Origin: Mycolicibacterium goodii
GTDB taxonomy: Bacteria > Actinomycetota > Actinomycetes > Mycobacteriales > Mycobacteriaceae
Direction of reading: 5' to 3'
DNA: 64,000 nt
NCBI RefSeq assembly: GCF_022370755.2
Contig: NZ_CP092364.2
Coordinates: 372,001-436,000 of the forward strand
Shown: positions 1 through 64,000 of the stretch, piece by piece
How the letters are laid out: each line of letters begins with the position of its first letter
Position numbering within the stretch: the first letter of the stretch is position 1
The notes under the pieces: model-generated
Told to the model about the DNA's origin: nothing
Databases searched by the model: none
Seen by the model: only the letters and a program-made list of their open reading frames with translations
Position numbers and translations under genes: made by a program

Positions 1-1
1 G

Positions 2-1327
2 ACCGCCGGACAACAGACACGTGAGATGTCTCTGTGTGACCCGTACTTGAACAACCCAGAAGCGACACTGATGCCGCAGCCGTGGGTGAAGTGGGCCCAC
101 GAGCCCGTCCGGCCCGAGGACGTGCCTGCGGCGTTCATGCGTGCCTACGCCGTCGCCACCCAGCCGCCGGCCGGTCCGGTGTTCTTGTCCATCCCTCTGG
201 ACGACTGGAACAAACCGGCGCTGGGGCCGGCGGTGGTCAGGACGGTCAGCCACCGCGTGCAGCCAGACGCCAAGCGTCTGCACGACTTCGCCACCCGGAT
301 CAGCCGGGCGGAGCGCCCATTGTTGGTATTGGGGCCCGAAGTGGACCGCGCCGGCGCCTGGAACGCCGGTATCGCTTTCGCGGAGAAGCTGCGCGCGCCG
401 GTGCGTGGCGGCCCACTGGCGCCGAGATGCTCGTTTCCCGAGGACCATCCGCTGTACGCGGGCCCGCTGCCACTGACGATTGCGGGTGTCAACCAGGCCG
501 TGGCCGACTTCGACCTTGTCATCGTGATCGGAGCGCAGGTGTTCAGTTATTACCCCTACGTGGCGGGCGAGTACCTGCCCGAAGGAACCGACCTGCTCCA
601 GATCACCGGCGATCCCCACCTGGCCGCGGTCGCACCGGTGGGCGACAGCCTGGTCGGTGACATGAACTCTGTCCTGGAACAGCTTCTGGACCTCGTGGAG
701 GTCCCGGCTGACCGGCACGCTCCACCTGGACTGAGCCGAGACCTCAGCGGCGATCTCCCAGTGGCGTCCGCGCCGCTGCTGCCCAACGATGTCTATGCGG
801 TACTGAGCTCGGTCAAGCCAGATGACGCGGCGGTCGTCATGGAGTCCACCTCCACATTGGCGGACCTCATCCAGTGGTGGCCCACGCGGCGCGCAGGCAG
901 CTTCTTCGCCACCGGCAGCGGAGGCATCGGCTGGGGCGTACCCGCAGCGGTGGGTATCGCACTCGGCGACAGGGCCCGCGGTGTGAAGCGAACTGTCGTC
1001 GCTTCGATCGGTGACGGCTCCTTCCAGTACTCGATCCAGGCGATCTGGACCGCCGCGCAGCACAAACTTCCGATCGTGTTCGTTGTCCAGCGCAACGGCG
1101 AATACTGTGTGTTGAAGTCCTTCGCGCTTCTCGAGGAGACACCCGATGTCCCCGGCCTCGACCTACCGGGACTTGATATCGCTTCCCTTGCAACTGGTTT
1201 CGGATGTCGAACGGCCAATGTGGGCAGCACAGAAGAACTCGCCCAGGAGTTCAAGGCTGCCCTTGAGGCCGAGGGGCCGACGGTCCTCGTCGTACCGACT
1301 CGGCCGCACCTGCCGGTTCTGGGCTGA
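2..1327 (+). CDS. mdlC: Benzoylformate decarboxylase, 5'-truncated by window edge
   Basis: Thiamine-diphosphate decarboxylase that would turn benzoylformate into benzaldehyde and CO2 in the mandelate pathway. The frame is open from base 2, and the first in-frame ATG (base 26) lies inside the conserved block TAGQQTREM, so the real start and about 90 of the usual ~528 residues lie off the left edge. The central domain (about residues 90-200) and the C-terminal ThDP-binding domain are present, the latter with GDGSFQYSIQAIWTAAQ followed by an Asn a short way downstream. The block VPGLDLPGLDIASLATGFG matches benzoylformate decarboxylases better than acetolactate synthases. The next gene starts 3 bases after the stop, so this is the first visible gene of an operon with a tautomerase and a 2-hydroxyacid dehydrogenase. 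Family assignment is firm; exact substrate is inferred. Confidence 0.85.
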   Translation, partial: TAGQQTREMSLCDPYLNNPEATLMPQPWVKWAHEPVRPEDVPAAFMRAYAVATQPPAGPVFLSIPLDDWNKPALGPAVVRTVSHRVQPDAKRLHDFATRISRAERPLLVLGPEVDRAGAWNAGIAFAEKLRAPVRGGPLAPRCSFPEDHPLYAGPLPLTIAGVNQAVADFDLVIVIGAQVFSYYPYVAGEYLPEGTDLLQITGDPHLAAVAPVGDSLVGDMNSVLEQLLDLVEVPADRHAPPGLSRDLSGDLPVASAPLLPNDVYAVLSSVKPDDAAVVMESTSTLADLIQWWPTRRAGSFFATGSGGIGWGVPAAVGIALGDRARGVKRTVVASIGDGSFQYSIQAIWTAAQHKLPIVFVVQRNGEYCVLKSFALLEETPDVPGLDLPGLDIASLATGFGCRTANVGSTEELAQEFKAALEAEGPTVLVVPTRPHLPVLG

Positions 1328-1330
1328 GCG

Positions 1331-1738
1331 ATGCCGGTCTACACGTGCACCGCGGTGCAGTCGACGCTGAACGCCGACACCAAGGCGAATCTGGCCGCAG
1401 AAGTCACCAGGATCCACTCGATGATCAATCACGTTCCGAGTGCGTACGTGAACGTCGTCTTCCATGAACTACCCCCCGACGCCGTTTACACCGACGGCCA
1501 ACCTGCACAACCACTCCTGATCAACGGGTGGGTCCGCACGGGCCACCCGGAAGCCCAAAGCAGCCAGCTGGTCGCGGAGATCGCCGCAGCGGCCTCCCGG
1601 GTCACCGGCATCCCTGCCAAGCGCGTACTCGTCGTTATTCAGAACAGCCCGGCGCATCTGGCCATCGAGGGTGGAAGGGTGCTACCCGAACCTGGAGAAG
1701 AAGAAGCCTGGTTGCGAGAGCAAAAGGAGGTTGATTGA
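1331..1738 (+). CDS. Tautomerase superfamily protein, cis-CaaD-like
   Basis: A 135-residue protein of the long-chain tautomerase group that includes cis-3-chloroacrylate dehalogenase (cis-CaaD). After removal of Met the N-terminus is Pro1, the catalytic base of the superfamily. His28, Arg68 (in NGWVR) and Glu112 (in IEGGRVLP) align with cis-CaaD His28, Arg70 and Glu114. The second active-site Arg (Arg73) and Tyr103 of cis-CaaD are not conserved, so dehalogenase activity is doubtful and a keto-enol tautomerase or hydratase role on a pathway intermediate is more likely. It sits 3 bases after the decarboxylase stop and 1 base before the next start, so it is co-transcribed with both. Confidence 0.8.
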   Translation: MPVYTCTAVQSTLNADTKANLAAEVTRIHSMINHVPSAYVNVVFHELPPDAVYTDGQPAQPLLINGWVRTGHPEAQSSQLVAEIAAAASRVTGIPAKRVLVVIQNSPAHLAIEGGRVLPEPGEEEAWLREQKEVD

Positions 1739-1739
1739 G

Positions 1740-3584
1740 ATGGCGTCCCACGGTTCGCAGATCGAGCGATTCGCCGCAGCAGCCGTGGCCCATGGCGATG
1801 TGACCACGGACCGGAGCCTGCTCAGCGAACGCGGCCACGACTATTGGGGCGTCGGAGGGGTGGCGAGCCTACTACTGCGCCCGCATGGCCGCGACGACAT
1901 CGCCCCGATCATGCGACTTGCGATGGAGCACAACGTGGCAATCGTGCCGCGCGGCGGGGCGTCGAACTGCTCGGGCGGGATCATGCCCGCAGCGGGCCGC
2001 GTCCTCCTCGACCTGTCCGGCCTCGACAAGATTCTCCATATCGACACGGAAAACCATCGCGCTCGCGTGGAACCCGGTGTCATCAACGCCGATCTGCAAG
2101 CAGCATTGGCGCCGCACGGCTTGTGCTTCTCACCCGATCCGGTCTCAGCACACCTGGCCACCGTGGGCGGCAACATCATCGAAAATGCCGGTGGACCACA
2201 CGCATTGAAGTACGGCGTCACCTACAACCATGTCCTGAGCGTTGCTGTCGTCCTTCCCGACGGGACAACCGTCACCCTCGGCGCCGACGACGATGGCCCC
2301 GACCTCCTCGGTGTGTTCATCGGCTCGGAGGGAACCCTTGGCATCATCACCGAGGCCACCGTCGCCTTGCGACCGGTCGCCGACGTGACGCACAGTCTGA
2401 TGGGTGCGTTCGCCACCGCCCGTGATGCCGCCGACACCATCGCCGCGGTCATCGCCACCGGAGTGGTGCCCGCCGCCGTCGAGTGGCTTGACCGAGCTGG
2501 AATCGCTGGATTGCAGCAGTTCTACGACACCGGCTATCCGTTGGATGCCGACTCCATCGTGCTCATCGACGTCGACGGCACCGCAACCGAGGTGGCGCGC
2601 GACCAGGCGATCGTGGAACGGGTGTTGCGTCTGCGGGCGACCGAAGTGCGGACAGCCGAGGACGAGAAGGAGCGCGACGCACTGTGGTACGGCCGCCTCA
2701 ACGCCCCCAACTCGGTGGTGCAAAGCGGCAAGGGCTTCTTCATCGGCGACGTCACTGTGCCCCGTGACCGGATACCCGAGATGCAGCAAGCCATCCAAGC
2801 TACCGCCGAACGCCATTCCGACGGTCTGATGTTCATCGCGGTGTGCGGCCATGCCGGCGACGGCGACCTGCACCCCACCACGTTCTACGACAAGGGCAAT
2901 CCGCTGGCAGCGTCTGCGCTCGAAGCCGCGAACAACGAAATCATCGAAGCGGCATTGGAATTGGGCGGCACCATCACCGGCGAGCACGGTGTCGGCACTG
3001 AAAAGATCCCATTCATGACCAAGCGCTTCACGCCGGTGGAGATCGCCGCGCAACGCGCCATCAAAGAGGCCTTCGATCCTGCCGGGCTGCTCAATCCAGG
3101 AATAATGCTGCCTGAGCGATCTGCCGAAGAACCCGACACCAGTGTTTTTTGTACCGCGGTTCGCAGCGCGCTCACCGGTCGATTGACCCGCGATCCGGAC
3201 ACTCCGTTGACTGTCGGCGCAAACACCGACATCAGCATCAACCTCGGCAACCTCAGCCTCGTCGTCGGCGCCGATGCCACCGTCGCGTCGGTCAACAGAT
3301 ACCTCCACGAGCACGGAGTCGCCTGCGCCGCGGTCCCGCACGTCGGCGAAGAGCGCACCATCGGAGCGCTCGTGGCCACCGCCGTCGGAGCGGAACGAGA
3401 CCACATCAGGCACGCGTTATTGGGCGCCGACGTCACCGTCGTCGACGGGCAACAGCCTGCCCGCTTCGGTGCCGAGACCATGAAGGACGTCGCCGGATAC
3501 GACACAAAACGGCTCTACATCAGCGCACACGGCGCCTTCGGTGCACTGGTCACTCTGATCTTCAAGATCACTGTGGAGGCGTGA
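1740..3584 (+). CDS. FAD-linked 2-hydroxyacid dehydrogenase, GlcD-GlcE fusion
   Basis: A 614-residue flavoprotein of the GlcD / D-lactate dehydrogenase family; next to benzoylformate decarboxylase it probably oxidises (R)-mandelate or a similar 2-hydroxyacid. The start at 1740 has AAGGAGG 9 bases upstream; a longer frame from 1671 would run into the previous gene. Domains: FAD-binding PCMH (about residues 40-220, PRGGASNCSGG and GSEGTLGIITE), FAD-oxidase C-terminal domain (about 230-460, HAGDGDLHPT and TGEHGVGTEK). GlcD proteins normally end near LLNPGIMLP (~460), but this one continues for ~150 residues that resemble the PCMH half of GlcE (RFGAETMKDVAGYD, then GALVTLIFKI). No GlcF iron-sulfur partner lies downstream. 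Confidence 0.85.
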   Translation: MASHGSQIERFAAAAVAHGDVTTDRSLLSERGHDYWGVGGVASLLLRPHGRDDIAPIMRLAMEHNVAIVPRGGASNCSGGIMPAAGRVLLDLSGLDKILHIDTENHRARVEPGVINADLQAALAPHGLCFSPDPVSAHLATVGGNIIENAGGPHALKYGVTYNHVLSVAVVLPDGTTVTLGADDDGPDLLGVFIGSEGTLGIITEATVALRPVADVTHSLMGAFATARDAADTIAAVIATGVVPAAVEWLDRAGIAGLQQFYDTGYPLDADSIVLIDVDGTATEVARDQAIVERVLRLRATEVRTAEDEKERDALWYGRLNAPNSVVQSGKGFFIGDVTVPRDRIPEMQQAIQATAERHSDGLMFIAVCGHAGDGDLHPTTFYDKGNPLAASALEAANNEIIEAALELGGTITGEHGVGTEKIPFMTKRFTPVEIAAQRAIKEAFDPAGLLNPGIMLPERSAEEPDTSVFCTAVRSALTGRLTRDPDTPLTVGANTDISINLGNLSLVVGADATVASVNRYLHEHGVACAAVPHVGEERTIGALVATAVGAERDHIRHALLGADVTVVDGQQPARFGAETMKDVAGYDTKRLYISAHGAFGALVTLIFKITVEA

Positions 3585-3620
3585 CCTCCGCGGGGCAAGC
3601 TCACCGCTGACGGCCCTGGC

Positions 3621-4400
3621 TCACCGGTAGTGCCGGTGGTGCACCGAGATGCCCGAATGGCCGGGCGCCAGTTCGGGCCGCAGCACGAGTTCGGAGTCGT
3701 AGTCACCACCATTCTGCGTGCGGTACGGGATGGCCTCCTCCTCATCGACTGTCTCGAGTCGACGACGTAATTCTGCTGTCGCGGTGGCGAACTGAGCCCC
3801 CGAGTAGCGGTCCGCACCGTAGAGGCACATGGGTGCCAACGGGGCGATGCCGACGTACCACAACGTGCCGTGCAGCAGGGGGAAGAGCACCTGGTCGAGT
3901 TGGCCGTTGATGCCGCGCGGACCCAGCGCGGCCGGCGGGCTGCCACTCGTCAGAATCGTCAACGCCTTCGTCCCGGCCAGTGGTCCGTCGCCGTAACGCA
4001 ATGTGCGGCGGGGATTCTCGGGGTCGACGATGCCGTAGGCGAATCCCTTGACGAACACGCGGTCGATCCACCCTTTGAGGATCGCCGGGACGCTGTACCA
4101 CCACAGCGGGAACTGCAGGACGACGAGATCCGCCCATTCGAGCTTGCGTTGCTCGGCGGTGACGTCGGGACTCAGGGTGCCTGAGTGGAACGCCTGCTGC
4201 GAGGCTCGGCTCACGGAGAATCGGCCCTCCGTACCGGTGGTGTAGTCGTCACGGTCCAGCGCGGCCTTCCACTTCATCGCGTAGAGGTCCGACACCAGGT
4301 GCTCATGACCGAGTTCGTCTAGGATCCGCAGCCCTTCGGCCAGAAGCGAACTGTTCAACGACGCCTGCTCGGGGTGAGCGAACACCCATAGCACCTTCAC
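3621..4400 (-). CDS. NAD(P)H quinone oxidoreductase, flavodoxin-fold
   Basis: A 259-residue protein of the NQO1/KefF/MdaB family (Flavodoxin_2), predicted to be a cytosolic FAD or FMN enzyme reducing quinones by two electrons. Visible family features are the N-terminal beta strand and loop (VLWVFAHPEQASLNSSL), the flavin loop FPLWWYSVPAILKGWIDRV and the strand-loop LTILTSGSP. The C-terminus is about 50 residues longer than minimal members, as in NQO1 types. It is transcribed away from the GlxA-type regulator that begins 66 bases upstream, which makes that regulator the obvious controller. Quinone or nitro-compound reduction is inferred from the family. Confidence 0.85.
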   Translation of the reverse strand: MKVLWVFAHPEQASLNSSLLAEGLRILDELGHEHLVSDLYAMKWKAALDRDDYTTGTEGRFSVSRASQQAFHSGTLSPDVTAEQRKLEWADLVVLQFPLWWYSVPAILKGWIDRVFVKGFAYGIVDPENPRRTLRYGDGPLAGTKALTILTSGSPPAALGPRGINGQLDQVLFPLLHGTLWYVGIAPLAPMCLYGADRYSGAQFATATAELRRRLETVDEEEAIPYRTQNGGDYDSELVLRPELAPGHSGISVHHRHYR

Positions 4401-4466
4401 GAAATCACCTCCTCAAATCCAGGATCGCCACGCCCGCACGCAGGCACTAGTGGCCCGAGAGTCAAT

Positions 4467-5486
4467 ATGCGCAAGAATCGGGCCATGCACCGTGTGGTCG
4501 TGTTGGTTCGTGACGGCTTGATCCCACTGGAGGTCGGGATTCCGCACCGCCTGTTCGGACAGGCTCGCTCGACCCGCGGGGAACGCCTGTACGACGTCGT
4601 GACGGCGACGCTGACACGCGGCCCGGTGCGCACCGACACCGACTTCACCATCAACGTCGCCAACGGACCCGAAGTCCTGGCAGAGGCCGACACCGTCGTC
4701 ATCCCGGCATCCGACGAGGACTATGGCCCGCCCACGCAGGGACAGTTGTCCCCTGACCTCGGCACAGCGCTGTCACACGTGAGGCCCGGGGCCCGGATGG
4801 CCTCGATCTGCACGGGGTCCTTCGTGCTCGCGGCCGCCGGTTTCCTCGACGGTCGCCGGGCCACCACCCACTGGCGATCGGCCGACGACTTCCGGCGCCT
4901 GTTCCCGCACATCGAACTCGACCCGAACGTGTTGTTCACCGACTGCGACAACGTCCTCACCTCGGCCGGTGTGGCCGCAGGTCTGGACCTGTGCCTGCAC
5001 ATGATCCGGTGCGACTTCGGAGCAGCGGTGGCCAACCAGGTGGCGCGCGGCACCGTCACCCCACCGCACCGGGAAGGCGGTCAGGCGCAGTACATCCAGC
5101 GTCTGGTCCCCGAGCCCACAACCGCGGCGACCAGTGAAGCCCGTGCGTGGGCGGCCGAGCGACTCGACGCGGCCATCACCCTCGACGACATGGCCGCCGT
5201 CAGCGCGATGAGCAAGCGCACCTTCACGCGCCGGTTCCGGGAAGAGACGGGGTTGTCCCCGATGCAGTGGCTCACCGAACAGCGTCTGCACCGGGCCCGC
5301 GAACTGCTTGAGCAGACCGACTTCTCGGTCGACCGGGTCGCCGCCGAGTCCGGTCTGGGCAGCGGCACGACGATGCGCCAGCTGTTCCAGTCCGCGATGG
5401 GCGTGACGCCCAGCGCTTACCGCGCGACATTCCGGGGTCGTGGGGATCGGGCGCCTCGGTCGCGAGATGGAAAGGCTGCGGGATGA
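4467..5486 (+). CDS. GlxA-family AraC-type transcriptional regulator
   Basis: A 339-residue regulator with an N-terminal DJ-1/PfpI-like glutamine-amidotransferase fold (about residues 8-185, ASICTGSFVLAAAG around the nucleophile elbow) and a C-terminal AraC helix-turn-helix pair (about 230-320, MSKRTFTRRFREETG and GSGTTMRQLF). The elbow Cys is present, but regulators of this group usually use the domain as a sensor. An internal ATG at 4485 is an alternative start and neither has a strong ribosome site. It is divergent from the quinone reductase, so it probably controls that gene and itself from the 66-bp gap. Its stop overlaps the ATG of a short TetR-like remnant. Confidence 0.85.
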   Translation: MRKNRAMHRVVVLVRDGLIPLEVGIPHRLFGQARSTRGERLYDVVTATLTRGPVRTDTDFTINVANGPEVLAEADTVVIPASDEDYGPPTQGQLSPDLGTALSHVRPGARMASICTGSFVLAAAGFLDGRRATTHWRSADDFRRLFPHIELDPNVLFTDCDNVLTSAGVAAGLDLCLHMIRCDFGAAVANQVARGTVTPPHREGGQAQYIQRLVPEPTTAATSEARAWAAERLDAAITLDDMAAVSAMSKRTFTRRFREETGLSPMQWLTEQRLHRARELLEQTDFSVDRVAAESGLGSGTTMRQLFQSAMGVTPSAYRATFRGRGDRAPRSRDGKAAG

Positions 5487-5683
5487 TCCCGGGTTCTCGC
5501 CCGCGCGCGGCGTTACACGTTGTCATCACCGTGAGCCGCGAACGGCCGCACCTGTACCAGTTGATGTTCAGTCGGCCACCCGGCGATCGCGGGGTCATCG
5601 CGAGCGCCACGCAACAAATGTGCGATCACTTCGTCGCGATCGTCTCGCCAGCGGTGATAGGCGGCATGAATCGCCTTTCGTGA
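5483..5683 (+). pseudogene. TetR C-terminal (WHG-like) domain remnant
   Basis: A 66-codon frame overlapping the previous stop. The peptide RPHLYQLMFSRPP followed by a helix ending in CDHFVAIVSP looks like the ligand-binding half of WHG-type TetR regulators, which typically read HPxLYxLMF. No helix-turn-helix N-terminus exists in any frame upstream, because the DNA there codes for the GlxA-type regulator. I read it as a truncated remnant; translation through the overlapping ATG cannot be excluded. Confidence 0.4.
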
Positions 5684-5810
5684 TGAGCCAGCAAATCCAT
5701 TGCGGGCCTTGATAACCAGAATGTATGAACCGATAACCGGCTTAACATTCCGTTAACATCGTTGCGCCCGTTAGCCTCCCGAAAGTGCGTTTCTCATCGG
5801 GGGAGGTCCT
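5487..5810. other. Gap with TetR remnant and candidate promoter
   Basis: Besides the TetR-like remnant, this stretch holds a possible plus-strand promoter for the HPP gene: TTGATA at 5709-5714 and GATAAC at 5732-5737, separated by 17 bases. Just downstream is a small inverted repeat, TTAAC-ATTCC-GTTAA, at about 5741-5755. Nothing else was recognised. Confidence 0.3.
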
Positions 5811-6371
5811 GTGACGGAGCCGTCCGTGACTTCGGTGGAACTGCTCGAGGCGAGGGCGTCAGGGGTGTCACGGCCGAGTCGGACCAGGCGGTTTCAGAGT
5901 GCCGCCCCACCACGTCAGCGGTTGAGCGTCATCGTGGTCGAGACCGTTGTGAGCCTGGTGGCACTGGGAATCATCGCCGCGCTGACGGCGATCACCCACG
6001 ACCCGTGGTTGATCCCGCCACTTGCCGCCAGCATGGCCCTGGTGGTCGGCGGGGCGCATTTTCCGCTGTCGCAGCCCCGCAACGTCATCGGCGGTCACGT
6101 GATGTCGGCGATCGTCGGGGTCCTGGTCGGCATGACCGGTATCGACGCATTATGGGCCGGAGCCGTGGCGGGCGCGTTGGCGCTCGGAATGATGAAGCTG
6201 CTCAGGCTGTCTCACTCACCGGCAGCTGCGACCGCGATGATCGCGGTGGTTCCGGATATCCCCCGCTGGGAGTTCGTGGTGCTGGTCGGCACCGCCGCGG
6301 TGATCCTCGTCGTGGTCGGCCTGGCGGGCAACAAGCTCAACGGAGCGAAATACCCGCATTACTGGTGGTGA
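5811..6371 (+). CDS. HPP family membrane protein
   Basis: A 186-residue integral membrane protein of the HPP family. The GTG start at 5811 has GGGAGG 5 bases upstream. After a polar N-terminus of about 40 residues there are roughly four membrane spans (about 42-60, 65-85, 95-130, 152-172). HPP proteins carry short conserved loops between spans; here [13 protein letters not shown] and [12 protein letters not shown] correspond to them. Some HPP proteins are nitrite transporters in plastids and cyanobacteria, but the role in actinobacteria is not established. Its last 35 bases overlap the end of the convergent RNase HI gene. Confidence 0.8.
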
Positions 6372-6816
6372 GGCCCACTGCCTCCTGCAGACCGCGGGTC
6401 GCGAGTTCGTCGGCCAACTCGTTGTCGCCGACGCCCGAGTGACCCTTCACCCAGAACCACTCGACCTGGTGGCGCGCGCAGGCGGCCTGCAGGCGCTGCC
6501 ACAGGTCGACGTTCTTCACGGGCTGCTTGGCCGCGGTCAGCCAGCCGTTGCGCTCCCAACCCAGCACCCACTTGGTGATGCCGTTGCGCACGTACGTGCT
6601 GTCGGTGTACAGGTGCACCGTGACAGGCCGGGTGAGTGCCTCGAGCGCCATGATCGGAGCCGTCAACTCCATGCGGTTGTTGCTCGTCACGCCGGCCTCG
6701 CCGCCGAACATCTCGCGGACGTGCTCACGGTGGCGCAGCACCGCACCCCAGCCGCCGGGACCCGGATTGGGGCGGCAGCCGCCGTCGGTGTGGATGATGA
6801 CGGGATCCTGGCTCAC
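6337..6816 (-). CDS. rnhA: Ribonuclease HI
   Basis: A 159-residue enzyme that cuts the RNA strand of RNA-DNA hybrids. The frame is open further upstream, but the GTG at 6816 gives the normal family N-terminus directly before the first catalytic strand. The D-E-D-D active site is complete: Asp in IIHTDGG, Glu in NNRMELTA, Asp in YTDSTYV and Asp in [10 protein letters not shown]. Basic handle-region residues ([11 protein letters not shown]) are present. The length equals that of stand-alone bacterial RNase HI, with no fused phosphatase domain. It overlaps the convergent HPP gene by 35 bases. Confidence 0.93.
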
Positions 6817-6851
6817 GGTCAGAGGATAGGCAACCTCGTGGGGCAGGTGGC

Positions 6852-7484
6852 TCACCGACGCGCGGGCGGCGAGATCATCGCGGTGCGCACCGACAACCCG
6901 AGCTCGTGGTGGCGTAGCGTGGTGATCCGGCGCCCCGGCTGCACGGCGTCTTTGACCGGCATCGCATCGTCGCCGAAAAAGGCTGCGCTGGCATCGATGT
7001 CCTCGACGATGTACGTGATGCCCCACAGCGAGGACGGGTCGTCGCCCGCAGCGTCCGGTGTACCGACCACCTCGACGATCACCTCACCGAACCGGAAAAA
7101 GATCTGCCGGATCCGCTGCCCACCCAGGTCGCCATCACGTGCACGGCGCGGCGTCGCGCCGACGGCGGCCAGTGCGTCGACCGTCCGGCCCAGGTTCGAC
7201 GAGAACAGCACGACGTGGTCGATCGCGACGACGCCGTTGGCGTGGGTCGCGGGTTCCGACGGCGGCGCGTCGGACGGCGACGTCGGGATGCCGTCGAGGT
7301 CGGTCACGTGCGGGGGCAGATCCCGCAGCGACCACCCGACGATGCCTGTACCCGCCGAACGTGACGTGCCCAATCGGACGCGTACCCCGCCGACGCGGCA
7401 CTCGTCTTCATCCACCGTGAACCCCGCCCGTTCCCAGACATGCGGTGGATCGGCGATGTCGATCGAAGCGACCGTGAGGGTCAT
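6852..7484 (-). CDS. VOC-family (glyoxalase-like) protein
   Basis: A 210-residue protein with one clear vicinal-oxygen-chelate module: the [20 protein letters not shown] strand-helix at about residue 87 and EVIVEVVG with its Glu at about 135. The first ~80 residues look like a degraded companion module. VOC proteins bind a divalent metal and act as glyoxalases, dioxygenases or resistance proteins; nothing here fixes the substrate. It lies upstream of rnhA on the same strand with a 35-bp gap, so the two may share a transcript. Confidence 0.7.
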
Positions 7485-7506
7485 GCATGGAGTATGGCGG
7501 GACCGC

Positions 7507-8922
7507 TCAGCGCGCGAAGTCGGCGGGGCGGAACGCGCCGTCGCGCAGCTTGCCCTCGATCTCCTCGAGGCTGCGGCCGGTCAGGTCGGGCATCCGGAAG
7601 TACACGAAAAGCCATGCGGCGACGTTGAACAGCCCGTAGAGCCACATCGCGGGTCCCACCCCGATGCCGCTGATCAGTGTCAACAGGGTCAGTGTGATGA
7701 GCAGGTTGGTGCCCCACAGCGCCGCCGACTGGGCGGCCGTGCCTGCGGGCCGCACCGCCAGCGGGTAGGTCTCCGAACCGGTCAGCCATCCCATGAGTTG
7801 CAAGCCACCCGCGTTGAACAGCATGAACACCACGAGGCACGCGACGATGAACGGCACGGACTCACGGCCGCTGTGACCCGTTGCGAACAACGCGCCCAGG
7901 ACGAACAGGCTGACGGCCGCACCCGGGATCATGATGAGGGTGAGACGGCGCCTGCCGACCTTGTCGATGATGGACAGGCCCACCAGTTGTGCCACCAGAT
8001 AGCTCACACCGAGGGCCACCGACACCTGCAGTGCGACCGACTCCGAGAAGCCGTTGTCGGTGAGGATCGTCGGCGAGTAATAGATGATCATCTCGATTCC
8101 GCTGAGCTGAGTGAAAATCGCTATGCCGCAACCAAGTATGAGCGCGGGCCGCACCCAGGACGCGCGCAGTCCTGGCCACCCGCGGGTTTTCGCGGTCTGT
8201 TCTTTGCGCACCAGTGTGGTCATCTCGTCGAGTTCGCCGTCGATGTCGTAGCCGTCGGGCCGCACGCGTTCGAGTACCTCGCGGGCCTTCTCGGGATCGC
8301 CGTCCTTGATCAGCCAGCGCGGGCTCTCGGGCAGGCGCAGCAGGAGGCCCAGCATGACCGCGGCCGGGACCGCCGCGACGCCGATCGACCAGCGCCACGG
8401 AATCTGTTCGGACGCACCGACGATCGTCGCGATCACGATGCCGACGCCGATCGCGATCTGGAAGCACAGTACGAGGCGGCCGCGGTACTTCGGCGGCGAG
8501 AGCTCCGCGACGTACATGGGAGCGGTCTGCGTGGCGCCGCCGACCGCGAACCCGAGCACCAGCCGTCCGACGGACAGCAGCACCGGGTTGGGGGAGACCG
8601 CACACCACAGCGACCCGAGCACGAACACCCCGGCGAGCATCAGCAGTGTGCCCTTGCGTCCGCGCGTCTGTGACAGGTGACTGCACACGAGTGCGCCGAT
8701 CACGGCGCCGAGCAGGATGCTCGCGGCGATCACCTGCTTCCAGGCCTCGGCGATCCCGAAGTCCTTGGTGATCTGCAGCAGAGCGCCCGAGATGATGCCC
8801 GTGTCGTAGCCGTAGAGCATGCCGGACACCGCGGATACGAGTGCGACGATGACGACCGCGCCGGTGAGTTGTCCTGGCGTCTTCGCGCGCGCGTCCGGCG
8901 AATTCTGGGTGTCGGTGCTCAT
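7507..8922 (-). CDS. MFS sugar/polyol:proton symporter
   Basis: A 471-residue inner-membrane transporter of the sugar porter family with 12 predicted spans. ATG at 8922 with AGGAG upstream is preferred over an in-frame extension to 8997. Sugar-porter signatures are visible: GYDTGIISGAL in span 1, RLVLGFAVGGATQTAPMYVAELSPPKYRGRL after span 4, PESPRWL at the end of span 6 and a PETKG-like region replaced by DLTGRSLEEIE at the C-terminus. The sequence resembles actinobacterial IolT/GlcP-type carriers, so inositol or a hexose is the likely substrate. A strong minus-strand terminator lies upstream and insulates it from the gene at 9098. Confidence 0.85.
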   Translation of the reverse strand: MSTDTQNSPDARAKTPGQLTGAVVIVALVSAVSGMLYGYDTGIISGALLQITKDFGIAEAWKQVIAASILLGAVIGALVCSHLSQTRGRKGTLLMLAGVFVLGSLWCAVSPNPVLLSVGRLVLGFAVGGATQTAPMYVAELSPPKYRGRLVLCFQIAIGVGIVIATIVGASEQIPWRWSIGVAAVPAAVMLGLLLRLPESPRWLIKDGDPEKAREVLERVRPDGYDIDGELDEMTTLVRKEQTAKTRGWPGLRASWVRPALILGCGIAIFTQLSGIEMIIYYSPTILTDNGFSESVALQVSVALGVSYLVAQLVGLSIIDKVGRRRLTLIMIPGAAVSLFVLGALFATGHSGRESVPFIVACLVVFMLFNAGGLQLMGWLTGSETYPLAVRPAGTAAQSAALWGTNLLITLTLLTLISGIGVGPAMWLYGLFNVAAWLFVYFRMPDLTGRSLEEIEGKLRDGAFRPADFAR

Positions 8923-8984
8923 CGATCGCGCTCCTGAGGTCGAGTGGGGCCTCAGGTTGTTACCCGTTGTATAGAAAAACAAAA

Positions 8985-9019
8985 CAATCGGCCGCACGGG
9001 AAAATTGTGCGGCCGATTG
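8985..9019 (-). terminator. Intrinsic terminator, minus strand
   Basis: A perfect 13-bp stem (8985-8997 with 9007-9019) encloses a 9-base loop. Read on the minus strand the stem is followed by a T-rich run (TTTTGTTTTT, 8984-8975). It ends transcription of the small secreted-protein gene 80 bases upstream on that strand. A stem with a long U tract is uncommon in mycobacteria. Confidence 0.85.
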
Positions 9020-9097
9020 CGTTGGCGTCATTTATCGACAAACCGTGTTTACGGTTTGAATTGCTTGAACAAATGGGCGCCGGTATTTATTCCCCGA

Positions 9098-9409
9098 TCA
9101 GCAGGCGACGTCGACGTAGACCGTGCGCGAGACGACCGTGGTGTTGATGGAGCCCCCGCCCCGCGAGTCATCGGTGGAATGTGTCTGGCCCTGGCGTACT
9201 CCCACCACCGTGCAACTGGACAGCGGAGCGGCGCCGGTCCGGTTGACAATGACGTGGTAGCCGCTGGTTTGGAGGCTCCGAACGGTTTGTTCCACCGACT
9301 GCTCCGTCGGTGCGGCCGCAGCGGTGCCGCCCATGAACAGGGCCGCAGAGGCCATGGCGCCCAAGGTGAGCGCGCCGAGTGTGTGACTCTTCGTCTTTTC
9401 CGAACTCAT
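9098..9409 (-). CDS. Small secreted protein, conserved in mycobacteria
   Basis: A 103-residue exported protein of unknown function. It has a Sec signal peptide (charged SSEKTKSH, hydrophobic core to about residue 32, likely cut near TAAAAPT). The mature ~70 residues include the pattern VRSLQTSGYHVIVNR, reminiscent of a small alpha-beta fold, and two Cys (in SSCTVVG and at the C-terminal residue) that may form a disulfide. It is divergent from another secreted-protein gene 215 bp away and is followed by an intrinsic terminator. Confidence 0.7.
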   Translation of the reverse strand: MSSEKTKSHTLGALTLGAMASAALFMGGTAAAAPTEQSVEQTVRSLQTSGYHVIVNRTGAAPLSSCTVVGVRQGQTHSTDDSRGGGSINTTVVSRTVYVDVAC

Positions 9410-9624
9410 TTCCCAACCCTTCGTTCAGACGGATCGGTAGTCCCGCTACTCCCGATTGCCGTCTACCGAGTGCAATTTCGGATCGATGCGGAAAATTCCA
9501 GAAATTCACATCTTTTTCTCAGCAGATTTCGAACCTGCTGCGAGCTTGCGGCCGGGTTGCTAGCATCCCCGTCGACCACACCGCCGTAAGTGTTGTTACG
9601 AACGCCGGGAACAGAGGAGCGCAC

Positions 9625-10164
9625 ATGATCCGCCACTTCGCTGTGACGACAGCGGCAATCGCCGCGGTGCTGTTCTCGGCTGGACACGCCTCGGCGGAGC
9701 CGGCGGCACCCGACCACGAGGCCGCGCTCGACGGCGAGGTGTACGCGATCGGCATGTGCTACGACCCGGCGCACCCGCTGCCGCAGCAGCCCCAGGTGTT
9801 CGACTACAACTGCGACAAGACCGGTGTGCTGCAGGACATGACATGGACGCAGTGGGGAAAGGACGGCGCACGGGGTACCGGCATCGACAACGCGGTCGAG
9901 TGCCAGCCGAACTGCGCGCAGGGTACTCGTCTGCTGAATCCCGTTGTGGTGCATGCCTGGAACCCGCTGCCGTCGGACAGCCCGGCGTGCCCGGCGAACG
10001 CGCGGTTCTACTCCGATCTGACGATCGCGTATCCGCACGAGGTGCCGCCGTGGATCTCGCCGGGGTCACAGTGGTCTCCTGGCACCGATTTCACGACTGT
10101 CGACGGGATGCCCGCGGTGCACTTCTCGGGGCTGACCTCGAATTGCGAGGACCAGCTCCGATAG
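9625..10164 (+). CDS. Secreted protein of unknown function
   Basis: A 179-residue exported protein. ATG at 9625 is preceded by AGAGGAG; in-frame upstream codons lack a ribosome site. The signal peptide (MIRHFAVTTAAIAAVLFSAG) ends near HASAEPA. The mature part has six Cys (around GMCYDP, YNCDK, VECQPNC, SPACPAN and SNCEDQ), consistent with a disulfide-bonded cell-envelope protein, and is rich in Trp and Pro. I do not recognise a functional family. The downstream MFS gene is convergent with a 6-bp gap. Confidence 0.7.
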   Translation: MIRHFAVTTAAIAAVLFSAGHASAEPAAPDHEAALDGEVYAIGMCYDPAHPLPQQPQVFDYNCDKTGVLQDMTWTQWGKDGARGTGIDNAVECQPNCAQGTRLLNPVVVHAWNPLPSDSPACPANARFYSDLTIAYPHEVPPWISPGSQWSPGTDFTTVDGMPAVHFSGLTSNCEDQLR

Positions 10165-10170
10165 TCGCGC

Positions 10171-11391
10171 TCAGGAAGAAGTCCGGTCCCGGCGCTGCAC
10201 CGCGACCGACAGCGTGAGCACGAGCAGTCCGCCCACCGCAAGGGCCGCCCCCGCCGCGGCGGGTGCGGTGTAGCCGAAACCTGCGGCGATCACGAGACCA
10301 CCAACCCAGGCGCCGGTCGCATTGCCGATGTTGAGCGCAGAGTGGTTGAGCGCGGCGGCGAGGGTCTGTGCATCGCGGGCGACGTCCATGAGCCGCGTCT
10401 GCAACGCGGGCCCCACCGCGGATCCGGCCACGCCGATGCCGAACAGCACCAGCAATGCCGACCACGGCTGATGCGAAGCCGCGACGAACACGGCGAGCAG
10501 CATTCCGAGGGAACCCAGCGACACGTAGAGAGCGCGGATCACCGAGATGTCCGCCAGACGTCCGCCGAGCAGGTTGCCGATCACCATGCCGAGGCCGAAC
10601 ACCATGAGTGCGAGGGGCACGAGTCCGCGTGACAGGCCGGCGACGTCGGTCATGGTGGTGCTGATGTAGGTGTACACCGCGAACATGCCACCGAAGCCGA
10701 TCATGCCGACGAGCACCGCCAGCCACACCTGCGGACGGCGCAGCGCGCCGAGTTCGGTCAGAGGACTGCTGACGTGCATGGTGCGCAACTGCTCGGGTAG
10801 CCAGAACCACAGCGCGGTCAGCGTCAGCACGCCGACGAAAACCACGAGCCCGAATGCGCTGCGCCATCCGAGCACCTGGCCGAGCCACGACGCCATCGGC
10901 ACCCCGAGAACCGTCGCGATCGTCAGACCGGACAGTACGTGGGCGACGGCCTTGGCCCGGTTCGCCGGGCCCATCAGATGCGCGGCCGCGAGCGCTGCCA
11001 CCCCGAAGTACGCGCCGTGGGGCAGGCCGGCCACGAAGCGGGCGATCACGAGCGTCGGGTACGACGGCGCGAACATGCTCGCGACGTTGCCGAGTGTGAA
11101 GACCGCCATGAGCCCGAGTAGCAGGGCCCGGCGGGGCACCCGCGCGGTCACCGCCGCGAGCACCGGAGCGCCGACCACCACGCCGAGGGCGTAGGCCGAT
11201 ATGACGTGGCCCGCGGTCGGCTCGGTGATGCCGAACCCCGACGCGATGTCGGGCAGGAGGCCCATCGCGACGAACTCGGCGGTCCCGATGCCGAAACCAC
11301 CGAGCGCGAGCGCGAACACCGCGAGCCACCGCACGGTGGTGTCGGTGGCGACGACCGAGACGGGCCGGTTCGGTTGCAGGGACGTTGTCAT
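10171..11391 (-). CDS. MFS transporter, AraJ/drug-efflux type
   Basis: A 406-residue 12-span permease of the DHA1 drug:H+ antiporter or sugar-efflux group. ATG at 11391 is chosen because it lies directly before the first hydrophobic segment; the frame runs open to 11544 without a ribosome site. Family marks are GFGIGTAEFVAMGLLPDIA in span 1 and the repeated VISAYALGVVVGAPVLAA span 2, followed by the RxPRRALLLGL loop. Efflux of a drug or sugar is expected, with substrate unknown. Its neighbours give no pathway. Confidence 0.8.
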   Translation of the reverse strand: MTTSLQPNRPVSVVATDTTVRWLAVFALALGGFGIGTAEFVAMGLLPDIASGFGITEPTAGHVISAYALGVVVGAPVLAAVTARVPRRALLLGLMAVFTLGNVASMFAPSYPTLVIARFVAGLPHGAYFGVAALAAAHLMGPANRAKAVAHVLSGLTIATVLGVPMASWLGQVLGWRSAFGLVVFVGVLTLTALWFWLPEQLRTMHVSSPLTELGALRRPQVWLAVLVGMIGFGGMFAVYTYISTTMTDVAGLSRGLVPLALMVFGLGMVIGNLLGGRLADISVIRALYVSLGSLGMLLAVFVAASHQPWSALLVLFGIGVAGSAVGPALQTRLMDVARDAQTLAAALNHSALNIGNATGAWVGGLVIAAGFGYTAPAAAGAALAVGGLLVLTLSVAVQRRDRTSS

Positions 11392-11510
11392 CAAATACAG
11401 CTCTTCCGATTGCTGGGGACGGGTCCTGAGCTCTCGGACGGCGTTGGCGAGAACAACGCCTGCAACGGTATCGGCAACGCCGATGTTCCGACAAACGAAC
11501 GTGGTTGGGA

Positions 11511-12395
11511 TTACACCTTGGCGATCACGTTCTCGGCGAACCACTCGAGGTTGCGGATCTTCTGGTCCAGCGGCTCGGTGTCCTCACCTTCGATGTAGGG
11601 GATCCGGAAGCCGACGATGACGTCCGTGACGCCTTTGTCCTCAAGGCGTTTGATGCCGTCGACGGTGAACGCGTCGGCCGATATGACGTGGATCTCGTAG
11701 TCCTCACTCGGCGCCTCACCGGTCTTTTCGGCGTGCTCCTCGCGAAACTGCTTGAGGCGGGCCAAGAGTCGGTCGAGCTCTTCGGGCGTGCCGCCGCCGT
11801 GCATCCAGCCGTCGCAGCGTGCGGCGCGGCGTAGTGCGGCATCGGCGTGGCCGCCGACGAGGATGGGCACCGGCTTGGACGGCGCAGGTGTCATCTTGGT
11901 CTTGGCGATGTCGTAGAACTCGCCGTGGTATTCGAAGTAGTCGCCGGTGGTCAGTCCGCGGATGATGTCGATGCACTCGTCCATGCGCTTGCCGCGTTTG
12001 GCGAACGGCACCTGCATCAACTCGTAATCCTCGGGCCAGGGGCTGGTGCCGACGCCGAGACCCAGTCGATTGTCGAACAATGCATTGAGCGACCCGGCCT
12101 GCTTGGCCACCAGGGCCGGCGGGCGGATCGGCAGCTTGAGCACGAAGAAGTTGAACTTCAGCGTCGTCGTCGACGCGCACAGGGCCGACGCCAGCACGAA
12201 CGCTTCGATGAAGGCCTTGCCGTCGAGGAACTCGCGGCTGCCGTCGGGCGTGTACGGGTACTTCGAGTCGGATTCCAGTGGGTACGCGACGCTGTCCGGA
12301 ATGGTCATGGCGTCGTATCCGGCGGCCTCGGCCGCCTTGGCGAGTGGGATGTAGTAGGTCGGATCGGTCATTGCTTCGGCATATGTGAACCGCAT
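11511..12395 (-). CDS. LLM-class F420-dependent oxidoreductase
   Basis: A 294-residue luciferase-like TIM-barrel oxidoreductase. Features are the N-terminal strand with AEAAGYDAMTIPDS, the central block NRLGLGVGTSPWPEDYELMQVPFAKRGKRMDECIDIIRGL, and PVPILVGGHADAALRRAARCDGW, all typical of mycobacterial F420-using members. The partner cofactor F420 is inferred from the family. A KstR-type half-palindrome lies 12-25 bases upstream of the ATG, so the gene is probably repressed by KstR and induced by cholesterol or other sterol catabolites. It stands alone, convergent with no gene and divergent from the ANTAR regulator. Confidence 0.85.
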   Translation of the reverse strand: MRFTYAEAMTDPTYYIPLAKAAEAAGYDAMTIPDSVAYPLESDSKYPYTPDGSREFLDGKAFIEAFVLASALCASTTTLKFNFFVLKLPIRPPALVAKQAGSLNALFDNRLGLGVGTSPWPEDYELMQVPFAKRGKRMDECIDIIRGLTTGDYFEYHGEFYDIAKTKMTPAPSKPVPILVGGHADAALRRAARCDGWMHGGGTPEELDRLLARLKQFREEHAEKTGEAPSEDYEIHVISADAFTVDGIKRLEDKGVTDVIVGFRIPYIEGEDTEPLDQKIRNLEWFAENVIAKV

Positions 12396-12406
12396 ACCCC
12401 ACAGAC

Positions 12407-12420
12407 TAGAACGTGTTCTA
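12407..12420. promoter_or_regulatory. KstR-like operator
   Basis: TAGAACGTGTTCTA fits the KstR motif TNNAACNNGTTNNA exactly, with 6-bp inverted arms around a 2-base centre. It lies 12 bases upstream of the oxidoreductase ATG (minus strand) and about 110 bases upstream of the ANTAR gene. KstR is the sterol-responsive TetR repressor of mycobacteria. Confidence 0.65.
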
Positions 12421-12528
12421 AATTTCGTGTGGTCGGATCGCCATACCCGCTGGCCACGTTATTCTGGAACCCGTCGACTTCGACGTCGTCACCGGGTTGT
12501 CCGGCGGCATGGATCGAACGGAGCGGAC

Positions 12529-13242
12529 ATGTCGGTGAGCCAGAACGAGGTCATCTCGCAGCACATCAGCAATCTGATCCGCGACGTGCACACGCGCCGC
12601 GCGACCGATACGGATGCCGTGCTCGGCGAGCTCACCCAGAGCGCTGTCGAGTACGTCCCCGGCGCGCAGTATGCGGGCATCACGATCGCCGGGCGCGACG
12701 GCAAGGTCCACACCGCCGCGACCACGAGTGACTACCCCGCGGTCCTGGATGAAATACAGCAACGTGTCGAGAGCGGACCGTGTCTGACCGCCGCGTGGGA
12801 GCAGCATGTCACCCGGATCGACGACATGGAAACCGAGCAGCGCTGGCCCGCGTACTGCCGCGAGGCGTTGGCGGAAACACCGATCCGCTCGGTCCTGGCA
12901 TACCAGCTCTACGCCGACAACCAGACCATGGGCGCGCTGAACTTCTACGCCGAGGTCCCCGGTGCCTTCGACGCCGATGCGGTGGAGTCCGGCCTCATCA
13001 TCGCCACCCACGCGGCGCTCGTGTGGAGCCTGATGCGGCGCGACGAGCAGTTCCGCAGCGCGCTGGCGTCGCGTGACATCATCGGCCAGGCCAAGGGCAT
13101 GCTGATGGAGCGCTACGGGATCGATGCCGGCCAGGCCTTCGAGGTCCTCAAGAAGCTCTCGCAGAGCTCCAACACACCCCTCGTCGAAGTGGCGCGGGAG
13201 ATCGTCACCGTGGAGCGGCCGGCTGATGTCACCCGCCAGTGA
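12529..13242 (+). CDS. GAF-ANTAR transcription antitermination regulator
   Basis: A 237-residue RNA-binding regulator. A GAF domain spans about residues 25-150 (EYVPGAQYAGITIAGRDG, then SGPCLTAAW). The ANTAR domain spans about 170-230: ALASRDIIGQAKGMLMERYGIDAGQAFEVLKKLSQ, the usual three-helix RNA-binding bundle. ATG at 12529 is used because it begins the conserved part. ANTAR proteins bind dual hexaloop hairpins in nascent RNA and prevent termination. In mycobacteria the GAF-ANTAR arrangement is common, and the signal is usually unknown. The next gene overlaps its stop by 17 bases, so they are co-expressed. Confidence 0.88.
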   Translation: MSVSQNEVISQHISNLIRDVHTRRATDTDAVLGELTQSAVEYVPGAQYAGITIAGRDGKVHTAATTSDYPAVLDEIQQRVESGPCLTAAWEQHVTRIDDMETEQRWPAYCREALAETPIRSVLAYQLYADNQTMGALNFYAEVPGAFDADAVESGLIIATHAALVWSLMRRDEQFRSALASRDIIGQAKGMLMERYGIDAGQAFEVLKKLSQSSNTPLVEVAREIVTVERPADVTRQ

Positions 13243-13630
13243 CGGCGAGGATTGTGACCGCTTCGCGCGCGAGAACCGCGTCGCCGCGGCTGATGCGCGT
13301 GCGGGAGAGCTCGCCCAGCGCCGTGCCGAATTGATGCGCGGGCGCGGCTCGAACGCGGGTGACGTCACGCTTGCCACCTTGCGCGCCGAACAAGCCCGGT
13401 TGCGCGCGTCCGACGCGTTCGTTTCTGCGGCGCGACGGCATCGCGGCGCAGCAGCAGCCCACCGGCGTGCCGCAGCGGTCCACGAGCAGGCTGCCCTCTC
13501 GAGCGATGATGCCGCGACGGAGATGCATCAAGACGCCGCCTCGGCGCACCGCGCCGAGGCCGAGCGGCATGAAGCGGCGGCTGCGGCCGACGACGCCGCG
13601 GCCGCCGGTGCCGACCAGACGGACGACTAG
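13226..13630 (+). CDS. Ala/Arg-rich helical protein of unknown function
   Basis: A 134-residue hydrophilic protein starting inside the ANTAR gene (17-base overlap), so probably translationally coupled to it. About a third of residues are Ala, with regularly spaced Arg, Glu and His (AARRHRGAAAAHRRAAAVHEQAA and similar), predicting one long helix or coiled coil with no membrane span or signal peptide. Such short Ala-rich partners follow GAF-ANTAR genes in several mycobacteria, but the function is not known. It ends overlapping the stop of the convergent cheR gene by 4 bases. Confidence 0.6.
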   Translation: MSPASDGEDCDRFARENRVAAADARAGELAQRRAELMRGRGSNAGDVTLATLRAEQARLRASDAFVSAARRHRGAAAAHRRAAAVHEQAALSSDDAATEMHQDAASAHRAEAERHEAAAAADDAAAAGADQTDD

Positions 13631-15477
13631 GAGTTCGTCGGGAGCAGGTCCTCCATCAGCAGCAAAGCGCCCTTCACGCTGCCTTCTGGTGATTGGAACG
13701 CCGCGCACGTGACCCTGATGCGGGCGGCACGTCCGCGACGGTTGACCGCGTCGACGACGACCTCGCCGGCATCACCGGCATCGACGAAGGCGTCGCCGAT
13801 CAGCGGCCGCACCTGATCGAGCGGCAGGCCCATGTCCAGGGAGGTCAACGGGGTTCCCACGGTCTCGTCGGCACGCAGTCCCCACAGGTCCTCGCAGTGA
13901 CGGTTCCAGACCACGACATTCATCTCCCGGTCGACGACCACCATCCCGAGTTGGAGCGAGTTCACCATCGAATCGAGGAAGGTGCGCGCGTCCTCGAGCT
14001 CGATGCTGCGGTCGCGCAGCGTGTCGTTGATGGTGTGCAGTTCGTCGTTGGTGGACTGCAGTTCCTCGTTCATCGTCTCGAGTTCTTCGTTGGTGGACTG
14101 GAGTTCTTCGTTGGTGGTCTCCAATTCCTCCACCGTCGACTGCAGTTCCTCGTTTGTGGTCTCGAGTTCTTCGTTGGTGGACTGCAACTCCTCGTAGGCC
14201 GCCTCGAGCTGGCGGTTGGTCTGGACGACCTTGTCGACGAGTGCACGGGTGGCCGAGACGTCGAAGAACACGATGGACACGCCGAGCAGACCGTTCTCGT
14301 TGTCCACCAGCGGGTTCACGTGGATCTCGAACCACACGGTCTCCGAACCCGGGCGCTGCCATTTCACATCCTGGATGCGCGCGGATCGCCGCTCGACCTT
14401 GCACTGCTCGATGTAGGCGCGCAGTTCCACAGGCCGATAGGAGATCTCGAGGTCGCGCAGCAGCCGTCCGATGTCGCGGGCCGACAGCCCGAAGATGGAT
14501 TCGGCCTGCTGATTGATCATCGCGACGGTGTCATCGCCGGTCACGACGATCTGAGCGACCGGGCTGGCCCGGAACGCCAGGTCACGCACCGTGGTCAGCC
14601 CAGGGAGGTCGCCGTGCCGGTCGTACATCGCCGCGGTGGGGTCGAGGCGGTCGATACCCGAGTGCGAACCGGCCGCTTTGCGGAAGATCCGGTGCTTGAG
14701 GTTCAGCGGAGTGAACCGGTCGGCATGGCTGAGCAGCATCTCGGCGTGGCCGAGGAACAGCGTCCCCTGTGCGGCGAGGGCAAAATGCAAGCGGCTGAGG
14801 ACATTTCGCTGGGTCTCTGCGTTGAGGTACATCAGGGTGTTGCGGCACACCAGCAGATCGACCCGCGAGATCGGCGCGTCCTTCACCAGGTCGTTGCGCC
14901 CGAAGATCACCGCGCGGCGCAGGTCCTTGTGGAACACGTAGCGGCCGTTGACGTGCTCGAAGTACGTCGACAGCAGTGGCGGCGGCACCGATTCGACGGC
15001 CCTGGCGTCGTACGCGGCGGCGCGGGCCTCGGTGAGCGCATCCTCGTCGACGTCGGTGGCGTAGATCTTGACGCGTTGACGGAAGGCCTCTGGTCCGAGT
15101 GTCTCGGCGAGCAGCATGGCGAGCGTGTAGGCCTCCTGCCCGGACGCGCACCCCGCGCTCCAGACCCGGATGGGATCGTCGGGACCGCGCTCGGCGAGCA
15201 TTCGTGGAATCACGTCGCTGCGGACGAACTCCCATGCGCCCGGATCACGGAAGAACGCCGTGACGTTGATGAGGATCGTGTTGAACAGCGCCGAGAACTC
15301 GTCGGAACTCGCCTGAAGCACGTCGAGGTACTCCTCGAAGCTCTGACAAACCGCCTGGTCCATCCGGTGCCGAACGCGGCGCATCAGCGATGTGCGCTTG
15401 TAACCCGTGAAGTCGAACCCGCGTGAGTCGCGCATGTAGCGCAGCAGCGCTTCGAACGATTCGTCGGTCTGTTCCAT
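13627..15477 (-). CDS. cheR: CheR-type methyltransferase with PAS, coiled coil, PAS
   Basis: A 616-residue protein. CheR N-domain about 1-75 (TSLMRRVRHRM, NVTAFFRDP), SAM-binding domain about 80-270 (VWSAGCASGQEAYTLAMLL at ~105-123, ATDVDEDAL, LLVCRNTLMYLN), PAS 1 about 300-410, a coiled coil about 410-500 made of near-perfect TNEELQS/TNEELET heptads, PAS 2 about 500-612. This is the C-terminal part of the CheB-CheR-PAS hybrid seen in other bacteria, here encoded apart from CheB. ATG at 15477 begins the CheR fold; upstream sequence in the same frame has no family match. Its normal partners, methyl-accepting chemotaxis receptors, are not seen in the window. Confidence 0.9.
   Translation of the reverse strand: MEQTDESFEALLRYMRDSRGFDFTGYKRTSLMRRVRHRMDQAVCQSFEEYLDVLQASSDEFSALFNTILINVTAFFRDPGAWEFVRSDVIPRMLAERGPDDPIRVWSAGCASGQEAYTLAMLLAETLGPEAFRQRVKIYATDVDEDALTEARAAAYDARAVESVPPPLLSTYFEHVNGRYVFHKDLRRAVIFGRNDLVKDAPISRVDLLVCRNTLMYLNAETQRNVLSRLHFALAAQGTLFLGHAEMLLSHADRFTPLNLKHRIFRKAAGSHSGIDRLDPTAAMYDRHGDLPGLTTVRDLAFRASPVAQIVVTGDDTVAMINQQAESIFGLSARDIGRLLRDLEISYRPVELRAYIEQCKVERRSARIQDVKWQRPGSETVWFEIHVNPLVDNENGLLGVSIVFFDVSATRALVDKVVQTNRQLEAAYEELQSTNEELETTNEELQSTVEELETTNEELQSTNEELETMNEELQSTNDELHTINDTLRDRSIELEDARTFLDSMVNSLQLGMVVVDREMNVVVWNRHCEDLWGLRADETVGTPLTSLDMGLPLDQVRPLIGDAFVDAGDAGEVVVDAVNRRGRAARIRVTCAAFQSPEGSVKGALLLMEDLLPTNS
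14023..14178. repeat. In-gene 21-bp heptad repeats (coiled coil)
   Basis: Seven consecutive 21-bp units inside cheR, each encoding one heptad of the form T-N-E-E-L-(Q/E)-(S/T), residues about 434-484. The DNA copies are similar enough (GTTCTTCGTTGGTGG-like on the plus strand) that slippage between them is plausible. The repeat keeps the reading frame and belongs to the coiled coil joining the two PAS domains. Confidence 0.85.
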
Positions 15478-15524
15478 CTCATCCCATCGCCCGCGGTGTG
15501 TCGCGACTGTGACACTACCGGCGG

Positions 15525-16286
15525 TCAGAAGCAGCTCTCGGGACCGATCGCGGCCCAGACCGTTTTGCCGGTCGTGGTGGGAGTGCATCCCCAGGTTCGG
15601 GCGATGCTGGTCACCAGGGCCAGGCCGGACAGCCTGCTGCCGCCTCGACAGGGGTCCTCGTGGCGTACCGCCGGTTCCCGGCTCTCGTCCTCCACGGCGA
15701 CGGTCACGGTGTCGCCCCGACTCTCGAGGATCAGCTTGGGTGAGCTGAACGTATGGTCCAGAACGTTCTCGACCAGGGCGTCGGCGACCACGCAGGTCAC
15801 CGGGATGTATTCGGTGAGTGACCAGCTGAGCAGCCAATCGGTGACGAGTTCCCGTGACCGGCGCACGCTGGAATGGACGGCCGGCAGGTGCGCACGCGCG
15901 CGACGGCGCAGCGGACTCATCCGATCGGCGAGCACCGTGGTGCACGCCTCGTCGAGCGTCGAGCACACCGGAACGTAACGACGGATTCCGTTGCGCCACA
16001 GCGATCTACGGCCTTGGTTGTGCTCGCAGACCAGGAGCACCGGCACATCCGGCCACACGCACACGTGCCATCGCGCGCTGGTGAAGACCGACCACGCCGA
16101 CTCGGTGGGAACCTTCAGCTTGCTGACATTGACGATCACCGCACGCGGCTCGGCCAGCGCCGCCTTGATCACGGTGTCGCGCACCTCGCGGTAGGTGCTG
16201 CTGTCGAGCACGCCGTCGATCGTCAGCAGGCTCATCTCGCCGCGTGAGGTCACCGATACGTTGAGCGGACTTCGCGATCTAGGCAC
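15525..16286 (-). CDS. STAS-HATPase fusion, anti-sigma regulator-like
   Basis: A 253-residue protein joining two domains that are usually separate partners: an N-terminal STAS domain (about 8-100, TIDGVLDSSTYREVRDTVIKA) like anti-sigma-factor antagonists, and a C-terminal RsbW-like HATPase (about 125-250; N-box ADALVENVLDHTF, then AVEDES and GLALVTSIARTWG). GTG at 16286, with GGAGG 6 bases upstream, overlaps the stop of cheB by 8 bases. The position between cheB and cheR suggests it is the output module of that signalling set, perhaps binding a sigma factor. The serine that would be phosphorylated in STAS is SS at about residue 29. Confidence 0.8.
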   Translation of the reverse strand: MPRSRSPLNVSVTSRGEMSLLTIDGVLDSSTYREVRDTVIKAALAEPRAVIVNVSKLKVPTESAWSVFTSARWHVCVWPDVPVLLVCEHNQGRRSLWRNGIRRYVPVCSTLDEACTTVLADRMSPLRRRARAHLPAVHSSVRRSRELVTDWLLSWSLTEYIPVTCVVADALVENVLDHTFSSPKLILESRGDTVTVAVEDESREPAVRHEDPCRGGSRLSGLALVTSIARTWGCTPTTTGKTVWAAIGPESCF

Positions 16287-17283
16287 TGTCGTCCTCCGTA
16301 TGCCGACTGACCTCCGCCAGCCGTTCACTGAGCACCGACACCGCGTGTTCGGCCTCGGCAGCCAGTTCGAGATACCGCCGGGCCATCACGCCTTTGCCGG
16401 TTCTCTCGGCGAGCGTCCTGGACAGCTTGGCCTTTTCCTCCAGGCTGCGCAGGGCCACCCACAGGGCACCCTCGACCTCCTCGTCGCGTGCGCGCAGCAG
16501 TGCGTCGGCGCTCCAGGCGTGGCCGACGCGGCAGCGGAAATTCCCGTCGCTCACTGCCGACAACGATCCGTTGCAGTCGGGGCAGATGTAGCCGGACGGC
16601 GGACCGAGCGCCTCGGAGTCGAAATCGGTGGAGAACCGTTCCGCCATGGCGATCTTGTTTTCGAGCTCCATCGACTCGTCGGGCTCCATGTCGCGCTCCT
16701 CGATCGTCCGCTCGGTGAGCTGCTTGATGAGCCCACCCATGTCGGCCGCATCCGCGACGTGGTCGACCACGCCCGCCTGCACCGCGTTCGTCGGCATCGC
16801 GGGGAACAGCGCATCTGTCGGCGACTGCGCGATCACGACCCCGCCGCGTCTCTTGATGGCCGCGGCGCCGAGGACACCGTCGTCGAGCACCCCCGACAGA
16901 AGGATCCCGATCGTATGCGGCCCGTACGCCAGCGCGACTGAGCGGAACAGCGCGTTGACAGCCGGTCGATGACCGTTCTCTGTGGGGCCTTCGCTGAGCA
17001 CCGCGCGGCTGTCGTGGACCATCAGGTGCCGTCCAGGCCTGGCGACGTAGATCGTGCCGGGCTCCAACAAGGCGCCATCGACCGCCGTGACAGCGGGCAG
17101 TGGACCGGCCCGGTCGAGAATGCGGGCCAGCACGCTCGGTGCATTCGCCGGCATGTGGAGCACCACGAGGATGGCGTAGGACAAATCCCGAGACAGGTTG
17201 GCGGTCAAGCGGGTCAGCGCTTCCACGCCACCGGCCGACGCGCCGACCGCGACAACGCCGTGCTTCGAATCGAATCCTGTCAT
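16279..17283 (-). CDS. cheB: CheB-type protein-glutamate methylesterase
   Basis: A 334-residue protein with a CheB esterase domain but no response-regulator receiver domain. The catalytic triad is present: Ser16 in GASAGG, His43 in VVLHMP and Asp135 in SGVLDDG. After the esterase (about 8-185) comes a C-terminal part with a zinc-knuckle-like pattern (CPDCNG and CRVGHAW, about 240-265) and a helical tail. In hybrid CheB-CheR-PAS proteins this domain precedes CheR; here the two are split, with the STAS-HATPase gene between them and overlapping. In the absence of flagellar or receptor genes, the target is unlikely to be chemotaxis. Confidence 0.88.
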   Translation of the reverse strand: MTGFDSKHGVVAVGASAGGVEALTRLTANLSRDLSYAILVVLHMPANAPSVLARILDRAGPLPAVTAVDGALLEPGTIYVARPGRHLMVHDSRAVLSEGPTENGHRPAVNALFRSVALAYGPHTIGILLSGVLDDGVLGAAAIKRRGGVVIAQSPTDALFPAMPTNAVQAGVVDHVADAADMGGLIKQLTERTIEERDMEPDESMELENKIAMAERFSTDFDSEALGPPSGYICPDCNGSLSAVSDGNFRCRVGHAWSADALLRARDEEVEGALWVALRSLEEKAKLSRTLAERTGKGVMARRYLELAAEAEHAVSVLSERLAEVSRHTEDDSA

Positions 17284-17378
17284 CTCGCCCCCGCGGGCTC
17301 AGTTACCCAAGTATGCGCGCCTCAAACGGGCCAGGCGTGAATTCCGCGCCGGGACGGTTTCACGGGCAGGATGGCCGG

Positions 17379-18581
17379 GTGGCCACCAGTGCGCGCAGCG
17401 ATCGGACCTGGCTCACCCGCAACGTCCGCCTGCTCTCCGCGGTGTCGTTCCTGCAGGACACCGCGAGCGAGTTGCTGTATCCCCTGCTGCCGATCTATTT
17501 GACGTCGGTGCTGGGTGCCCCGGCCGCGGTGGTGGGGGCCGTGGAGGGCGCGGCCGAGGGTGCGGCGGCGATGACGAAACTCGCGGCCGGGCCGCTCGGC
17601 GACCGGTTCGCCAAGCGCCCGCTGATCGCGACGGGCTACGGCATGGCCGCGCTCGGCAAGCTCATGGTCGCCGCCACCACGGTCGTCGCCGCGGGTTGGC
17701 CCGGCGTGCTGGCGGGCCGAGTCGTCGACCGCCTGGGCAAAGGACTGCGGGGCGCCCCGCGCGACGCACTGCTGGTTGCCGACATCGATGACGCCGCCCG
17801 GGGTCGTGTGTTCGGTTTCCACCGGGCCATGGACACTTTCGGCGCGGTGGTCGGCCCACTGCTGGGGTTGGCCGGTTACGAACTGCTCGACCGTCAGATC
17901 GCGCCGCTGCTGTGGATCGCGGTGGTGCCCGCGGTACTGAGCGTGGCCCTGGTGTTCTTCGCGTCGGAGCGCCGCCGCAGGCAGTCGGGCCGGTCACGGC
18001 AACCGGTGTTCAGTCGCGTGCGTGACCTACCCGGCCGCTACTGGCGCGTGACGACGGTGCTCGTGATGTTCGGCCTGGTGAACTTTCCCGATGCGCTACT
18101 TCTGCTGCGGCTCAACGACATCGGATTCTCCGTCGTCGAAGTGATCCTGGCGTACGTGACCTACAACGCGGTTTACGCGATCGCGAGCTACCCCGCAGGT
18201 CTGCTGGCCGACCGGATCGGCCGGGTCACGGTGTTCGGCATCGGCCTGGTGTTCTTCTCGATCGGCTACCTGGGCCTCGGGCTGACCACCGACGCGGTGG
18301 CCGCCTGGCTGTTGATCGGGGTCTACGGCCTGTTCACGGGGTGCACCGACGGGGTCGGCAAGGCGTGGATCTCGTCGCTGGTGGGAAAGGATCTGCAGGG
18401 CAGTGCGCAAGGGGTGTTCCAGGGCCTCAGCGGTTTCGCCGTGCTCGCCGCCGGTGTGTGGGCGGGGCTGCTGTGGAACGCGGGGGAGCCCGGGCAGTGG
18501 CCGCTGATGATCTCCGGCCTCGTCGGCGGCGTGTTCGCGGTCGGATTACTCGGCCGCCGCGTGATCACCCGGCGAGGGTGA
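17379..18581 (+). CDS. MFS transporter
   Basis: A 400-residue permease with 11-12 predicted spans. GTG at 17379 is chosen because it directly precedes the conserved start TRNVRLLSAVSFLQDTASELLYPLLPIYL; the frame is open further upstream. The block RVVDRLGKGLRGAPRDALLVAD after span 4 and HRAMDTFGAVVGPLLG in span 5 are typical of a mycobacterial and proteobacterial MFS subgroup of unknown substrate. It is divergent from cheB by 95 bp and its last 17 bases overlap the convergent AurF-like gene. Confidence 0.8.
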   Translation: MATSARSDRTWLTRNVRLLSAVSFLQDTASELLYPLLPIYLTSVLGAPAAVVGAVEGAAEGAAAMTKLAAGPLGDRFAKRPLIATGYGMAALGKLMVAATTVVAAGWPGVLAGRVVDRLGKGLRGAPRDALLVADIDDAARGRVFGFHRAMDTFGAVVGPLLGLAGYELLDRQIAPLLWIAVVPAVLSVALVFFASERRRRQSGRSRQPVFSRVRDLPGRYWRVTTVLVMFGLVNFPDALLLLRLNDIGFSVVEVILAYVTYNAVYAIASYPAGLLADRIGRVTVFGIGLVFFSIGYLGLGLTTDAVAAWLLIGVYGLFTGCTDGVGKAWISSLVGKDLQGSAQGVFQGLSGFAVLAAGVWAGLLWNAGEPGQWPLMISGLVGGVFAVGLLGRRVITRRG

Positions 18582-19812
18582 ACGGCGGTTCGCCAACGCC
18601 GGTGATCGAGAATGTGCCCTGGGCCGTGCGTTCGGTGATCCTCGCGTCGACACTGCGCTGCCCGATGGTCAACCGAACGGGGCCGGTGCCGGCGACCATG
18701 TCGCCGTCGAGGATCGAGCCCTGCCAGTGGTATTTGCCGTCGATCGGGTCGAGGTGGCCGGTCAGGCGGACGCGGACCCGGATGTCACGATCACCGTTGT
18801 CGAGGACCGCGAAACCGTCGTACACGTCGTCTTCTATCGCCGGTGTGATGTTCGGTTCCGTGGTGCCCCCGCGCGCGTCGGTGCGGCGTCCGGCGGGGCT
18901 GTGGTCCTGCGCCGGCAGGAATCCAGTGCGGCGCCACATCCGCCGGCCGAGGCGGCCCATCAGGCCGACCTCCTCCAGAAACGCCGCCAGCGGGGCGAAC
19001 CCGGCGATCTGGACCTCGTGGCGGTGTGCGCTGGCCCTGGCGATACGCCGGGCGGCCCGTGCGTCGAGGCCGACGCGCCGGTACTGCACCTTGTTGGTGA
19101 GCAGGAACCGGAAGAACAGCCCGCCCACGCCGTTGAGGTTGCCGACCCACATGCGGGTGAGCCATGGCATGTCCTGAGTCCGTTTGCGCAGGCCGTCACG
19201 CGCGAACTGGATGTGGCGCGCCTCCTCGGTGACGTGGATGCGCATGAGGCGCTGCACCATCGGCTGCAGTTCGGGGTCGTCCATCATCTGCCGCTGCAGC
19301 GAATCGAAGATCTCTTCGCCGATCAGCGCGGCGACCCACAACACCGAACCGCGGAAGAAGAACGGCAGCGTGTTGATGATCATGCGCTGGTACAGCCGCG
19401 GCCGGACCGGCTTGGCGCCGATGCGCTCGATGGCCCGCCCGAACATCACCATGTGCCGGGTCTCGTCGCCGAGTTCGGTGAGCTCGTAGTGCGTGGCCCG
19501 CGCCGTCGGATCCTGGTGCATCATCTTGCGCAGCAACGCCTGGTTGAGGATGTTCTCGAACCAGATGCCCGCTGACAGCGTGTTGGCCAGCTCCTGCCTG
19601 GACAGCTCGATCTGCTGCTCACGGGACATGTTGTCCCACAACGGCGTTCCATACAGCGACACACTCTTCGGGGGCAGGAAGAACTTGTCGGGGTCCAGTG
19701 GGGCGTCCCAGTCGATGTCGACGACCGGCGCGTAGGACTTCTTCACCGAGCCCTTCAGGAGGCGCGCGGCGTACTCATCGCGGGTGGTGGCAGATCGGAC
19801 CGAGGTGGTCAC
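18565..19812 (-). CDS. AurF-like diiron oxygenase with DUF4873 domain
   Basis: A 415-residue protein. The AurF-type ferritin-like domain (about 40-290) carries the expected iron ligands: Glu in WFENILNQ, ELGDETRH (Glu and His), GEEIFDS, and HVTEEARHIQF (His, Glu and His). AurF itself oxidises an arylamine to a nitroarene. The C-terminal ~90 residues (from EDDVYDGFAVLDNG) form a DUF4873 beta-rich domain often attached to mycobacterial oxygenases. GTG at 19812 has GAAGGGA 8 bases upstream, and a good promoter sits further up. Substrate unknown; iron-dependent N-oxygenation or fatty-acid chemistry are both possible. Confidence 0.82.
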   Translation of the reverse strand: MTTSVRSATTRDEYAARLLKGSVKKSYAPVVDIDWDAPLDPDKFFLPPKSVSLYGTPLWDNMSREQQIELSRQELANTLSAGIWFENILNQALLRKMMHQDPTARATHYELTELGDETRHMVMFGRAIERIGAKPVRPRLYQRMIINTLPFFFRGSVLWVAALIGEEIFDSLQRQMMDDPELQPMVQRLMRIHVTEEARHIQFARDGLRKRTQDMPWLTRMWVGNLNGVGGLFFRFLLTNKVQYRRVGLDARAARRIARASAHRHEVQIAGFAPLAAFLEEVGLMGRLGRRMWRRTGFLPAQDHSPAGRRTDARGGTTEPNITPAIEDDVYDGFAVLDNGDRDIRVRVRLTGHLDPIDGKYHWQGSILDGDMVAGTGPVRLTIGQRSVDARITERTAQGTFSITGVGEPPFTLAG

Positions 19813-19845
19813 CGTTGACGTCCCTTCATCAAGTTATCTGCTTTG

Positions 19846-19874
19846 AAAGTAGGTACAGATGATCAACATGTCAA
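19846..19874 (-). promoter_or_regulatory. Promoter of the AurF-like gene
   Basis: On the minus strand, TTGACA (19874-19869) is followed after 17 bases by TACTTT (19851-19846), placing transcription start about 27 bases before the GTG at 19812. The GGTAC copies (about 19894-19918) just upstream could be regulator half-sites. Confidence 0.5.
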
Positions 19875-19929
19875 TACCGTCGGTACCGGGTACTTGGGGT
19901 ACTACCGGTGGGGTCGTTAGCCTTCGCGT

Positions 19930-20670
19930 GTGCGTCGCATCCACGTCATCGGTATCGGAGCCGGAGATCCGGACTACGTCACCGCGCAGGCCGTCACCGC
20001 GCTCAACGACACCCAGGTGTTCTTCGCCATGGACAAGGGCGAATCGAAGGACGAACTCGTGGCGCTGCGGCGCCTGATCTGCGAGCGATTCATAACCGAG
20101 CCGAGTTATCGCTTCGTCGAACTCGCCGATCCCAAACGGGCCCAAGACGGTGACTACCGCCAGATCGTCGCGGACTGGCATGCCGAGCGCGCGCACATCT
20201 GGGCGCGTGCGATCGAGACCGAACTCGGTCCCGACGGCGTGGGGGCGTTCCTGGCCTGGGGTGATCCCTCGCTGTACGACAGCACGCTGCGCATCCTCGA
20301 AATGGTCGGGGAGCACGTCGAATTCGAGTATGACGTGATTCCCGGTGTCACCGCGATCCAGGCGCTCACGGCACGGCACCGCATTCCGCTCAACGACGTC
20401 GGCGAGCCGGTCCTGATCACCACCGGCAGGCGCCTGCGGGAGCGCGGTCTGACCGGCAGCGCCGTGGTGATGCTCGACGCCGACTGCTCGTTCCGCGCGT
20501 GCGATCCGCGCACCCGCATCTGGTGGGGCGCCTACCTGGGCACGCCCGACGAGTTGTTGGTCGCGGGCACGGTGGGCGACGTGGGCGACGAGATCGTGCG
20601 GATGCGCGCCGAGGCCAGAACACGCCACGGCTGGATCATGGACACCTACCTGCTGCGCTCGGCAGACTGA
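19930..20670 (+). CDS. cobF: Precorrin-6A synthase (deacetylating)
   Basis: A 246-residue SAM-dependent methyltransferase of aerobic cobalamin synthesis: it methylates C1 of the macrocycle and releases acetate. The tetrapyrrole methylase fold is clear, with GIGAGDPDYVT at the N-terminus (glycine loop), LAWGDPSLYDST and VIPGVTAIQAL in the core. The length equals that of other CobF proteins. It is not beside other cob genes here. The start is GTG 19930, at most 3 bases uncertain. It is divergent from the AurF-like gene by 117 bp. Confidence 0.9.
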   Translation: MRRIHVIGIGAGDPDYVTAQAVTALNDTQVFFAMDKGESKDELVALRRLICERFITEPSYRFVELADPKRAQDGDYRQIVADWHAERAHIWARAIETELGPDGVGAFLAWGDPSLYDSTLRILEMVGEHVEFEYDVIPGVTAIQALTARHRIPLNDVGEPVLITTGRRLRERGLTGSAVVMLDADCSFRACDPRTRIWWGAYLGTPDELLVAGTVGDVGDEIVRMRAEARTRHGWIMDTYLLRSAD

Positions 20671-20676
20671 GCGCTC

Positions 20677-21066
20677 ATGAGCTCATTTCTGCTGCGCGCC
20701 GCACTGACCGGACTCGCGCTCTGGGTGGTCACTCTCATCGTCCCGGGGATGAGCTTCGTCGGCGGTGACTCGACCATGGCCCGCATCGCCATCATCTTCG
20801 TGGTCGCGGTGATCTTCGGGCTGGTGAACGCGATCATCAAGCCGATCGTGCAGATCCTGTCGATCCCGCTCTACATCCTCACGCTCGGGTTGTTCCACAT
20901 CGTCGTCAACGCGCTCATGCTGTGGATCACGTCGTGGATCACCGATCACACCACACACTGGGGGCTGCGCATCGACGACTTCTGGTGGACCGCGATCTGG
21001 GCGGCCATCGTGCTGTCGATCGTGAGCTGGCTGCTGTCCCTCGTCAAGGCGGCCGCGAACGTCTGA
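20677..21066 (+). CDS. Phage-holin-like 4-TM membrane protein
   Basis: A 129-residue protein of the Phage_holin_4_2 (PF04020) family with four membrane segments (about 5-22, 33-55, 58-82, 100-122) and the motif FGLVNAIIKPIVQILSIPLYILTLGLFHIVVNALMLW. The family name is historical and many chromosomal members are unrelated to lysis. It begins 6 bases after cobF and is likely co-transcribed. Function is unknown. Confidence 0.8.
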   Translation: MSSFLLRAALTGLALWVVTLIVPGMSFVGGDSTMARIAIIFVVAVIFGLVNAIIKPIVQILSIPLYILTLGLFHIVVNALMLWITSWITDHTTHWGLRIDDFWWTAIWAAIVLSIVSWLLSLVKAAANV

Positions 21067-21260
21067 ACTCGTCCGCGCAAAGCGGCGCCGGTGCGGTGCG
21101 ATCCTTGGCCGTTGAGAGCCAGGAAGGTTCATTCGCATCTCGTTCGACCGCCTGGCCGTGTGACTCGCCCAGCGGTAGGAACTTTCATCGCGATCGGCGA
21201 TAGAACCCATTCGGTTTTGCCCCTTTATCCGCGGTGGCGATGCACTGCAGGCTTTACGAA

Positions 21261-21292
21261 CGTCATCGACGCTTAGCGCGGCGTCGATGACG
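21261..21292. repeat. Perfect 12-bp inverted repeat upstream of OYE operon
   Basis: Arms 21261-21272 and 21281-21292 (CGTCATCGACGC and its complement) around an 8-base loop, ending 53 bases before the old yellow enzyme ATG. It lacks a T-run, so it is more likely an operator or a leader-RNA hairpin than an intrinsic terminator. The rest of the 278-bp gap shows no gene. Confidence 0.7.
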
Positions 21293-21344
21293 CCGCGGGC
21301 CGGGAGCCGAGGTAGGCCCAAGCACAAGACGAGAAGGACCTCAC

Positions 21345-22433
21345 ATGAGCACCGTGTTCGACCCAGTGACAGTTGGCGGACTGACCCTCAAGAACCGAAT
21401 CGTGATGTCGCCGATGACGCGAAGCCGCGCGTACGCACCCGGCGCGGTGCCGACGCCCAGCATGGCCACCTACTACGGGCAGCGGGCCAGTGCCGGACTG
21501 ATCATCACCGAGGGCACCCAACCGTCGGTGGTCGGTCAGGGCTACCCGAATACTCCTGGTCTGCACTCGGACGATCAAGTAGCCGCATGGAAACTGGTCA
21601 CCGACGCCGTGCACACCGGAGGCGGTGTCATCTTCGCCCAGCTGATGCACACCGGCCGCATCGGCCATCCGAGTCTGCTCCCCGCAGGCATGACTCCCGT
21701 TGGGCCGTCGCCGGTGGCTCCGACCGGTGAGGCGCTCACCCCCGACGGCCACAAGCCGTACCTGGTTCCCGAGACCCTGACCGAGGAGCAGATCGCCGCG
21801 ACGGCAGACGACTTCGCCACTGCGGCGCGCAACGCGCTGGCCGCGGGGTTCGACGGCGTGGAAATCCACGGGGCGAACGGTTATCTGCTGCACCAGTTCC
21901 TATCGACAAACGCCAACCTCCGCACAGATCGCTGGGGCGGTTCCATCGAGAATCGCGTCCGATTTCCGCTGTTGGTCATCGGCGCAGTGGCGGCTGCGGT
22001 CGGTGCCGCCCGGGTGGGATTGCGCCTATCACCGAACAACCCGCTCAACGACATCCGAGAAGACGACTACCACGCAACCTACCGTGCCCTCGTCGACGAC
22101 CTGGCCGGAAAGGGCCTGGCATATCTGCACATCATGGAGGTAGGCGACCGCGCGTTCACCAAAGACCTGCGCGCACGGTTCGGAGGAACCCTCATTCTCA
22201 ATCCGGCGACACCTGGCGGAGTCACCGGCCTGAACGAACTGGCTCTCGTCGAAGACGGCACAGCAGATCTGCTCGCGTTCGGCGCCATGTTTCTCGCCAA
22301 CCCCGACCTGCCGCGCAGGCTCGCGTGGGGCGGCCCGTTCAACACTCCTGATCGCGCCACCTTCTACGGCGGTGACGACCACGGATACACCGACTATCCG
22401 CGGCTCGATTCGACGGGCAGCCTGACGAAGTGA
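21345..22433 (+). CDS. Old yellow enzyme family alkene reductase
   Basis: A 362-residue FMN-dependent (beta/alpha)8 ene-reductase of the NemA/OPR type, reducing activated C=C bonds or nitro groups with NAD(P)H. Key regions: NRIVMSPMTRSRA (FMN contact), ITEGTQPSVVGQGY, FAQLMHTGRIGHP, DGVEIHGANGYLLHQFLSTNANLRTDRWGG (active-site His and Asn pair and FMN phosphate loop) and LLAFGAMFLANPDLPRRL. It is the first gene of an operon: the next start codon overlaps its stop (GTGA). The upstream 12-bp inverted repeat is the likely control site. Neighbours encode redox and stress functions. Confidence 0.9.
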   Translation: MSTVFDPVTVGGLTLKNRIVMSPMTRSRAYAPGAVPTPSMATYYGQRASAGLIITEGTQPSVVGQGYPNTPGLHSDDQVAAWKLVTDAVHTGGGVIFAQLMHTGRIGHPSLLPAGMTPVGPSPVAPTGEALTPDGHKPYLVPETLTEEQIAATADDFATAARNALAAGFDGVEIHGANGYLLHQFLSTNANLRTDRWGGSIENRVRFPLLVIGAVAAAVGAARVGLRLSPNNPLNDIREDDYHATYRALVDDLAGKGLAYLHIMEVGDRAFTKDLRARFGGTLILNPATPGGVTGLNELALVEDGTADLLAFGAMFLANPDLPRRLAWGGPFNTPDRATFYGGDDHGYTDYPRLDSTGSLTK

Positions 22434-23821
22434 ACACCATCGCCGCCGATCTACTGGTCATCGGATTCGGAAAGGGCGGCAAAACCCTGGCTGCGGACAT
22501 GGGCCGACGAGGACAGCGAGTCGTTCTCGTGGAGGAGTCGGCACACATGTACGGCGGCACCTGCATCAACACCGGATGCGTACCCACGAAGTCGATGGTG
22601 TACCGCGGTGAGCATTCGCCGACTGGCTCGGACGGAGTGGCCGCCTACACCCAGGCGGTAGCCGCCACAGAGCAGCTGACCTCAGGTCTTCGAGCGGCGA
22701 ATCTGGCCTCGCTGGAACCCATTCCGACGGTGCAGGTGTTGACCGGTCGTGCGAGTTTCATCGACGCGACTTCGGTGGCGGTCGAGACCGATGAAGGGGC
22801 CGCCACCGTGACTGCCGACAGCATCGTCATCGGAACAGGCTCGATTCCGGTGACGCCGGACATACCCGGTGTGAGTGACACCCCGGTGGTGATGACCAGC
22901 ACGGAGCTGTTGAGGCGCGCGTCGCGCCCTACTCGACTCGTGATACTCGGCGGCGGATACATCGGTTTGGAGTTCGCGTCGATGTACGCCGCCTACGGCA
23001 CCTCGGTCACCGTGCTGGAACAGCGTCCGACGATACTTGGTCACGAGGATCGCGACGTTGCCGACGCGGTTCGCGTGGTGTTGCGGGACAAGGGTGTCGA
23101 GATTGTCACAGCCGCGGAAGTGACTGGAGTGCAGACGATCCTGTGCGGCGGCGGTCCACCGAGGGCGCGGGTGCGATACCGGGTGGGCGGACGCTCGTGT
23201 GACGCCGACGCCGATGTTGTGCTCGTGGCGTTGGGGCGCAGACCCAACACCGCGCCGTTGAGGCTAGATCGGGCCGGTGTGGCGCTCACCGACTCCGGTG
23301 CGGTCGTCGTCGACGAATACCGGCGAACCAGCCGGCCGCACATCTTCGCTGTCGGAGATGTCAACGGTGGACCGCAGTTCACCTATATCTCGTTGGATGA
23401 CTACCGCATCGTGCTCGACCAGCTCACCGGTGCACCTGCGCCACGGTCAGCCTTGCAACGGCAAGCGGTGCCGAGTTGCCTGTTCCTCAGCCCACCCCTC
23501 GCGCGTGCCGGCCTCACCGAATCGCAGGCCCGCACTGCCGGCCATGACATCCGGGTGGCCACCAGCCCCGTGGCTGATCTGGCCACGGTGGCCAGGGCCC
23601 GCATCGTCGATGACACATCCGGAATGATGAAGGTCGTTGTGGATGCCGCCGACGACAGAATTCTGGGTGCAGCGTTGCTGTGTCACGATGCTCAGGAAGT
23701 GATCAATATCGTCACCTTGGCGATGCGCCACGGCATCCCCGCTACCCAACTGCGCGATGCGATCTACACCCACCCATCCATGTCGGAGTGCTTCAACCAG
23801 CTGTTAGGACTTCTGAAGTGA
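22430..23821 (+). CDS. rclA: RclA-like flavoprotein disulfide reductase
   Basis: A 463-residue pyridine-nucleotide disulfide oxidoreductase. FAD loop at the N-terminus (VIGFGKGGKT), redox pair Cys45/Cys50 in YGGTCINTGC, NAD(P)H-binding LVILGGGYIGLEFASMYA, and a C-terminal interface with THPSMSE. The combination FTYISLDDYRIV and the last 130 residues match E. coli RclA, a reactive-chlorine-inducible Cu(II) reductase, rather than dihydrolipoamide dehydrogenase; the usual active-site His-Glu at the C-terminus is replaced by HPSMSE as in RclA. GTG start overlaps the previous stop, and its own stop overlaps the next GTG. Confidence 0.85.
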   Translation: MNTIAADLLVIGFGKGGKTLAADMGRRGQRVVLVEESAHMYGGTCINTGCVPTKSMVYRGEHSPTGSDGVAAYTQAVAATEQLTSGLRAANLASLEPIPTVQVLTGRASFIDATSVAVETDEGAATVTADSIVIGTGSIPVTPDIPGVSDTPVVMTSTELLRRASRPTRLVILGGGYIGLEFASMYAAYGTSVTVLEQRPTILGHEDRDVADAVRVVLRDKGVEIVTAAEVTGVQTILCGGGPPRARVRYRVGGRSCDADADVVLVALGRRPNTAPLRLDRAGVALTDSGAVVVDEYRRTSRPHIFAVGDVNGGPQFTYISLDDYRIVLDQLTGAPAPRSALQRQAVPSCLFLSPPLARAGLTESQARTAGHDIRVATSPVADLATVARARIVDDTSGMMKVVVDAADDRILGAALLCHDAQEVINIVTLAMRHGIPATQLRDAIYTHPSMSECFNQLLGLLK

Positions 23822-24507
23822 GATTCGATCCCGGGGATACCGCAGTGGTGGTCATCGATCCACAGATCGACGTCTTGAGTCCCGATGGCCGCAACTGGGC
23901 CGCCGTCGGGGCCAGCGTCACCGAGAACGACACGGTGAAACACATCGCCCAACTCATGGGAACCGCGGTAATAGGCGGCTACCCGCTCGTGATATCACCT
24001 CACTACTTCTACCCGTCCGATTCGCAGTGGTTGTTCAACGGGCCGCTCGAATCCGACGAGTTCGCCACAGGTACGTTCGCCCGTGCAGGCGCACTCGACC
24101 TGAGCGGTTTCGCGGGCTCAGGAGCGGACTGGCTGTCGGATTTCGAAACCTACATCAACCACGCCGGCACTACAGTTGTCAGTCCGCACAAGGTTTTCGG
24201 GCCGCAAACCAACGACTTGGTCCTACAGTTGCGCAAACGTCGGTGCAACCGCGTCATCCTTGCCGGGATGCTCGCCAACATGTGCGTCGAGTCTCATCTG
24301 CGTCACCTCCTCGAGGAGGGCTTCGAAGTAGCCGTCGCTGTCGATGCCGTGGCCGGACCCCGGCACCCTGTCTGGGGCGACGGTTACCAGGCGGCGGTGG
24401 TCAACTACCGATTCCTGGCCCATGCCGTCCTACGGACCGCAGACATCCTCGACGCCATGAAGCCCGCCAGTGCTTCCCCCACAAAGGCCTCGACGCCGAA
24501 CTACTGA
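23818..24507 (+). CDS. Isochorismatase-like cysteine hydrolase
   Basis: A 229-residue hydrolase with the Asp-Lys-Cys triad of the family: Asp14 in VVIDPQID, Lys125 in SPHKVFG, Cys156 in NMCVES. The GTG start at 23818 overlaps the rclA stop; the frame is open further upstream inside rclA but shows no family match there. Family members hydrolyse amides such as nicotinamide, N-carbamoylsarcosine or oxamate-like compounds, or isochorismate. PNC-type metal ligands are not obvious, so nicotinamidase activity is unlikely. Its stop overlaps the start of the sensor-like gene by one base. Confidence 0.82.
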   Translation: MRFDPGDTAVVVIDPQIDVLSPDGRNWAAVGASVTENDTVKHIAQLMGTAVIGGYPLVISPHYFYPSDSQWLFNGPLESDEFATGTFARAGALDLSGFAGSGADWLSDFETYINHAGTTVVSPHKVFGPQTNDLVLQLRKRRCNRVILAGMLANMCVESHLRHLLEEGFEVAVAVDAVAGPRHPVWGDGYQAAVVNYRFLAHAVLRTADILDAMKPASASPTKASTPNY

Positions 24508-25538
24508 TGTCTCGAAAAGATATGCGCACCAAGGAGATGTCATCGAACGAGGGACCGACCGAAGACGCGCTTCGCCGCCTGGCGAGCCTGTTGGCCGAGA
24601 AGACACCCTCCCACGAGATCTTCACAGCTGTGGTGGTAGAGGTGTTGCGCTTGGCCGAAGTCGATACCGCGCAATTGTTCCGGCTGGATGGTGACGGATC
24701 GTCCATCCTGCTGGCCGATGCCGCGCACGCCGGTGACTGCGCGGGTGCTCCCGGCGCTGAGCAGTGCTACGTCATCACGATTCCGCTTCGCATCGAGGGC
24801 GCGATCTGGGGAAGTATCGTGCTCGGCAGCAGTGGCGGCAGCGTTCCACACGGACTCGAGCGGCGGATGACGGACTTCGCCGAACTGCTCCTGCCCGCCA
24901 TCGCCACGGCAGACGCCAGGACACAACTAGCGGCGGTGCGGACTCGGCTGATCACCGCGTCGGACGACTTCCGCCGTGACATCGAGCTGAGGGTGCGAAC
25001 CGGAGCGCAACAACGCATTGTGAACCTGGCACTGGGCCTTCGGGGCACGACAGACAATTCGATCGATCGTGCAAGCGCACCGATGATCCTCGAGCAACTC
25101 GAGTGGCTGTATGACGAGTTGCAGGACATCGGGCGGACGGTCCACCCCCGGGCGTTGTCGATAGGCGGGTTACGCAGTGCGCTGTCGACGCTCGCGCGGT
25201 GTTCCGCCGTTCCGGTGAACCTTCAGGTCTGTGTGGGCGGCAGACTGCCTGACTCAGTCGAGACAGCCGTTTACCGTGTTGTCGCCGAGATGCTCTCGTA
25301 CACCCGCGACGACGCTCGCGCGTCTCTGATCGAGGTCGCTGTCGAGATCGACGGCCGGGTGCTCCGGGTGCGAATCTACGGCGACGGGGTCGGCGGTGTT
25401 CGGGTGGGCGGCGAACCCGGTCTTCTTCAACTGCAAGATCGAGTCAAGGCTCTAGGTGGCGAATTCGACGTGGTCAACCCGGTCGGTGGCGGCACCATGG
25501 TGAGATGCGATCTGCCTCTGGGCGGCGGCCGCCTTTGA
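24507..25538 (+). CDS. GAF-containing sensor-kinase-like protein, degenerate
   Basis: A 343-residue cytosolic protein with no membrane span. GAF-like domain about 20-130, then a DHp-like helix (about 152-215) and an HATPase (about 245-340). The DHp motif ends TGAQQR as in HisKA_3 kinases, but Arg164 and Thr165 stand where the phospho-accepting His-Asp normally are. The N-box reads EMLSY (261-265), with Tyr265 in place of the metal-binding Asn. The G1 Asp (GDGVGG, ~293) remains. So it can hardly be an ordinary histidine kinase; no response regulator gene is nearby. TGATG overlap couples it to the cysteine hydrolase gene. Confidence 0.8.
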   Translation: MSRKDMRTKEMSSNEGPTEDALRRLASLLAEKTPSHEIFTAVVVEVLRLAEVDTAQLFRLDGDGSSILLADAAHAGDCAGAPGAEQCYVITIPLRIEGAIWGSIVLGSSGGSVPHGLERRMTDFAELLLPAIATADARTQLAAVRTRLITASDDFRRDIELRVRTGAQQRIVNLALGLRGTTDNSIDRASAPMILEQLEWLYDELQDIGRTVHPRALSIGGLRSALSTLARCSAVPVNLQVCVGGRLPDSVETAVYRVVAEMLSYTRDDARASLIEVAVEIDGRVLRVRIYGDGVGGVRVGGEPGLLQLQDRVKALGGEFDVVNPVGGGTMVRCDLPLGGGRL

Positions 25539-25564
25539 CGCCGGCAGGGAGCAGAAGTGGCAAC

Positions 25565-26038
25565 ATGCTCGCAGCGCGGCCGTTTGGTGTGACCACAGCG
25601 TCTCCGTTCACCGTGGACACTGCCCTGTCGAAGGTGCAAGTCATCGAGGACGCGTTCAATACGTGCGACCCGTACCGGATCAGCATGGCTTGTACGCCGA
25701 CGTGTCTGTGGCGCAACAAAACCGTCGACATGGTCGGTCGCGGCGAAATCGTTGAATTCCTCACCGCCAAGCGTTATCGCGAGATCGACTTCGCACTGCG
25801 CATGGCTCTGTGGTCAGTGCGGGGAAACCGGATTGCTGTTCATGTGCAGTGTGAGTACGGTGACGCGGCGGGCCGGTTGTGGCGCGGCTACGGAGTCGAG
25901 ATGTGGGAGTTCTCCGACGATGGCCTCATCAGCCGGCGTGAAGCGTGCATTAACGAAGTTGTGGTCGAAGAATGCCAACGGCGCATCTATGGACGGCGCT
26001 CCGCCGCCGACCGGGGTGCTGACCTGCCTCTCGACTGA
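25565..26038 (+). CDS. DUF1348 (NTF2-fold) protein, divergent copy
   Basis: A 157-residue NTF2-like fold protein, recognisable as DUF1348 through KVQVIEDAFNTCDP, LWRNK, RGEIVEFLTAKR, GNRIAVHVQCEYGDAAGRLWR and the C-terminal VEECQRRIYGRRSAADR. It is a diverged paralogue of the protein encoded at 29322-29789. ATG at 25565 lies 26 bases after the pseudokinase stop; an in-frame start at 25505 inside the previous gene is possible. As the last gene of the operon, it may bind a small hydrophobic ligand, but no function of DUF1348 is established. Confidence 0.8.
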   Translation: MLAARPFGVTTASPFTVDTALSKVQVIEDAFNTCDPYRISMACTPTCLWRNKTVDMVGRGEIVEFLTAKRYREIDFALRMALWSVRGNRIAVHVQCEYGDAAGRLWRGYGVEMWEFSDDGLISRREACINEVVVEECQRRIYGRRSAADRGADLPLD

Positions 26039-26049
26039 AACCGGTGCAC

Positions 26050-27060
26050 TCACTCGAAATCCGCGACTGGTTGCGTGCGGACGAGAATGTTGCCCTTGAC
26101 CTTTCGGCTTTCAAGCGCTTCATGTGCCTCGACTATCCGGTCAAGGGGAGCGGTGAGCCCGATTCTCGGTCGGTAGCCGCGTGCGGCCAGCCACGCAGTG
26201 ACGTCCTCGACGGCTGCCCGTTTCGCAGGCGCCGGTACTGTGTACACCAACACGAAGCGAAACGCGGCGCCCGCCCGCATGGCACGGAATACAGGCACGG
26301 AAGCGAGGTCGTCGACACCGTCCACCGCATAGGTGCTGATGACTCCGCCCGGAGCGAGGCTGGCGAGATCGGTGTCGAGGTTGGACAGCAGGTCCACCTC
26401 GACGATCCGATCGACACCTGCACCTGCAGTCGCTGCCTTGATGACCGCTGCAACGTCGTTTTCGAGCATGTTGATGACGACGTCGGCGCCTGCGTCACCC
26501 GCCGCGTCGATGTCCGCTCGATCACGCACCGTCGTCGCCACCCATGCCCCGGCCCACTTGGCGAGCATTATCGCGGCGCGGCCGACCACTCCGGCCCCAC
26601 CGTGAACCAGCACCCGAAGTCCGCGAACATCGCCGTCTGCGAACAGGCAACGGTGGGCTGTCAGCGCCGGAATGCCCACGCTCGCACCGGTCTCGAACGA
26701 AACACCGGCAGGTAACGGCACGGCGCGTTCGGCGGGTACGGCGACGAACTCGGCGGCGGTGCCGGAAGGACTTCCGGACTGGGCTTCGTAAACCCACACG
26801 CGCTCACCGATCCGGTCGGCTTCGACATCCTCTCCGACTTCATCGACAACACCGGCACCATCTTGGTGGGGGATCACCCGGCCGTACTGCATCGACGCAT
26901 GAAAGCCGGTGCGCGACTTGATATCAGAGGGGTTGAGCCCCGACACTGCGAGGCGGACCCGAACCTCGCCGCGGCCGGGATGCGGTGGTGGAACTTCGCC
27001 GACGACGAGGACGTCTGCCGCCGGTCCTTGTTGCTCGTAGAACGCCGCTCTCATGCTCAT
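26050..27060 (-). CDS. Zinc-less MDR oxidoreductase, quinone reductase type
   Basis: A 336-residue medium-chain dehydrogenase/reductase of the zeta-crystallin/quinone oxidoreductase branch. The Zn ligand pattern GHE and the structural Cys cluster are absent. N-terminal GroES-like domain with SGLNPSDIKSRTG and PHQDGAGVVDEVG; Rossmann domain with VLVHGGAGVVGRAAIMLAKWAGAWV, a typical NADPH loop. ATG 27060 (or 27054) is chosen; the frame continues to 27360 without a ribosome site. It is convergent with the DUF1348 gene (11-bp gap) and divergent from the TetR gene at 27405, a likely regulator. Confidence 0.85.
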   Translation of the reverse strand: MSMRAAFYEQQGPAADVLVVGEVPPPHPGRGEVRVRLAVSGLNPSDIKSRTGFHASMQYGRVIPHQDGAGVVDEVGEDVEADRIGERVWVYEAQSGSPSGTAAEFVAVPAERAVPLPAGVSFETGASVGIPALTAHRCLFADGDVRGLRVLVHGGAGVVGRAAIMLAKWAGAWVATTVRDRADIDAAGDAGADVVINMLENDVAAVIKAATAGAGVDRIVEVDLLSNLDTDLASLAPGGVISTYAVDGVDDLASVPVFRAMRAGAAFRFVLVYTVPAPAKRAAVEDVTAWLAARGYRPRIGLTAPLDRIVEAHEALESRKVKGNILVRTQPVADFE

Positions 27061-27404
27061 GTCTTTCTGGTTCGATGTGGCGCAAGTCGGCTGTGTCGCC
27101 GCATAAAGACTGCAGTTCGGTGAGCCAGAGAGAAAGAGGCATTTCGAGTTGTCACTTATCGGCCAGAGCGATTGATGAAGTCCAGCGCGAGACCGGCGAT
27201 ATGAAACGCATTCAGCTGCCCTAACTTCACAGTCGGATGCGGCCATTCGTTTGTCCGCGAACACGTCCGAGCATATGATCGCCTGAGGCCTAGAGCTTGG
27301 GGCGTTCTGCCCTGAAGGGCTGCGCGGGGGGAGGTTTACGGATTTGATACGGCGGGGCAAGCGCAGGTGACCGTCAACATCCGAGGCCGACGAATCGCTG
27401 AGCG
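27061..27404. other. 344-bp divergent intergenic region
   Basis: Between the MDR oxidoreductase gene and the TetR gene. It has the room for promoters in both directions and for a TetR operator, but I see no convincing palindrome; only a short GCCCTGAAGGGC dyad near 27319-27330 was noted. No gene is supported here on either strand. Confidence 0.4.
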
Positions 27405-28061
27405 ATGAGCCAGCGGCGTCGTCGACGCACTCAACAGGAGCGCGTCGATGAGTCCTCGAGACGATTGATTGCGGCGGCCATCGAACTCTTCGCGAAGAAT
27501 GGCTATAACGAGACGACGGCCAAAGAGATCAGCCTGACGGCAGGGTACAGCCGCGCGATGCTGTCCGAGCGCTTCGGGAGCAAGAGGGTCATCCTCGAGG
27601 CCATCATGTCGGAGTACGAGAGTCGCTCGGCAGGCGATCTGGGGGCACACCCATCCGGATTCGACAGGGTGATGGCCTCGGTCAACGGCGTGTGCCGCGT
27701 GGCGCTCGAAGATCCTGGATTCACCAGAGCGGTGTCGGTGATGAGTTTTGGAGCCGTGCATGACGAAGGTGATCTGCGAGACCGGATTCGCCAGTGGTTG
27801 TTCGGCATGCGTCAGACTCTGTGTGATGCTCTCCGGGCCGGAGTCTCCGATGGTTCCATCGACAGTGCCGTGGACCCCGACGGTGTAGCGCTGAAAATCA
27901 TGATGGCATGGGCAGGTTTCGACTTCTACTGGATCGTGTTGCCTGAGTTCGTGGATTATGTCGCGGGAGTGCACGAGTGGCGGCAGCGGATCATCGACAC
28001 ACTGCGGCCGGATGTGGACTCCGGAGCGCGCATTGAGTCGCCTGCTGTCGAACGCGATTGA
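27405..28061 (+). CDS. TetR-family regulator, copy A
   Basis: A 218-residue repressor with an N-terminal helix-turn-helix domain (about 15-60; NETTAKEISLTAGYSRAMLSERFGSKRVILEAI). The C-terminal ligand domain includes DRVMASVNGVCRVAL and DLRDRIRQWLFGMR. It is a clear paralogue of the TetR encoded at 31420-32034: both share the SRAM(L/V)(S/A)ERFG recognition helix and the DGS(I/V)..SVDPDG block. Divergent from the MDR gene, it may repress that gene or the old yellow enzyme operon. A hairpin terminator directly follows its stop. Confidence 0.88.
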   Translation: MSQRRRRRTQQERVDESSRRLIAAAIELFAKNGYNETTAKEISLTAGYSRAMLSERFGSKRVILEAIMSEYESRSAGDLGAHPSGFDRVMASVNGVCRVALEDPGFTRAVSVMSFGAVHDEGDLRDRIRQWLFGMRQTLCDALRAGVSDGSIDSAVDPDGVALKIMMAWAGFDFYWIVLPEFVDYVAGVHEWRQRIIDTLRPDVDSGARIESPAVERD

Positions 28062-28081
28062 GCCGTCGCCTCGGACGGCTC
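28060..28081 (+). terminator. Hairpin after TetR copy A
   Basis: Arms GAGCCGTC (28060-28067) and GACGGCTC (28074-28081) with a 6-base loop, starting within the stop codon of TetR copy A. There is no T-run; such stems are the common form of intrinsic terminator in mycobacteria. Confidence 0.55.
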
Positions 28082-28254
28082 GCCGGGCAACCACGGAAGT
28101 TCGTAAATGGAAGTGTCTTGGCCAGGAGGCAGCGGATTCAGCGACGGCAGCCAATGACGACAGGCGCGACCATCCAATCGGCGGAGGCGATGAGTGTAAT
28201 CGTTGGTGACGATGGAAAGCCGCCATGAGCATCGCAGGCTCCTACCATGGGCCC

Positions 28255-29196
28255 GTGGAGATACGTCAGCTTGAAGCGTTCGTGGCTGTTGCCACGAAGC
28301 TGCATTTCGGGCGGGCGGCAGAGGCGCTGCACATGGGTCAGCCCACGCTCAGTGACATGATTCGGCGTCTGGAGCGTGAGATGGGTACGCCGCTCCTACG
28401 GCGGACCACCCGCCGCGTGACGCTCACGAGTGCGGGATCTGAGTTGCTGGAACGCGCAAAGCGCATTCTTGACGAGATCGCCGCAGCGGGCGTTGCGGTG
28501 CAACGAGTGGGGCGCGGCGACGCCGGCACCATCCGGTTGGGCATCACACCGCTGGCGGCGCCGATACTCGCACCCCATCTGGTTCAGGAGTTCCGCGCTC
28601 GGGCGCCCGATGTCGAGGTCGAAATCCGGCGTATGTGGTTGTTCCACCTGGAACAGGCGCTGGCCGAGGGCGAGGTCGACGTGGCGGTCACGTGCGGGAT
28701 CGTGCCCGACCCTCCCAACGGCGTCAGCGAGGTGATCTGCGGCGAACCGTTGCTGGTGAGTATCCGTGCAGATCACCCACTGGCCGAACGCGATTCCGTG
28801 ACGTTGACGGATCTGGCCGAACAGACACTCGGCATCCAGAGCGAGGCGTTGTTCCCCGCGTGGGTCCTCGCTCAACGTCAGGCGCTGGAAACTGCGTGCA
28901 TTTCGCCGCGAACCGTCGAACTCGCTGACAATCACGTCGCGGCGGCCACCTGGCCTAGCCAACCGGAGATCGACTGGATTCTGACGACACGTTCGATAGT
29001 GCAACCGGAGATGGCAGCGGTGGTCCGTCCCGTGACTTTTCCGCGGCTGGTTCCGTACACACTGCAATGGCGCCCGGAACGAACTCCGAGCGCCGCGGTG
29101 ACCCGGTTCGTCGGTATGACACGTGAGGCAATACCGCCGGGCTGGTCCAAGGTCCGTGATCCGGAGCCTCATCGGATTGATCGGGATCGGCGGTGA
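28255..29196 (+). CDS. LysR-family regulator, copy A
   Basis: A 313-residue LysR regulator: winged helix (about 1-60, VEIRQLEAFVAVA, HMGQPTLSDMIRRLEREMG) and a substrate-binding domain with TIRLGITPLAAPILAPHLV. GTG 28255 gives the family-standard N-terminus; ATG 28225, with GGAAAG upstream, is an alternative. It shares more than half its residues with the LysR encoded at 32216-33151, including the unusual ELFPxWVLAQ region. The effector would bind in the ~residue 90-290 domain. It lies between TetR copy A and the second DUF1348 gene, all on the same strand. Confidence 0.87.
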   Translation: MEIRQLEAFVAVATKLHFGRAAEALHMGQPTLSDMIRRLEREMGTPLLRRTTRRVTLTSAGSELLERAKRILDEIAAAGVAVQRVGRGDAGTIRLGITPLAAPILAPHLVQEFRARAPDVEVEIRRMWLFHLEQALAEGEVDVAVTCGIVPDPPNGVSEVICGEPLLVSIRADHPLAERDSVTLTDLAEQTLGIQSEALFPAWVLAQRQALETACISPRTVELADNHVAAATWPSQPEIDWILTTRSIVQPEMAAVVRPVTFPRLVPYTLQWRPERTPSAAVTRFVGMTREAIPPGWSKVRDPEPHRIDRDRR

Positions 29197-29321
29197 GATC
29201 TATGCGCCGTTCCCGCTTTATCTCGTGTCGGACCACAGGCAACCTGTGAGGGCGAGGTGGCGCGACACCCTCCGCCTCGCAGGAACAAGTGACCCAACAT
29301 CTATGCGGAGGCGTTTATCTG

Positions 29322-29789
29322 ATGACATCCGACGAGGTGCGCGTCCCGCTGCCGCCATTCGACCTGCAGTCCGCGTTGCAGAAGGTCCAGGGCGCCGAAG
29401 ACGCGTGGAACACCTGCGATCCCGTTAGGGTGAGCAAGGCCTATACGCGGGACAGCCTGTGGCGCAACCGCAACATTTTCGTCACCGGTCGTGACGAAAT
29501 CGTCGAGTTTCTGGAGGAAAAATGGGAACGCGAGCTTGACTACTCGCTACGCAAGAGCCTCTGGGACTTTCACGGGAATCGTATCGCGGTGCGGTTTCAG
29601 TACGAGTGTCGGGACGCGGCCGGACAGTGGTGGCGCAGTTACGGAAATGAGCTATGGGAGTTTGCCGACAACGGCCTGATGCGCCGACGCGAGGCAAGTA
29701 TCAATGACCTCCCCATCGACGAATCTGAGCGCCGCTACTTCGGTTCTCGGTCGGAGGCCGAACGCAGCCATGACATCCCGCTGCGCTGA
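29322..29789 (+). CDS. DUF1348 (NTF2-fold) protein, canonical copy
   Basis: A 155-residue NTF2-fold protein matching the DUF1348 pattern closely: [49 protein letters not shown] and [23 protein letters not shown] 29322 has GGAGG 9 bases upstream. It is the orthodox member; the copy at 25565 has drifted. Family function is unknown (ligand binding or enzymatic). Located just after LysR copy A and before the broken deformylase. Confidence 0.85.
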
Positions 29790-29873
29790 CCCGGATCCGG
29801 CCCGAACATCGGTGGATGGTTTTCGCGCCGGGACCCGTTTATCTTGTGGACGCCGCCCGAAGGGAGTGACGTG

Positions 29874-30418
29874 ATGACGGTCCGGCCGATCCCGGTGTGG
29901 GAGACCCGATCCTGCATATCCCGACCAATCTATACCGATGGATGACCGGCTGGAATTCACCGAGACGAGACGACGCCTCATCGCCGACATGAAGGACACC
30001 CTGAGAGGGTCTGGTGGCGTCGGGCTCTCGGCCAACCAGATCGGCTCAACGGACCGGATATTCGTTTACGACTGTCCAGAGTCCGCGTCTTGAGCGGCGT
30101 AGCGGTGTCGTCATCAATCCGGTGCTGGAACAGCACCACATTCCAGACTGCCCACCGGATGACACCGGCGACATCGAGGGTTGTCTGTCCGTGCCCGGTT
30201 TGATGTTCCCCGTACCACGTGCAGAGTGGGCTCGGGTGCGTGGTTTCGACGTCCACGGACAGCCGATCGTGATCGAAGGAACCGGGCTGTTCGCCCGGAT
30301 GCTTCAACACGAAGTGGCTTATCTTGATGGGCGGTTGTACGTCGACCAACTTGTCGAGCCCGAGATGCGTTGTGCGACGTGGACGCCGGGAGTGGACCGG
30401 CACCCGTTCAGATTGTGA
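29874..30418 (+). pseudogene. Peptide deformylase gene with frameshifts
   Basis: A remnant of a peptide deformylase gene. It starts as MTVRPIPV (29874, with AAGGGAG upstream), then a one-base loss near 29897 shifts the frame to [11 protein letters not shown] second shift puts [17 protein letters not shown] and VGLSANQIG in another frame (from 29938, stop 30091). A third restores [21 protein letters not shown] and QHEVAYLDG through 30418. The catalytic QHExxH is HEVAY here: the second metal-binding His is Tyr. Three shifts plus a lost ligand argue that this is dead; the functional copy must lie elsewhere. Confidence 0.85.
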
Positions 30419-30556
30419 CCTTCGTGGTACGAGGCGGCCATGAAAATTCTTCACTTGTACCGATCAGTGTGATTCGGTATTCGGTGTTGTTCACGGCGGA
30501 TTCGGTGACGCATGCTGGTCGCGAACAGTTCCGCACACTCGAGATGAGGATCAACA

Positions 30557-31423
30557 ATGTCTGTCTTCGGCACGCGTCATCGCACCGTATCCATCGATGG
30601 TCTTGACGTGTTCTACCGGGAGGCCGGTGACCCGTCAAGGCCGACGTTGTTGTTGCTGCACGGCTTTCCGTCAAGTTCGCACATGTTCCGCGACCTGATT
30701 CCCGCGCTGGCTGACGACTATCACCTCGTCGCACCCGACCACATCGGTTTCGGGCAGTCGGCGATGCCGTCGGTGAACCAGTTCACCTACAGCTTCGACC
30801 GCCTTACCGAGATCACCTCGAAGTTGATCGATCGTCTTGGCCTGGAACGGTTCGCCATCTATATCCATGACTACGGTGCACCAATCGGCTTGCGCATCGC
30901 CAGCGCCCACCCAGAGCGCATCACCGCCATCATCACTCAGAGCGGCAATGCCTACATGGAGGGTTTCACGGCGTTCTGGGACCGGCTGTTCGCCCATGCC
31001 AAGGACCGCGCTGCCAATGAAGACTCCGTGCGGGAGTATTTCACCGCCGAAACCACCAAATGGCAATACACACACGGGGTTCCTGCCGACCGACTCGACC
31101 GCATCGCCCCTGAGGCGTGGATGCTCGACCAGGCCGGACTGGACCGGAAGGGCAACGACGCGATCCAGTTGCAGTTGTTCTGGGACTACCAGTTCAACCT
31201 CGACGGATACCCGAAGTTCCAGGAGTACTTTCGCACCTACCGCCCGCCCCTTTTGGTCACCTGGGGCCGTAACGACGAGATCTTCGGTGCGGCGGGCGCC
31301 GAGGCATTCCGCAAGGATCTTCCGGATGGCGAGTACCACCTGCTCGATGCCGGTCACTTCGCATTGGAGACTCACGGTGAGGAGATCAGCGGCTACATCC
31401 GCGACTTCCTGGGCCGGCTCTAA
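30557..31423 (+). CDS. Alpha/beta hydrolase with Asp nucleophile
   Basis: A 288-residue alpha/beta hydrolase of the epoxide hydrolase / haloalkane dehalogenase group. Oxyanion motif LLLLHGFPSSSH, nucleophile elbow YIHDYGAPIG with Asp instead of Ser, cap domain about 140-210, and the final catalytic His in DAGHFALE. The acid Asp/Glu follows GRNDEIF. These fit a hydrolase that forms an alkyl-enzyme ester. Its last 4 bases overlap the end of the convergent TetR copy B. Confidence 0.87.
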   Translation: MSVFGTRHRTVSIDGLDVFYREAGDPSRPTLLLLHGFPSSSHMFRDLIPALADDYHLVAPDHIGFGQSAMPSVNQFTYSFDRLTEITSKLIDRLGLERFAIYIHDYGAPIGLRIASAHPERITAIITQSGNAYMEGFTAFWDRLFAHAKDRAANEDSVREYFTAETTKWQYTHGVPADRLDRIAPEAWMLDQAGLDRKGNDAIQLQLFWDYQFNLDGYPKFQEYFRTYRPPLLVTWGRNDEIFGAAGAEAFRKDLPDGEYHLLDAGHFALETHGEEISGYIRDFLGRL

Positions 31424-32034
31424 GAGAAAGGACGAAGTACCTCCTGGACCCAGTCGCGCCAGCGCAGAACGGTCGAAGGAAGGTCGATCTGCTCCGGCAT
31501 CATGATGGACCAGTAGGCATAGCCGATGCCGGCCGTCAGAGCTTCCCGGCTGAGTCCATCCGGGTCGACACTACCCGTCACCGAGCCGTCACTCAGCCCG
31601 ATTTCGATACCATCTCGGATCACGGCGCGTAATCGGTTGAGCCACTGCCGGATACGATCACGCAGCTCGCCATTGTCGTGCATTGCCTCGAAGCTGACGA
31701 TGAACATCGCCCGTGCGAACATCGGGTCGTCGTTGATCAGGCGACAGAGCCCGTTGACCGGTGTGAGCGCTCTGTCGAAGCCGCTGGACTGCTCGCCTGC
31801 GTCAACGGTGACCCGGCTCTCATAGTCATCGAGCAGGGCTTCGAGCAGGGCATCCTTGCCGCCGAACCGTTCAGCGACCATCGCGCGGCTGTAACCCGCA
31901 CGCAGTCCGATGTCCTTGGCGGTCGTTTTTACATAGCCCTTCTCGTTGATCAGCTCGACGGCCGCCGCGGCGAGACGTCGCGCCGATTCGTCCGCCCGGT
32001 CACGCTGTGTCCGCCGCTGCACAGGACCGGTCAT
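31420..32034 (-). CDS. TetR-family regulator, copy B
   Basis: A 204-residue TetR repressor, paralogue of copy A (27405). Helix-turn-helix about 15-60 (KTTAKDIGLRAGYSRAMVAERFGGKDALLEALL); C-terminal domain with SGFDRALTPVNGLCRLI and ELRDRIRQWLNRLR. ATG 32034 is preferred over an extension to 32130. It is convergent with the hydrolase gene and divergent from LysR copy B, so the 181-bp gap probably holds its operator; an inverted repeat there fits. Confidence 0.87.
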   Translation of the reverse strand: MTGPVQRRTQRDRADESARRLAAAAVELINEKGYVKTTAKDIGLRAGYSRAMVAERFGGKDALLEALLDDYESRVTVDAGEQSSGFDRALTPVNGLCRLINDDPMFARAMFIVSFEAMHDNGELRDRIRQWLNRLRAVIRDGIEIGLSDGSVTGSVDPDGLSREALTAGIGYAYWSIMMPEQIDLPSTVLRWRDWVQEVLRPFS

Positions 32035-32178
32035 CGGAGGTTTTCTCGTGCCTCGCAGTTGCGGCTGTCCCGTTCGCCCGCTCGTCGATCCACCCTCATG
32101 GCGCGATGGTCCCCTCTCGAGAGTTCTCACTTCACGCTGATCTGGCGCGGATCATACGCGCCCGAGGATTGGTCAAAT

Positions 32179-32206
32179 ATTGCTTGCTTGTGTACAGGCA
32201 AGTAAT
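32179..32206. promoter_or_regulatory. Inverted repeat upstream of LysR copy B
   Basis: ATTGCTTGC (32179-32187) and GCAAGTAAT (32198-32206) form 9-bp arms with one mismatch around a 10-base spacer. It ends 10 bases before the LysR copy B start, in the gap shared with TetR copy B. A TetR or LysR operator is likely. Confidence 0.5.
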
Positions 32207-32215
32207 ATCGACGCC

Positions 32216-33151
32216 GTGGAGCTCCGCCAACTCGAAGCGTTCGTCGCAGTAGCCTCCGAGTTGCACTTCGGGCGTGCCGCAGAGAAGCTCCACATGGGCC
32301 AGCCCACCCTGAGTGACCTGGTGCGTCGACTAGAGCGCGAGATGGGCACGCCCCTGCTCACGCGTACCACCCGACGGGTCGCGCTGACGAGCGCCGGGGC
32401 AGAATTCCAGCAGCGCGCAAACACCATCTTGGCTGAGGTCGCCGCTGCCGCCGCCGTCGTGAAGCAGTGGGCAGACGGCGATGTCGGCACCGTTCGCCTG
32501 GGCATAACACCCCCGGTGGCACCCGCCCTGCCCGGGCACCTGGCCGCCGTGATGCGCCACGAAGCACCCGGGGTCGATCTTGTCATGCGGCGAATGTGGT
32601 TGAACGACTTGTGCTCTGCGCTCCTCGACGGTCAGGTGGACGTCGCGATGACCTGCGGCCCGGTACCGGCCCAACTGGGTGTGGTCAGCGAAGTGTTATG
32701 CGGGGAACCGCTGTTCGTGGGCTTGAGAGCGGGTCACCGACTCGCCGCGAAGGACGAGGTGGACCTCCTCGACCTCGCCGACGCGACGCTCGGCATGCAC
32801 AGTGACGCGTTGTTCCCGACGTGGGTTCTCGCGCAGAAACGCGTGCTGCGTCTCGCGGGTGTGCGCCCACCCGTTGCCGAACTTGCCGACACCGACTTTT
32901 CGGCATTGAAGTGGTTGACCCAGTCGAATGTGGACTGGATCCTGACGACGACATCCGCGGCTACACCCGGCATCTCAGCGGCTATCCGGCCGGTGACGCC
33001 CCAGCACACCGCGGAGACGATGCTGCATTGGCTACCCAGCCGTGAACCGGATGTGGCAGTGCGACGGTTCGTGCGGATGGCGCTGTCGGCAAACATGCCG
33101 CCTGGCTTTGTTCGTCGGAAGGGTACGCCGAGGTGTTTGAAGGCTTCCTAA
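32216..33151 (+). CDS. LysR-family regulator, copy B
   Basis: A 311-residue LysR regulator, paralogue of copy A at 28255. The winged helix reads VELRQLEAFVAVASELHFGRAAEKLHMGQPTLSDLVRRLEREMG, followed by a ligand-binding domain (VRLGITPPVAPALPGH, LFPTWVLAQKR). GTG 32216 gives the standard start; a TTG at 32180 would run through the inverted repeat. No structural gene directly follows, so its targets are elsewhere, perhaps the hydrolase or the old yellow enzyme operon. Confidence 0.87.
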   Translation: MELRQLEAFVAVASELHFGRAAEKLHMGQPTLSDLVRRLEREMGTPLLTRTTRRVALTSAGAEFQQRANTILAEVAAAAAVVKQWADGDVGTVRLGITPPVAPALPGHLAAVMRHEAPGVDLVMRRMWLNDLCSALLDGQVDVAMTCGPVPAQLGVVSEVLCGEPLFVGLRAGHRLAAKDEVDLLDLADATLGMHSDALFPTWVLAQKRVLRLAGVRPPVAELADTDFSALKWLTQSNVDWILTTTSAATPGISAAIRPVTPQHTAETMLHWLPSREPDVAVRRFVRMALSANMPPGFVRRKGTPRCLKAS

Positions 33152-33207
33152 AAGTAGACATCTGAGGCGCGGTAATCCGTGGCAGAGAGCGAGGTACTGT
33201 CTGACGC

Positions 33208-33783
33208 ATGCGTCGGCCATACCATCACGGGGATCTGAAAGAAGCAGTTCTTTCCGCCGCGATGGCCAAGATCGAGAGCGATGGTGTGGCGGCGCTGTCG
33301 CTCCGAGACCTCGCACGCGAGTGCGGCGTAAGCCCTTCGGCGCCGCAGAAGCACTTCGCGACCAAGCAGGACCTACTGCTGGCACTCGCGCTACGGGGCT
33401 ACGCCGATCTTGGCGATGTGGTGGCAGGCCTGAAACTCGAGCTACCCGTCGAGAGTGCGTTGATGGCTCTCGGCAAAGCCTACTGCTCCTATGTCGCCGA
33501 GCATCCCGTTCTGATCCAGCTGATGTACGCGCCTCCTTCCGAAGGTGGCGTCGAGCCTCGGGAAGAGGCATTCAGGCGGGCGTTTCGTCCCTTGGAGGAG
33601 GTCCTTGACCTCGCCCGCGAACGCGGCGATATCGTGAAGAGCCGCAAGCTCGTCGACACATTCGTTCACGTAGTCCTGCGCGGGCTTGGCACCTCGGTTT
33701 CGAGCGGGTTCTTCGGTATGCCGGACGACGCGATATCCAGGAGTGTCGTTCGCCTGATGCTCACTGGCCTGCAGCCCCGTTGA
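33208..33783 (+). CDS. TetR-family regulator, WHG type
   Basis: A 191-residue regulator with helix-turn-helix (about 8-55, LSLRDLARECGVSPSAPQKHF) starting from the typical RRPYHHGDLKEAVL, and a WHG-type C-terminal domain (YCSYVAEHPVLIQLMYAPP). ATG 33208. Unrelated in detail to copies A and B. Its final 23 bases overlap the end of the convergent sigma-factor gene. Confidence 0.85.
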   Translation: MRRPYHHGDLKEAVLSAAMAKIESDGVAALSLRDLARECGVSPSAPQKHFATKQDLLLALALRGYADLGDVVAGLKLELPVESALMALGKAYCSYVAEHPVLIQLMYAPPSEGGVEPREEAFRRAFRPLEEVLDLARERGDIVKSRKLVDTFVHVVLRGLGTSVSSGFFGMPDDAISRSVVRLMLTGLQPR

Positions 33784-34372
33784 GACCCGGTGTCTTGTCC
33801 CTGGTTGGCCGGCATGCCAGTTGGGCACGTACCCGACGCCGCGCCCGGTGGAGGCGGGACATGACCGTGCCCACGGGAACCTCCATCAAGCTGGCCACTT
33901 CGCGAAGCGGATAGCCTTCGACGTCGACGTAGTAAAGAATCAGGCGGCTGTCGCGTGACAAGGCGCACATTGCCGTGACAAGGTCGCTGCGGGGAAGTGC
34001 TGCCAGAACGTCATCCTCGGCTGATGCATGAAGAACCGTGGTTTGCGTGGACCCGCTCGCCAGCAGCATTCGACTGCTGATGTCGTCAGCGAGGACTTCT
34101 GACGGTCGAGACGCTTGCCGTCGATGATTGCTTATCCACTGATTGCGCATGATGCGTCGCAACCATGCCTTTAAATTCGTTCCCGGGCGGAATCGATGGA
34201 ATCCCGAGTATGCGTGCAGCAGTGTGTCCTGCACCAAGTCCTCTGCGTCGGCGTGGGTGCGTGTGAGCCGTTTGGCGTCTCGGAGAAGTAGCTCGACGAG
34301 CGGGAAGACTTCACACGCGAAAACGGATGCCCCCGTGGATCCGCTCGAGCGGTCGGCCTCCAAATCAGCCAT
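33761..34372 (-). CDS. ECF sigma factor, SigH/SigR-like
   Basis: A 203-residue sigma-70 family factor. Region 2 (about 20-90): AEDLVQDTLLHAYSGFHRFRPGTNLKAWLRRIMRNQWISNHRR, matching SigH/SigR of actinobacteria. Region 4 (about 130-185): YYVDVEGYPLREVASLMEVPVGTVMSRLHRARRRV. Normal partners of this group are zinc-binding anti-sigma (RshA/RsrA-like) genes, but none is found next to it; the SDR gene 127 bp upstream is not one. ATG 34372 (GTG 34381 possible). Controls an unknown regulon, perhaps disulfide or heat stress. Confidence 0.85.
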   Translation of the reverse strand: MADLEADRSSGSTGASVFACEVFPLVELLLRDAKRLTRTHADAEDLVQDTLLHAYSGFHRFRPGTNLKAWLRRIMRNQWISNHRRQASRPSEVLADDISSRMLLASGSTQTTVLHASAEDDVLAALPRSDLVTAMCALSRDSRLILYYVDVEGYPLREVASLMEVPVGTVMSRLHRARRRVRAQLACRPTRDKTPGLNGAAGQ

Positions 34373-34499
34373 GAGCCACACGCAGTGGGAGGGGTCGGGC
34401 AGCCTTGGTCGTGAGCATGCCCTGATGGCGTGGGGACGGTCGTGGACGGTGTTTCGTCATGGTGGGTCGGTGCTTTCTCTTCTGGGTGATGTCGCGCAG

Positions 34500-35339
34500 C
34501 TACTCCACGAGGAATCCCGCGTCGACCGGCAGCGAGATACCGGTGACATACCTGCCGGACGCACCGCAGAGGTACAACATCGCCTCGGTGACGTCGCTGC
34601 TGTCGATCATGTCGACGCCGGGAAGCGCGTTACCGACCGCTGCGCCTACTTCGGGATAGGAATTCCAATAACGCTCAACGGCTCCATCAGTCACCATGGG
34701 GGTTGCCACACCTGTTGGCAGGACCGCGTTCACCCGGATGTTCTTCTCCGCGAGCGTGCGGGCGTAGTAGTGCATCAGGCCGATGAGACCGCTTTTGGCG
34801 GCCGTGTATCCCGCGGCTCCGTGGTTCATCGTGCGGAAGGACGGACTCAGTACCGATCGTTCGGCGATCGCCGAACTGGTGATCACGACTGCCCCACCAC
34901 CCCCGTGCTTCAGAAGAAATGGCAGCGTTGCTTCGATTGTGAAGTAGACACCTTTGAGGAGTACGTCGACGGCATCGTCAAACGCTGCCACGGTCGGGTT
35001 GTGGTCGCCGATTCCCGGCAGGATGCCCGCGTTGGCCATGACGAAGTCAATACGCCCGAGTTGGTCGACTGCGCGCTCGACCACAGAGCTGAGTGCGGAA
35101 ATGTCACGAACATCGACCTCGTCTGCGACCACACGGCGGCCGGCGTTCTCGACCAGCCGCGCCGTCTCTTCGAGATCGTGTGGACGGGCCATCGGATACA
35201 TCACGGTGTCGATCTGCCTGCAGATGTCGACAGCGATGATGTCAGCGCCCTCCTCGGCAAAGCGAACGGCGTGGGAGCGGCCCTGCCCACGGGCGGCGCC
35301 GGTGACGAGTGCAACATGCCCTTCAAACCGTTTCGTCAA
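34500..35339 (-). CDS. Mycofactocin-type SDR oxidoreductase
   Basis: A 279-residue short-chain dehydrogenase. NAD-binding loop VTGAARGQGRSHAVRFAEEGADIIAVDIC, catalytic YxxxK in GYTAAKSGL (Tyr-Lys), upstream Ser in VVITSSAIA and NAG in MANAGILPG. The insert QIDTVMYPMARPHDLEETARLVE is the hallmark of mycofactocin-dependent SDRs, which keep a non-exchangeable NAD. No mycofactocin genes (mftA-F) are in view. ATG 35339 is divergent from the cupin gene across a gap containing a 35-bp palindrome. Confidence 0.88.
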   Translation of the reverse strand: MTKRFEGHVALVTGAARGQGRSHAVRFAEEGADIIAVDICRQIDTVMYPMARPHDLEETARLVENAGRRVVADEVDVRDISALSSVVERAVDQLGRIDFVMANAGILPGIGDHNPTVAAFDDAVDVLLKGVYFTIEATLPFLLKHGGGGAVVITSSAIAERSVLSPSFRTMNHGAAGYTAAKSGLIGLMHYYARTLAEKNIRVNAVLPTGVATPMVTDGAVERYWNSYPEVGAAVGNALPGVDMIDSSDVTEAMLYLCGASGRYVTGISLPVDAGFLVE

Positions 35340-35487
35340 TTGATACTCCTGTCTGTCGGTGTGAGTTCGATAGCGGTGTCGTCGGTAACCGACCGCGCTT
35401 CACATGAGGGCGTCATCCATCGTTCAGGGTGACGGCCTCGACGGCCCAAGCGATTTGGCCGGGCGATGTGAAACAGATTGCCGACAT

Positions 35488-35522
35488 AGACTGTAATGTA
35501 TGCAGTGCATACATTACAGTCT
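35488..35522. promoter_or_regulatory. Perfect 35-bp palindrome, probable operator
   Basis: Arms 35488-35504 and 35506-35522 are exact reverse complements of 17 bases around a single G. The core is TGTATGCA-G-TGCATACA, with CTGTAAT extensions. It lies 57 bases upstream of the cupin ATG and 149 bases upstream of the divergent SDR ATG. A/T content is higher than in the surrounding DNA. Size and symmetry fit a dimer (or pair of dimers) of a TetR, PadR or GntR regulator. Confidence 0.75.
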
Positions 35523-35579
35523 CCATCATGGAGATCTGTTCGGACCGCCGCAAGCAATGTCTGCCGGGGAGGATATGAG

Positions 35580-36032
35580 ATGCAACGAATGGCACCAGGT
35601 TTCGGTTCAGCGCCAGTGGTTCTGGCGACTTGTGGCTTGTTGGCCCTGTCCGGGATATCACCGCCAGCGGCTCACTCGACTCCCACCACCGGGCTCACCT
35701 CAACAGTGCTGTCCAAGCAGACTGTGCGCGGTAAGGACTACATAGTCGCCGAGATCACCATCGCGCCTGACGGGAGCACGGGCTGGCATACTCATCGGGG
35801 TGAGGTGTACGGCCTCGTAAAGAGCGGGGTCCTGACGCATTACGGCGCAGATTGCCGCGAAGATGGTGTGTATCCAGCCGGCGCTGCGCTGACTGATCCT
35901 GCTGGGGCGGACCACGCTCATATCGGTAAGAATCTCGGATCGATACCCGTTGTCCTCGAAGTGACGTACGTTGACCCGGCCGGCGCGCCGACCTCTGACA
36001 GCGTTCCCAGTCCAGGCTGCGACTTCGAATGA
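35580..36032 (+). CDS. Secreted cupin-domain protein
   Basis: A 150-residue exported cupin. ATG 35580 has GGGGAGGA 6 bases upstream. The signal peptide ends around PPAAHS (about residue 30). The cupin barrel spans about 45-140: GSTGWHTHRGEVYGLVKSG carries metal-ligand His residues of motif 1 and HAHIGKNLG the motif-2 His. Two Cys (DCRED and GCDFE) may pair. Function is unknown; small-molecule binding or isomerase-type chemistry in the cell envelope is possible. Upstream is the 35-bp palindrome. Confidence 0.8.
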   Translation: MQRMAPGFGSAPVVLATCGLLALSGISPPAAHSTPTTGLTSTVLSKQTVRGKDYIVAEITIAPDGSTGWHTHRGEVYGLVKSGVLTHYGADCREDGVYPAGAALTDPAGADHAHIGKNLGSIPVVLEVTYVDPAGAPTSDSVPSPGCDFE

Positions 36033-36105
36033 CCGCGATCTCATTGCTTCGCAGGTAATGCCGCGAGGGACGACAAATGGTGTCGTCGAGGGAGGACAAC
36101 CGTCG

Positions 36106-36972
36106 GTGTTGGTGAGCATTCGACAAGTGACCAAGGCCGACGCGCGTGTCTGTGGCCGTATCTGCTTCGACGCATTCGCCGCGATAGCTCGGCAGCACGG
36201 GTTCCCGCGCGACTTTCAAACGGAAGCACTGTCCACCGGTTTGCTTGCACAACTGATCGAGCATCCACGGTTCTTCGGCGTGGTGGCCGAGGTCGACGGC
36301 CAGGTGGTCGGCAGCAATTTCCTGGACGAGCGAACCACCATCGGATCGGTCGGACCAGTGAGTGTTGCTCCGTGGATCCAAGACCGCGGAATCGGGAATG
36401 TCCTGATGCGAGCCGTGCTGGATCGTGCGGTGATCAAGAGACTCTCGGGAATTCGGTTGATGCAGGCGGCATATCACAGCCGATCCCTGAGTTTGTATAC
36501 CAAGCTCGGATTCGTCACTCGTGATTCGTACGCGGTGATGCAAGGCGTGGCGCCACTTCGGCAGGGGTCCGCGCCGGCGGTGCCGGTCGTTCGTCCCGCC
36601 CTCCCGTCCGATCTGTCGGCGTGCAACTCACTTTGCCGTGATGTCTACGGTTTTGACAGGCTCGAGGAAATCCGCGACGCGATCGGATCGAATGTAGCGC
36701 GTGTTGTCGTGAGAGACGGCCGGATCAGCGCCTATACGACTGGGATCGGCCTTTTCGGTCATTCGGCGGCCGAGGACGACGAAGTCCTGCGTGTGCTGAT
36801 CCTGACCTCGGACCAGATCGGCGGGACCGGCTTCCTACTGCCGACCCGAAACGACCGATTGCTGCGACAATGCCTCAGAGAGGGCTTCCGAATCGTGTCA
36901 CTGATGAACATGATGACCATCGGCGAATATCGCCAGCTTCAGGGATCATTCCTGCCGTCAGTGGGGTTCTGA
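36106..36972 (+). CDS. Tandem GNAT acetyltransferase
   Basis: A 288-residue protein with two GNAT modules. Module 1 (about 5-145) has the acetyl-CoA loop QDRGIGNVLM and the LYTKLGF end. Module 2 (about 160-280) starts VVRPALPSDLSACN and is less conserved, lacking a clear acyl-CoA loop. GTG 36106 has GGGAGGA 10 bases upstream; an ATG at 36058 is an alternative. Only 73 bases follow the cupin stop, so they may be co-transcribed. Substrate unknown. Its end overlaps the convergent SnoaL-like gene by 34 bases. Confidence 0.8.
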   Translation: MLVSIRQVTKADARVCGRICFDAFAAIARQHGFPRDFQTEALSTGLLAQLIEHPRFFGVVAEVDGQVVGSNFLDERTTIGSVGPVSVAPWIQDRGIGNVLMRAVLDRAVIKRLSGIRLMQAAYHSRSLSLYTKLGFVTRDSYAVMQGVAPLRQGSAPAVPVVRPALPSDLSACNSLCRDVYGFDRLEEIRDAIGSNVARVVVRDGRISAYTTGIGLFGHSAAEDDEVLRVLILTSDQIGGTGFLLPTRNDRLLRQCLREGFRIVSLMNMMTIGEYRQLQGSFLPSVGF

Positions 36973-37364
36973 CGGATCTGGTCCATCACCGTATCGAAAT
37001 CGGTGAGGTCCCATACATCGGTGAACTTGCAGTCTTCGACGCGATAGACAGTGAATTCCGACGTGCTCACGCGGCGTCCGGTCGCTGCGATCCCCCGAAA
37101 GTCACCGAGGTGCGTACCCGTCACCGAGAAGTGCAGTGCGATAAGGTCATCGTCGACGAGTTGACTACGAACCTTCCAGCGCCAGTCTGGGAAAGCCCGC
37201 ACCAATGGTACGAACTGGCGAGTGACGTTCTCCGCGGGTGTCGGTGCGTCGTTGATTCGTATGGTCGATGCGTAGAATGTAGTCATTCGATCGAAGTCAT
37301 GCTCGTTGCAAGCGTCCAGATAAGACTGATACAGCGAGCGCAGACGCTCCTTTTGCTCGGTCAC
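36939..37364 (-). CDS. SnoaL-like ester cyclase/NTF2-fold protein
   Basis: A 141-residue protein of the SnoaL polyketide cyclase-like group (NTF2 fold). Typical features are LYQSYLDACNEHDFDRMTTFY at the N-terminus, FPDWRWKVRSQLVDDDLIALHFSVTGTH in the middle and the C-terminal strand FTDVWDLTDFDTVMDQ. In SnoaL proteins a core Asp and His do acid-base catalysis; here the DD and H of DDDLIALHF are candidates. No polyketide genes lie nearby, so the substrate is unknown. Confidence 0.78.
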   Translation of the reverse strand: MTEQKERLRSLYQSYLDACNEHDFDRMTTFYASTIRINDAPTPAENVTRQFVPLVRAFPDWRWKVRSQLVDDDLIALHFSVTGTHLGDFRGIAATGRRVSTSEFTVYRVEDCKFTDVWDLTDFDTVMDQIRQNPTDGRNDP

Positions 37365-37427
37365 GATATTGTCCTTCCGGGCGTGGGCCGCTCTCAGCTG
37401 TCTTGCCGTCTCTTTTGTCGCGTTGTT

Positions 37428-38270
37428 TCAGTCCATGCGCACCCAAGCGCAGACCTGGGGGATGAACTCGACCTGGCTTCTGAGATGCGACGCTGAGTGT
37501 TGCAAGCGACGCTCCAAGGTCGCGATGTCGATCCTGGCCGCCTCGTCGGCGCTCATATAGGGAAGCAGCGAGTGCATCACATCGGTGATCAGTGAAAAAA
37601 CCGGCCGATCGAGGCCAGAAGATACGATCGAGTGAGCGAATAGCGTCGGCGGCGGCAGGTCGGCTTCATCGAAGAGATCAACCAATCGACCGCCTACGTC
37701 CGGAAGGATTCCCATCCGCTCCATGACTAGTCCGGTGACATCATTTACCTGGCGGAGTTCGGGTAAGGGCGGCACCGAGCGCACACCCCTGCTCAGGTCC
37801 ATTTCGTGGACCGCCAACACGCCGCGACTGCGAACGAATCCTGAAGCGAGGCGTAGGAACTCAACCGGATCACGGTGGCCGGTGAGGACGTGCCGCCCCA
37901 CCACGGCATCGAATGAAGACGATCCGGGGAGCTTATCCACATGCGCGCGAAGAAACTCGACGTTCGTGTATCCGAGCGACTCGGAGCGCGCCCGCGCGGC
38001 CTTCACAGCGTCGGCGCTCGGATCGACACCGACCACCCTCCCGGTCCCGCCCACTCGATCTGCCACGGTGAAGGTTAGGTCTCCATGGCCGCAGTGGAGG
38101 TTGAGAACGCGCATGCCGGCGCTGACACCGGCGGCGCACAGCAAGTGATCCGTCACGAAGCGGAGTGCGTGGCCGGTGTCGGTATCCCACAAACCGCTGA
38201 TGATCCGCAGGTCCATGAACTCACCGTCCGGCGTGGTTTCTGCTTCCCCGCTGGGTGTTCCGTGTCTCAC
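37428..38270 (-). CDS. Class I SAM-dependent methyltransferase
   Basis: A 280-residue methyltransferase. SAM-binding motif I is GMRVLNLHCGHGDLTFTVADRVG, then motif II VVGVDPS and an acidic NVEFLRAHVDKLP. A C-terminal cap of about 100 residues holds the variable substrate site. The nearest-looking group acts on small molecules such as demethylmenaquinone-like or secondary metabolites. GTG 38270 (with AGGTGA upstream) is chosen over ATG 38216, as it adds the usual short linker before MDLRIISG. Confidence 0.75.
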   Translation of the reverse strand: MRHGTPSGEAETTPDGEFMDLRIISGLWDTDTGHALRFVTDHLLCAAGVSAGMRVLNLHCGHGDLTFTVADRVGGTGRVVGVDPSADAVKAARARSESLGYTNVEFLRAHVDKLPGSSSFDAVVGRHVLTGHRDPVEFLRLASGFVRSRGVLAVHEMDLSRGVRSVPPLPELRQVNDVTGLVMERMGILPDVGGRLVDLFDEADLPPPTLFAHSIVSSGLDRPVFSLITDVMHSLLPYMSADEAARIDIATLERRLQHSASHLRSQVEFIPQVCAWVRMD

Positions 38271-38637
38271 CGGTTCACCTGCCCGTTCGCCGTGGAAATA
38301 ACCCTGTCGGCTGGATCTGCGGAGCCCGACTCCACGAAGTATATGTACGACAGGCTTTACAAGACAGAATGTTTGGTGTCCAAAACAGGATGAGTCGGAT
38401 CGGTTTGGTCGATCAATGACCCGTGGTGTTGGCGTCGCCACCAAACACCTTCACCCAGGCTAGGGAGGTGGACAACCTACGGCCGAACCGATGCCGTTGC
38501 CTCGCTACAACCTCCTTCCCAAGGAAGGGATCCACCGCATCCACACGGGCGCTCGGTTGTGCCCGCCTCCGCGATGAAACCGTCTGTCCAGGTGGGCTTC
38601 CCGGGCCGCCGTGGCCGGGGGAGAGGGCCTGATCGGC
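38271..38637. other. 367-bp intergenic region
   Basis: Between the methyltransferase start and the end of the PucR gene, both on the minus strand. It holds an imperfect dyad TGTTTGG-TGT-CCAAAACA (38370-38387) that may be an operator for the methyltransferase. I see no credible gene: the short open frames on either strand have poor codon use and no family match. Confidence 0.4.
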
Positions 38638-39882
38638 TCAGGCGGATGCGGCCAGGTCGGCGAGCGGCGACAGCCGCAACGCGACCCGCAACCACACACC
38701 GAACGCCAGGAAGCGGTCGGCGGGGACGGCCAGGTCGACCCCGGTGAGTTCGACGATCTGCTGCAGCCGGTAGTGCAGGGTGGTCCGGTGAACGTGCAGC
38801 AGATCGGCGGGACTTTGATCGCGCCCGGATCGCAGAACGGCTCCGACGGTCTCGAATGCGAAACTCTCGGGCGTCGACAACAGCGACGCGAGCGCACCGC
38901 TGCGGCAGGTGTCCGTAGCCGGCAGGTCACCGCCGACCAGCGCGGCCAACGGCTGGATCTCGCGCCAGGACAGCGCTTTCTCGGTGCGGTGGACATGGAC
39001 CCCGAGGAATGCCGCCAGCGCCGCGTGAGCGAACAGGCGCCGGACATCGGCCAGCTCACCGAACTCGCTGATGCCGTTTCCGGTCCGGTCGGGTCCCGCG
39101 GCGAACTGTCGCCCGGCCGCGTCGAGCAGCAGGTTCTCCGACTGCCCGACGGCGCAGCCGGCGGCGCTCTCGAAGACGCCGACCGTGCAGCCGTCGAGCT
39201 CGGCCGTGCAGGCCAGCGATACGCCCAAATCAGTTGTGATGAAAGCTATCTCGCGAAACCGCTGCACATCGCTGTCGAGATGGTGACCGGTGGGCTCGGC
39301 GTATGAGGCGATCACCGCGTAACGGCAACCGGATGCCGCCGAACCGTCGGCCGCATCGGCAAGAACGTCGGCGGGCCGCTGGCCTGCCAGCAGTTTGCGG
39401 ATGCGGTCCTGAAGGGGATTGGCCGCAGGGTCCGCGGCCTTGCGTCCGCGCCGGGCGCTGAGCACGTCGGCCAGTCGTGCGCAGTACTGCTCGATGAGTT
39501 CCTCGGGCAGGACCTTGCCAAGGTCCAGAAGCCACAGGAACGCGACATTGTCGTCGTCGTTCCTGATGGGAAAGCAGATCCGCGCGGCCAGCGACAGCTT
39601 CGGATTGGCCGGGACCCTGATCGGGGCGTCCGAGGCATTGCGCGTGTAGGACGTGAAGTAGTCGCGGTACTCGCGCGGGATACGCCGGTCGAGCATCAGC
39701 CGAACGCGATAGGGATCGGCATCGCCGAAGTGACGGCTGACCACGATCAGATTGCCGTCGAGATCATCGACGGCCACCGATTGACGCAGCCGCCCCGCGA
39801 GGCGATCGACCAGGTGCTGCGCCTCGTCGACCAGGCTTCCGTCCACCGATCTCACCCTCCCGGTAACGCCACGTCGCAACAT
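38638..39882 (-). CDS. PucR-family helix-turn-helix regulator
   Basis: A 414-residue PucR/CdaR-type regulator. The C-terminal helix-turn-helix (about 350-405) reads LLHVHRTTLHYRLQQIVELTG and is the family hallmark; the middle is GGDEF-like in fold. The N-terminal ~150 residues (from SLVDEAQHLVDRLAGRLRQSVAVDDLDGNL) look like a GAF-like sensor. ATG 39882 is used. Divergent from the MFS transporter (179-bp gap), so it probably activates the transporter-OCD operon on a nitrogenous ligand. Confidence 0.85.
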   Translation of the reverse strand: MLRRGVTGRVRSVDGSLVDEAQHLVDRLAGRLRQSVAVDDLDGNLIVVSRHFGDADPYRVRLMLDRRIPREYRDYFTSYTRNASDAPIRVPANPKLSLAARICFPIRNDDDNVAFLWLLDLGKVLPEELIEQYCARLADVLSARRGRKAADPAANPLQDRIRKLLAGQRPADVLADAADGSAASGCRYAVIASYAEPTGHHLDSDVQRFREIAFITTDLGVSLACTAELDGCTVGVFESAAGCAVGQSENLLLDAAGRQFAAGPDRTGNGISEFGELADVRRLFAHAALAAFLGVHVHRTEKALSWREIQPLAALVGGDLPATDTCRSGALASLLSTPESFAFETVGAVLRSGRDQSPADLLHVHRTTLHYRLQQIVELTGVDLAVPADRFLAFGVWLRVALRLSPLADLAASA

Positions 39883-40061
39883 GGTAGATGCCGGCGGCGG
39901 TACATCGGCTGCGAGCGTGCCCCGGCCCGGTTTCAACAGATGACGAAGCGTGGGCGCGCAGATTCCAGCACGTGCCGCATGACCAAGCGGTGTGATCCAG
40001 CTCAAACTCGAGCATGTCCCGAGCGGTCCCGTCCGCGCGGTTCAGTGCGAAGGAGCGTGAC

Positions 40062-41387
40062 ATGCCCAACTCTCAGACCGAGACGAGCAGCTCGGATCCC
40101 GCGAGACGGACCGCGACGTCGATGGATGACGCGAGGTGGAACCGCCTGCACACCCTGGCGGCCTTCTGCACGCTGGGCGGCACGGCACTCGACGGCTACA
40201 TCCTGGGTGTGGTGGGCGGGGCCATCAACTCGGCAACCGACGAGATGGAGTTCTCACCGTTCAGCCAGGGACTGGTCGGTGCGAGCGCGCTGATCGGTAT
40301 TTTCGTCGGCGGCTTCTTCTTCGGGCGGGCCGCCGATCGCTGGGGCCGGCGTGTGGTCTTCCGGTGGAACCTCATCGCGTTCGTCGTCTTGTCGCTGCTG
40401 CAGCTGGTCACCTTCAGCACCTGGGATCTCAGTGCGTATCGCATCCTGCTGGGCATCGCGATCGGCGTCGAGTACGCCGTCGGTGCCGCCCTGCTGTCGG
40501 AATTCGTGCCCGCCCGCACCCGAGGCGCCCTGCTGTCGACATTGCAGACCACCTGGTTCCTCGGCTTCGTCAGTGCGAACTTCGTCGCGCTGGCCTGGGC
40601 CGACGACAACTGGCGGTGGGTTCTGGCAAGCAGCGCCGTCCCCGCGTTGATCGTCGCCATCGCCCGCATCTGGCTTCCGGAGTCACCTCGCTGGCTTCAG
40701 GCCCAGGGCAGACATGCCGAGGCGCAGGCCATCGTCGACAAGCACTTCCCACCCGGTACCACGTTGCCCGAGGTTTCGCCGGTCGCCGAGACGTCGAAGT
40801 TCTCCGAGCTGTTCGACAAGAAGCACTGGCGCCAGACGACATACGGCGGCCTGTTCTGGGCCTGCCAGGTCGGGCCGTTGTTCGCGATCTTCACCTTCAT
40901 CACACCGGTGCTCGACGACCTCGGACTGCCATCCGGATTCTGGCGGGACTTCATCATGAACATGCTCCAACTGGCCGGCGCGGCGGTGTTCATCTGGGTT
41001 GTCGCAGTCACCAAACGGCGGTCCCTGGCGGTCTGGACGTTCGGCCTGACGTTCGCGGCCCTGCTGATCCTCGGGGTGTTCCCCAGCGCACCGTTGGCGG
41101 TTCTGGCCGTCGCGACCGGCGCCTATCTGTTCATCGCGTCCGGCGCGTCCAACCTGCAGTTCGTCTACCCCTCGGAGATGTTCCCGACGCGGCTGCGCAC
41201 CTCCGGGGTCGGCTTCTCGGCCTCCATGAGCCGGGTCGGCGCGGCCATCGCCACCTATCTGCTGCCGGTGTTGATCGCGTCGGTCGGGATCAACGCGTCG
41301 CTGCTGATCCTCGCGCTGTTCCCCCTGGTCGGGTTCCTGGCATCCATGGCGTGGGCGCCCGAAACCAGCAAGTCCACCATCCACTGA
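40062..41387 (+). CDS. MFS transporter, sugar/acid symporter type
   Basis: A 441-residue 12-span permease. ATG 40062 with AAGGAG upstream. Features are GGTALDGYILGVVGGAIN in span 1, FGRAADRWGRRVVF after span 2, and WLPESPRWLQAQGRHAEAQ at the end of span 6, typical of metabolite:H+ symporters. First gene of an operon with the cyclodeaminase-like enzyme 34 bp downstream, so its cargo is likely that enzyme's substrate. Regulated by the divergent PucR gene. Confidence 0.85.
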   Translation: MPNSQTETSSSDPARRTATSMDDARWNRLHTLAAFCTLGGTALDGYILGVVGGAINSATDEMEFSPFSQGLVGASALIGIFVGGFFFGRAADRWGRRVVFRWNLIAFVVLSLLQLVTFSTWDLSAYRILLGIAIGVEYAVGAALLSEFVPARTRGALLSTLQTTWFLGFVSANFVALAWADDNWRWVLASSAVPALIVAIARIWLPESPRWLQAQGRHAEAQAIVDKHFPPGTTLPEVSPVAETSKFSELFDKKHWRQTTYGGLFWACQVGPLFAIFTFITPVLDDLGLPSGFWRDFIMNMLQLAGAAVFIWVVAVTKRRSLAVWTFGLTFAALLILGVFPSAPLAVLAVATGAYLFIASGASNLQFVYPSEMFPTRLRTSGVGFSASMSRVGAAIATYLLPVLIASVGINASLLILALFPLVGFLASMAWAPETSKSTIH

Positions 41388-41421
41388 CCACCAGCGACCC
41401 ATCGAGAAGGGAAGTATGTAG

Positions 41422-42414
41422 ATGACGGAAATCGTCAAAGGCCAACAGCTGCTGTACCTGTCCAAGGCCGACGTGGTCGGCCTTGGCGTGTCCCGGCAGA
41501 CAATTCTGGACAAGGTTCTCCAAGCGCTGGTCGAACACGGCAACAAGCGCTACGAGATGCCCGCCAAGATCGGCGTGCACCCGTACGAGGATGTGTTCTT
41601 CCACGCGATGCCGGCCTACCTTCCGGAGATGAACCTCGTCGGTGCCAAGTGGATCGAGTGCTATCCGCGTAATCCCCGCGAGTTCGGTCTGCCGCAGACC
41701 ACCGGCCTGCTGTGCCTGAACGACGTCGAGACCGGCGTTCCGACATGCGTCATGGACAGCAGCTGGCTGACGGCCGTGCGCACACCGGCGGTCACGGTGC
41801 TGATGGCCAAGAAGTTGCATCCCGACGCCAAGAAGTTCGGCATGTTCGGCGCCGGCGTCCAAGGACGCGAACATGTGCTGTTCGCCGCCGAGTATCTGGA
41901 CCAACTGGACGAGATCGTGGTCTATGACCGCTTCCCGGAGGTCGCCGAGAAGATGGTCGCCCAGATCCAGGGCAGCGTCGACACCCCGATCCGGGTGGGC
42001 AACTCCGTCGAGGAAGTCGTCAAGGAATGCGAGGTGCTCAGCTCGGCGACCTTCATCGTGCGTGAACCGCAGTCGTTCGCCAAAGACGAGTGGGTCTCGG
42101 CGGGTCAGACCATCATCCCGTGTGACCTCAACACGTTCTGGGCGCCGGAGATCTCACATCGGGCCGACGCCTACATCGTGGACTCCACCGACGAGCACGA
42201 CCTGTTCGTCGAGATGGGCTACTACCCGGCGGGAAGCCCCACGATCACCGCTGAGACCGGCGAGGTGCTGGCCGGACTCAAGCCGGGACGTGTCGGTTCC
42301 GATCAGCTGATCGTCAACAGCAACATCGGCATGGCGGTGTGCGATATGGCGGTCGCGTCGGCGATTCACGACGCGGCACTGACCCGCGGGGTCGGGGTCA
42401 CGCTGGAGCTGTGA
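41422..42414 (+). CDS. Ornithine cyclodeaminase/mu-crystallin family protein
   Basis: A 330-residue NAD(P)-binding protein of the OCD/mu-crystallin family. The Rossmann loop reads GMFGAGVQGREHVLFAAEYL and the family positions KWIECYPRNP, GLLCLNDVETGVPTCVMDSSWLTAVRTPAVTVLM are kept. Members include ornithine cyclodeaminase, alanine dehydrogenase-like enzymes and ketimine reductases; some actinobacterial ones are called tyramine oxidase subunit B. The pairing with a PucR regulator and an MFS transporter favours amine or amino-acid catabolism. A terminator-like stem follows at 42478. Confidence 0.83.
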   Translation: MTEIVKGQQLLYLSKADVVGLGVSRQTILDKVLQALVEHGNKRYEMPAKIGVHPYEDVFFHAMPAYLPEMNLVGAKWIECYPRNPREFGLPQTTGLLCLNDVETGVPTCVMDSSWLTAVRTPAVTVLMAKKLHPDAKKFGMFGAGVQGREHVLFAAEYLDQLDEIVVYDRFPEVAEKMVAQIQGSVDTPIRVGNSVEEVVKECEVLSSATFIVREPQSFAKDEWVSAGQTIIPCDLNTFWAPEISHRADAYIVDSTDEHDLFVEMGYYPAGSPTITAETGEVLAGLKPGRVGSDQLIVNSNIGMAVCDMAVASAIHDAALTRGVGVTLEL

Positions 42415-42902
42415 CGGCAGGCTGCGGATTCACGACGGCGGAGCTGGGTACCGGTGCGCCGGTGGTGCCACGGCTTTCGGCTGGGGGACGGTGGTTCCCC
42501 AGCCGGGCCAACGTGATTCGCGCCAGTACCGGTTGAGGGCCTCCGGAGAGGACCCAGGAGCTGAGACACCGACCCCCTCCCCAGCACCGCGCCTGACAGA
42601 AGGACAGCCGTGAACCTCGCCTACTCGAGTGATACCGTCACCGAACTCGTCAGGATTCCGGCTCCGGTGACCGCCGCCTGCATCCCGCCCGGCTGCCGGG
42701 CAGCCAAACTTCGCAACACCGCTCACCGAACAAGTTGTTCAACCACTCAATCCGCAAGTGTGCCTCGCCGATGTCGCCGACGACGTCGCCGAGATGAACT
42801 ACCGCACCTAGCTGACCAGAACTACGCGACGGGCTGAGTTGTCAAGGGGCGAACCGAGGTTGGGTTGACCTCAACAGCCCTTGAGGTAATAGGTTCCCCA
42901 GC
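42415..42902. other. 488-bp region without a clear gene
   Basis: Contains the hairpin at 42478-42505. A GTG at 42610 preceded by GAAGGACAG looks like a translation start, but the frame runs only 75 codons and turns into Cys/Arg-rich, unstructured sequence. A second frame ends at about 42811 with LADVADDVAEMNYRT, which looks more protein-like. Together this suggests a decayed gene rather than an intact one. No homologue was recognised. Confidence 0.35.
42478..42505 (+). terminator. Hairpin after cyclodeaminase-like gene
   Basis: CGGCTGGGG (42478-42486) pairs with CCCCAGCCG (42497-42505) around a 10-base loop. It lies 64 bases after the stop codon at 42414 and has no T-run; a mycobacterial-type terminator of the PucR-controlled operon is the likely reading. 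Confidence 0.5.
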
Positions 42903-43730
42903 ATGTCGATGTGGATCTGTACAGGATGTGGTGTGGAGCATGAGAGTGTGGACGAGCAACCGCCCAGCACGTCATGCGTGCTGACCTCTGAGGTGGTCTC
43001 GATAGAGGAGCGAGGTGATCTGCCGCCGCATGGCAGTTGGACCACTTTGGAGCAGCTAGCCGCCCAGCCACACCACACCGAATATGTCTCTCATGGACGG
43101 GGTGTGCACAGCTTACGGCGTGCGCCGCGGTTCGCGATCGGTCACCGGTCATTTGTGGTCCAGACCCCGGCAGGGAATCTGCTCTGGGACGCCCCGAGCT
43201 ATCTCGACGATGAGATCGCCGGGCTCGTACGGAGTCTCGGAGGCATATGTGCCGTCGCATCGAGTCATCCACATATGTTCGGGGCGCAGATCAGCTGGAG
43301 CCGAGCATTTGGTGGCGTGCCCATTTACGTCAATGAGTTGGATCGAGAATGGCTCCCACAGCCCGACCCTCTCATCGAGCTTTGGAGTGAACACGCACAG
43401 CCCGTGCCGGGGATTGAGCTGATTCATGTGGGCGGCCATATGAAAGGCAGCTCGGTGGCGCTCACGCCCGATGGCACAATGCTTGTCGGCGACACGATAT
43501 CCGGTGGATTGGCCAAGAACTGGGTGTCGTTTCAGCGCAGCTTCCCCAAGCACATCCCGTTGTCGCCTGGCGTGGTGCAGCGCATCGTCGATCGCCTCGA
43601 CAAATATGACTTCGACCGTATCTACACGCTCGGGGGCGACGAGGTCGAAAGCGCGGCGAAAGATGTGTTGCGACGCTCGGCAGAGACTCATATCCGCTGG
43701 GCGCGAGGAGACTTCGACCACCTGACCTAG
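42903..43730 (+). CDS. Metallo-beta-lactamase-fold hydrolase
   Basis: A 275-residue protein. Residues 1-15 form a short Cys pair (CTGCGVEHE), perhaps half of a zinc ribbon. The MBL fold begins about residue 75; metal ligands appear as SHPHMFG (HxH of the HxHxDH motif, lacking the Asp-His), HVGGHMKGSSV and VGDTISGG. The incomplete first motif suggests altered metal binding or a non-enzymatic role. The same domain is seen in actinobacterial lactonase-like or RNase-like proteins of unknown function. Confidence 0.78.
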   Translation: MSMWICTGCGVEHESVDEQPPSTSCVLTSEVVSIEERGDLPPHGSWTTLEQLAAQPHHTEYVSHGRGVHSLRRAPRFAIGHRSFVVQTPAGNLLWDAPSYLDDEIAGLVRSLGGICAVASSHPHMFGAQISWSRAFGGVPIYVNELDREWLPQPDPLIELWSEHAQPVPGIELIHVGGHMKGSSVALTPDGTMLVGDTISGGLAKNWVSFQRSFPKHIPLSPGVVQRIVDRLDKYDFDRIYTLGGDEVESAAKDVLRRSAETHIRWARGDFDHLT

Positions 43731-44082
43731 CGGTGTCCGTCGCTGCGAGGGGCAGGGTGTCGACACGACGCGCGCAAGGTGTCATACGGACGAACTGGGT
43801 ATTTCGCTCGCCGCGTCCAGCATGAGGCGTTCGCCCGATGAGACGCGGGACCCGTCGTGGGTGACCACCTCGACGCCGGGCCCGCTTGCCGGTCACGGTC
43901 TCTCCCCGGATGCCGACAACTGTGCCGGAGCCGGTCAGGAATCCGTCACAGCGCGCGTAGAGAGCGAGCAGCTGGTCGCCAGGGCCCTGTGGCAGAGACC
44001 GGTCCGCGAACGCCACCGCCTCGCGTGACGGCGTCGGCCCCGCGGCCCGCCGAGCAGTGATGGAATGCGCAGCTCCGTCATG
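43731..44082. other. 352-bp gap without a convincing gene
   Basis: Between the MBL gene and the small RHH-like gene. A minus-strand frame at about 43940-44016 reads FADRSLPQGPGDQLLALYARCDGFLTG, which looks protein-like but soon becomes Arg-rich, low-complexity sequence. It could be the eroded end of a former gene. No promoter or RNA element was recognised. Confidence 0.35.
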
Positions 44083-44286
44083 TCATGCGCCGGCGTCGGG
44101 CTGCCATCCCGATGGCACGTCGTCCGGGGTCTGACCTGATCGCAAGCGGTCTATGTGGTAGTTGGCCCATGATGTGATCATCCGCTCCGGCGTCGCGTGA
44201 TAGATCTCCGAGAGCGCCCTGAGCGCTTGTGCGCGTTCGGGATCGAGCTCGATGGTGAGCGTCTGCGGACGTGTTCCGGCGGCCAC
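44083..44286 (-). CDS. Small protein, ribbon-helix-helix-like
   Basis: A 67-residue protein with the pattern LTIELDPERAQALRALSEIYHATPERMITSWANYHIDRL: a short beta strand, then two helices, as in ribbon-helix-helix DNA-binding proteins such as antitoxins. GTG 44286. No toxin gene is adjacent on the same strand; the gene upstream is a divergent ArsR gene. A role as a transcription regulator or orphan antitoxin is possible but not proven. Confidence 0.55.
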   Translation of the reverse strand: MAAGTRPQTLTIELDPERAQALRALSEIYHATPERMITSWANYHIDRLRSGQTPDDVPSGWQPDAGA

Positions 44287-44359
44287 GGCGTCAGTCTATC
44301 GGCGGGTGGGAGCAGCGACCGGTCCTCCGAAACACGGTGAACAGTGGACGGGTCAATCG

Positions 44360-44375
44360 GTAAGTGCTAGCTTAC
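44360..44375. promoter_or_regulatory. ArsR-type operator candidate
   Basis: GTAAG-TGCTAG-CTTAC, a 5-bp-arm dyad with a 6-base centre, ends 5 bases before the ArsR GTG, followed by related half-sites in GTGGTTACTTAC. Position suits autorepression by ArsR. Confidence 0.4.
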
Positions 44376-44380
44376 GGTTA

Positions 44381-44704
44381 GTGGTTACTTACGAACGTGT
44401 GTCAGACCCATGGAGCGCCCTGGCGGATCGCACCCGCCGGACGGTTCTGCAGCGCCTCGCATCTGGTCCCAAGTCGGTCGGTGAATTGGCCGCTGGCCTG
44501 CCGGTGAGCAGGCCTGCCGTCTCCCAGCATCTGAAGGTGCTCGCATCCGCTGGTCTGGTGCAGCACGAGGTGGTCGGGACGCGGCATCTCTACCAGGTGC
44601 GGACCGAGGGGCTCGCGGCGCTCAGAGAAGAACTCGACGCGTTCTGGGGCCAGACCCTGAACGCGTTCGCTGAGGTTGTCGACGAAGAGGAAGGTGTCGG
44701 ATGA
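44381..44704 (+). CDS. ArsR-family transcriptional regulator
   Basis: A 107-residue winged-helix repressor. DPWSALADRTRRTVLQRLASGPKSVGELAAGLPVSRPAVSQHLKVLASAGLVQHEVVGTRHLYQV covers almost the whole protein. The metal-binding Cys pair of classical ArsR is absent, so it responds to something else. GTG 44381 or 44399. It heads an operon of three genes with ATGA overlaps, a layout (ArsR, SRPBCC, DinB-like) common in actinobacteria. The dyad just upstream is a plausible operator. Confidence 0.85.
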   Translation: MVTYERVSDPWSALADRTRRTVLQRLASGPKSVGELAAGLPVSRPAVSQHLKVLASAGLVQHEVVGTRHLYQVRTEGLAALREELDAFWGQTLNAFAEVVDEEEGVG

Positions 44705-45180
44705 AACGGGAGCATGTTGCGCCGGTGCGCAAGAGTGTCGTCGTCAATGCCGGTGTCGACCGCGCGTTCGCGCTTTTCGTCGACCGGTTCGACGTGATCA
44801 AACCGCGGGAGCACAACCTGTTGGCCGTTCCGATCGACAAGACCGTGTTTGAGCCCGAGGTCGGCGGCCGCATCTATGACATCGGCATCGACGGCAGCCG
44901 GTGCCAGTGGGCACGCGTGCTTGCCTTCGAACCGCCGAGCCGCCTCGTGTTCTCGTGGGACATCGGCCCGACATGGCAACTCGAAACCGACCCCGGCCGC
45001 TGCAGCGAAGTCGAAGTGCGATTCCTCGCTGAGGGGGATGGGCGCACCCGCGTCGAGTTGGAGCATCGACATCTCGACCGCCACGGTGACGGCTGGCCGT
45101 CGGTCGCCGAGGGCGTCGGCGGCGACGCCGGATGGCCGCTGTATCTGGCTCGTTACGCCCAGTTGACGGAAACACCATGA
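44701..45180 (+). CDS. SRPBCC (AHSA1-like) protein
   Basis: A 159-residue START/AHSA1-like fold protein. It begins with RKSVVVNAGVDRAFALFVDRFDVI and continues through GGRIYDIGIDGSRCQWARVLAFEPPSRLVFSWDI to a long C-terminal helix (EGVGGDAGWPLYLARYAQLTE). These proteins bind hydrophobic ligands in a cavity. ATGA overlap with both the ArsR gene before and the DinB-like gene after makes translational coupling likely, so the trio acts together. Confidence 0.83.
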   Translation: MKREHVAPVRKSVVVNAGVDRAFALFVDRFDVIKPREHNLLAVPIDKTVFEPEVGGRIYDIGIDGSRCQWARVLAFEPPSRLVFSWDIGPTWQLETDPGRCSEVEVRFLAEGDGRTRVELEHRHLDRHGDGWPSVAEGVGGDAGWPLYLARYAQLTETP

Positions 45181-45809
45181 CCACCGAGCGCCGGACGCTC
45201 ATGGATCTGGCCTACGAGGAGCGGTCCGACCTGGCGCGCTACCTGGCCACGCTGACTCCACAGCAGTGGCACGCGCCGAGCCTCTGTGCCGAATGGACGG
45301 TCAAAGATGTTGTGGCACATATCGTCAGCTACGAGGATCTTCGCTTCTGGGGGCTGCTGCGACGGTTCGCCAAGGGACGCGTCGTTCGCGCCAACGAAGT
45401 CGGGGTCGAAGAACTCGCACACATGACCCCAGACGAGTTGATGGGTTTCCTCAACGAGCACCTGCGGCCACGAGGGCTTACCGCCGCCTTCGGCGGCATG
45501 ATCGGCCTCGTCGACGGGACCATCCACCACCAGGACATCCGGCGCGCGCTGGGGCACCCACGCGCGGTGCCCACAGACCGGCTCACCCGGATATTGCCGC
45601 TCATCCCGTCGAACCCGCGTTTGGGCGCCGGCCGCCGAATTCGAGGTCTGCGGCTGCGCGCAGTCGATGTCGACTGGCAGCACGGCACCGGACCAGAAGT
45701 CGTCGGCACCGGAGAAGCACTGCTGATGGCCATGTCAGGACGCCGCCAGGTCGTCGGCGAACTTGAGGGCGACGGAGCGGAAATCCTGGCCGAGCGCCTG
45801 CGCGACTAG
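45177..45809 (+). CDS. DinB-like, maleylpyruvate isomerase N-domain protein
   Basis: A 210-residue protein of the mycothiol maleylpyruvate isomerase/DinB_2 family. Metal-ligand pattern: DVVAHIVSYEDLRFW and later DGTIHHQDIRRALG provide His residues of the three-His site. The N-terminal LTPQQWHAPSLCAEWTVKDVVAHI is the family core. Actinobacteria use this fold with mycothiol for isomerase, S-transferase or detoxification steps. ATG 45177 overlaps the previous stop (ATGA). Confidence 0.82.
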   Translation: MTTERRTLMDLAYEERSDLARYLATLTPQQWHAPSLCAEWTVKDVVAHIVSYEDLRFWGLLRRFAKGRVVRANEVGVEELAHMTPDELMGFLNEHLRPRGLTAAFGGMIGLVDGTIHHQDIRRALGHPRAVPTDRLTRILPLIPSNPRLGAGRRIRGLRLRAVDVDWQHGTGPEVVGTGEALLMAMSGRRQVVGELEGDGAEILAERLRD

Positions 45810-45952
45810 CCAGCCGGCGCCTCATCCGCCGGCGACCGGTCTTGAGCACCATGGGGCAGCGCAAATCGCTCGCGCGTATCGGCGAAGGGCTGAAACCCAT
45901 GATGGGGCAGGGTTACCAGCATTGTCGGCGTTCGGCTGACACACTGGGAGGC

Positions 45953-46849
45953 ATGCCCGAACTGCCCGAGGTCGAGGCGTTGGCCGATCATCTGCGCCGG
46001 CATGCGGTCGGCCAGGTGGTGTCACGCATCGACGTGTCCGCGTTGTCGGTGCTCAAGACCTTCGACCCGCCGGTCACCGCGCTGCACGGCGGCACGGTCG
46101 TCGGGGCACACCGCTGGGGCAAGTACCTCGGCATGGAGGTCGAATCCGACGGCGCGCCGCTGCACCTCATCACGCACCTGTCACGCGCCGGGTGGCTGCG
46201 CTGGTCGGACAAGCTCTCACCGACGCCACTCAAACCGGGCAAGGGGCCGATCGCCCTGCGCGTGCACCTCAAAGCCGCGCCGGCGGCGACATCGGGAAGC
46301 GGCGACTCGCAGGGCTTCGACCTCACCGAGGCGGGCACGCAGAAACGGCTCGCGGTGTGGGTGGTCCGCGATCCGATGGACGTGCCGCAGATCGCAGGTC
46401 TCGGTCCCGACGCGTTGTCGCTCGATTCCACCGCGCTCGCCGAGGTGCTCGCCGGGAATTCGGGTCGCATCAAGACCGTCATCACCGATCAGAAGGTGAT
46501 CGCAGGCATCGGCAACGCCTACAGCGACGAGATTCTCCACGTCGCGAAGCTGTCGCCGTTCGCCACCGCGGGCAAGTTGAGCGACGCGCAACTCGGCGCC
46601 CTGCACGACGCCATGATCTCGGTGCTCACCGACGCCGTGAGCCGGTCGGTGGGGCAGCAGGCCGCGACGCTCAAAGGTGAGAAGCGCTCGGGCCTGCGGG
46701 TGCACGCCCGGACCGGCCTGCCGTGCCCGGTGTGCGGTGACACCGTGCGGGAGGTGTCGTTCGCCGACAAATCCTTCCAGTACTGCCCCACCTGCCAGAC
46801 CGGCGGCAAGGTGCTCGCGGACCGGCGGATGTCCCGCTTGCTCAAGTAA
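45953..46849 (+). CDS. Fpg/Nei-family DNA glycosylase
   Basis: A 298-residue base-excision repair glycosylase/AP lyase. N-terminal PELPEVEAL provides the catalytic Pro and Glu. The helix-two-turn-helix reads GIGNAYSDEILHVAKLSPF; the C-terminal zinc finger has CPVCGD...YCPTCQTGG (four Cys). Lys appears in the DNA-contact block. ATG 45953 has GGGAGG 6 bases upstream. By position it is the counterpart of Rv0944-type proteins, which are Fpg/Nei-like paralogues. The lesion specificity (8-oxoG or oxidised pyrimidine) cannot be read from this. Confidence 0.9.
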   Translation: MPELPEVEALADHLRRHAVGQVVSRIDVSALSVLKTFDPPVTALHGGTVVGAHRWGKYLGMEVESDGAPLHLITHLSRAGWLRWSDKLSPTPLKPGKGPIALRVHLKAAPAATSGSGDSQGFDLTEAGTQKRLAVWVVRDPMDVPQIAGLGPDALSLDSTALAEVLAGNSGRIKTVITDQKVIAGIGNAYSDEILHVAKLSPFATAGKLSDAQLGALHDAMISVLTDAVSRSVGQQAATLKGEKRSGLRVHARTGLPCPVCGDTVREVSFADKSFQYCPTCQTGGKVLADRRMSRLLK

Positions 46850-46893
46850 CGGGCGAGTTCTTGACAGTTGTCTAACCCGGTTATCCTGCTGCG

Positions 46894-47643
46894 GTGACCC
46901 GTCAGAGAATCCTCATCACCGGCGCCAGCTCGGGCCTTGGCGCCGGTATGGCCCGTCAATTCGCAGCCAAGGGCCGCCACCTGGCGCTGTGTGCACGCCG
47001 CACCGAACGGCTCGAGGAACTCAAGGCCGAACTGACCGACCGGCACCCCTACATCAAGATCGCCGTCGCGGCGTTGGACGTCAACGACCACGAGGCCGTG
47101 CCCCGGGTGTTCGGTGAGCTGTCCGAGGAACTTGGCGGTATCGACCGCGTCATCGTCAACGCCGGTATCGGCAAGGGATGGCCGCTCGGCGAGGGCAAGC
47201 CGTGGGCCAACAAGGCCACACTCGAGACCAACCTGGTGGCCGGTCTCGTGCAGATCGAAGCCGCGCTGGAGATGTTCAAGAAAGCAGGCAGCGGGCATCT
47301 GGTGCTGATCTCCTCGGTGCTCGGCAACACCGGTGTTCCGGGCGGCAAGGCCGCCTACTGCGCCAGCAAGGCCGGTATGACGTCGCTGGGTGAGTCGCTG
47401 CGCGCCGAGTACGACAAGGGTCCGATCCGGGTCACGGTCGTCGAGCCCGGATACATCGAATCCGAGATGACCGCCAAGGCCAACTCGACGATGTTGATGG
47501 TGGACAACGAGACCGGCGTGCGTGCCATGGTCGAGGCCATCGAGAAGGAGAAGGGCCGCGCTGTCGTGCCGCGATGGCCGTGGGCCCCGCTGACCCAGGT
47601 CATGCGTCTGCTGCCGCCGAAGTACACCAAGCGTTTCGCGTAG
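46894..47643 (+). CDS. SDR family oxidoreductase
   Basis: A 249-residue classical short-chain dehydrogenase. NAD(P) loop LITGASSGLGAGMARQFAAKG, VNAGIGK, and the active-site pair YCASKAGM with Tyr-Lys; the Ser of ISSVLG. Arg and Arg-Arg after the second strand (LCARRTERL) favour NADPH. Position (after Fpg/Nei, before pgi) matches Rv0945. Substrate unknown; related proteins reduce keto groups of lipids. Confidence 0.88.
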   Translation: MTRQRILITGASSGLGAGMARQFAAKGRHLALCARRTERLEELKAELTDRHPYIKIAVAALDVNDHEAVPRVFGELSEELGGIDRVIVNAGIGKGWPLGEGKPWANKATLETNLVAGLVQIEAALEMFKKAGSGHLVLISSVLGNTGVPGGKAAYCASKAGMTSLGESLRAEYDKGPIRVTVVEPGYIESEMTAKANSTMLMVDNETGVRAMVEAIEKEKGRAVVPRWPWAPLTQVMRLLPPKYTKRFA

Positions 47644-47687
47644 CTCGGGGCTGAGGCGGCCCAGGTTCGCCCGGCAAAGCATGTGCG

Positions 47688-47717
47688 ACGTGTCAGCAAC
47701 GCGTGGTTTTGACACGT
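47688..47717. promoter_or_regulatory. Inverted repeat before the glycine-rich gene
   Basis: ACGTGTCA (47688-47695) and TGACACGT (47710-47717), exact 8-bp arms with a 14-base spacer, ending 24 bases before the ATG at 47742. Suggests a regulator-binding site. Confidence 0.5.
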
Positions 47718-47741
47718 GTGGAGGCTGGGTAGACCTCATGC

Positions 47742-48158
47742 ATGACCTCAAAAACGCTTACCTCGATGATTTTTGCAGGCGCGGCGGCAGGGGCTCTGGC
47801 CTTTGCGCCCATGGCGATGGCTGAGCCGGCCCCGGCTCCGCCGCCGTGCGTCAACGCCGACGGCACGCCGTGTTCGGACATCGGCACTGCCGGTCCCGGC
47901 GGTGCCACGGGCCAGATTCCCGGCGGTCCGGGTGGCACGGCCGGTCCCGGCGGTGCCAGCGGCGCCATTCCGGGCGGACCGGGCGGTGCCGCGGGTCCCG
48001 GTGGCGCAACCGGATCCATCCCCGGCGGACCGGGCGGTACGGCCGGGCCTGACGGTGCGACCGGCGTGATTCCCGGTGGTCCCGGTGGCACCGCCGGACC
48101 GGGTGGCGCCAGTGGCTGCATCCCGAACGTCGGGTGTGCCACCATCCCTGCCCCGTAA
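47742..48158 (+). CDS. Secreted glycine-rich repeat protein
   Basis: A 138-residue exported protein. The signal peptide (MTSKTLTSMIFAGAAAGALA) ends around AMAEPAPAP. The mature part is made of a 17-residue repeat of the form GGATGxIPGGPGGTAGP, four full copies plus a part. Four Cys (two before the repeats, two at the end) could form disulfides. It is collagen-like in Gly/Pro content but does not have the strict Gly-X-Y register. Role unknown; a cell-surface or envelope-associated protein is likely. Confidence 0.72.
   Translation: MTSKTLTSMIFAGAAAGALAFAPMAMAEPAPAPPPCVNADGTPCSDIGTAGPGGATGQIPGGPGGTAGPGGASGAIPGGPGGAAGPGGATGSIPGGPGGTAGPDGATGVIPGGPGGTAGPGGASGCIPNVGCATIPAP
47898..48101. repeat. Four 51-bp tandem repeats in the glycine-rich gene
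   Basis: Four consecutive units of 51 bp, each encoding a 17-residue repeat, with a truncated fifth unit to about 48120. Units differ mostly at third positions and at one variable residue (Q, A, S, V, C before IP). In-frame expansion or contraction by whole units is expected. Confidence 0.85.
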
Positions 48159-48210
48159 CCGTTCCGACAACCCTTCCTTCCTGAACGGCCAGGCAATTCG
48201 ATAGATCATG

Positions 48211-48239
48211 TTGACATATTGTTGGGTTTTCCCAACAAT
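48211..48239 (+). promoter_or_regulatory. XRE gene promoter with internal operator
   Basis: TTGACA (48211-48216), 17 bases, AACAAT (48234-48239) forms a promoter. A 22-bp palindrome, ATTGTTGGG-TTTT-CCCAACAAT (48218-48239), fills the spacer and the -10. A start site about 48246 would put the ATG (48247) at the very 5' end of the mRNA. Confidence 0.65.
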
Positions 48240-48246
48240 GTGTTGC

Positions 48247-48537
48247 ATGAGTCCGGTGAGGCGTGGGGAAACGCTCCCCATCTACAACCGCATCGCGGTG
48301 CTGCGCGCCGAGCGGCGGATGACCCGGGCGGAGCTTGCGGGCCTGATCAACGTCAATCCGCAGACCGTCGGTGCGCTGGAGCGAGGCGATCACTATCCCA
48401 GCCTCGATCTCGCGTTCCGCATCTGCGACGTGTTCGGCCTGCCGGTGGAGGCGGTGTTCTCGCGCACCGCCTTCACCCCGCTCTCCACCGAGCTCTATCG
48501 GAGAACAGGCACGCCGGAAGGAAGTGCAGATGACTAG
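48247..48537 (+). CDS. XRE-family regulator, small
   Basis: A 96-residue helix-turn-helix protein: NRIAVLRAERRMTRAELAGLINVNPQTVGALERGDHYPSLDLAFRICDVFGLPVEAVFS (about 15-75). This type (YozG/Yp_xre-like) often regulates an adjacent membrane-protein gene, and here the next gene overlaps its stop by 8 bases and encodes a 4-TM protein. The promoter spacer carries a palindrome, so autoregulation is expected, and the mRNA may be leaderless. ATG 48247 is selected because it is at the predicted transcript start. Confidence 0.85.
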   Translation: MSPVRRGETLPIYNRIAVLRAERRMTRAELAGLINVNPQTVGALERGDHYPSLDLAFRICDVFGLPVEAVFSRTAFTPLSTELYRRTGTPEGSADD

Positions 48538-49102
48538 ATCGACGCGCACCACCTCGAAGCCCAACCTCATCGACCGGTACCAGGACTACCGGACGCGCCG
48601 ATTCCTCAAACACGAGAGCACGTACTCGAACTCGTTGCCGCGCTGGCGTACGCAGGGGCGCCGACGCGTGCTCGTCGGTGTGCTCGCCGCATCACTGGCA
48701 CTCATGGTGGTCACGAGTGTGGTGTGCGCTTTGGGCATTCGGCAGGCCGCGTTGATGTGGCTGTCGGCGTGCGCGGTGTTCTTCCCCGCGTGGATCGTCC
48801 TGCAGATCGTGCTGGGGCGGCAGAGTGACGCGCCGACGGCCACACTCGACGAATACGAAGTCGCGCAGCGCAACAGCGCCCGGTCCATCGGGCTCAGCGT
48901 CATTCAGTCCCTGATGCTGGTGCCGATCTTCTTCCTCATCATCGTGTCGACCCATCTGACGGATGCCGACGCCGCCACCATCCGCGACCTGGCGTACGCA
49001 GGTGCGCTGATGGCGTTGGCGGCCTTGATGATCGGCAGTTGCCTGCCCGCGATGATCCTCGGCTGGACCAGGCGTTCGGACACCGAGGTCTCCGGAACCT
49101 AG
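48530..49102 (+). CDS. Four-TM membrane protein, partner of XRE gene
   Basis: A 190-residue membrane protein with an ~45-residue basic cytoplasmic N-terminus and four predicted spans (about 47-66, 73-90, 118-140, 150-175). No enzymatic motif. It is translationally coupled to the XRE gene (8-base overlap), a common actinobacterial pair in which the function is unknown. The 3' end overlaps the end of pgi (4 bases). Confidence 0.75.
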
Positions 49103-50748
49103 GTTGAGCGCCCCCGCTCGCCGCGGTAGCGCCGCACCAGGGCGTCGGTCGATGAATCCGGTTGTGCCGCTGGTGCTTTCTCGCCGGTGAGGACGGGCAG
49201 CAGGGCCTTGGCCTGGGTCTTGCCGAGTTCGACGCCCCATTGGTCGAACGAGTCGATACCCCAGATGACGCCTTCGGTGAACACCTGATGCTCATAGAGC
49301 GCGATCAACTGGCCCACGACAGAGGGGGTCAGTTTGGTGGCCAGAATGCTGGTGGTGGGCCGGTTTCCGGGCATCACCTTGTGCGGTACCACGTTCGCGG
49401 GCGTGCCCTCGGCGGCGATCGCGTCGGCGGCCTTGCCGAAGGCCAGCACCTGGGTCTGGGCGAAGAAGTTGCTCATCAGCAGGTCGTGCATGCTGCCGGT
49501 GCCGTCGGCGGTGGGCAGGTCATCGGTGGGCTGGGAGAACCCGATGAAATCCGCGGGCACCAGGCGGGTGCCCTGGTGCAGCAACTGGTAGAAGGCATGC
49601 TGGCCGTTGGTGCCCGGCTCACCCCAGAAGATCTCCCCGGTGTCGGTCGACACCGGCGTACCGTCGGCGCGCACCGACTTGCCGTTGGACTCCATGGTCA
49701 ACTGCTGCAGATACGCCGCGAAGCGCGACAGGTCGTTCGAGTAGGGCAACACCGCCCGCGATTGGGCGCCAAAGAAATTCGAGTACCACAGCCCGATCAA
49801 CCCCAGCAACGCCGGCGCGTTCTGGTGCAGCGGCGCGGTCCGGAAATGCTCGTCGACAATGTGGAACCCGGCCAGAAACTCCGCGAAGCGTTCCTTGCCG
49901 ATCACCGCCATCACACTCAACCCGATGGCCGAGTCGACCGAATAGCGCCCGCCGACCCAGTCCCAGAAGCCGAACATGTTGTCGGTGTTGATGCCGAACT
50001 CGTCGACCAGTTTCTTGTTGGTCGACACGGCCACGAAATGCTTGGCGACCGCGGCATCACCCAACGCGTCGGTGAGCCAGCGCCGCGCCGCGGTCGCGTT
50101 CGTCAGCGTCTCCAGGGTGGAGAAGGTCTTCGAGGCGACGATGAACAACGTCGTCGCCGGGTCCAGGCCGGCGAGCTTCGCGACCAGATCGGCCGGATCG
50201 ACGTTGGAGACGAAGCGGGCCGAGATGCCGGCGTCGGCGTAGTGACGCAGCGCGTCGTACACCATCACCGGGCCCAGGTCCGAGCCGCCGATGCCGATGT
50301 TGACCACGGTGGTGATGCGCTCACCGGTCGCGCCGGTCCATTCGCCGCTGCGCAACCGGTCGGTGAAATCACCCATCCGGTCGAGCACGTCGTGCACGTC
50401 GGCGACCACGTCCTGGCCATCCACCACCAGCGTGGCGTCGCGGGGGAGACGCAGGGCGGTGTGCAGCACCGCACGGTCCTCGGAGGTGTTGATGTGCTCG
50501 CCGGCGAACATCGCGTCGCGGCGCTGCTCCAACCCGGCGGCGCGGGCCAGGTCGACGAGCAGGTCGATGGTGCCGCGGGTGACGCGGTGCTTGCTGTAGT
50601 CGATGTACAGATCCCCGACGGTCAACGCCAACTCGGTTCCCCGCGCGGGATCCTCGGCAAACAGCTCCGTCAAATGCTTGTCGGCGACCTCGGCGTGATG
50701 ATCCGACAAAGCCTGCCATGCGGGTGTTTCGGTGATGTCAGCGCTCAT
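49099..50748 (-). CDS. pgi: Glucose-6-phosphate isomerase
   Basis: A 549-residue glycolytic enzyme converting glucose-6-phosphate and fructose-6-phosphate. Motifs present: [11 protein letters not shown] (phosphate site), [10 protein letters not shown] (PGI signature 1), MESNGK (with the catalytic Glu) and [10 protein letters not shown] (signature 2 with the catalytic Lys). The catalytic His sits in the LLHQGT segment. ATG 50748 is used; a frame open to 50832 lacks support. Divergent from the aldehyde dehydrogenase gene (50 bp), and at the Rv0946c position. Confidence 0.96.
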
Positions 50749-50798
50749 TGTGTCGACCTTAGTGCGGTGATCGTGTCGAAGGTGTACATGATGGATGT

Positions 50799-52247
50799 AT
50801 GCGCATCGAAGACCTGATTTCATCCGTCCCAACCGGTCTGTGGATCGGCGGTGAAGAGCGGACCGCCACGTCGACGTTCAACGTGCTCGACCCCAGTGAC
50901 GATCAGGTGATCACCGCAGTCGCCGACGCGACCGCCGAGGATGCGATCGCCGCACTCGACGCGGCATGCGCCGTGCAGGCCGAGTGGGCCGCGACCCCGC
51001 CGCGCACGCGCGGTGAGATCCTGCGGTCGGTCTTCGAGAAGATCACCGAGCGTGCCGACGACATTGCCGCGCTGATGACGCTGGAGATGGGCAAGGTGCT
51101 GCCGGAGAGCAAGGGCGAGGTGGCCTACGGCGCCGAGTTCTTCCGGTGGTTCGCCGAGGAGGCCGTGCGTATCGACGGCCGCTACACGCATGCGCCGGCA
51201 GGCACCGGGCGGATCCTGGTGACCAAGCAGGCCGTCGGACCGTGCTACGCGATCACGCCGTGGAACTTCCCGCTTGCCATGGGCACCCGCAAGATGGGCC
51301 CGGCGTTCGCGGCCGGGTGCACGATGATCGTCAAGCCCGCGCAGGAGACTCCGCTGACCATGCTGCTGCTGGCGAAGCTCATGGATGAGGCCGGTCTGCC
51401 CAAGGGTGTTCTGTCGGTGCTGCCGACCAGTAGCCCGGGCCCGGTCACCAGCGCACTTGTCGATGACGGCCGGCTGCGCAAACTGACGTTCACGGGGTCC
51501 ACGGGTGTGGGCAAGGCGCTCGTCAAGCAGTCCGCGGACAAGTTGCTGCGGACGTCGATGGAGTTGGGCGGCAACGCCCCGTTCATCGTGTTCGACGACG
51601 CCGACGTCGACGCCGCCGTGGACGGCGCCATCCTGGCGAAGATGCGCAACGGCGGCGAGGCGTGCACCGCGGCCAACCGGTTCCACGTCGCCAACTCGGT
51701 GCGCGAGGAGTTCACCGAGAAGCTGGTCAAGCGCATGAGCGAGTTCACCCTCGGCAAGGGCCTCGACCCGTCGTCGACACTGGGACCGCTGATCAACTCC
51801 AAGCAGGTCGCCACGGTCACCGAACTGGTGTCCGACGCGGTGTCGCGCGGGGCGACCGTCGCGATCGGTGGTGTCGCACCCGACGGTCCGGGGAACTTCT
51901 ACCCGGCGACCGTGCTGGCCGACGTGCCCGCCGACGCGCGCATCCTCTCCGAGGAGGTGTTCGGCCCGGTCGCACCGATCACCGGGTTCGACACCGAAGA
52001 GGAAGGTATCGCCGCGGCCAATGACACCGAGTACGGGTTGGCGGCCTACATCTACACGCAGTCACTGGACCGCGCGCTGCGTGTGGCCGAATCGATCGAA
52101 TCCGGCATGGTCGGGATCAACCGCGGCGTGATCTCAGATCCGGCAGCTCCCTTCGGTGGCATCAAGGAATCCGGATTCGGGCGCGAAGGTGGCGTCGAGG
52201 GCATCGAGGAGTACCTCGACACCAAGTACATCGCGCTCACGAAGTAG
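50799..52247 (+). CDS. NAD(P)-dependent aldehyde dehydrogenase, SSADH-like
   Basis: A 482-residue aldehyde dehydrogenase. Catalytic Cys in [11 protein letters not shown], general base Glu in MELGGNAPF, cofactor loop [15 protein letters not shown] and C-terminal [14 protein letters not shown]. It most resembles succinate-semialdehyde dehydrogenases (GabD-like), which link GABA or 2-oxoglutarate to succinate. ATG 50799 is divergent from pgi with only 50 bases between, so the two promoters must overlap. The GABA specificity is inferred. Confidence 0.87.
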
Positions 52248-52453
52248 CGCGGCTCGGGAACGAACAGCGGCACGACGACGGTCAAGACCGCGGCGACCTG
52301 CTTGACAGTGGGCGAAAGAGTCATGGCCGGGCTTCTCGATCGGGTGGTGCGCAGATCCTGACCACGAACGCATCGACCGTGGCGCGCCTTCCGGATTCGG
52401 CGGTCGCAGGCCCCTAGACTTCTGGGCTCATACGCCAGACAGGAGGTCATGAC

Positions 52454-54475
52454 GTGACTGCGGCGCCAGTCCGTGCTGCCGGTCGCCGTCGGACCCTCCC
52501 TGCGCGAGGCGAGATCCCCGCACTCGACGGCATCCGAGCCATCGCGGTCCTGTTGGTCCTCGCCGGCCACGCGGGTGTGCCCGGTGTGGCCGGCGGATTC
52601 ATCGGCGTCGACGTCTTCTTCGTGCTGAGCGGGTTCCTGATCACGTCGTTGCTGCTCGACGAGTTCGCCCGCACCGACAGCATCGACCTCAAGGGCTTCT
52701 GGATCCGGCGCTTCCGGCGTCTGCTGCCCGCGCTGCTCGTGATGACGCTGGCCGTCGTCGCCATGCGGGACCTGTTCGGGCCCGACGCGGTGACCTCGCT
52801 GCGCGACGACGCCGTCGCGGCGTTCTTCTGGGTGTCCAACTGGGTTTTCGTCGCCCAGCAGACCGACTACTTCTCGCAGGGCGCGCCGCCTTCCCCGCTG
52901 CAGCACACGTGGTCGCTGGGTGTCGAGGAGCAGTACTACCTGGTCTGGCCGATCCTGCTGCTGTTCGTCGTCCTGCTGCTGCGTCGGCGCAGTGTGCGCG
53001 CGGTGCGTATCGCGGTGTTCGTGGTCGCGACGGCCGGTGTGGCGGCCTCGGCGGCAGGCGCGATCGGTTTCGTCGACGCCGACACGTTGAACCGTGTGTA
53101 CTTCGGCACGGAGTTCCGCGCGCAGGGCCTGCTGCTGGGGGCCGCGGCCGCGGCGCTACTGGTGCGGGACTGGTCGGCGCTCACGGTGTCGGGAACCCTG
53201 ATCCGCGCGCGGTGGCGGCGCTGGGTGGCATGGGTGCTGCCGGTGCTGGGGCTGGCGGTGCTCGGAGTCGCCGCGCACGTCGCCACGGGCGATGTCGACG
53301 ACTTCCGGCACGGCCTGCTGATCATCGTCGCAGTGGCCGCGGTGCTGGTGATCGCGCCCGTCGCCCTCGATCAGTACGGCTGGGTGGCCAGAGCGCTGGC
53401 GTGGCGGCCGCTCGTCTGGCTGGGCGCCATCTCCTACGGCGTCTACCTGTGGCACTGGCCGCTGTTCGGCATCCTCAACGGCGAACGCACAGGGCTGACC
53501 GGTTGGTCGCTCGTCGCGCTGCGGTGCGGCGTCACGATCGGACTCGCGTGGCTGTCGTGGCGGTTCGTCGAGCAGCCGGTGCGGCGGTGGCGTCCGCAAC
53601 ACGTGCCGATGCTGCCGCTGGCCGCGGCGACCGCCGCGACCGCGGCCGTCGTCACCATGACCGTCGTGCCCGTCACGCCGCAGACTCAGCCGCTCGGACC
53701 GGATGTCATGTCGGCCGCCGCGGTGCAGCCGGACGTGGGTGCCGAGGTGCCCATTCTGGGCGAAACACCTGCCCGCCGGGCTCCGGGAACCCACAGTGTC
53801 GCGGTGTTCGGCGACTCGGTCGCGTGGACGTTGTTGCGCTATCTGCCCGCGACGCCGGGGCTTGCCTTCAGCAATTACACGACCATCGGCTGCGGAATCG
53901 CGCGCGGCGGGCCGTACCGGTCGGCGGGGGAGACCCTCAACCAGAAACCCGAATGCGACACGTGGCCCGAACGCTGGGCCCAGCGCATCAAGCACGACCG
54001 GCCCGACACCGTGCTGCTGATGATCGGCCGCTGGGAGATCGTCGACCGCAAGCACGACGGCAGCTGGACCCACATCGGCGAGGACGACTACGACAAGTAC
54101 CTCACGGGGGAACTGCAGCGGGCCCTCGACATCCTCGGCTCGACCGGCGCCCGCGTCGTCGTCACGACCGCGCCCTACAACCGTCGCGGCGAACGCGCCG
54201 ACGGCAGCCTCTACCCCGAAGATCAGCCCGCACGAGTGCGGGCGTGGAACAAGATCCTGCGCGAGGTCGCCGACAAACGGCCGAACGTGTCCGTGCTGGA
54301 CTTCAACGCCAAGCTCAACCCCGACGGCGCCTACACCGCCCGCGTCGACGGCATCCGGATGCGCAGCGACGGCGTCCATCCGACGGCCGAGGCCGTGAAG
54401 TGGCTGACGCCGTGGCTGGTCGACTCGCTCAAGAAGTTGCCGCCGGGCAGGCAGCCGGTCGCACCCGCGCGCTAG
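52454..54475 (+). CDS. OafA-type acyltransferase with C-terminal SGNH domain
   Basis: A 673-residue membrane enzyme. The N-terminal acyltransferase-3 domain (about 20-410, ~11 spans) has LDGIRAIAVLLVLAGHAG with the catalytic-type His and the block WSLGVEEQYYLVWPILLLF. The C-terminal extracytoplasmic SGNH hydrolase-like domain (about 450-660) has VAVFGDSVAWTLL and DGVHPTAEAVKW (GDS Ser and the final Asp-His). Such enzymes acylate sugars of envelope glycans or lipids. GTG 52454. Its end overlaps the chorismate mutase gene by 4 bases. Confidence 0.87.
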   Translation: MTAAPVRAAGRRRTLPARGEIPALDGIRAIAVLLVLAGHAGVPGVAGGFIGVDVFFVLSGFLITSLLLDEFARTDSIDLKGFWIRRFRRLLPALLVMTLAVVAMRDLFGPDAVTSLRDDAVAAFFWVSNWVFVAQQTDYFSQGAPPSPLQHTWSLGVEEQYYLVWPILLLFVVLLLRRRSVRAVRIAVFVVATAGVAASAAGAIGFVDADTLNRVYFGTEFRAQGLLLGAAAAALLVRDWSALTVSGTLIRARWRRWVAWVLPVLGLAVLGVAAHVATGDVDDFRHGLLIIVAVAAVLVIAPVALDQYGWVARALAWRPLVWLGAISYGVYLWHWPLFGILNGERTGLTGWSLVALRCGVTIGLAWLSWRFVEQPVRRWRPQHVPMLPLAAATAATAAVVTMTVVPVTPQTQPLGPDVMSAAAVQPDVGAEVPILGETPARRAPGTHSVAVFGDSVAWTLLRYLPATPGLAFSNYTTIGCGIARGGPYRSAGETLNQKPECDTWPERWAQRIKHDRPDTVLLMIGRWEIVDRKHDGSWTHIGEDDYDKYLTGELQRALDILGSTGARVVVTTAPYNRRGERADGSLYPEDQPARVRAWNKILREVADKRPNVSVLDFNAKLNPDGAYTARVDGIRMRSDGVHPTAEAVKWLTPWLVDSLKKLPPGRQPVAPAR

Positions 54476-54738
54476 TACCCGAGGCGGCCACGGCCGAGCC
54501 GCAGCAGCAGCATGGCCAGGTCCTTGCCTTCTGGGCCGAGCGCGTCGATGTAGCGCTCGATGACCTTCATCTCACGGCTGTGCACCAGCCGGGTACCGCC
54601 CGATGCCATACGTGCCTTGCCGATCGTCTTCGACACTTCGGTGCGCCGCTGGATGGCGGCGATGATGGTGGCGTCGAGTTCGTCGATCTCGCGACGTAGG
54701 TCATCGATCTCAGGCACGGCTTCGATGGTCTCAGGCAT
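54472..54738 (-). CDS. aroQ: Chorismate mutase, AroQ-delta type
   Basis: An 88-residue intracellular chorismate mutase, which converts chorismate to prephenate in Phe/Tyr synthesis. The AroQ helix reads LRREIDELDATIIAAIQRRTEVSKTIGKARM, followed by SREMKVIERY and the C-terminal LLRLGRGRLGY. Arg in the first helix, Lys in the KTIGKARM part and Arg and Glu in the SREM..ER stretch are active-site candidates. In M. tuberculosis (Rv0948c) activity needs complex formation with DAHP synthase via the C-terminus, and the tail RLGRGRLG(Y/H) is conserved. ATG 54738 has GAGGAG; a longer start at 54789 is possible. Confidence 0.9.
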   Translation of the reverse strand: MPETIEAVPEIDDLRREIDELDATIIAAIQRRTEVSKTIGKARMASGGTRLVHSREMKVIERYIDALGPEGKDLAMLLLRLGRGRLGY

Positions 54739-54973
54739 GTGAGGCTCCTCATCGTGTGGGGTCCCGTCCGGTGTTCGGGCCTCACACAAGAGACGAGCCC
54801 CGGATCCGGATGCGGACCGCGGGGCTGGGAAGGGGGAAGGCAGCTAGACCACGGGCACCGCAGGCCGGTACCCGTAGAAAAATCGCCTCTGCTCGATGAG
54901 CACGTATCGAGTGTGCCACCCGATGTCGTCCCCTCGCAAAGATGTCGGCGATGCGCGGTAGGTTTGAGCCGAG

Positions 54974-57337
54974 ATGACCACCTCCTCAGCCCACTTCCCC
55001 CTGGCCGCCACAGCCGGCGACGTCGATCAACTCCTGGACGGACTCAACCCGCAGCAGCGCCAGGCGGTGCTTCACGAGGGTTCGCCCTTGCTGATCGTCG
55101 CCGGTGCCGGTTCGGGGAAGACGGCCGTGCTGACCCGGCGCATCGCCTACCTGCTCGCGGCGCGCGAGGTCGGGGTGGGCCAGGTGCTGGCCATCACGTT
55201 CACCAACAAGGCCGCGGCAGAGATGCGCGAGCGTGTGGTCCAGTTGGTCGGCCCCCGCGCGAAGGCCATGTGGGTGTCGACGTTCCACTCGACGTGTGTG
55301 CGGATCCTGCGCAACCAGGCGTCGCTGCTGCCCGGGCTGAACTCGAATTTCTCGATCTACGACTCCGACGATTCCCGGCGCCTGCTGATGATGATCGGCA
55401 AGGACCTCGGTCTGGACACCAAGCGGTACTCGCCGCGGCTGCTGGCCAATGGCATCTCCAACCTGAAGAACGAGTTGATCGGCCCCGAGCAGGCCGCCGC
55501 CGAGGCGTCCGAGGCCGGCGACGAGATGGCCACGATCATCGCCCAGGTGTACGGCGAGTACCAGCGCCGGTTGCGGGCGGCCAACGCGCTGGACTTCGAC
55601 GACCTGATCGGCGAGACGGTCGCGGTGCTGCAGGCCTACCCGCAGATCGCGCAGTACTACCGGCGCCGGTTCCGGCACATCCTGGTCGACGAGTACCAGG
55701 ACACCAACCATGCGCAGTACGTGCTGGTGCGTGAACTCGTCGGGCACCACCTCGAGGAGCACGACGGCGTGCCGCCGTCCGAATTGTGCGTGGTGGGTGA
55801 CGCCGACCAGTCGATCTATGCGTTCCGCGGCGCGACGATCCGCAACATCGAGGACTTCGAACGCGACTTCCCCGATGCCACCACGATCCTGCTTGAGCAG
55901 AACTACCGGTCGACGCAGACGATCCTCAACGCCGCGAACGCGGTGATCGCCCGCAACACCGGGCGGCGCGAGAAGCGCCTGTGGACCGACGCGGGTGAGG
56001 GCGAGCTCATCGTCGGCTATGTCGCCGACAACGAGCACGACGAGGCGCGCTTCGTCGCCGACGAGATCGACGCCCTCACCGACCGGCACGGGTACAACTA
56101 CAACGACATCGCGGTGTTCTACCGCACCAACAACTCGTCGCGTGCGCTGGAAGAGGTCTTCATCCGCGCCGGCATCCCGTACAAAGTCGTTGGCGGCGTG
56201 CGTTTCTACGAGCGTCGCGAGATCCGCGACATCGTCGCCTACCTGCGCGTGCTGGACAATCCCGGCGATTCGGTGAGCATGCGCCGCATCCTCAACACCC
56301 CGCGCCGCGGCATCGGCGACCGTGCCGAGGCGTGCGTCGCGGTGTACGCCGAGAACACCGGCGTGAGCTTCAACGAGGCGCTGCAGGCCGCCGCCGAAGG
56401 GCGCGTGCCGATGCTCAACACGCGCTCGGAGAAGTGCATCGCAAGCTTCGTCGAGATGCTCGACGAACTGCGCGGCAAGCTCGACGAAGAACTGGGTGAC
56501 CTGGTCGAAGCGGTGCTGGAGCGCACCGGATACCGCCGCGAGCTCGAGGCCTCCAGCGATCCGCAGGATCTGGCCCGCCTCGACAACCTCAACGAGTTGG
56601 TCAGCGTCGCACACGAGTTCAGCATCGACCTGGCCAACGCGCAGGCCCTCGCCGAGGAGAGCGACGAACCGGTCGACGAGGACATCCCCGACACGGGCGT
56701 GCTGGCGCAGTTCCTGGAGCGCGTGTCGCTGGTCGCCGACGCCGACGAGATCCCCGAGGAGGGATCCGGTGTCGTGACGATGATGACCCTGCACACCGCC
56801 AAGGGCCTGGAGTTCCCCGCGGTGTTCGTGACCGGCTGGGAGGACGGCATGTTCCCCCACATGCGGGCGCTCGGCGATCCCAACGAACTGTCCGAGGAAC
56901 GGCGCCTGGCCTACGTCGGCCTCACGCGTGCCCGGCAGCGGCTGTATCTCAGCCGGGCGAAGGTGCGGTCGTCGTGGGGCCAGCCCATGCTCAACCCGGA
57001 ATCGCGGTTCCTGCGCGAGATTCCGCAGGAGCTCATCGACTGGCGCCGCATCGAGCAACCCACCCCGGCCTACGGCGCTCCGGGTCGTATGTCCTCCGGT
57101 GGCGGCGGTGGTGTGGGCTTCGGCTCGCCACGCCCCTCGCCGAACCGGCCAGGCGGTGGCCGTAACAAGCCGCTCATGGTCCTAGAGCCCGGCGACCGCG
57201 TCACTCACGACAAGTACGGCCTCGGCCGCGTCGAGGAGGTCTCGGGCACCGGCGAATCCGCGATGTCGCTCATCGACTTCGGCAGCGCGGGCCGTGTCAA
57301 GCTCATGCACAATCACGCGCCGCTGCAGAAGCTCTAG
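54974..57337 (+). CDS. pcrA: UvrD/PcrA-type SF1 DNA helicase
   Basis: A 787-residue 3'-5' helicase, the UvrD1 of mycobacteria. Walker A VAGAGSGKTAVLTRR (about 37), motif Ia AITFTNKAAAEM, motif II VDEYQDTN, motif III GDADQSIYAFRGA, motif IV LEQNYRSTQT, motif V HTAKGLEFPAVFV and motif VI YVGLTRARQRLYLS are complete. A Gly-rich linker (SSGGGGGVGFGS) leads to a small C-terminal Tudor-like domain (GDRVTHDKYGLGRVEEVSG) that binds partners such as RNA polymerase or Ku in related proteins. Position matches Rv0949. Confidence 0.94.
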   Translation: MTTSSAHFPLAATAGDVDQLLDGLNPQQRQAVLHEGSPLLIVAGAGSGKTAVLTRRIAYLLAAREVGVGQVLAITFTNKAAAEMRERVVQLVGPRAKAMWVSTFHSTCVRILRNQASLLPGLNSNFSIYDSDDSRRLLMMIGKDLGLDTKRYSPRLLANGISNLKNELIGPEQAAAEASEAGDEMATIIAQVYGEYQRRLRAANALDFDDLIGETVAVLQAYPQIAQYYRRRFRHILVDEYQDTNHAQYVLVRELVGHHLEEHDGVPPSELCVVGDADQSIYAFRGATIRNIEDFERDFPDATTILLEQNYRSTQTILNAANAVIARNTGRREKRLWTDAGEGELIVGYVADNEHDEARFVADEIDALTDRHGYNYNDIAVFYRTNNSSRALEEVFIRAGIPYKVVGGVRFYERREIRDIVAYLRVLDNPGDSVSMRRILNTPRRGIGDRAEACVAVYAENTGVSFNEALQAAAEGRVPMLNTRSEKCIASFVEMLDELRGKLDEELGDLVEAVLERTGYRRELEASSDPQDLARLDNLNELVSVAHEFSIDLANAQALAEESDEPVDEDIPDTGVLAQFLERVSLVADADEIPEEGSGVVTMMTLHTAKGLEFPAVFVTGWEDGMFPHMRALGDPNELSEERRLAYVGLTRARQRLYLSRAKVRSSWGQPMLNPESRFLREIPQELIDWRRIEQPTPAYGAPGRMSSGGGGGVGFGSPRPSPNRPGGGRNKPLMVLEPGDRVTHDKYGLGRVEEVSGTGESAMSLIDFGSAGRVKLMHNHAPLQKL

Positions 57338-57387
57338 CCGTACTCGGTTGCGCCGAGATCGACGTAAATGCCGTCCCGCGTGCGGAT

Positions 57388-57816
57388 TTACGACATTCTC
57401 GTCGGTCTCGCGGACTGGGCGTGGCTCCACGGATCGTCGGCAAGCCGCACGGGCGCGGGCAATTGCGACTCGGGCAGCGGCGGAACCGAGGTGAGCACCG
57501 CGTTCTTGTCGAGCCGCGCGCCCGGCGTGCGACCCTGCCCCCAGCCGACGAGCTCGCGGTACCTGCCGAACAGCCCGGCGTTGCGCACCGCGTCCTCGTC
57601 GGCGTGCGGGCTGTCCGGGCCGACCGGTTCCGACACGGGGGCGACGTAGAGCGCGTCGGTGGGGCAGTAGGCCTCACACATGAAGCACGTCTGGCAGTCG
57701 GATTGGCGCGCGATCACCGGGATGCCGTCATCGCCGCGGTCGAAGACATCGGTCGGACACACCTTGACGCACACGTCGCACGCGATGCACGCCGTACGGC
57801 TGACGATTTCGATCAT
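57388..57816 (-). CDS. Two-cluster ferredoxin, AprB-like
   Basis: A 142-residue protein with two 4Fe-4S motifs: CIACDVCVKVCP (about 10-21) and CQTCFMCEAYCP (about 41-52). After the clusters comes a ~85-residue tail rich in Pro and Arg. The arrangement resembles AprB (adenylylsulfate reductase beta), and it directly follows a flavoprotein of AprA/fumarate reductase type, with ATGA overlap. It probably passes electrons to or from that flavoprotein. Last gene of the minus-strand operon. Confidence 0.85.
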   Translation of the reverse strand: MIEIVSRTACIACDVCVKVCPTDVFDRGDDGIPVIARQSDCQTCFMCEAYCPTDALYVAPVSEPVGPDSPHADEDAVRNAGLFGRYRELVGWGQGRTPGARLDKNAVLTSVPPLPESQLPAPVRLADDPWSHAQSARPTRMS

Positions 57817-59402
57817 GCGACCGCCTCCGACGAGATGAGCAGCGGCGCAACGGGATCAGGTGCAGTCCACACCGCGTCGAGCCCGCCGACGAGGATGCGG
57901 TGATCGAACCGCGTATCGGTGTCGGGGAGGTCCTCACGGCGATGCAGGCCGCGGGTCTCCGCGCGGGCCAGAGACGCCACGGTCAGCCAGCGTGCCGCCG
58001 CCACGAGCGCGACAGCCTGACGCACCTTGTACGTCTCACGTGGGGCGACAGGGGCGAGTCCGTCGGCGACGTCGCGCCACAGGGACTCGAGGGCCGAGGC
58101 CGATTCGGTCAGGCGCTCCTGGGTCTTGAGATAGCTGCGCAGTGGCGGCAGCACGTGCTCCTGCGCGGCGCGCACCACCTCGTCGACGGTCGGGGCGCCC
58201 TTGCGGGTGCGAACCGTGACCGTATCCCCGTGCGGTTGGCGCACTGTGCGTCGGCGGCTGAATTCGGCGGCCCCGCGCCCGGCGAACGTGCCCGACGCGA
58301 TCGCCCACGAACCGTTGTGGCTGCCGCCGCCGGACCTCGAACCGGTGATGAGCTCGCGGGTCGCGGCGTCTCCGGCCGCGTACAACCCCGGAACTGTTGT
58401 CGCGCAATCGGGCGCGGTGAGACGCAGGCCTCCGGTACCACGTACCGATCCCTCGTGGACCATCCGGATCGGGTATGCGGTGGTGAACGGGTCGATGCCG
58501 GCCTTGTCGAGCGGCAGGAAGTAGTTGGGCTGCGCGTCGCGCATGGTCTGGTGGATGTGCTCGGGGGCCCGGTCGAGGCGGGCGAACACACGCCTGCCGC
58601 GTGCGAGCTCCCGCTGCGCGTCCTGGCGGCCACCGAGGCCCAGTTGTGTGGGGAGCGGCCGGCCCTGCTCGTCGAAGAAGCTGCCCCACTGCAGCATCCG
58701 GCCCTTGGTGTGGGTGCCCCATTCTGGGGCCAACGCGTAGGCCGTGCTGAATTCCATTCCCGACAGGGCGGCCCCGTGTTCGGCGGCCATGAGCAGCCCG
58801 TCGCCGGTGTCGACGTTGGTGCCGAAGGTGCCTGACAGGAACGCGGTTCCGCCGGTGGCGACCACGACGGCACCCGCACTGATCCGCCACGGACGTCCGC
58901 CTTCCTGGCGAGCGATTCCGGTGGCGCCGTCGACGACGCCGTCGGCGTCGGCCGTCAACGCGAGCGCGGGGTGGTGGTCGAGGATGGTCACACCGCTGCG
59001 GTGGACCTTGCGGCGCATGCGACGCATGTACTCGGGACCCTGCAGGCTGCTGCGCATGGGCCTGCCGTCATCACCGACCGGAAAGGGATAACCCCATTCG
59101 GCCAGCTGCTCGATGCGGTCCCACGACGTCGAGAGAACCCGGAGCATCCAGTCGGCGTCGGTGATCCGGCCCGCCGCGTTCTCGCGCTCGCGGACCGATT
59201 CCTCGCGACGCGGCCCCGGCGGGATGAGCCACAGGTTGTTGCCGCCGGCCGCGGTGGCCCCGCTGGTGCCGCAGTGGCCCTTGTCCACCAGGATCACCCG
59301 AGCGTCGGACTCGGTCGCCGAGATCGCCGCCCATGTCGCCGCCGGGCCACCGCCGATCACCAGCACGTCGGTGTCGATCGTGTCGAGCTCGTCACCGGTC
59401 AT
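57813..59402 (-). CDS. FAD-dependent oxidoreductase, AprA/FrdA-like
   Basis: A 529-residue flavoprotein of the FrdA/SdhA/AprA superfamily. FAD loop TDVLVIGGGPAATWAAISATESDARVILVDKG, the SGATAAGGNN segment near the flavin, GAVVVATGGTAFLSG and the C-terminal GLYAAGDAATRELITGSRSGGGSH (FAD contact). Active-site Arg/His of fumarate reductases are not obvious, so fumarate is unlikely. Coupled to a two-cluster ferredoxin, it looks AprAB-like, but whether it acts on APS is not shown. ATG 59402 overlaps the ABC ATPase stop by 11 bases. Confidence 0.82.
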   Translation of the reverse strand: MTGDELDTIDTDVLVIGGGPAATWAAISATESDARVILVDKGHCGTSGATAAGGNNLWLIPPGPRREESVRERENAAGRITDADWMLRVLSTSWDRIEQLAEWGYPFPVGDDGRPMRSSLQGPEYMRRMRRKVHRSGVTILDHHPALALTADADGVVDGATGIARQEGGRPWRISAGAVVVATGGTAFLSGTFGTNVDTGDGLLMAAEHGAALSGMEFSTAYALAPEWGTHTKGRMLQWGSFFDEQGRPLPTQLGLGGRQDAQRELARGRRVFARLDRAPEHIHQTMRDAQPNYFLPLDKAGIDPFTTAYPIRMVHEGSVRGTGGLRLTAPDCATTVPGLYAAGDAATRELITGSRSGGGSHNGSWAIASGTFAGRGAAEFSRRRTVRQPHGDTVTVRTRKGAPTVDEVVRAAQEHVLPPLRSYLKTQERLTESASALESLWRDVADGLAPVAPRETYKVRQAVALVAAARWLTVASLARAETRGLHRREDLPDTDTRFDHRILVGGLDAVWTAPDPVAPLLISSEAVA

Positions 59403-60120
59403 GGCCGACCTCCTCGCGAACACCGAGTTCGGCGAGCAGGATCCGGCGCAGATCGTCGAAGCCGTCGTCACCCCGGCTACGGGGGAAGGGCAGGTCGACG
59501 TGCCGGTCGAGCGACACACGGCCACCGGAGAGCACGACCACCCGGTCGGCCAGCAGGATCGCCTCGTCGACATCGTGGGTGACGTGCAGGACCGCCATGT
59601 GCCGTCGTGCCCACAGTTCGTGCAGAAGCCGGTACATCTTGAGGCGGGTCAACGCATCGAGGGCGCCGAACGGTTCGTCGAGCAACAGCAGATCCGGTTC
59701 CCGCACCAGTGCCCGAGCCAGCGAGACCCGTTGTGCCTCACCGCCGGACAGGGACAGCGGCCAGCTCTTGGCCTTGGCGCTCAGACCGACCTCGTCGAGC
59801 GCGGCTCGGGCCCGCGCGGTGCGACTCGGTTCGTCGGGACCGCCGTCGGGCAGGGCGAACGTGACGTTGGCCAGCGCCCGCCGCCACGGCAGCAGCCGCG
59901 GGTTCTGGAACACCACCGCACGCGACCGCGGCACCACCACGGATCCGGTGACGTCATCGTCGAGGCCGGCGAGAATGCGCAGCAGCGTGCTCTTGCCGGA
60001 TCCGGACCGGCCCAGCATCGCGACGAATTCGCCGTCGGCGATCTGCAATTCGAGACCGTCGAGCACCTGTTGCGGGCCGAACGCGCGCCGCAGACCGCTC
60101 ACCTGCACCACGGCCGTCAT
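59392..60120 (-). CDS. ABC transporter ATP-binding protein, SsuB-like
   Basis: A 242-residue ATPase. Walker A MLGRSGSGKSTLLRILAGL, Q-loop FQNPRLLPWRRALANV, signature LSLSGGEAQRVSLARAL and Walker B LLLLDEPFGALD, switch His in LHVTHDVDEA. It belongs to the nitrate/sulfonate/taurine (SsuB/TauB) subfamily. Stop-start overlaps join it to the permease upstream (ATGA) and the flavoprotein downstream. Confidence 0.92.
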   Translation of the reverse strand: MTAVVQVSGLRRAFGPQQVLDGLELQIADGEFVAMLGRSGSGKSTLLRILAGLDDDVTGSVVVPRSRAVVFQNPRLLPWRRALANVTFALPDGGPDEPSRTARARAALDEVGLSAKAKSWPLSLSGGEAQRVSLARALVREPDLLLLDEPFGALDALTRLKMYRLLHELWARRHMAVLHVTHDVDEAILLADRVVVLSGGRVSLDRHVDLPFPRSRGDDGFDDLRRILLAELGVREEVGHDR

Positions 60121-60971
60121 GAGACGCCGTCGAATCCGTTGCGCCAGGACAGCAGAAGCCGCTCCAGCAGGCGCACCAGGCTGTAGGACAGCAGGCCCGC
60201 GATCGCGTAGATGACGATCACCAACAGCGACACGTCGAACTGCAGGTTGGTCTGGGCACGCGACATCAAGAAGCCGATGCCCTCGGTGGTGTTGATCATC
60301 TCGGCGAAGATCAGGCTGAGCCAGGCGCTGGACAACCCGAGTCGCAGTCCCACAAGAAAATTCGGCATCGCACCGGGCAAGATCACCTGCGTGATCAACG
60401 TGCGGCGGGGTGCCTCCAGGGTCTGTGCCATCTCGACGAGTTGACGGTCCACGCCGCGGATCCCGGAGTACGTGTTGATGTAGATCGCGATGGCGACGCC
60501 GGTGGTGATCAGGACGACCTTGGGTCCCTCACCGATGCCCATCCAGATGATCAGCAGCGGCGTGAGCGCGAAGTTCGGTACGGCCTTGAGGATCTGCATC
60601 GTCCAGTCGAGCAGATCCTCACCGCTGCGCGTCAGGCCCGCGAGCACCGCCAACACCACACCGATCAGGATGCCGAGGACCGTGCCGACCAGTACCCGCA
60701 CCGCCGAGGCGCCGACATGCGTGGCGAGCTGGCCGTTGTCGAACAGCCGCCACGCGGTGGCCGCGACGTCGGCGGGCGGAGGGAACAGGTCGGTGTTGAG
60801 CAGTCCCGTGCCGGATCCCACGGTCCACGCCAACAGGATCAGGGCCGGGCCGATCAACCGCCGCAACGGTCGGGGAATGCGGGCCCACAGGCTCTTTCGC
60901 TTGGTGTGGCCCGCCGTGATGTCGACGAGTTCGGGTCCCGCCGCCTCCGGCGCGACCGCGGTGGCTGTCAT
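60117..60971 (-). CDS. ABC transporter permease, SsuC-like
   Basis: A 284-residue permease of the BPD_transp_1 class with ~6 spans. The EAA-type loop is TLEAPRRTLITQVILPGAMPNFLVGLRLGLSSAWLSLIFAEMI, typical of SsuC/TauC permeases. ATG 60971 overlaps the substrate-binding protein stop (ATGA). Forms the importer with the ATPase and the lipoprotein. Confidence 0.9.
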   Translation of the reverse strand: MTATAVAPEAAGPELVDITAGHTKRKSLWARIPRPLRRLIGPALILLAWTVGSGTGLLNTDLFPPPADVAATAWRLFDNGQLATHVGASAVRVLVGTVLGILIGVVLAVLAGLTRSGEDLLDWTMQILKAVPNFALTPLLIIWMGIGEGPKVVLITTGVAIAIYINTYSGIRGVDRQLVEMAQTLEAPRRTLITQVILPGAMPNFLVGLRLGLSSAWLSLIFAEMINTTEGIGFLMSRAQTNLQFDVSLLVIVIYAIAGLLSYSLVRLLERLLLSWRNGFDGVS

Positions 60972-61939
60972 GACTTGGCCCCGGCCCATTCGGGCACCGA
61001 GTACTCGTTGTCGAGCGAGCCGTCGGCCTTGAGGAAGTTGTAGGCCGCCTCGAGCTGCTCGACGCCCTGCTCCGGGAACGGCTCGGTGTTGAACTCGTCG
61101 GGCTTGGTGGACTGCCGGACGAACTCGACCTCGGTGTCGTCGGTCGTGGCGACCCACTCCGTGTAGGCGTCGAAGTTCTCGGTGATGTCGCGGTTGACCG
61201 CGGTGACGGCTTTCTGCCATGCCTCGGCGAACCCGGGGTGCTGGTCGGTGAACGACGTCAGCGTGATGTTGGTGCCGGTGCTGCCGAATCCGTGCTGCGA
61301 CAGGCTGTCGATGATGGGGAAGCCCCGGTCCTTCAGTTCGGCGGCGCTGGCGCCGGTGACCACCGTGGCGTCGATCTTGCCCGAACTCAGGCCCGCGATG
61401 GACTCGGGGGTCGGGACGTCTCGCACCTCGATCTTGCCGGTGAGCCCGGCGGCCTCGATGAGTTGACGCGCCGCGCGGTCCCGGATGGTGCCCTGCGGTG
61501 CGGTGATCGACTTGCCCGTCAATCCCGCGATGGTGGTGGGGCCGTCTTTGGCGCCGACGATCCAGGCGTCGCCGTTGATCGAATCGAGCGACAGCAGAAC
61601 GACTCTCGCGTCGCGGCTGCGGGCCCGAAGTGCGGGGTTGTCGCCGACGGCGGCGACGTCGATCGCACCGGCGAACAGGGCCGATGCCACGTCGCTGCCC
61701 GACTGGAAGAAGGAGTACTCGATCTTGTCGACGCCTGCGGACTTGAGTTCCTCGGCGAGGATGCCCTCCTTGTCGCCCCAGCCCAGCGAACCGGCCGGGG
61801 TGCCCGTGACCGATGTGGCGCCGATGCGCAACGTATCGCCGCCCGCGTCGTCGCTGGTGCTGCTGCACGCGACGGTGCCGACTGCGAGGGCCGACGCGGC
61901 CGCGACGGCGGACAACGAGCGCAACAACCGACTGAGCAT
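60968..61939 (-). CDS. ABC transporter substrate-binding lipoprotein
   Basis: A 323-residue periplasmic binding protein of the SsuA/TauA/NMT1 group. A signal peptide ending GTVACSS gives a lipobox-like Cys at about residue 25. The core includes GDTLRIGATSVTGTPAGSLGWGDKEGILAEELK, typical of sulfonate/nitrate binding proteins, and a second lobe with GKSITAPQGTIRDRAARQLIEAAGL. First gene of the five-gene operon, so its ligand defines the pathway. Sulfonate or an aromatic sulfonate-like compound is my best guess. Confidence 0.88.
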   Translation of the reverse strand: MLSRLLRSLSAVAAASALAVGTVACSSTSDDAGGDTLRIGATSVTGTPAGSLGWGDKEGILAEELKSAGVDKIEYSFFQSGSDVASALFAGAIDVAAVGDNPALRARSRDARVVLLSLDSINGDAWIVGAKDGPTTIAGLTGKSITAPQGTIRDRAARQLIEAAGLTGKIEVRDVPTPESIAGLSSGKIDATVVTGASAAELKDRGFPIIDSLSQHGFGSTGTNITLTSFTDQHPGFAEAWQKAVTAVNRDITENFDAYTEWVATTDDTEVEFVRQSTKPDEFNTEPFPEQGVEQLEAAYNFLKADGSLDNEYSVPEWAGAKS

Positions 61940-62122
61940 GGACGGGCCTCCGAAGTGGTGATGGGCGTGAGAACACCAGACAGAGGTCAGTAGAAGTCGA
62001 CGGGATCGGTGGGCGCGACGGTTTGGCTCAGGCTGACCGAAAGAACCTGCGCCTGCCGACCATTCACCGAGGCCGACGAAAACGTCCGAGGATGTCGTTG
62101 CGCAGACCCTGGCAAAGCCGCG

Positions 62123-62830
62123 CTATTCGCTGCGCACGGCCCATCTGCCGGTGGCAGGCAGCACCGTGAACAGGATGCTCGCGACGGGCAGCACCGGGAT
62201 CGCATAGACCATGGGGTGCAGCTTGGCGCCCGCGATGAACAGGCTGCCGAAGATCAGCAGCGCGATGATCGAGCCGACGACGATGAGAAGTCTGCCCAGT
62301 CGACGACGCAGCAACAGCGCGATGAGGCCACCGATGGTTGCTGCGGCCGACACCGCGGTGAGGAAACCGACGGCCACACAGAACAGTTGATCGGTGCGCC
62401 ACCACCCGGCGATGAGATCGGTGGCGATGACGGCCGTGCCCCATCCGCTGAGGATGCTCAGCGTCGCGGCGGTCACCGCGGTCTTGGGGTCGTTTCCGGA
62501 GGCCCGGCGGGGGATCACGACAGGACGCGCGCGGGGCACGTAGGCGGTGGCCGTGCCTGCGTCCTCGTCGCCCTCGCCGTCTGCGCCGGCGCCCTTGGCG
62601 GCCATGAAACCCGTCTGGGCGTCACTGGAGGCCCCGATCAGGCTGGTCTGGGGTTCGGCGTCGGGCGCAGTGGGTATGGCACCTGTCGGATGGCGCCGGA
62701 TGATGCTGGTCTTCGGTGCGTCGGACGTGGGCACCGGGCCCGAGAGAGGAGCGGAAGGTTGACGCCGGATGATGCCGGTGTGGTCGTCCTCACCGGCTTG
62801 ATCGGTGTCGAGGGGACCGGAGTCGCTCAC
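62123..62830 (-). CDS. Conserved membrane protein, Ser/Thr/Pro-rich N-terminus
   Basis: A 235-residue protein: about 100 polar, disordered residues with repeated IIRR(Q/H)P motifs (residues ~20 and ~43), then four predicted spans (about 115-138, 145-172, 180-200, 208-225). The IIRR(H/Q)P repeats with neighbouring Thr/Ser may be kinase or protein-docking sites. It overlaps nothing and directly follows the M23 peptidase gene on the same strand, with adjacent stop and start codons, so they are probably co-transcribed. Confidence 0.72.
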   Translation of the reverse strand: MSDSGPLDTDQAGEDDHTGIIRRQPSAPLSGPVPTSDAPKTSIIRRHPTGAIPTAPDAEPQTSLIGASSDAQTGFMAAKGAGADGEGDEDAGTATAYVPRARPVVIPRRASGNDPKTAVTAATLSILSGWGTAVIATDLIAGWWRTDQLFCVAVGFLTAVSAAATIGGLIALLLRRRLGRLLIVVGSIIALLIFGSLFIAGAKLHPMVYAIPVLPVASILFTVLPATGRWAVRSE

Positions 62831-63928
62831 TCAGCCAACATAGCTGCCCGGGCTGAGCCCGCGCTTGGCCAGCCAACCGACCGGGTCGATCCGGTTCGTG
62901 CCGTTGGTCAGGACCTCGAAGTGCAGGTGGGGACCGGTCGAGAAGCCCCGGTTGCCCATCGTGGCGATCTGATCGCCCGCCATCACGCGCTCGCCGACGC
63001 TGACCAGCCAGGTGTTGATGTGGCCGTAGAGCGTGACGGTGCCGTCGGAGTGGCGGATCTTGACCCACGCGCCGTAGCCGGCGGTCGGGCCGACGTCGGT
63101 GACGACGCCGTCGGACGCGGCGTAGATCGGGGTGCCGATCGAGTTGGCGATGTCGATGCCGCCGTGCAGCACGCCCCAGCGGTAGCCGAAGCCGGACGTC
63201 CACACGCCCTTGGTGGGCATCACGAACAGTGGGCGGGACAGGCGGGCCTCACGCTCGGCGCGCTCCTGCGCGAACGCGGCGGCCTTGGTGATCTCCTCGG
63301 CGTGGACAGCCGACGAGATGTTCGACGCGACCGACACGATCTGCATGCCCTCGTTCGAGCCGGTGATCGAGGCGCCGTCGACCGTCGTCTGCCCGGTGGC
63401 GAGCACGGTGTCGTCGGCGGCCTGCGCCTCGGTGCCGTTGCCGAACGAGTACGCACCCGCGGCGGTCGCACCGGCGGCCATCGCCGCGATCATCAGCCGG
63501 CTCTTGAGCGCGCCCGTGGTCTCTTTGCGGTGGGCGCCGCGACGGCCCGTCATGTCGATGATGTCGGTTGCTGCGGTGCCGTCGCTGACGTCGGTGTGGC
63601 TGTCGCGGTAGGCGAAGTTGGCGTTGCGCTTACGGCGCGACGAGCTGCGCTCACCGGCGTCGCGCGCGTCGGCCAGGAACTCCGACGGAATGTCCAAGCG
63701 CACCGGCACGAGATCGTCGGTGTCGTTGAGATCGTCGAGCTCAGGGGCCTCGATGACGCGGGCCTCGCGTTCGAAGGCGCTCAAATTGTCGTAGGCGCTT
63801 GAGATTTGGGTATCCAGTGCGGCGAACTCGTCGAACGCCCTGGCGAAGTCGCTGAACGGGATGATGTCCGTCACTTCGGCGGCGTCGAGCTCGTCCGGCG
63901 TGGTGGTCCTGCGTTCGCGAGCGTTCAT
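62831..63928 (-). CDS. M23 (LytM) peptidase
   Basis: A 365-residue cell-wall peptidase or its degenerate relative. Residues 1-150 are a polar cytoplasmic region, then a signal-anchor (about 153-172) and a coiled coil (about 205-245). The M23 domain (about 250-365) has HGGIDIA (H and D zinc ligands) and the HLHFEV motif (HxH), so catalytic residues are intact. ATG 63928 with AAGGGG upstream. Position matches the Rv0950c homologue. Confidence 0.87.
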   Translation of the reverse strand: MNARERRTTTPDELDAAEVTDIIPFSDFARAFDEFAALDTQISSAYDNLSAFEREARVIEAPELDDLNDTDDLVPVRLDIPSEFLADARDAGERSSSRRKRNANFAYRDSHTDVSDGTAATDIIDMTGRRGAHRKETTGALKSRLMIAAMAAGATAAGAYSFGNGTEAQAADDTVLATGQTTVDGASITGSNEGMQIVSVASNISSAVHAEEITKAAAFAQERAEREARLSRPLFVMPTKGVWTSGFGYRWGVLHGGIDIANSIGTPIYAASDGVVTDVGPTAGYGAWVKIRHSDGTVTLYGHINTWLVSVGERVMAGDQIATMGNRGFSTGPHLHFEVLTNGTNRIDPVGWLAKRGLSPGSYVG

Positions 63929-64000
63929 CGAAGTCCCCTTGGGAGACGCGGACGAACGATGCTGCAACAAACCGACGGATCCTTCTCGTGACCTCAGCGT

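Follow-up and report, generated by a model that had tools for sequence, protein, structure and literature searches.

Five genes of Mycolicibacterium goodii lie on one strand, all overlapping or nearly so, at positions 21345 to 26038 of the window, the 64,000-nucleotide stretch of contig NZ_CP092364.2 analyzed here. They encode an old yellow enzyme (OYE), an RclA-like reductase, a cysteine hydrolase, a histidine kinase-like protein and a DUF1348 protein. We found that this operon is a mosaic, and its exact combination of genes is confined to one genome among those searched. The reading we favor, with about even confidence, is that a probably horizontally acquired stretch of about 17 kb opens, on its left, with a mosaic detoxification operon directed against quinone-, electrophile- or oxidant-type toxins. 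The most original part of the locus is the clade of kinase-like proteins that have no phospho-accepting histidine; the enzyme families are already known.

Organization of the five genes and their upstream region

The first three gene junctions read GTGA, GTGA and TGATG, and 26 bases separate the kinase-like gene from the DUF1348 gene. An upstream ATG at 25505 is also in frame with the DUF1348 gene (annotated start 25565), so this fifth gene may overlap too. These coordinates and junction sequences agree with the initial annotation: all five ORFs and the overlaps between them were confirmed, and the operon-like unit that it claimed is supported. Gene overlap by itself is ordinary operon anatomy.

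A 12-nt perfect inverted repeat with an 8-nt spacer (21261 to 21292) ends 52 bp before the OYE start and is a candidate operator or transcript stem. Its sequence has a single match in the window, and the expectation from 100 shuffles is 0. Shuffling, however, produced inverted repeats (arms of at least 11 nt, spacers up to 12 nt) in 2 of 5 windows, so that the repeat by itself is no proof. A sigma-70 promoter scan of 20600 to 31500 returned one site, against 2.1 in shuffles.

Recurrence of gene pairs and triplets in other genomes

The initial annotation had tied its proposal to conservation of the five-gene order in other actinobacteria. With the hydrolase, RclA-like protein, kinase-like protein and OYE as queries, this order was not found elsewhere in the genomes searched, where the wide searches scored no more than a handful of top candidates in each genome (mostly 4 to 7), and the order is a singleton among them. 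OYE genes occurred within 5 kb of the hydrolase at 0 of 79 loci and within 5 kb of an RclA-like gene at 0 of 19.

Parts of the unit do recur. Seven other mycobacteria, each a distinct genome, show the 4-nt overlap of RclA-like and hydrolase genes (76-78% and 82-83% identical, respectively), and in them an alpha/beta hydrolase takes the OYE slot. The Mycolicibacterium parafortuitum triplet (L029; 77% and 83% identical) shares the overlap, but begins with an alpha/beta hydrolase (Pfam) where the window has the OYE, and neither a kinase-like gene nor a DUF1348 gene follows. By eye, a zinc-type dehydrogenase, an AAA/LuxR-type and an HxlR-type gene neighbor the triplet. The OYE recurs in other neighborhoods without the RclA-hydrolase pair, and so does the kinase-like gene together with a DUF1348 gene.

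The OYE clusters in other mycobacteria, and partly at 3.9 Mb of the same genome (copy2), with a quinone oxidoreductase-like protein (QOR; 26050 to 27060 on the minus strand in the window, PIG3-type match below cut-off) and a DUF1348 paralogue. The latter, DUF1348b (29289 to 29789, plus strand, 207 bits), was absent from the initial annotation. In Mycolicibacterium sp. J2 (L211), genes for OYE, QOR, DUF1348b, an alpha/beta hydrolase (ABH), LysR, TetR and a 50% identical RclA relative lie within about 16 kb, but without the overlapping OYE-RclA-hydrolase-kinase order of the window. Parts of this J2-type cluster are also present in genomes G354 and G220. In the J2-type cluster, OYE and a MarR gene are divergently oriented, with the palindrome ACCTGTTCGAACAGGT, a sequence missing ahead of the OYE gene in the window. 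A shared operator was therefore rejected: the window holds two matches with 3 mismatches, at 4549 and 56499, and none upstream of OYE.

The window OYE and DUF1348b are each 79% identical to both copy2 and J2, and QOR is 57-59% identical to both and to G354. For these three genes, copy2 is 89-94% identical to J2 but only 59-79% to the window; because it is closer to J2, recent duplication within the genome was rejected for them. Around copy2, a LysR gene is split over two frames, a relative of the operon's DUF1348 protein (DUF1348a) ends early, and oxygenase-like genes lie nearby (by eye). In this genome the kinase-like gene has a DUF1348a relative nearby at two places; apart from the window, such a neighborhood was seen only close to the 3.9-Mb region. 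The remark that no pathway contains the unit thus holds for the full set in the genomes searched, but not for its pairs and triplets. No literature on these gene combinations was found.

The surrounding low-GC3 stretch

The five genes open a 17-kb stretch of 18 genes with a GC3 of 0.66-0.80, compared with 0.82-0.94 for 18 genes at 3.6-21.1 kb and 0.82-0.89 for three genes at 38.6-42.4 kb. Low GC3 also occurs outside the stretch (three genes at 0-3.6 kb, 0.73-0.79; four at 43.4-45.8 kb, 0.76-0.79), and composition is therefore no proof of import by itself. The initial annotation had not remarked on the unusual composition of these 17 kb. Pfam searches covered 17 of the 18 called genes, all but LysR regulator 2.

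Beyond QOR, the stretch carries TetR regulator 1 (27405 to 28061, plus strand, Pfam; 50% identical to TetR regulator 2), LysR regulator 1 (28225 to 29196, plus, Pfam; 57% to LysR regulator 2, with relatives of 67-72% in J2-type clusters), DUF1348b and a peptide-deformylase-like ORF (30014 to 30418, plus). These are followed by the ABH (30557 to 31423, plus, Pfam; 85-88% to relatives in J2, G354, L142 and L143), TetR regulator 2 (31420 to 32130, minus; Pfam and similarity to TetR regulator 1) and LysR regulator 2 (32180 to 33151, plus), recognized by similarity to LysR regulator 1 only. Three genes have copies at 3.89 Mb: TetR regulator 3 (33208 to 33783, plus, 73%), an ECF-type sigma factor (33761 to 34381, minus, 58%) and a short-chain dehydrogenase (34500 to 35339, minus, 81%). 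A GNAT acetyltransferase-like protein (36280 to 36972, plus) is 55% identical to a copy at 3.87 Mb, and a methyltransferase-like gene (37428 to 38444, minus) is the last of the stretch.

The deformylase-like ORF is N-terminally incomplete, matching only model positions 69-153 of 156 in PF01327, so part of the stretch is decaying. A plasmid origin was considered and rejected: the best nucleotide match over 19.5-44 kb was 77% over 3%, with none close, and the kinase-like protein showed less than 60% identity in 68 plasmid records, none with 80% coverage. An empty-site search with the right-flank PucR gene returned no match at 1e-60 in 36 other genomes.

Predicted enzymes and their possible roles

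The first gene (21345 to 22433, plus strand) encodes a NemA-like member of the ene-reductase family (PF00724, 255.5 bits against a cut-off of 27), whose solved relatives are Ene-reductase 1, GTN reductase and NEM reductase. It scores 328 against the NemA subfamily model NF007899 (NCBIfam; cut-off 403) and is therefore an OYE, not NemA proper.

The RclA-like flavoprotein disulfide reductase (22430 to 23821, plus) matches Pyr_redox_2 with 189 bits, and its best PDB match is 6kgy (393 bits, phmmer E 1.2e-116), which we take to be E. coli RclA. RclA proteins have been delimited by a BLAST E-value under 1e-90 against the E. coli protein and by a CXXXXC pair without further MerA-type cysteine pairs (PMC7527725). 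Our phmmer match to 6kgy passes this E-value, with a program and database that differ from that BLAST search. The cysteines (45, 50, 239, 257, 350, 418 and 454) include the CXXXXC pair C45/C50 and no adjacent or near C-terminal pair. With 504.6 against the curated NCBIfam RclA cut-off of 740 (NF040477), we can only infer a reactive-chlorine function. Among the RclA and Mycobacterium literature matches listed, no title had a mycobacterial RclA as its subject.

The initial annotation had proposed a HOCl-induced reactive-chlorine or electrophile response signaled through the GAF protein, which we regard as quite improbable in that form. RclA and NemA are reported in HOCl-responsive regulons of E. 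coli (PMC7527725, PMC7464077), and NemR is a TetR protein (PMC7464077), the family of three genes close by in the stretch. The RclA-type and NemA-type flavoenzymes of E. coli belong to two separate regulons, rclABC and nemRA-gloA; those of the window share one operon-like unit. Against the proposal, neither RclB, RclC nor an AraC-type regulator was found among the stretch genes put to Pfam, the curated RclA cut-off is missed, and the GAF region is reduced, as described below. Moreover, RclA-like genes are present at E<=1e-150 in 55 of 396 genomes of the genus, this one included, and are thus not restricted to the five-gene setting. A redox or electrophile defense in general is plausible from the enzyme families and neighbors.

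The third gene (23818 to 24507, plus) encodes an isochorismatase-family cysteine hydrolase (PF00857, 65.9 bits against 27). As the initial annotation claimed, it has an Asp-Lys-Cys triad (D14/K125/C156), near-invariant in 121 aligned sequences (D in 121, K in 120, C in 121). Four NCBIfam hydrolase models matched the protein, none at its cut-off. The fifth product, DUF1348a (25565 to 26038, plus), has the NTF2 fold (PF07080, 136.9 bits against 22.1; PDB match 2imj). A DUF1348 protein is reported to raise cercosporin resistance in Neurospora; in the same study, deleting the DUF1348 gene of Cercospora reportedly did not increase sensitivity (PMC4608573).

A dedicated catabolic operon is a further possibility, though an unlikely one. 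Its substrate would be an amide, unsaturated or nitro-aromatic, that is opened by the OYE and flavoreductase, cleaved by the hydrolase and isomerized by DUF1348a, with the kinase-like protein as a regulator. The hydrolase does lie within 5 kb of an ABH relative at 15 of 79 loci and of a LysR regulator 1 relative at 5 of 79, and the J2 cluster also holds SDR, SnoaL and luciferase-like monooxygenase genes alongside QOR. On the other hand, no ring-cleaving enzyme or transporter was found among the 17 of 18 stretch genes put to Pfam, the regulators are numerous and mixed, and we know of no RclA-like enzyme with a catabolic role.

A clade of kinase-like proteins without the phospho-accepting histidine

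The fourth gene (24507 to 25538, plus) encodes a GAF/HisKA_3-type pseudo-histidine kinase. The protein had no Pfam match at E 0.001; sub-threshold scores were 15.9 bits for HATPase_c (cut-off 26.4) and 14.4 for GAF (cut-off 22.4). Its AlphaFold model (mean pLDDT 85) matches histidine kinases in the PDB, including DesK and VraS, with a TM of 0.75 to the VraS CA domain by target length and 0.26-0.38 by query length among the 50 matches listed. The model thus predicts the DHp-CA fold of HisKA_3 kinases.

Both the phospho-His and the N-box Asn of HisKA_3 sensor kinases are missing. R164 replaces His, which is present in 48 of 52 aligned relatives, the other four having Arg; Y265 replaces the N-box Asn, present in 50 of 52; and T165 and G292 each replace Asp. 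The initial description as phosphorelay-dead is borne out by these changes. That as ligand-sensing is doubtful, because the GAF region lacks 31+6 alignment columns that 70% or more of the 48 relatives with His retain. Of twelve further matches in the same genome, one is a His-less copy, and three others examined keep His. The five kinase-like proteins with Arg at this position, two in this genome and three from other assemblies, form one clade (UFBoot 100), across which the catalytic residues appear to have been lost stepwise.

Such stepwise loss would also be expected if the kinase-like gene were a non-functional passenger, open by chance in decaying imported DNA, and the incomplete deformylase-like ORF and the disrupted LysR and DUF1348a genes of the second region point the same way. 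Nevertheless, in relatives only 88% and 72% identical the frame stays open over 342-343 aa and Arg still stands in place of His, and the model has a high pLDDT; we consider this explanation very improbable.

Corynebacterium glutamicum belongs to the same order as the host. In that species, the ChrS pseudokinase, like the window protein a kinase relative without catalysis, is reported to form heterodimers with a kinase; it arose in laboratory evolution by a frameshift in the CA domain (PMC9491836), whereas here a natural clade is without His. The likeliest role of the window protein would be that of a partner to an intact kinase, with ChrS as the one precedent for this heterodimerization.

Proposed detoxification function

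The proposed defense would resemble the allicin-resistance islands of Pseudomonas. In Pseudomonas fluorescens PfAR-1, resistance to allicin is reported to come from three low-GC islands, repeats of one another, that carry oye, sdr and tetR along with redox genes (PMC7119367). The window has a stretch of low GC3 and a partly paralogous region elsewhere in the genome, but the gene sets are shared only in part: the islands carry osmC, dsbA, trx, ahpD, 4-ot, kefF and kefC, the window an RclA-like reductase, a cysteine hydrolase, DUF1348 and a pseudokinase. In PfAR-1 the island function is demonstrated (PMC7119367); that of the window locus is predicted.

In the favored detoxification operon, the five genes would be expressed on one transcript. 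The two flavoenzymes would act as reductases, the OYE on activated alkenes, quinones or nitro compounds and the RclA-like protein on quinone, metal or oxidized-thiol species. The cysteine hydrolase may cleave a product or adduct of amide or ester type, and the DUF1348 protein may bind or rearrange a hydrophobic substrate, perhaps one resembling a polyketide quinone. Unable to autophosphorylate on the usual His, the kinase-like protein would pair with an intact relative among the cell's own kinases and bias its output. The neighborhood also looks catabolic, which speaks against defense (LysR; the luciferase-like monooxygenase in J2; the oxygenase-like genes near copy2).

We speculate, while thinking it rather unlikely, that a natural clade of GAF-containing pseudo-histidine kinases resides in mobile detoxification regions beside DUF1348, a few kb from an ECF sigma gene. 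Its members would signal without phosphate transfer, as heterodimer partners of intact kinases or as HATPase-fold partners of the sigma factor, and couple regulation to the reductases of their own operon.

RclA-type enzymes have been described as almost exclusive to bacteria of epithelial surfaces (PMC7527725); the relatives in the genus would widen this picture, if function is shared. If the detoxification reading is true, bacteria would build redox-toxin defenses from overlapping modules of two or three genes reshuffled among regions, and would retain a kinase without its chemistry as part of such a defense. The clade members, at different stages of loss, would offer a tractable series for the role of a histidine kinase without its histidine.

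The five-gene unit and its products

All five open reading frames proposed in the initial annotation were recovered on the + strand: an old yellow enzyme (OYE, 21345-22433), an RclA-like reductase (22430-23821), a hydrolase (23818-24507), a kinase-like protein (24507-25538) and a DUF1348 protein (DUF1348a, 25565-26038). The stop-start overlaps it described (GTGA, GTGA and TGATG) are present at the junctions, followed by 26 bases to the fifth start. In a Pfam search, the first product matched OYE (PF00724, 255 bits), the second pyridine-nucleotide disulfide reductase (189 bits), the third the isochorismatase family (66 bits) and the fifth DUF1348 (137 bits); these four belong to families already known. 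The closest solved structure to the reductase is 6kgy (393 bits), which we take to be E. coli RclA. Since the protein scored 504.6 against the NCBI RclA model, under the cut-off of 740, we named it only RclA-like. The hydrolase has the triad D14, K125 and C156, conserved in 121/121, 120/121 and 121/121 sequences, respectively (the window hydrolase and 120 matches listed of 500 reported). The kinase-like protein gave no match in the Pfam search at 0.001, with HATPase_c and GAF matches both sub-threshold only.

Conservation of the gene order

The initial annotation treated the five genes as a unit and named lack of conservation of their order as a ground for refutation; for the full order this is the outcome in the genomes searched, where it was not found again. 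We counted neighbours within 5 kb at 79 hydrolase loci from the genome_contigs collection (best 80 kept of 149 confirmed), 60 of which have 5 kb of sequence on either side. RclA was a neighbour at 9/79 loci, the alpha/beta hydrolase ABH at 15/79, DUF1348b at 2/79 and a kinase-like match (29%) at 1/79; OYE and DUF1348a were each found at 0/79. One of the nine RclA neighbours was only 29% identical, one was in pieces and one lay on the opposite strand. Around 19 RclA loci of the genus search fetched with flanks (16 with 5 kb on either side), the hydrolase was within 5 kb at two and OYE at none; another of the 19 (L171) holds a 30-residue hydrolase piece, under the score limit of the count. The genus and class searches covered genomes sampled from a larger group, with the best few candidates scored per genome, so absence is not proof: the hydrolase was found at 81-83% identity in 6/297 genus genomes, its own genome apart, and, own genome counted, RclA (E≤1e-150) in 55/396, OYE (E≤1e-140) in 4/396 and the kinase-like protein (E≤1e-55) in 2/396. 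In the class-wide set, the last was present in 1/296 genomes, its own only.

The RclA and hydrolase genes overlap by 4 nt, as in the window, in seven distinct genomes (L026, L028, L029, L030, L031, L137 and L140), counted after removal of duplicates between collections, with 76-78% identity to the window for RclA and 82-83% for the hydrolase. The OYE slot in all seven is filled by a gene of one cluster, overlapping RclA by 4 nt; Pfam identified that of L029 as an alpha/beta hydrolase. At L027 the two genes lie apart, at L032 RclA exists only as pieces, and at the Nonomuraea locus L078 a 52% RclA lies 392 bp upstream of the hydrolase. A second RclA-like gene of this genome is at 1.45 Mb (70%).

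Members of the hydrolase family also lie <300 bp from an alpha/beta hydrolase (53-55% to the window ABH) at L036, L050, L056, L076, L079, L084, L085, L091 and L098, a recurring pair hosted by Caballeronia, Paraburkholderia, Reyranella, Pseudonocardia and one alphaproteobacterial MAG. A gene group that recurs in mycobacteria has ABH, hydrolase and DUF1348 in that order, with LysR divergent from them, at L141-L143; L141, L142 and L145 carry a following PNPOx-fold gene, L143 and L145 a MOSC/FAD/2Fe-2S gene.

Related clusters and the origin of the stretch

In Mycolicibacterium sp. J2, a cluster of ~16 kb holds LysR1, DUF1348b and MarR divergent from OYE, and beyond OYE an SDR, SnoaL, QOR, luciferase-like monooxygenase, ABH, a 50% RclA relative, LysR2 and TetR2. 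Two other genomes, G354 and G220, carry parts of it, the RclA-family match of G354 being 31% only. The genome under study has a second copy (copy2, 3.91-3.93 Mb) with LysR1 (in two frames), DUF1348b, MarR, OYE, SDR, SnoaL, QOR and monooxygenase (MarR, SnoaL and monooxygenase assigned by eye from sequence likeness), without RclA, LysR2 and TetR2; an ABH lies at 3.86 Mb. Copy2 is closer to J2 (OYE 94%, DUF1348b 92%, QOR 89%) than to the window (79%, 79% and 59%), and we therefore rejected the possibility that the window genes are its recent duplicate. A second, rearranged region of this genome (G000:C1:3863000-3938000; L195, L147, L196, L197) holds relatives of 13/18 genes of the stretch; the genes around it look catabolic, and a transposase gene was seen by eye.

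The stretch that begins with OYE (21345) and ends with the methyltransferase-like gene (38444) comprises 18 genes with GC3 of 0.66-0.80, against 0.82-0.94 in 18 called genes at 3.6-21.1 kb and 0.82-0.89 in three at 38.6-42.4 kb. Low values also occur elsewhere in the window, in three genes at 26-3584 (0.73-0.79) and four at 43404-45809 (0.76-0.79); a short gene located at 48.2 kb has a value of 0.81. A plasmid search with 19.5-44 kb of the window gave no close match, and an empty-site search with the right-flank PucR gene gave 0 matches at 1e-60 in 36 other genomes. Horizontal import is likely but unproven; the case for it comes more from the patchy distribution and the divergence from copy2 and J2 than from composition.

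Candidate operators

A 16-bp palindrome, ACCTGTTCGAACAGGT, lies between MarR and OYE at four loci with 0-2 mismatches: J2 (L211:5028-5043, 0 mismatches), L209:15933, L196:16864 and L207:16420 (G220 has 1 mismatch, copy2 2 and G354 2). We looked for it upstream of the window OYE, where it is absent. Another inverted repeat, of 12 nt, is found there; comparable repeats arose in 2/5 shuffled windows, and it is a weak candidate operator. A palindrome of 35 bp at 35488-35522, its perfect 17-nt arms separated by a single nucleotide, precedes the start of SDR by ~150 bp and may perhaps be a TetR3 operator. By eye, a similar TGTATGCA-like sequence is near TetR3 and SDR of the second region. A perfect 13-nt inverted repeat with a 9-nt spacer is at 8985-9019.

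A kinase-like clade without the phospho-His

The closest relative of the kinase-like protein within the genome, at 3.89 Mb, is 41% identical over 383 aa. Downstream of it are a deformylase (55% to the window), a DUF1348a relative ending early (48%), TetR3 (73%), an ECF sigma factor (58%), SDR (81%) and a methyltransferase-like gene (57%). The deformylase-like ORF of the window (30014-30418) has no N-terminal portion of the domain, and its HExxH motif, read by eye, is without the second His; a longer copy at 3.89 Mb has the motif.

In a search of 5.8 billion proteins, which scored 7995 best-word candidates, two relatives were closer (88% and 72%) and a third matched at 45%; the third is 81% identical to the 3.89-Mb copy. 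All three come from public assemblies of unstated kind. Among 53 aligned proteins, the phospho-His is missing in only five (the window protein, the 3.89-Mb copy and three assembly proteins), all with Arg in its place. These five form one side of a split (UFBoot 100) in a tree with columns 164-165 removed. Loss is graded: the N-box Asn and DDGVGG are kept in the assembly protein P0004 and the 3.89-Mb copy, Asn and Asp in P0003, and both are gone in P0002 and the window protein. In the GAF region, the window protein and its two closest relatives are without 31+6 columns present in ≥70% of the 48 His-bearing relatives. The sole other match in the genus search (G287) has the His; this genome has 12 other kinase matches, and among four read, three have it, the fourth being the His-less copy.

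The predicted model (mean pLDDT 85, pTM 0.60) comprises short GAF-like, long helix, DHp-like and CA-like parts and matches histidine kinases. Because TM by query length was only 0.26-0.38 among the 50 matches listed, this predicted domain arrangement is not established.

Possible function

Literature searches found no description of the five-gene combination or of the His-less clade. For the kinase-like protein, heterodimerisation would be the first reading to consider, since ChrS offers a precedent (excerpt of PMC9491836); next comes a connection with the ECF sigma gene, which is ~8 kb distant in the window and 2.3 kb distant in the second region.

For the cluster, precedents count as analogies. 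In the available portion of PMC4608573, a Cercospora DUF1348 protein raised cercosporin resistance in 11/27 Neurospora transformants tested, and disruption of the gene in Cercospora gave no phenotype. NemA and RclA of E. coli belong to two HOCl-responsive regulons (excerpts of PMC7527725 and PMC7464077); a specific chlorine response is one rival reading, alongside catabolism and decay. Pseudomonas PfAR-1 owes its allicin resistance to three islands of low GC that carry oye, sdr and tetR (excerpt of PMC7119367). Our best reading, to which we give about an even chance, is that several enzymes of the cluster would jointly protect the cell from redox-active or electrophilic compounds.
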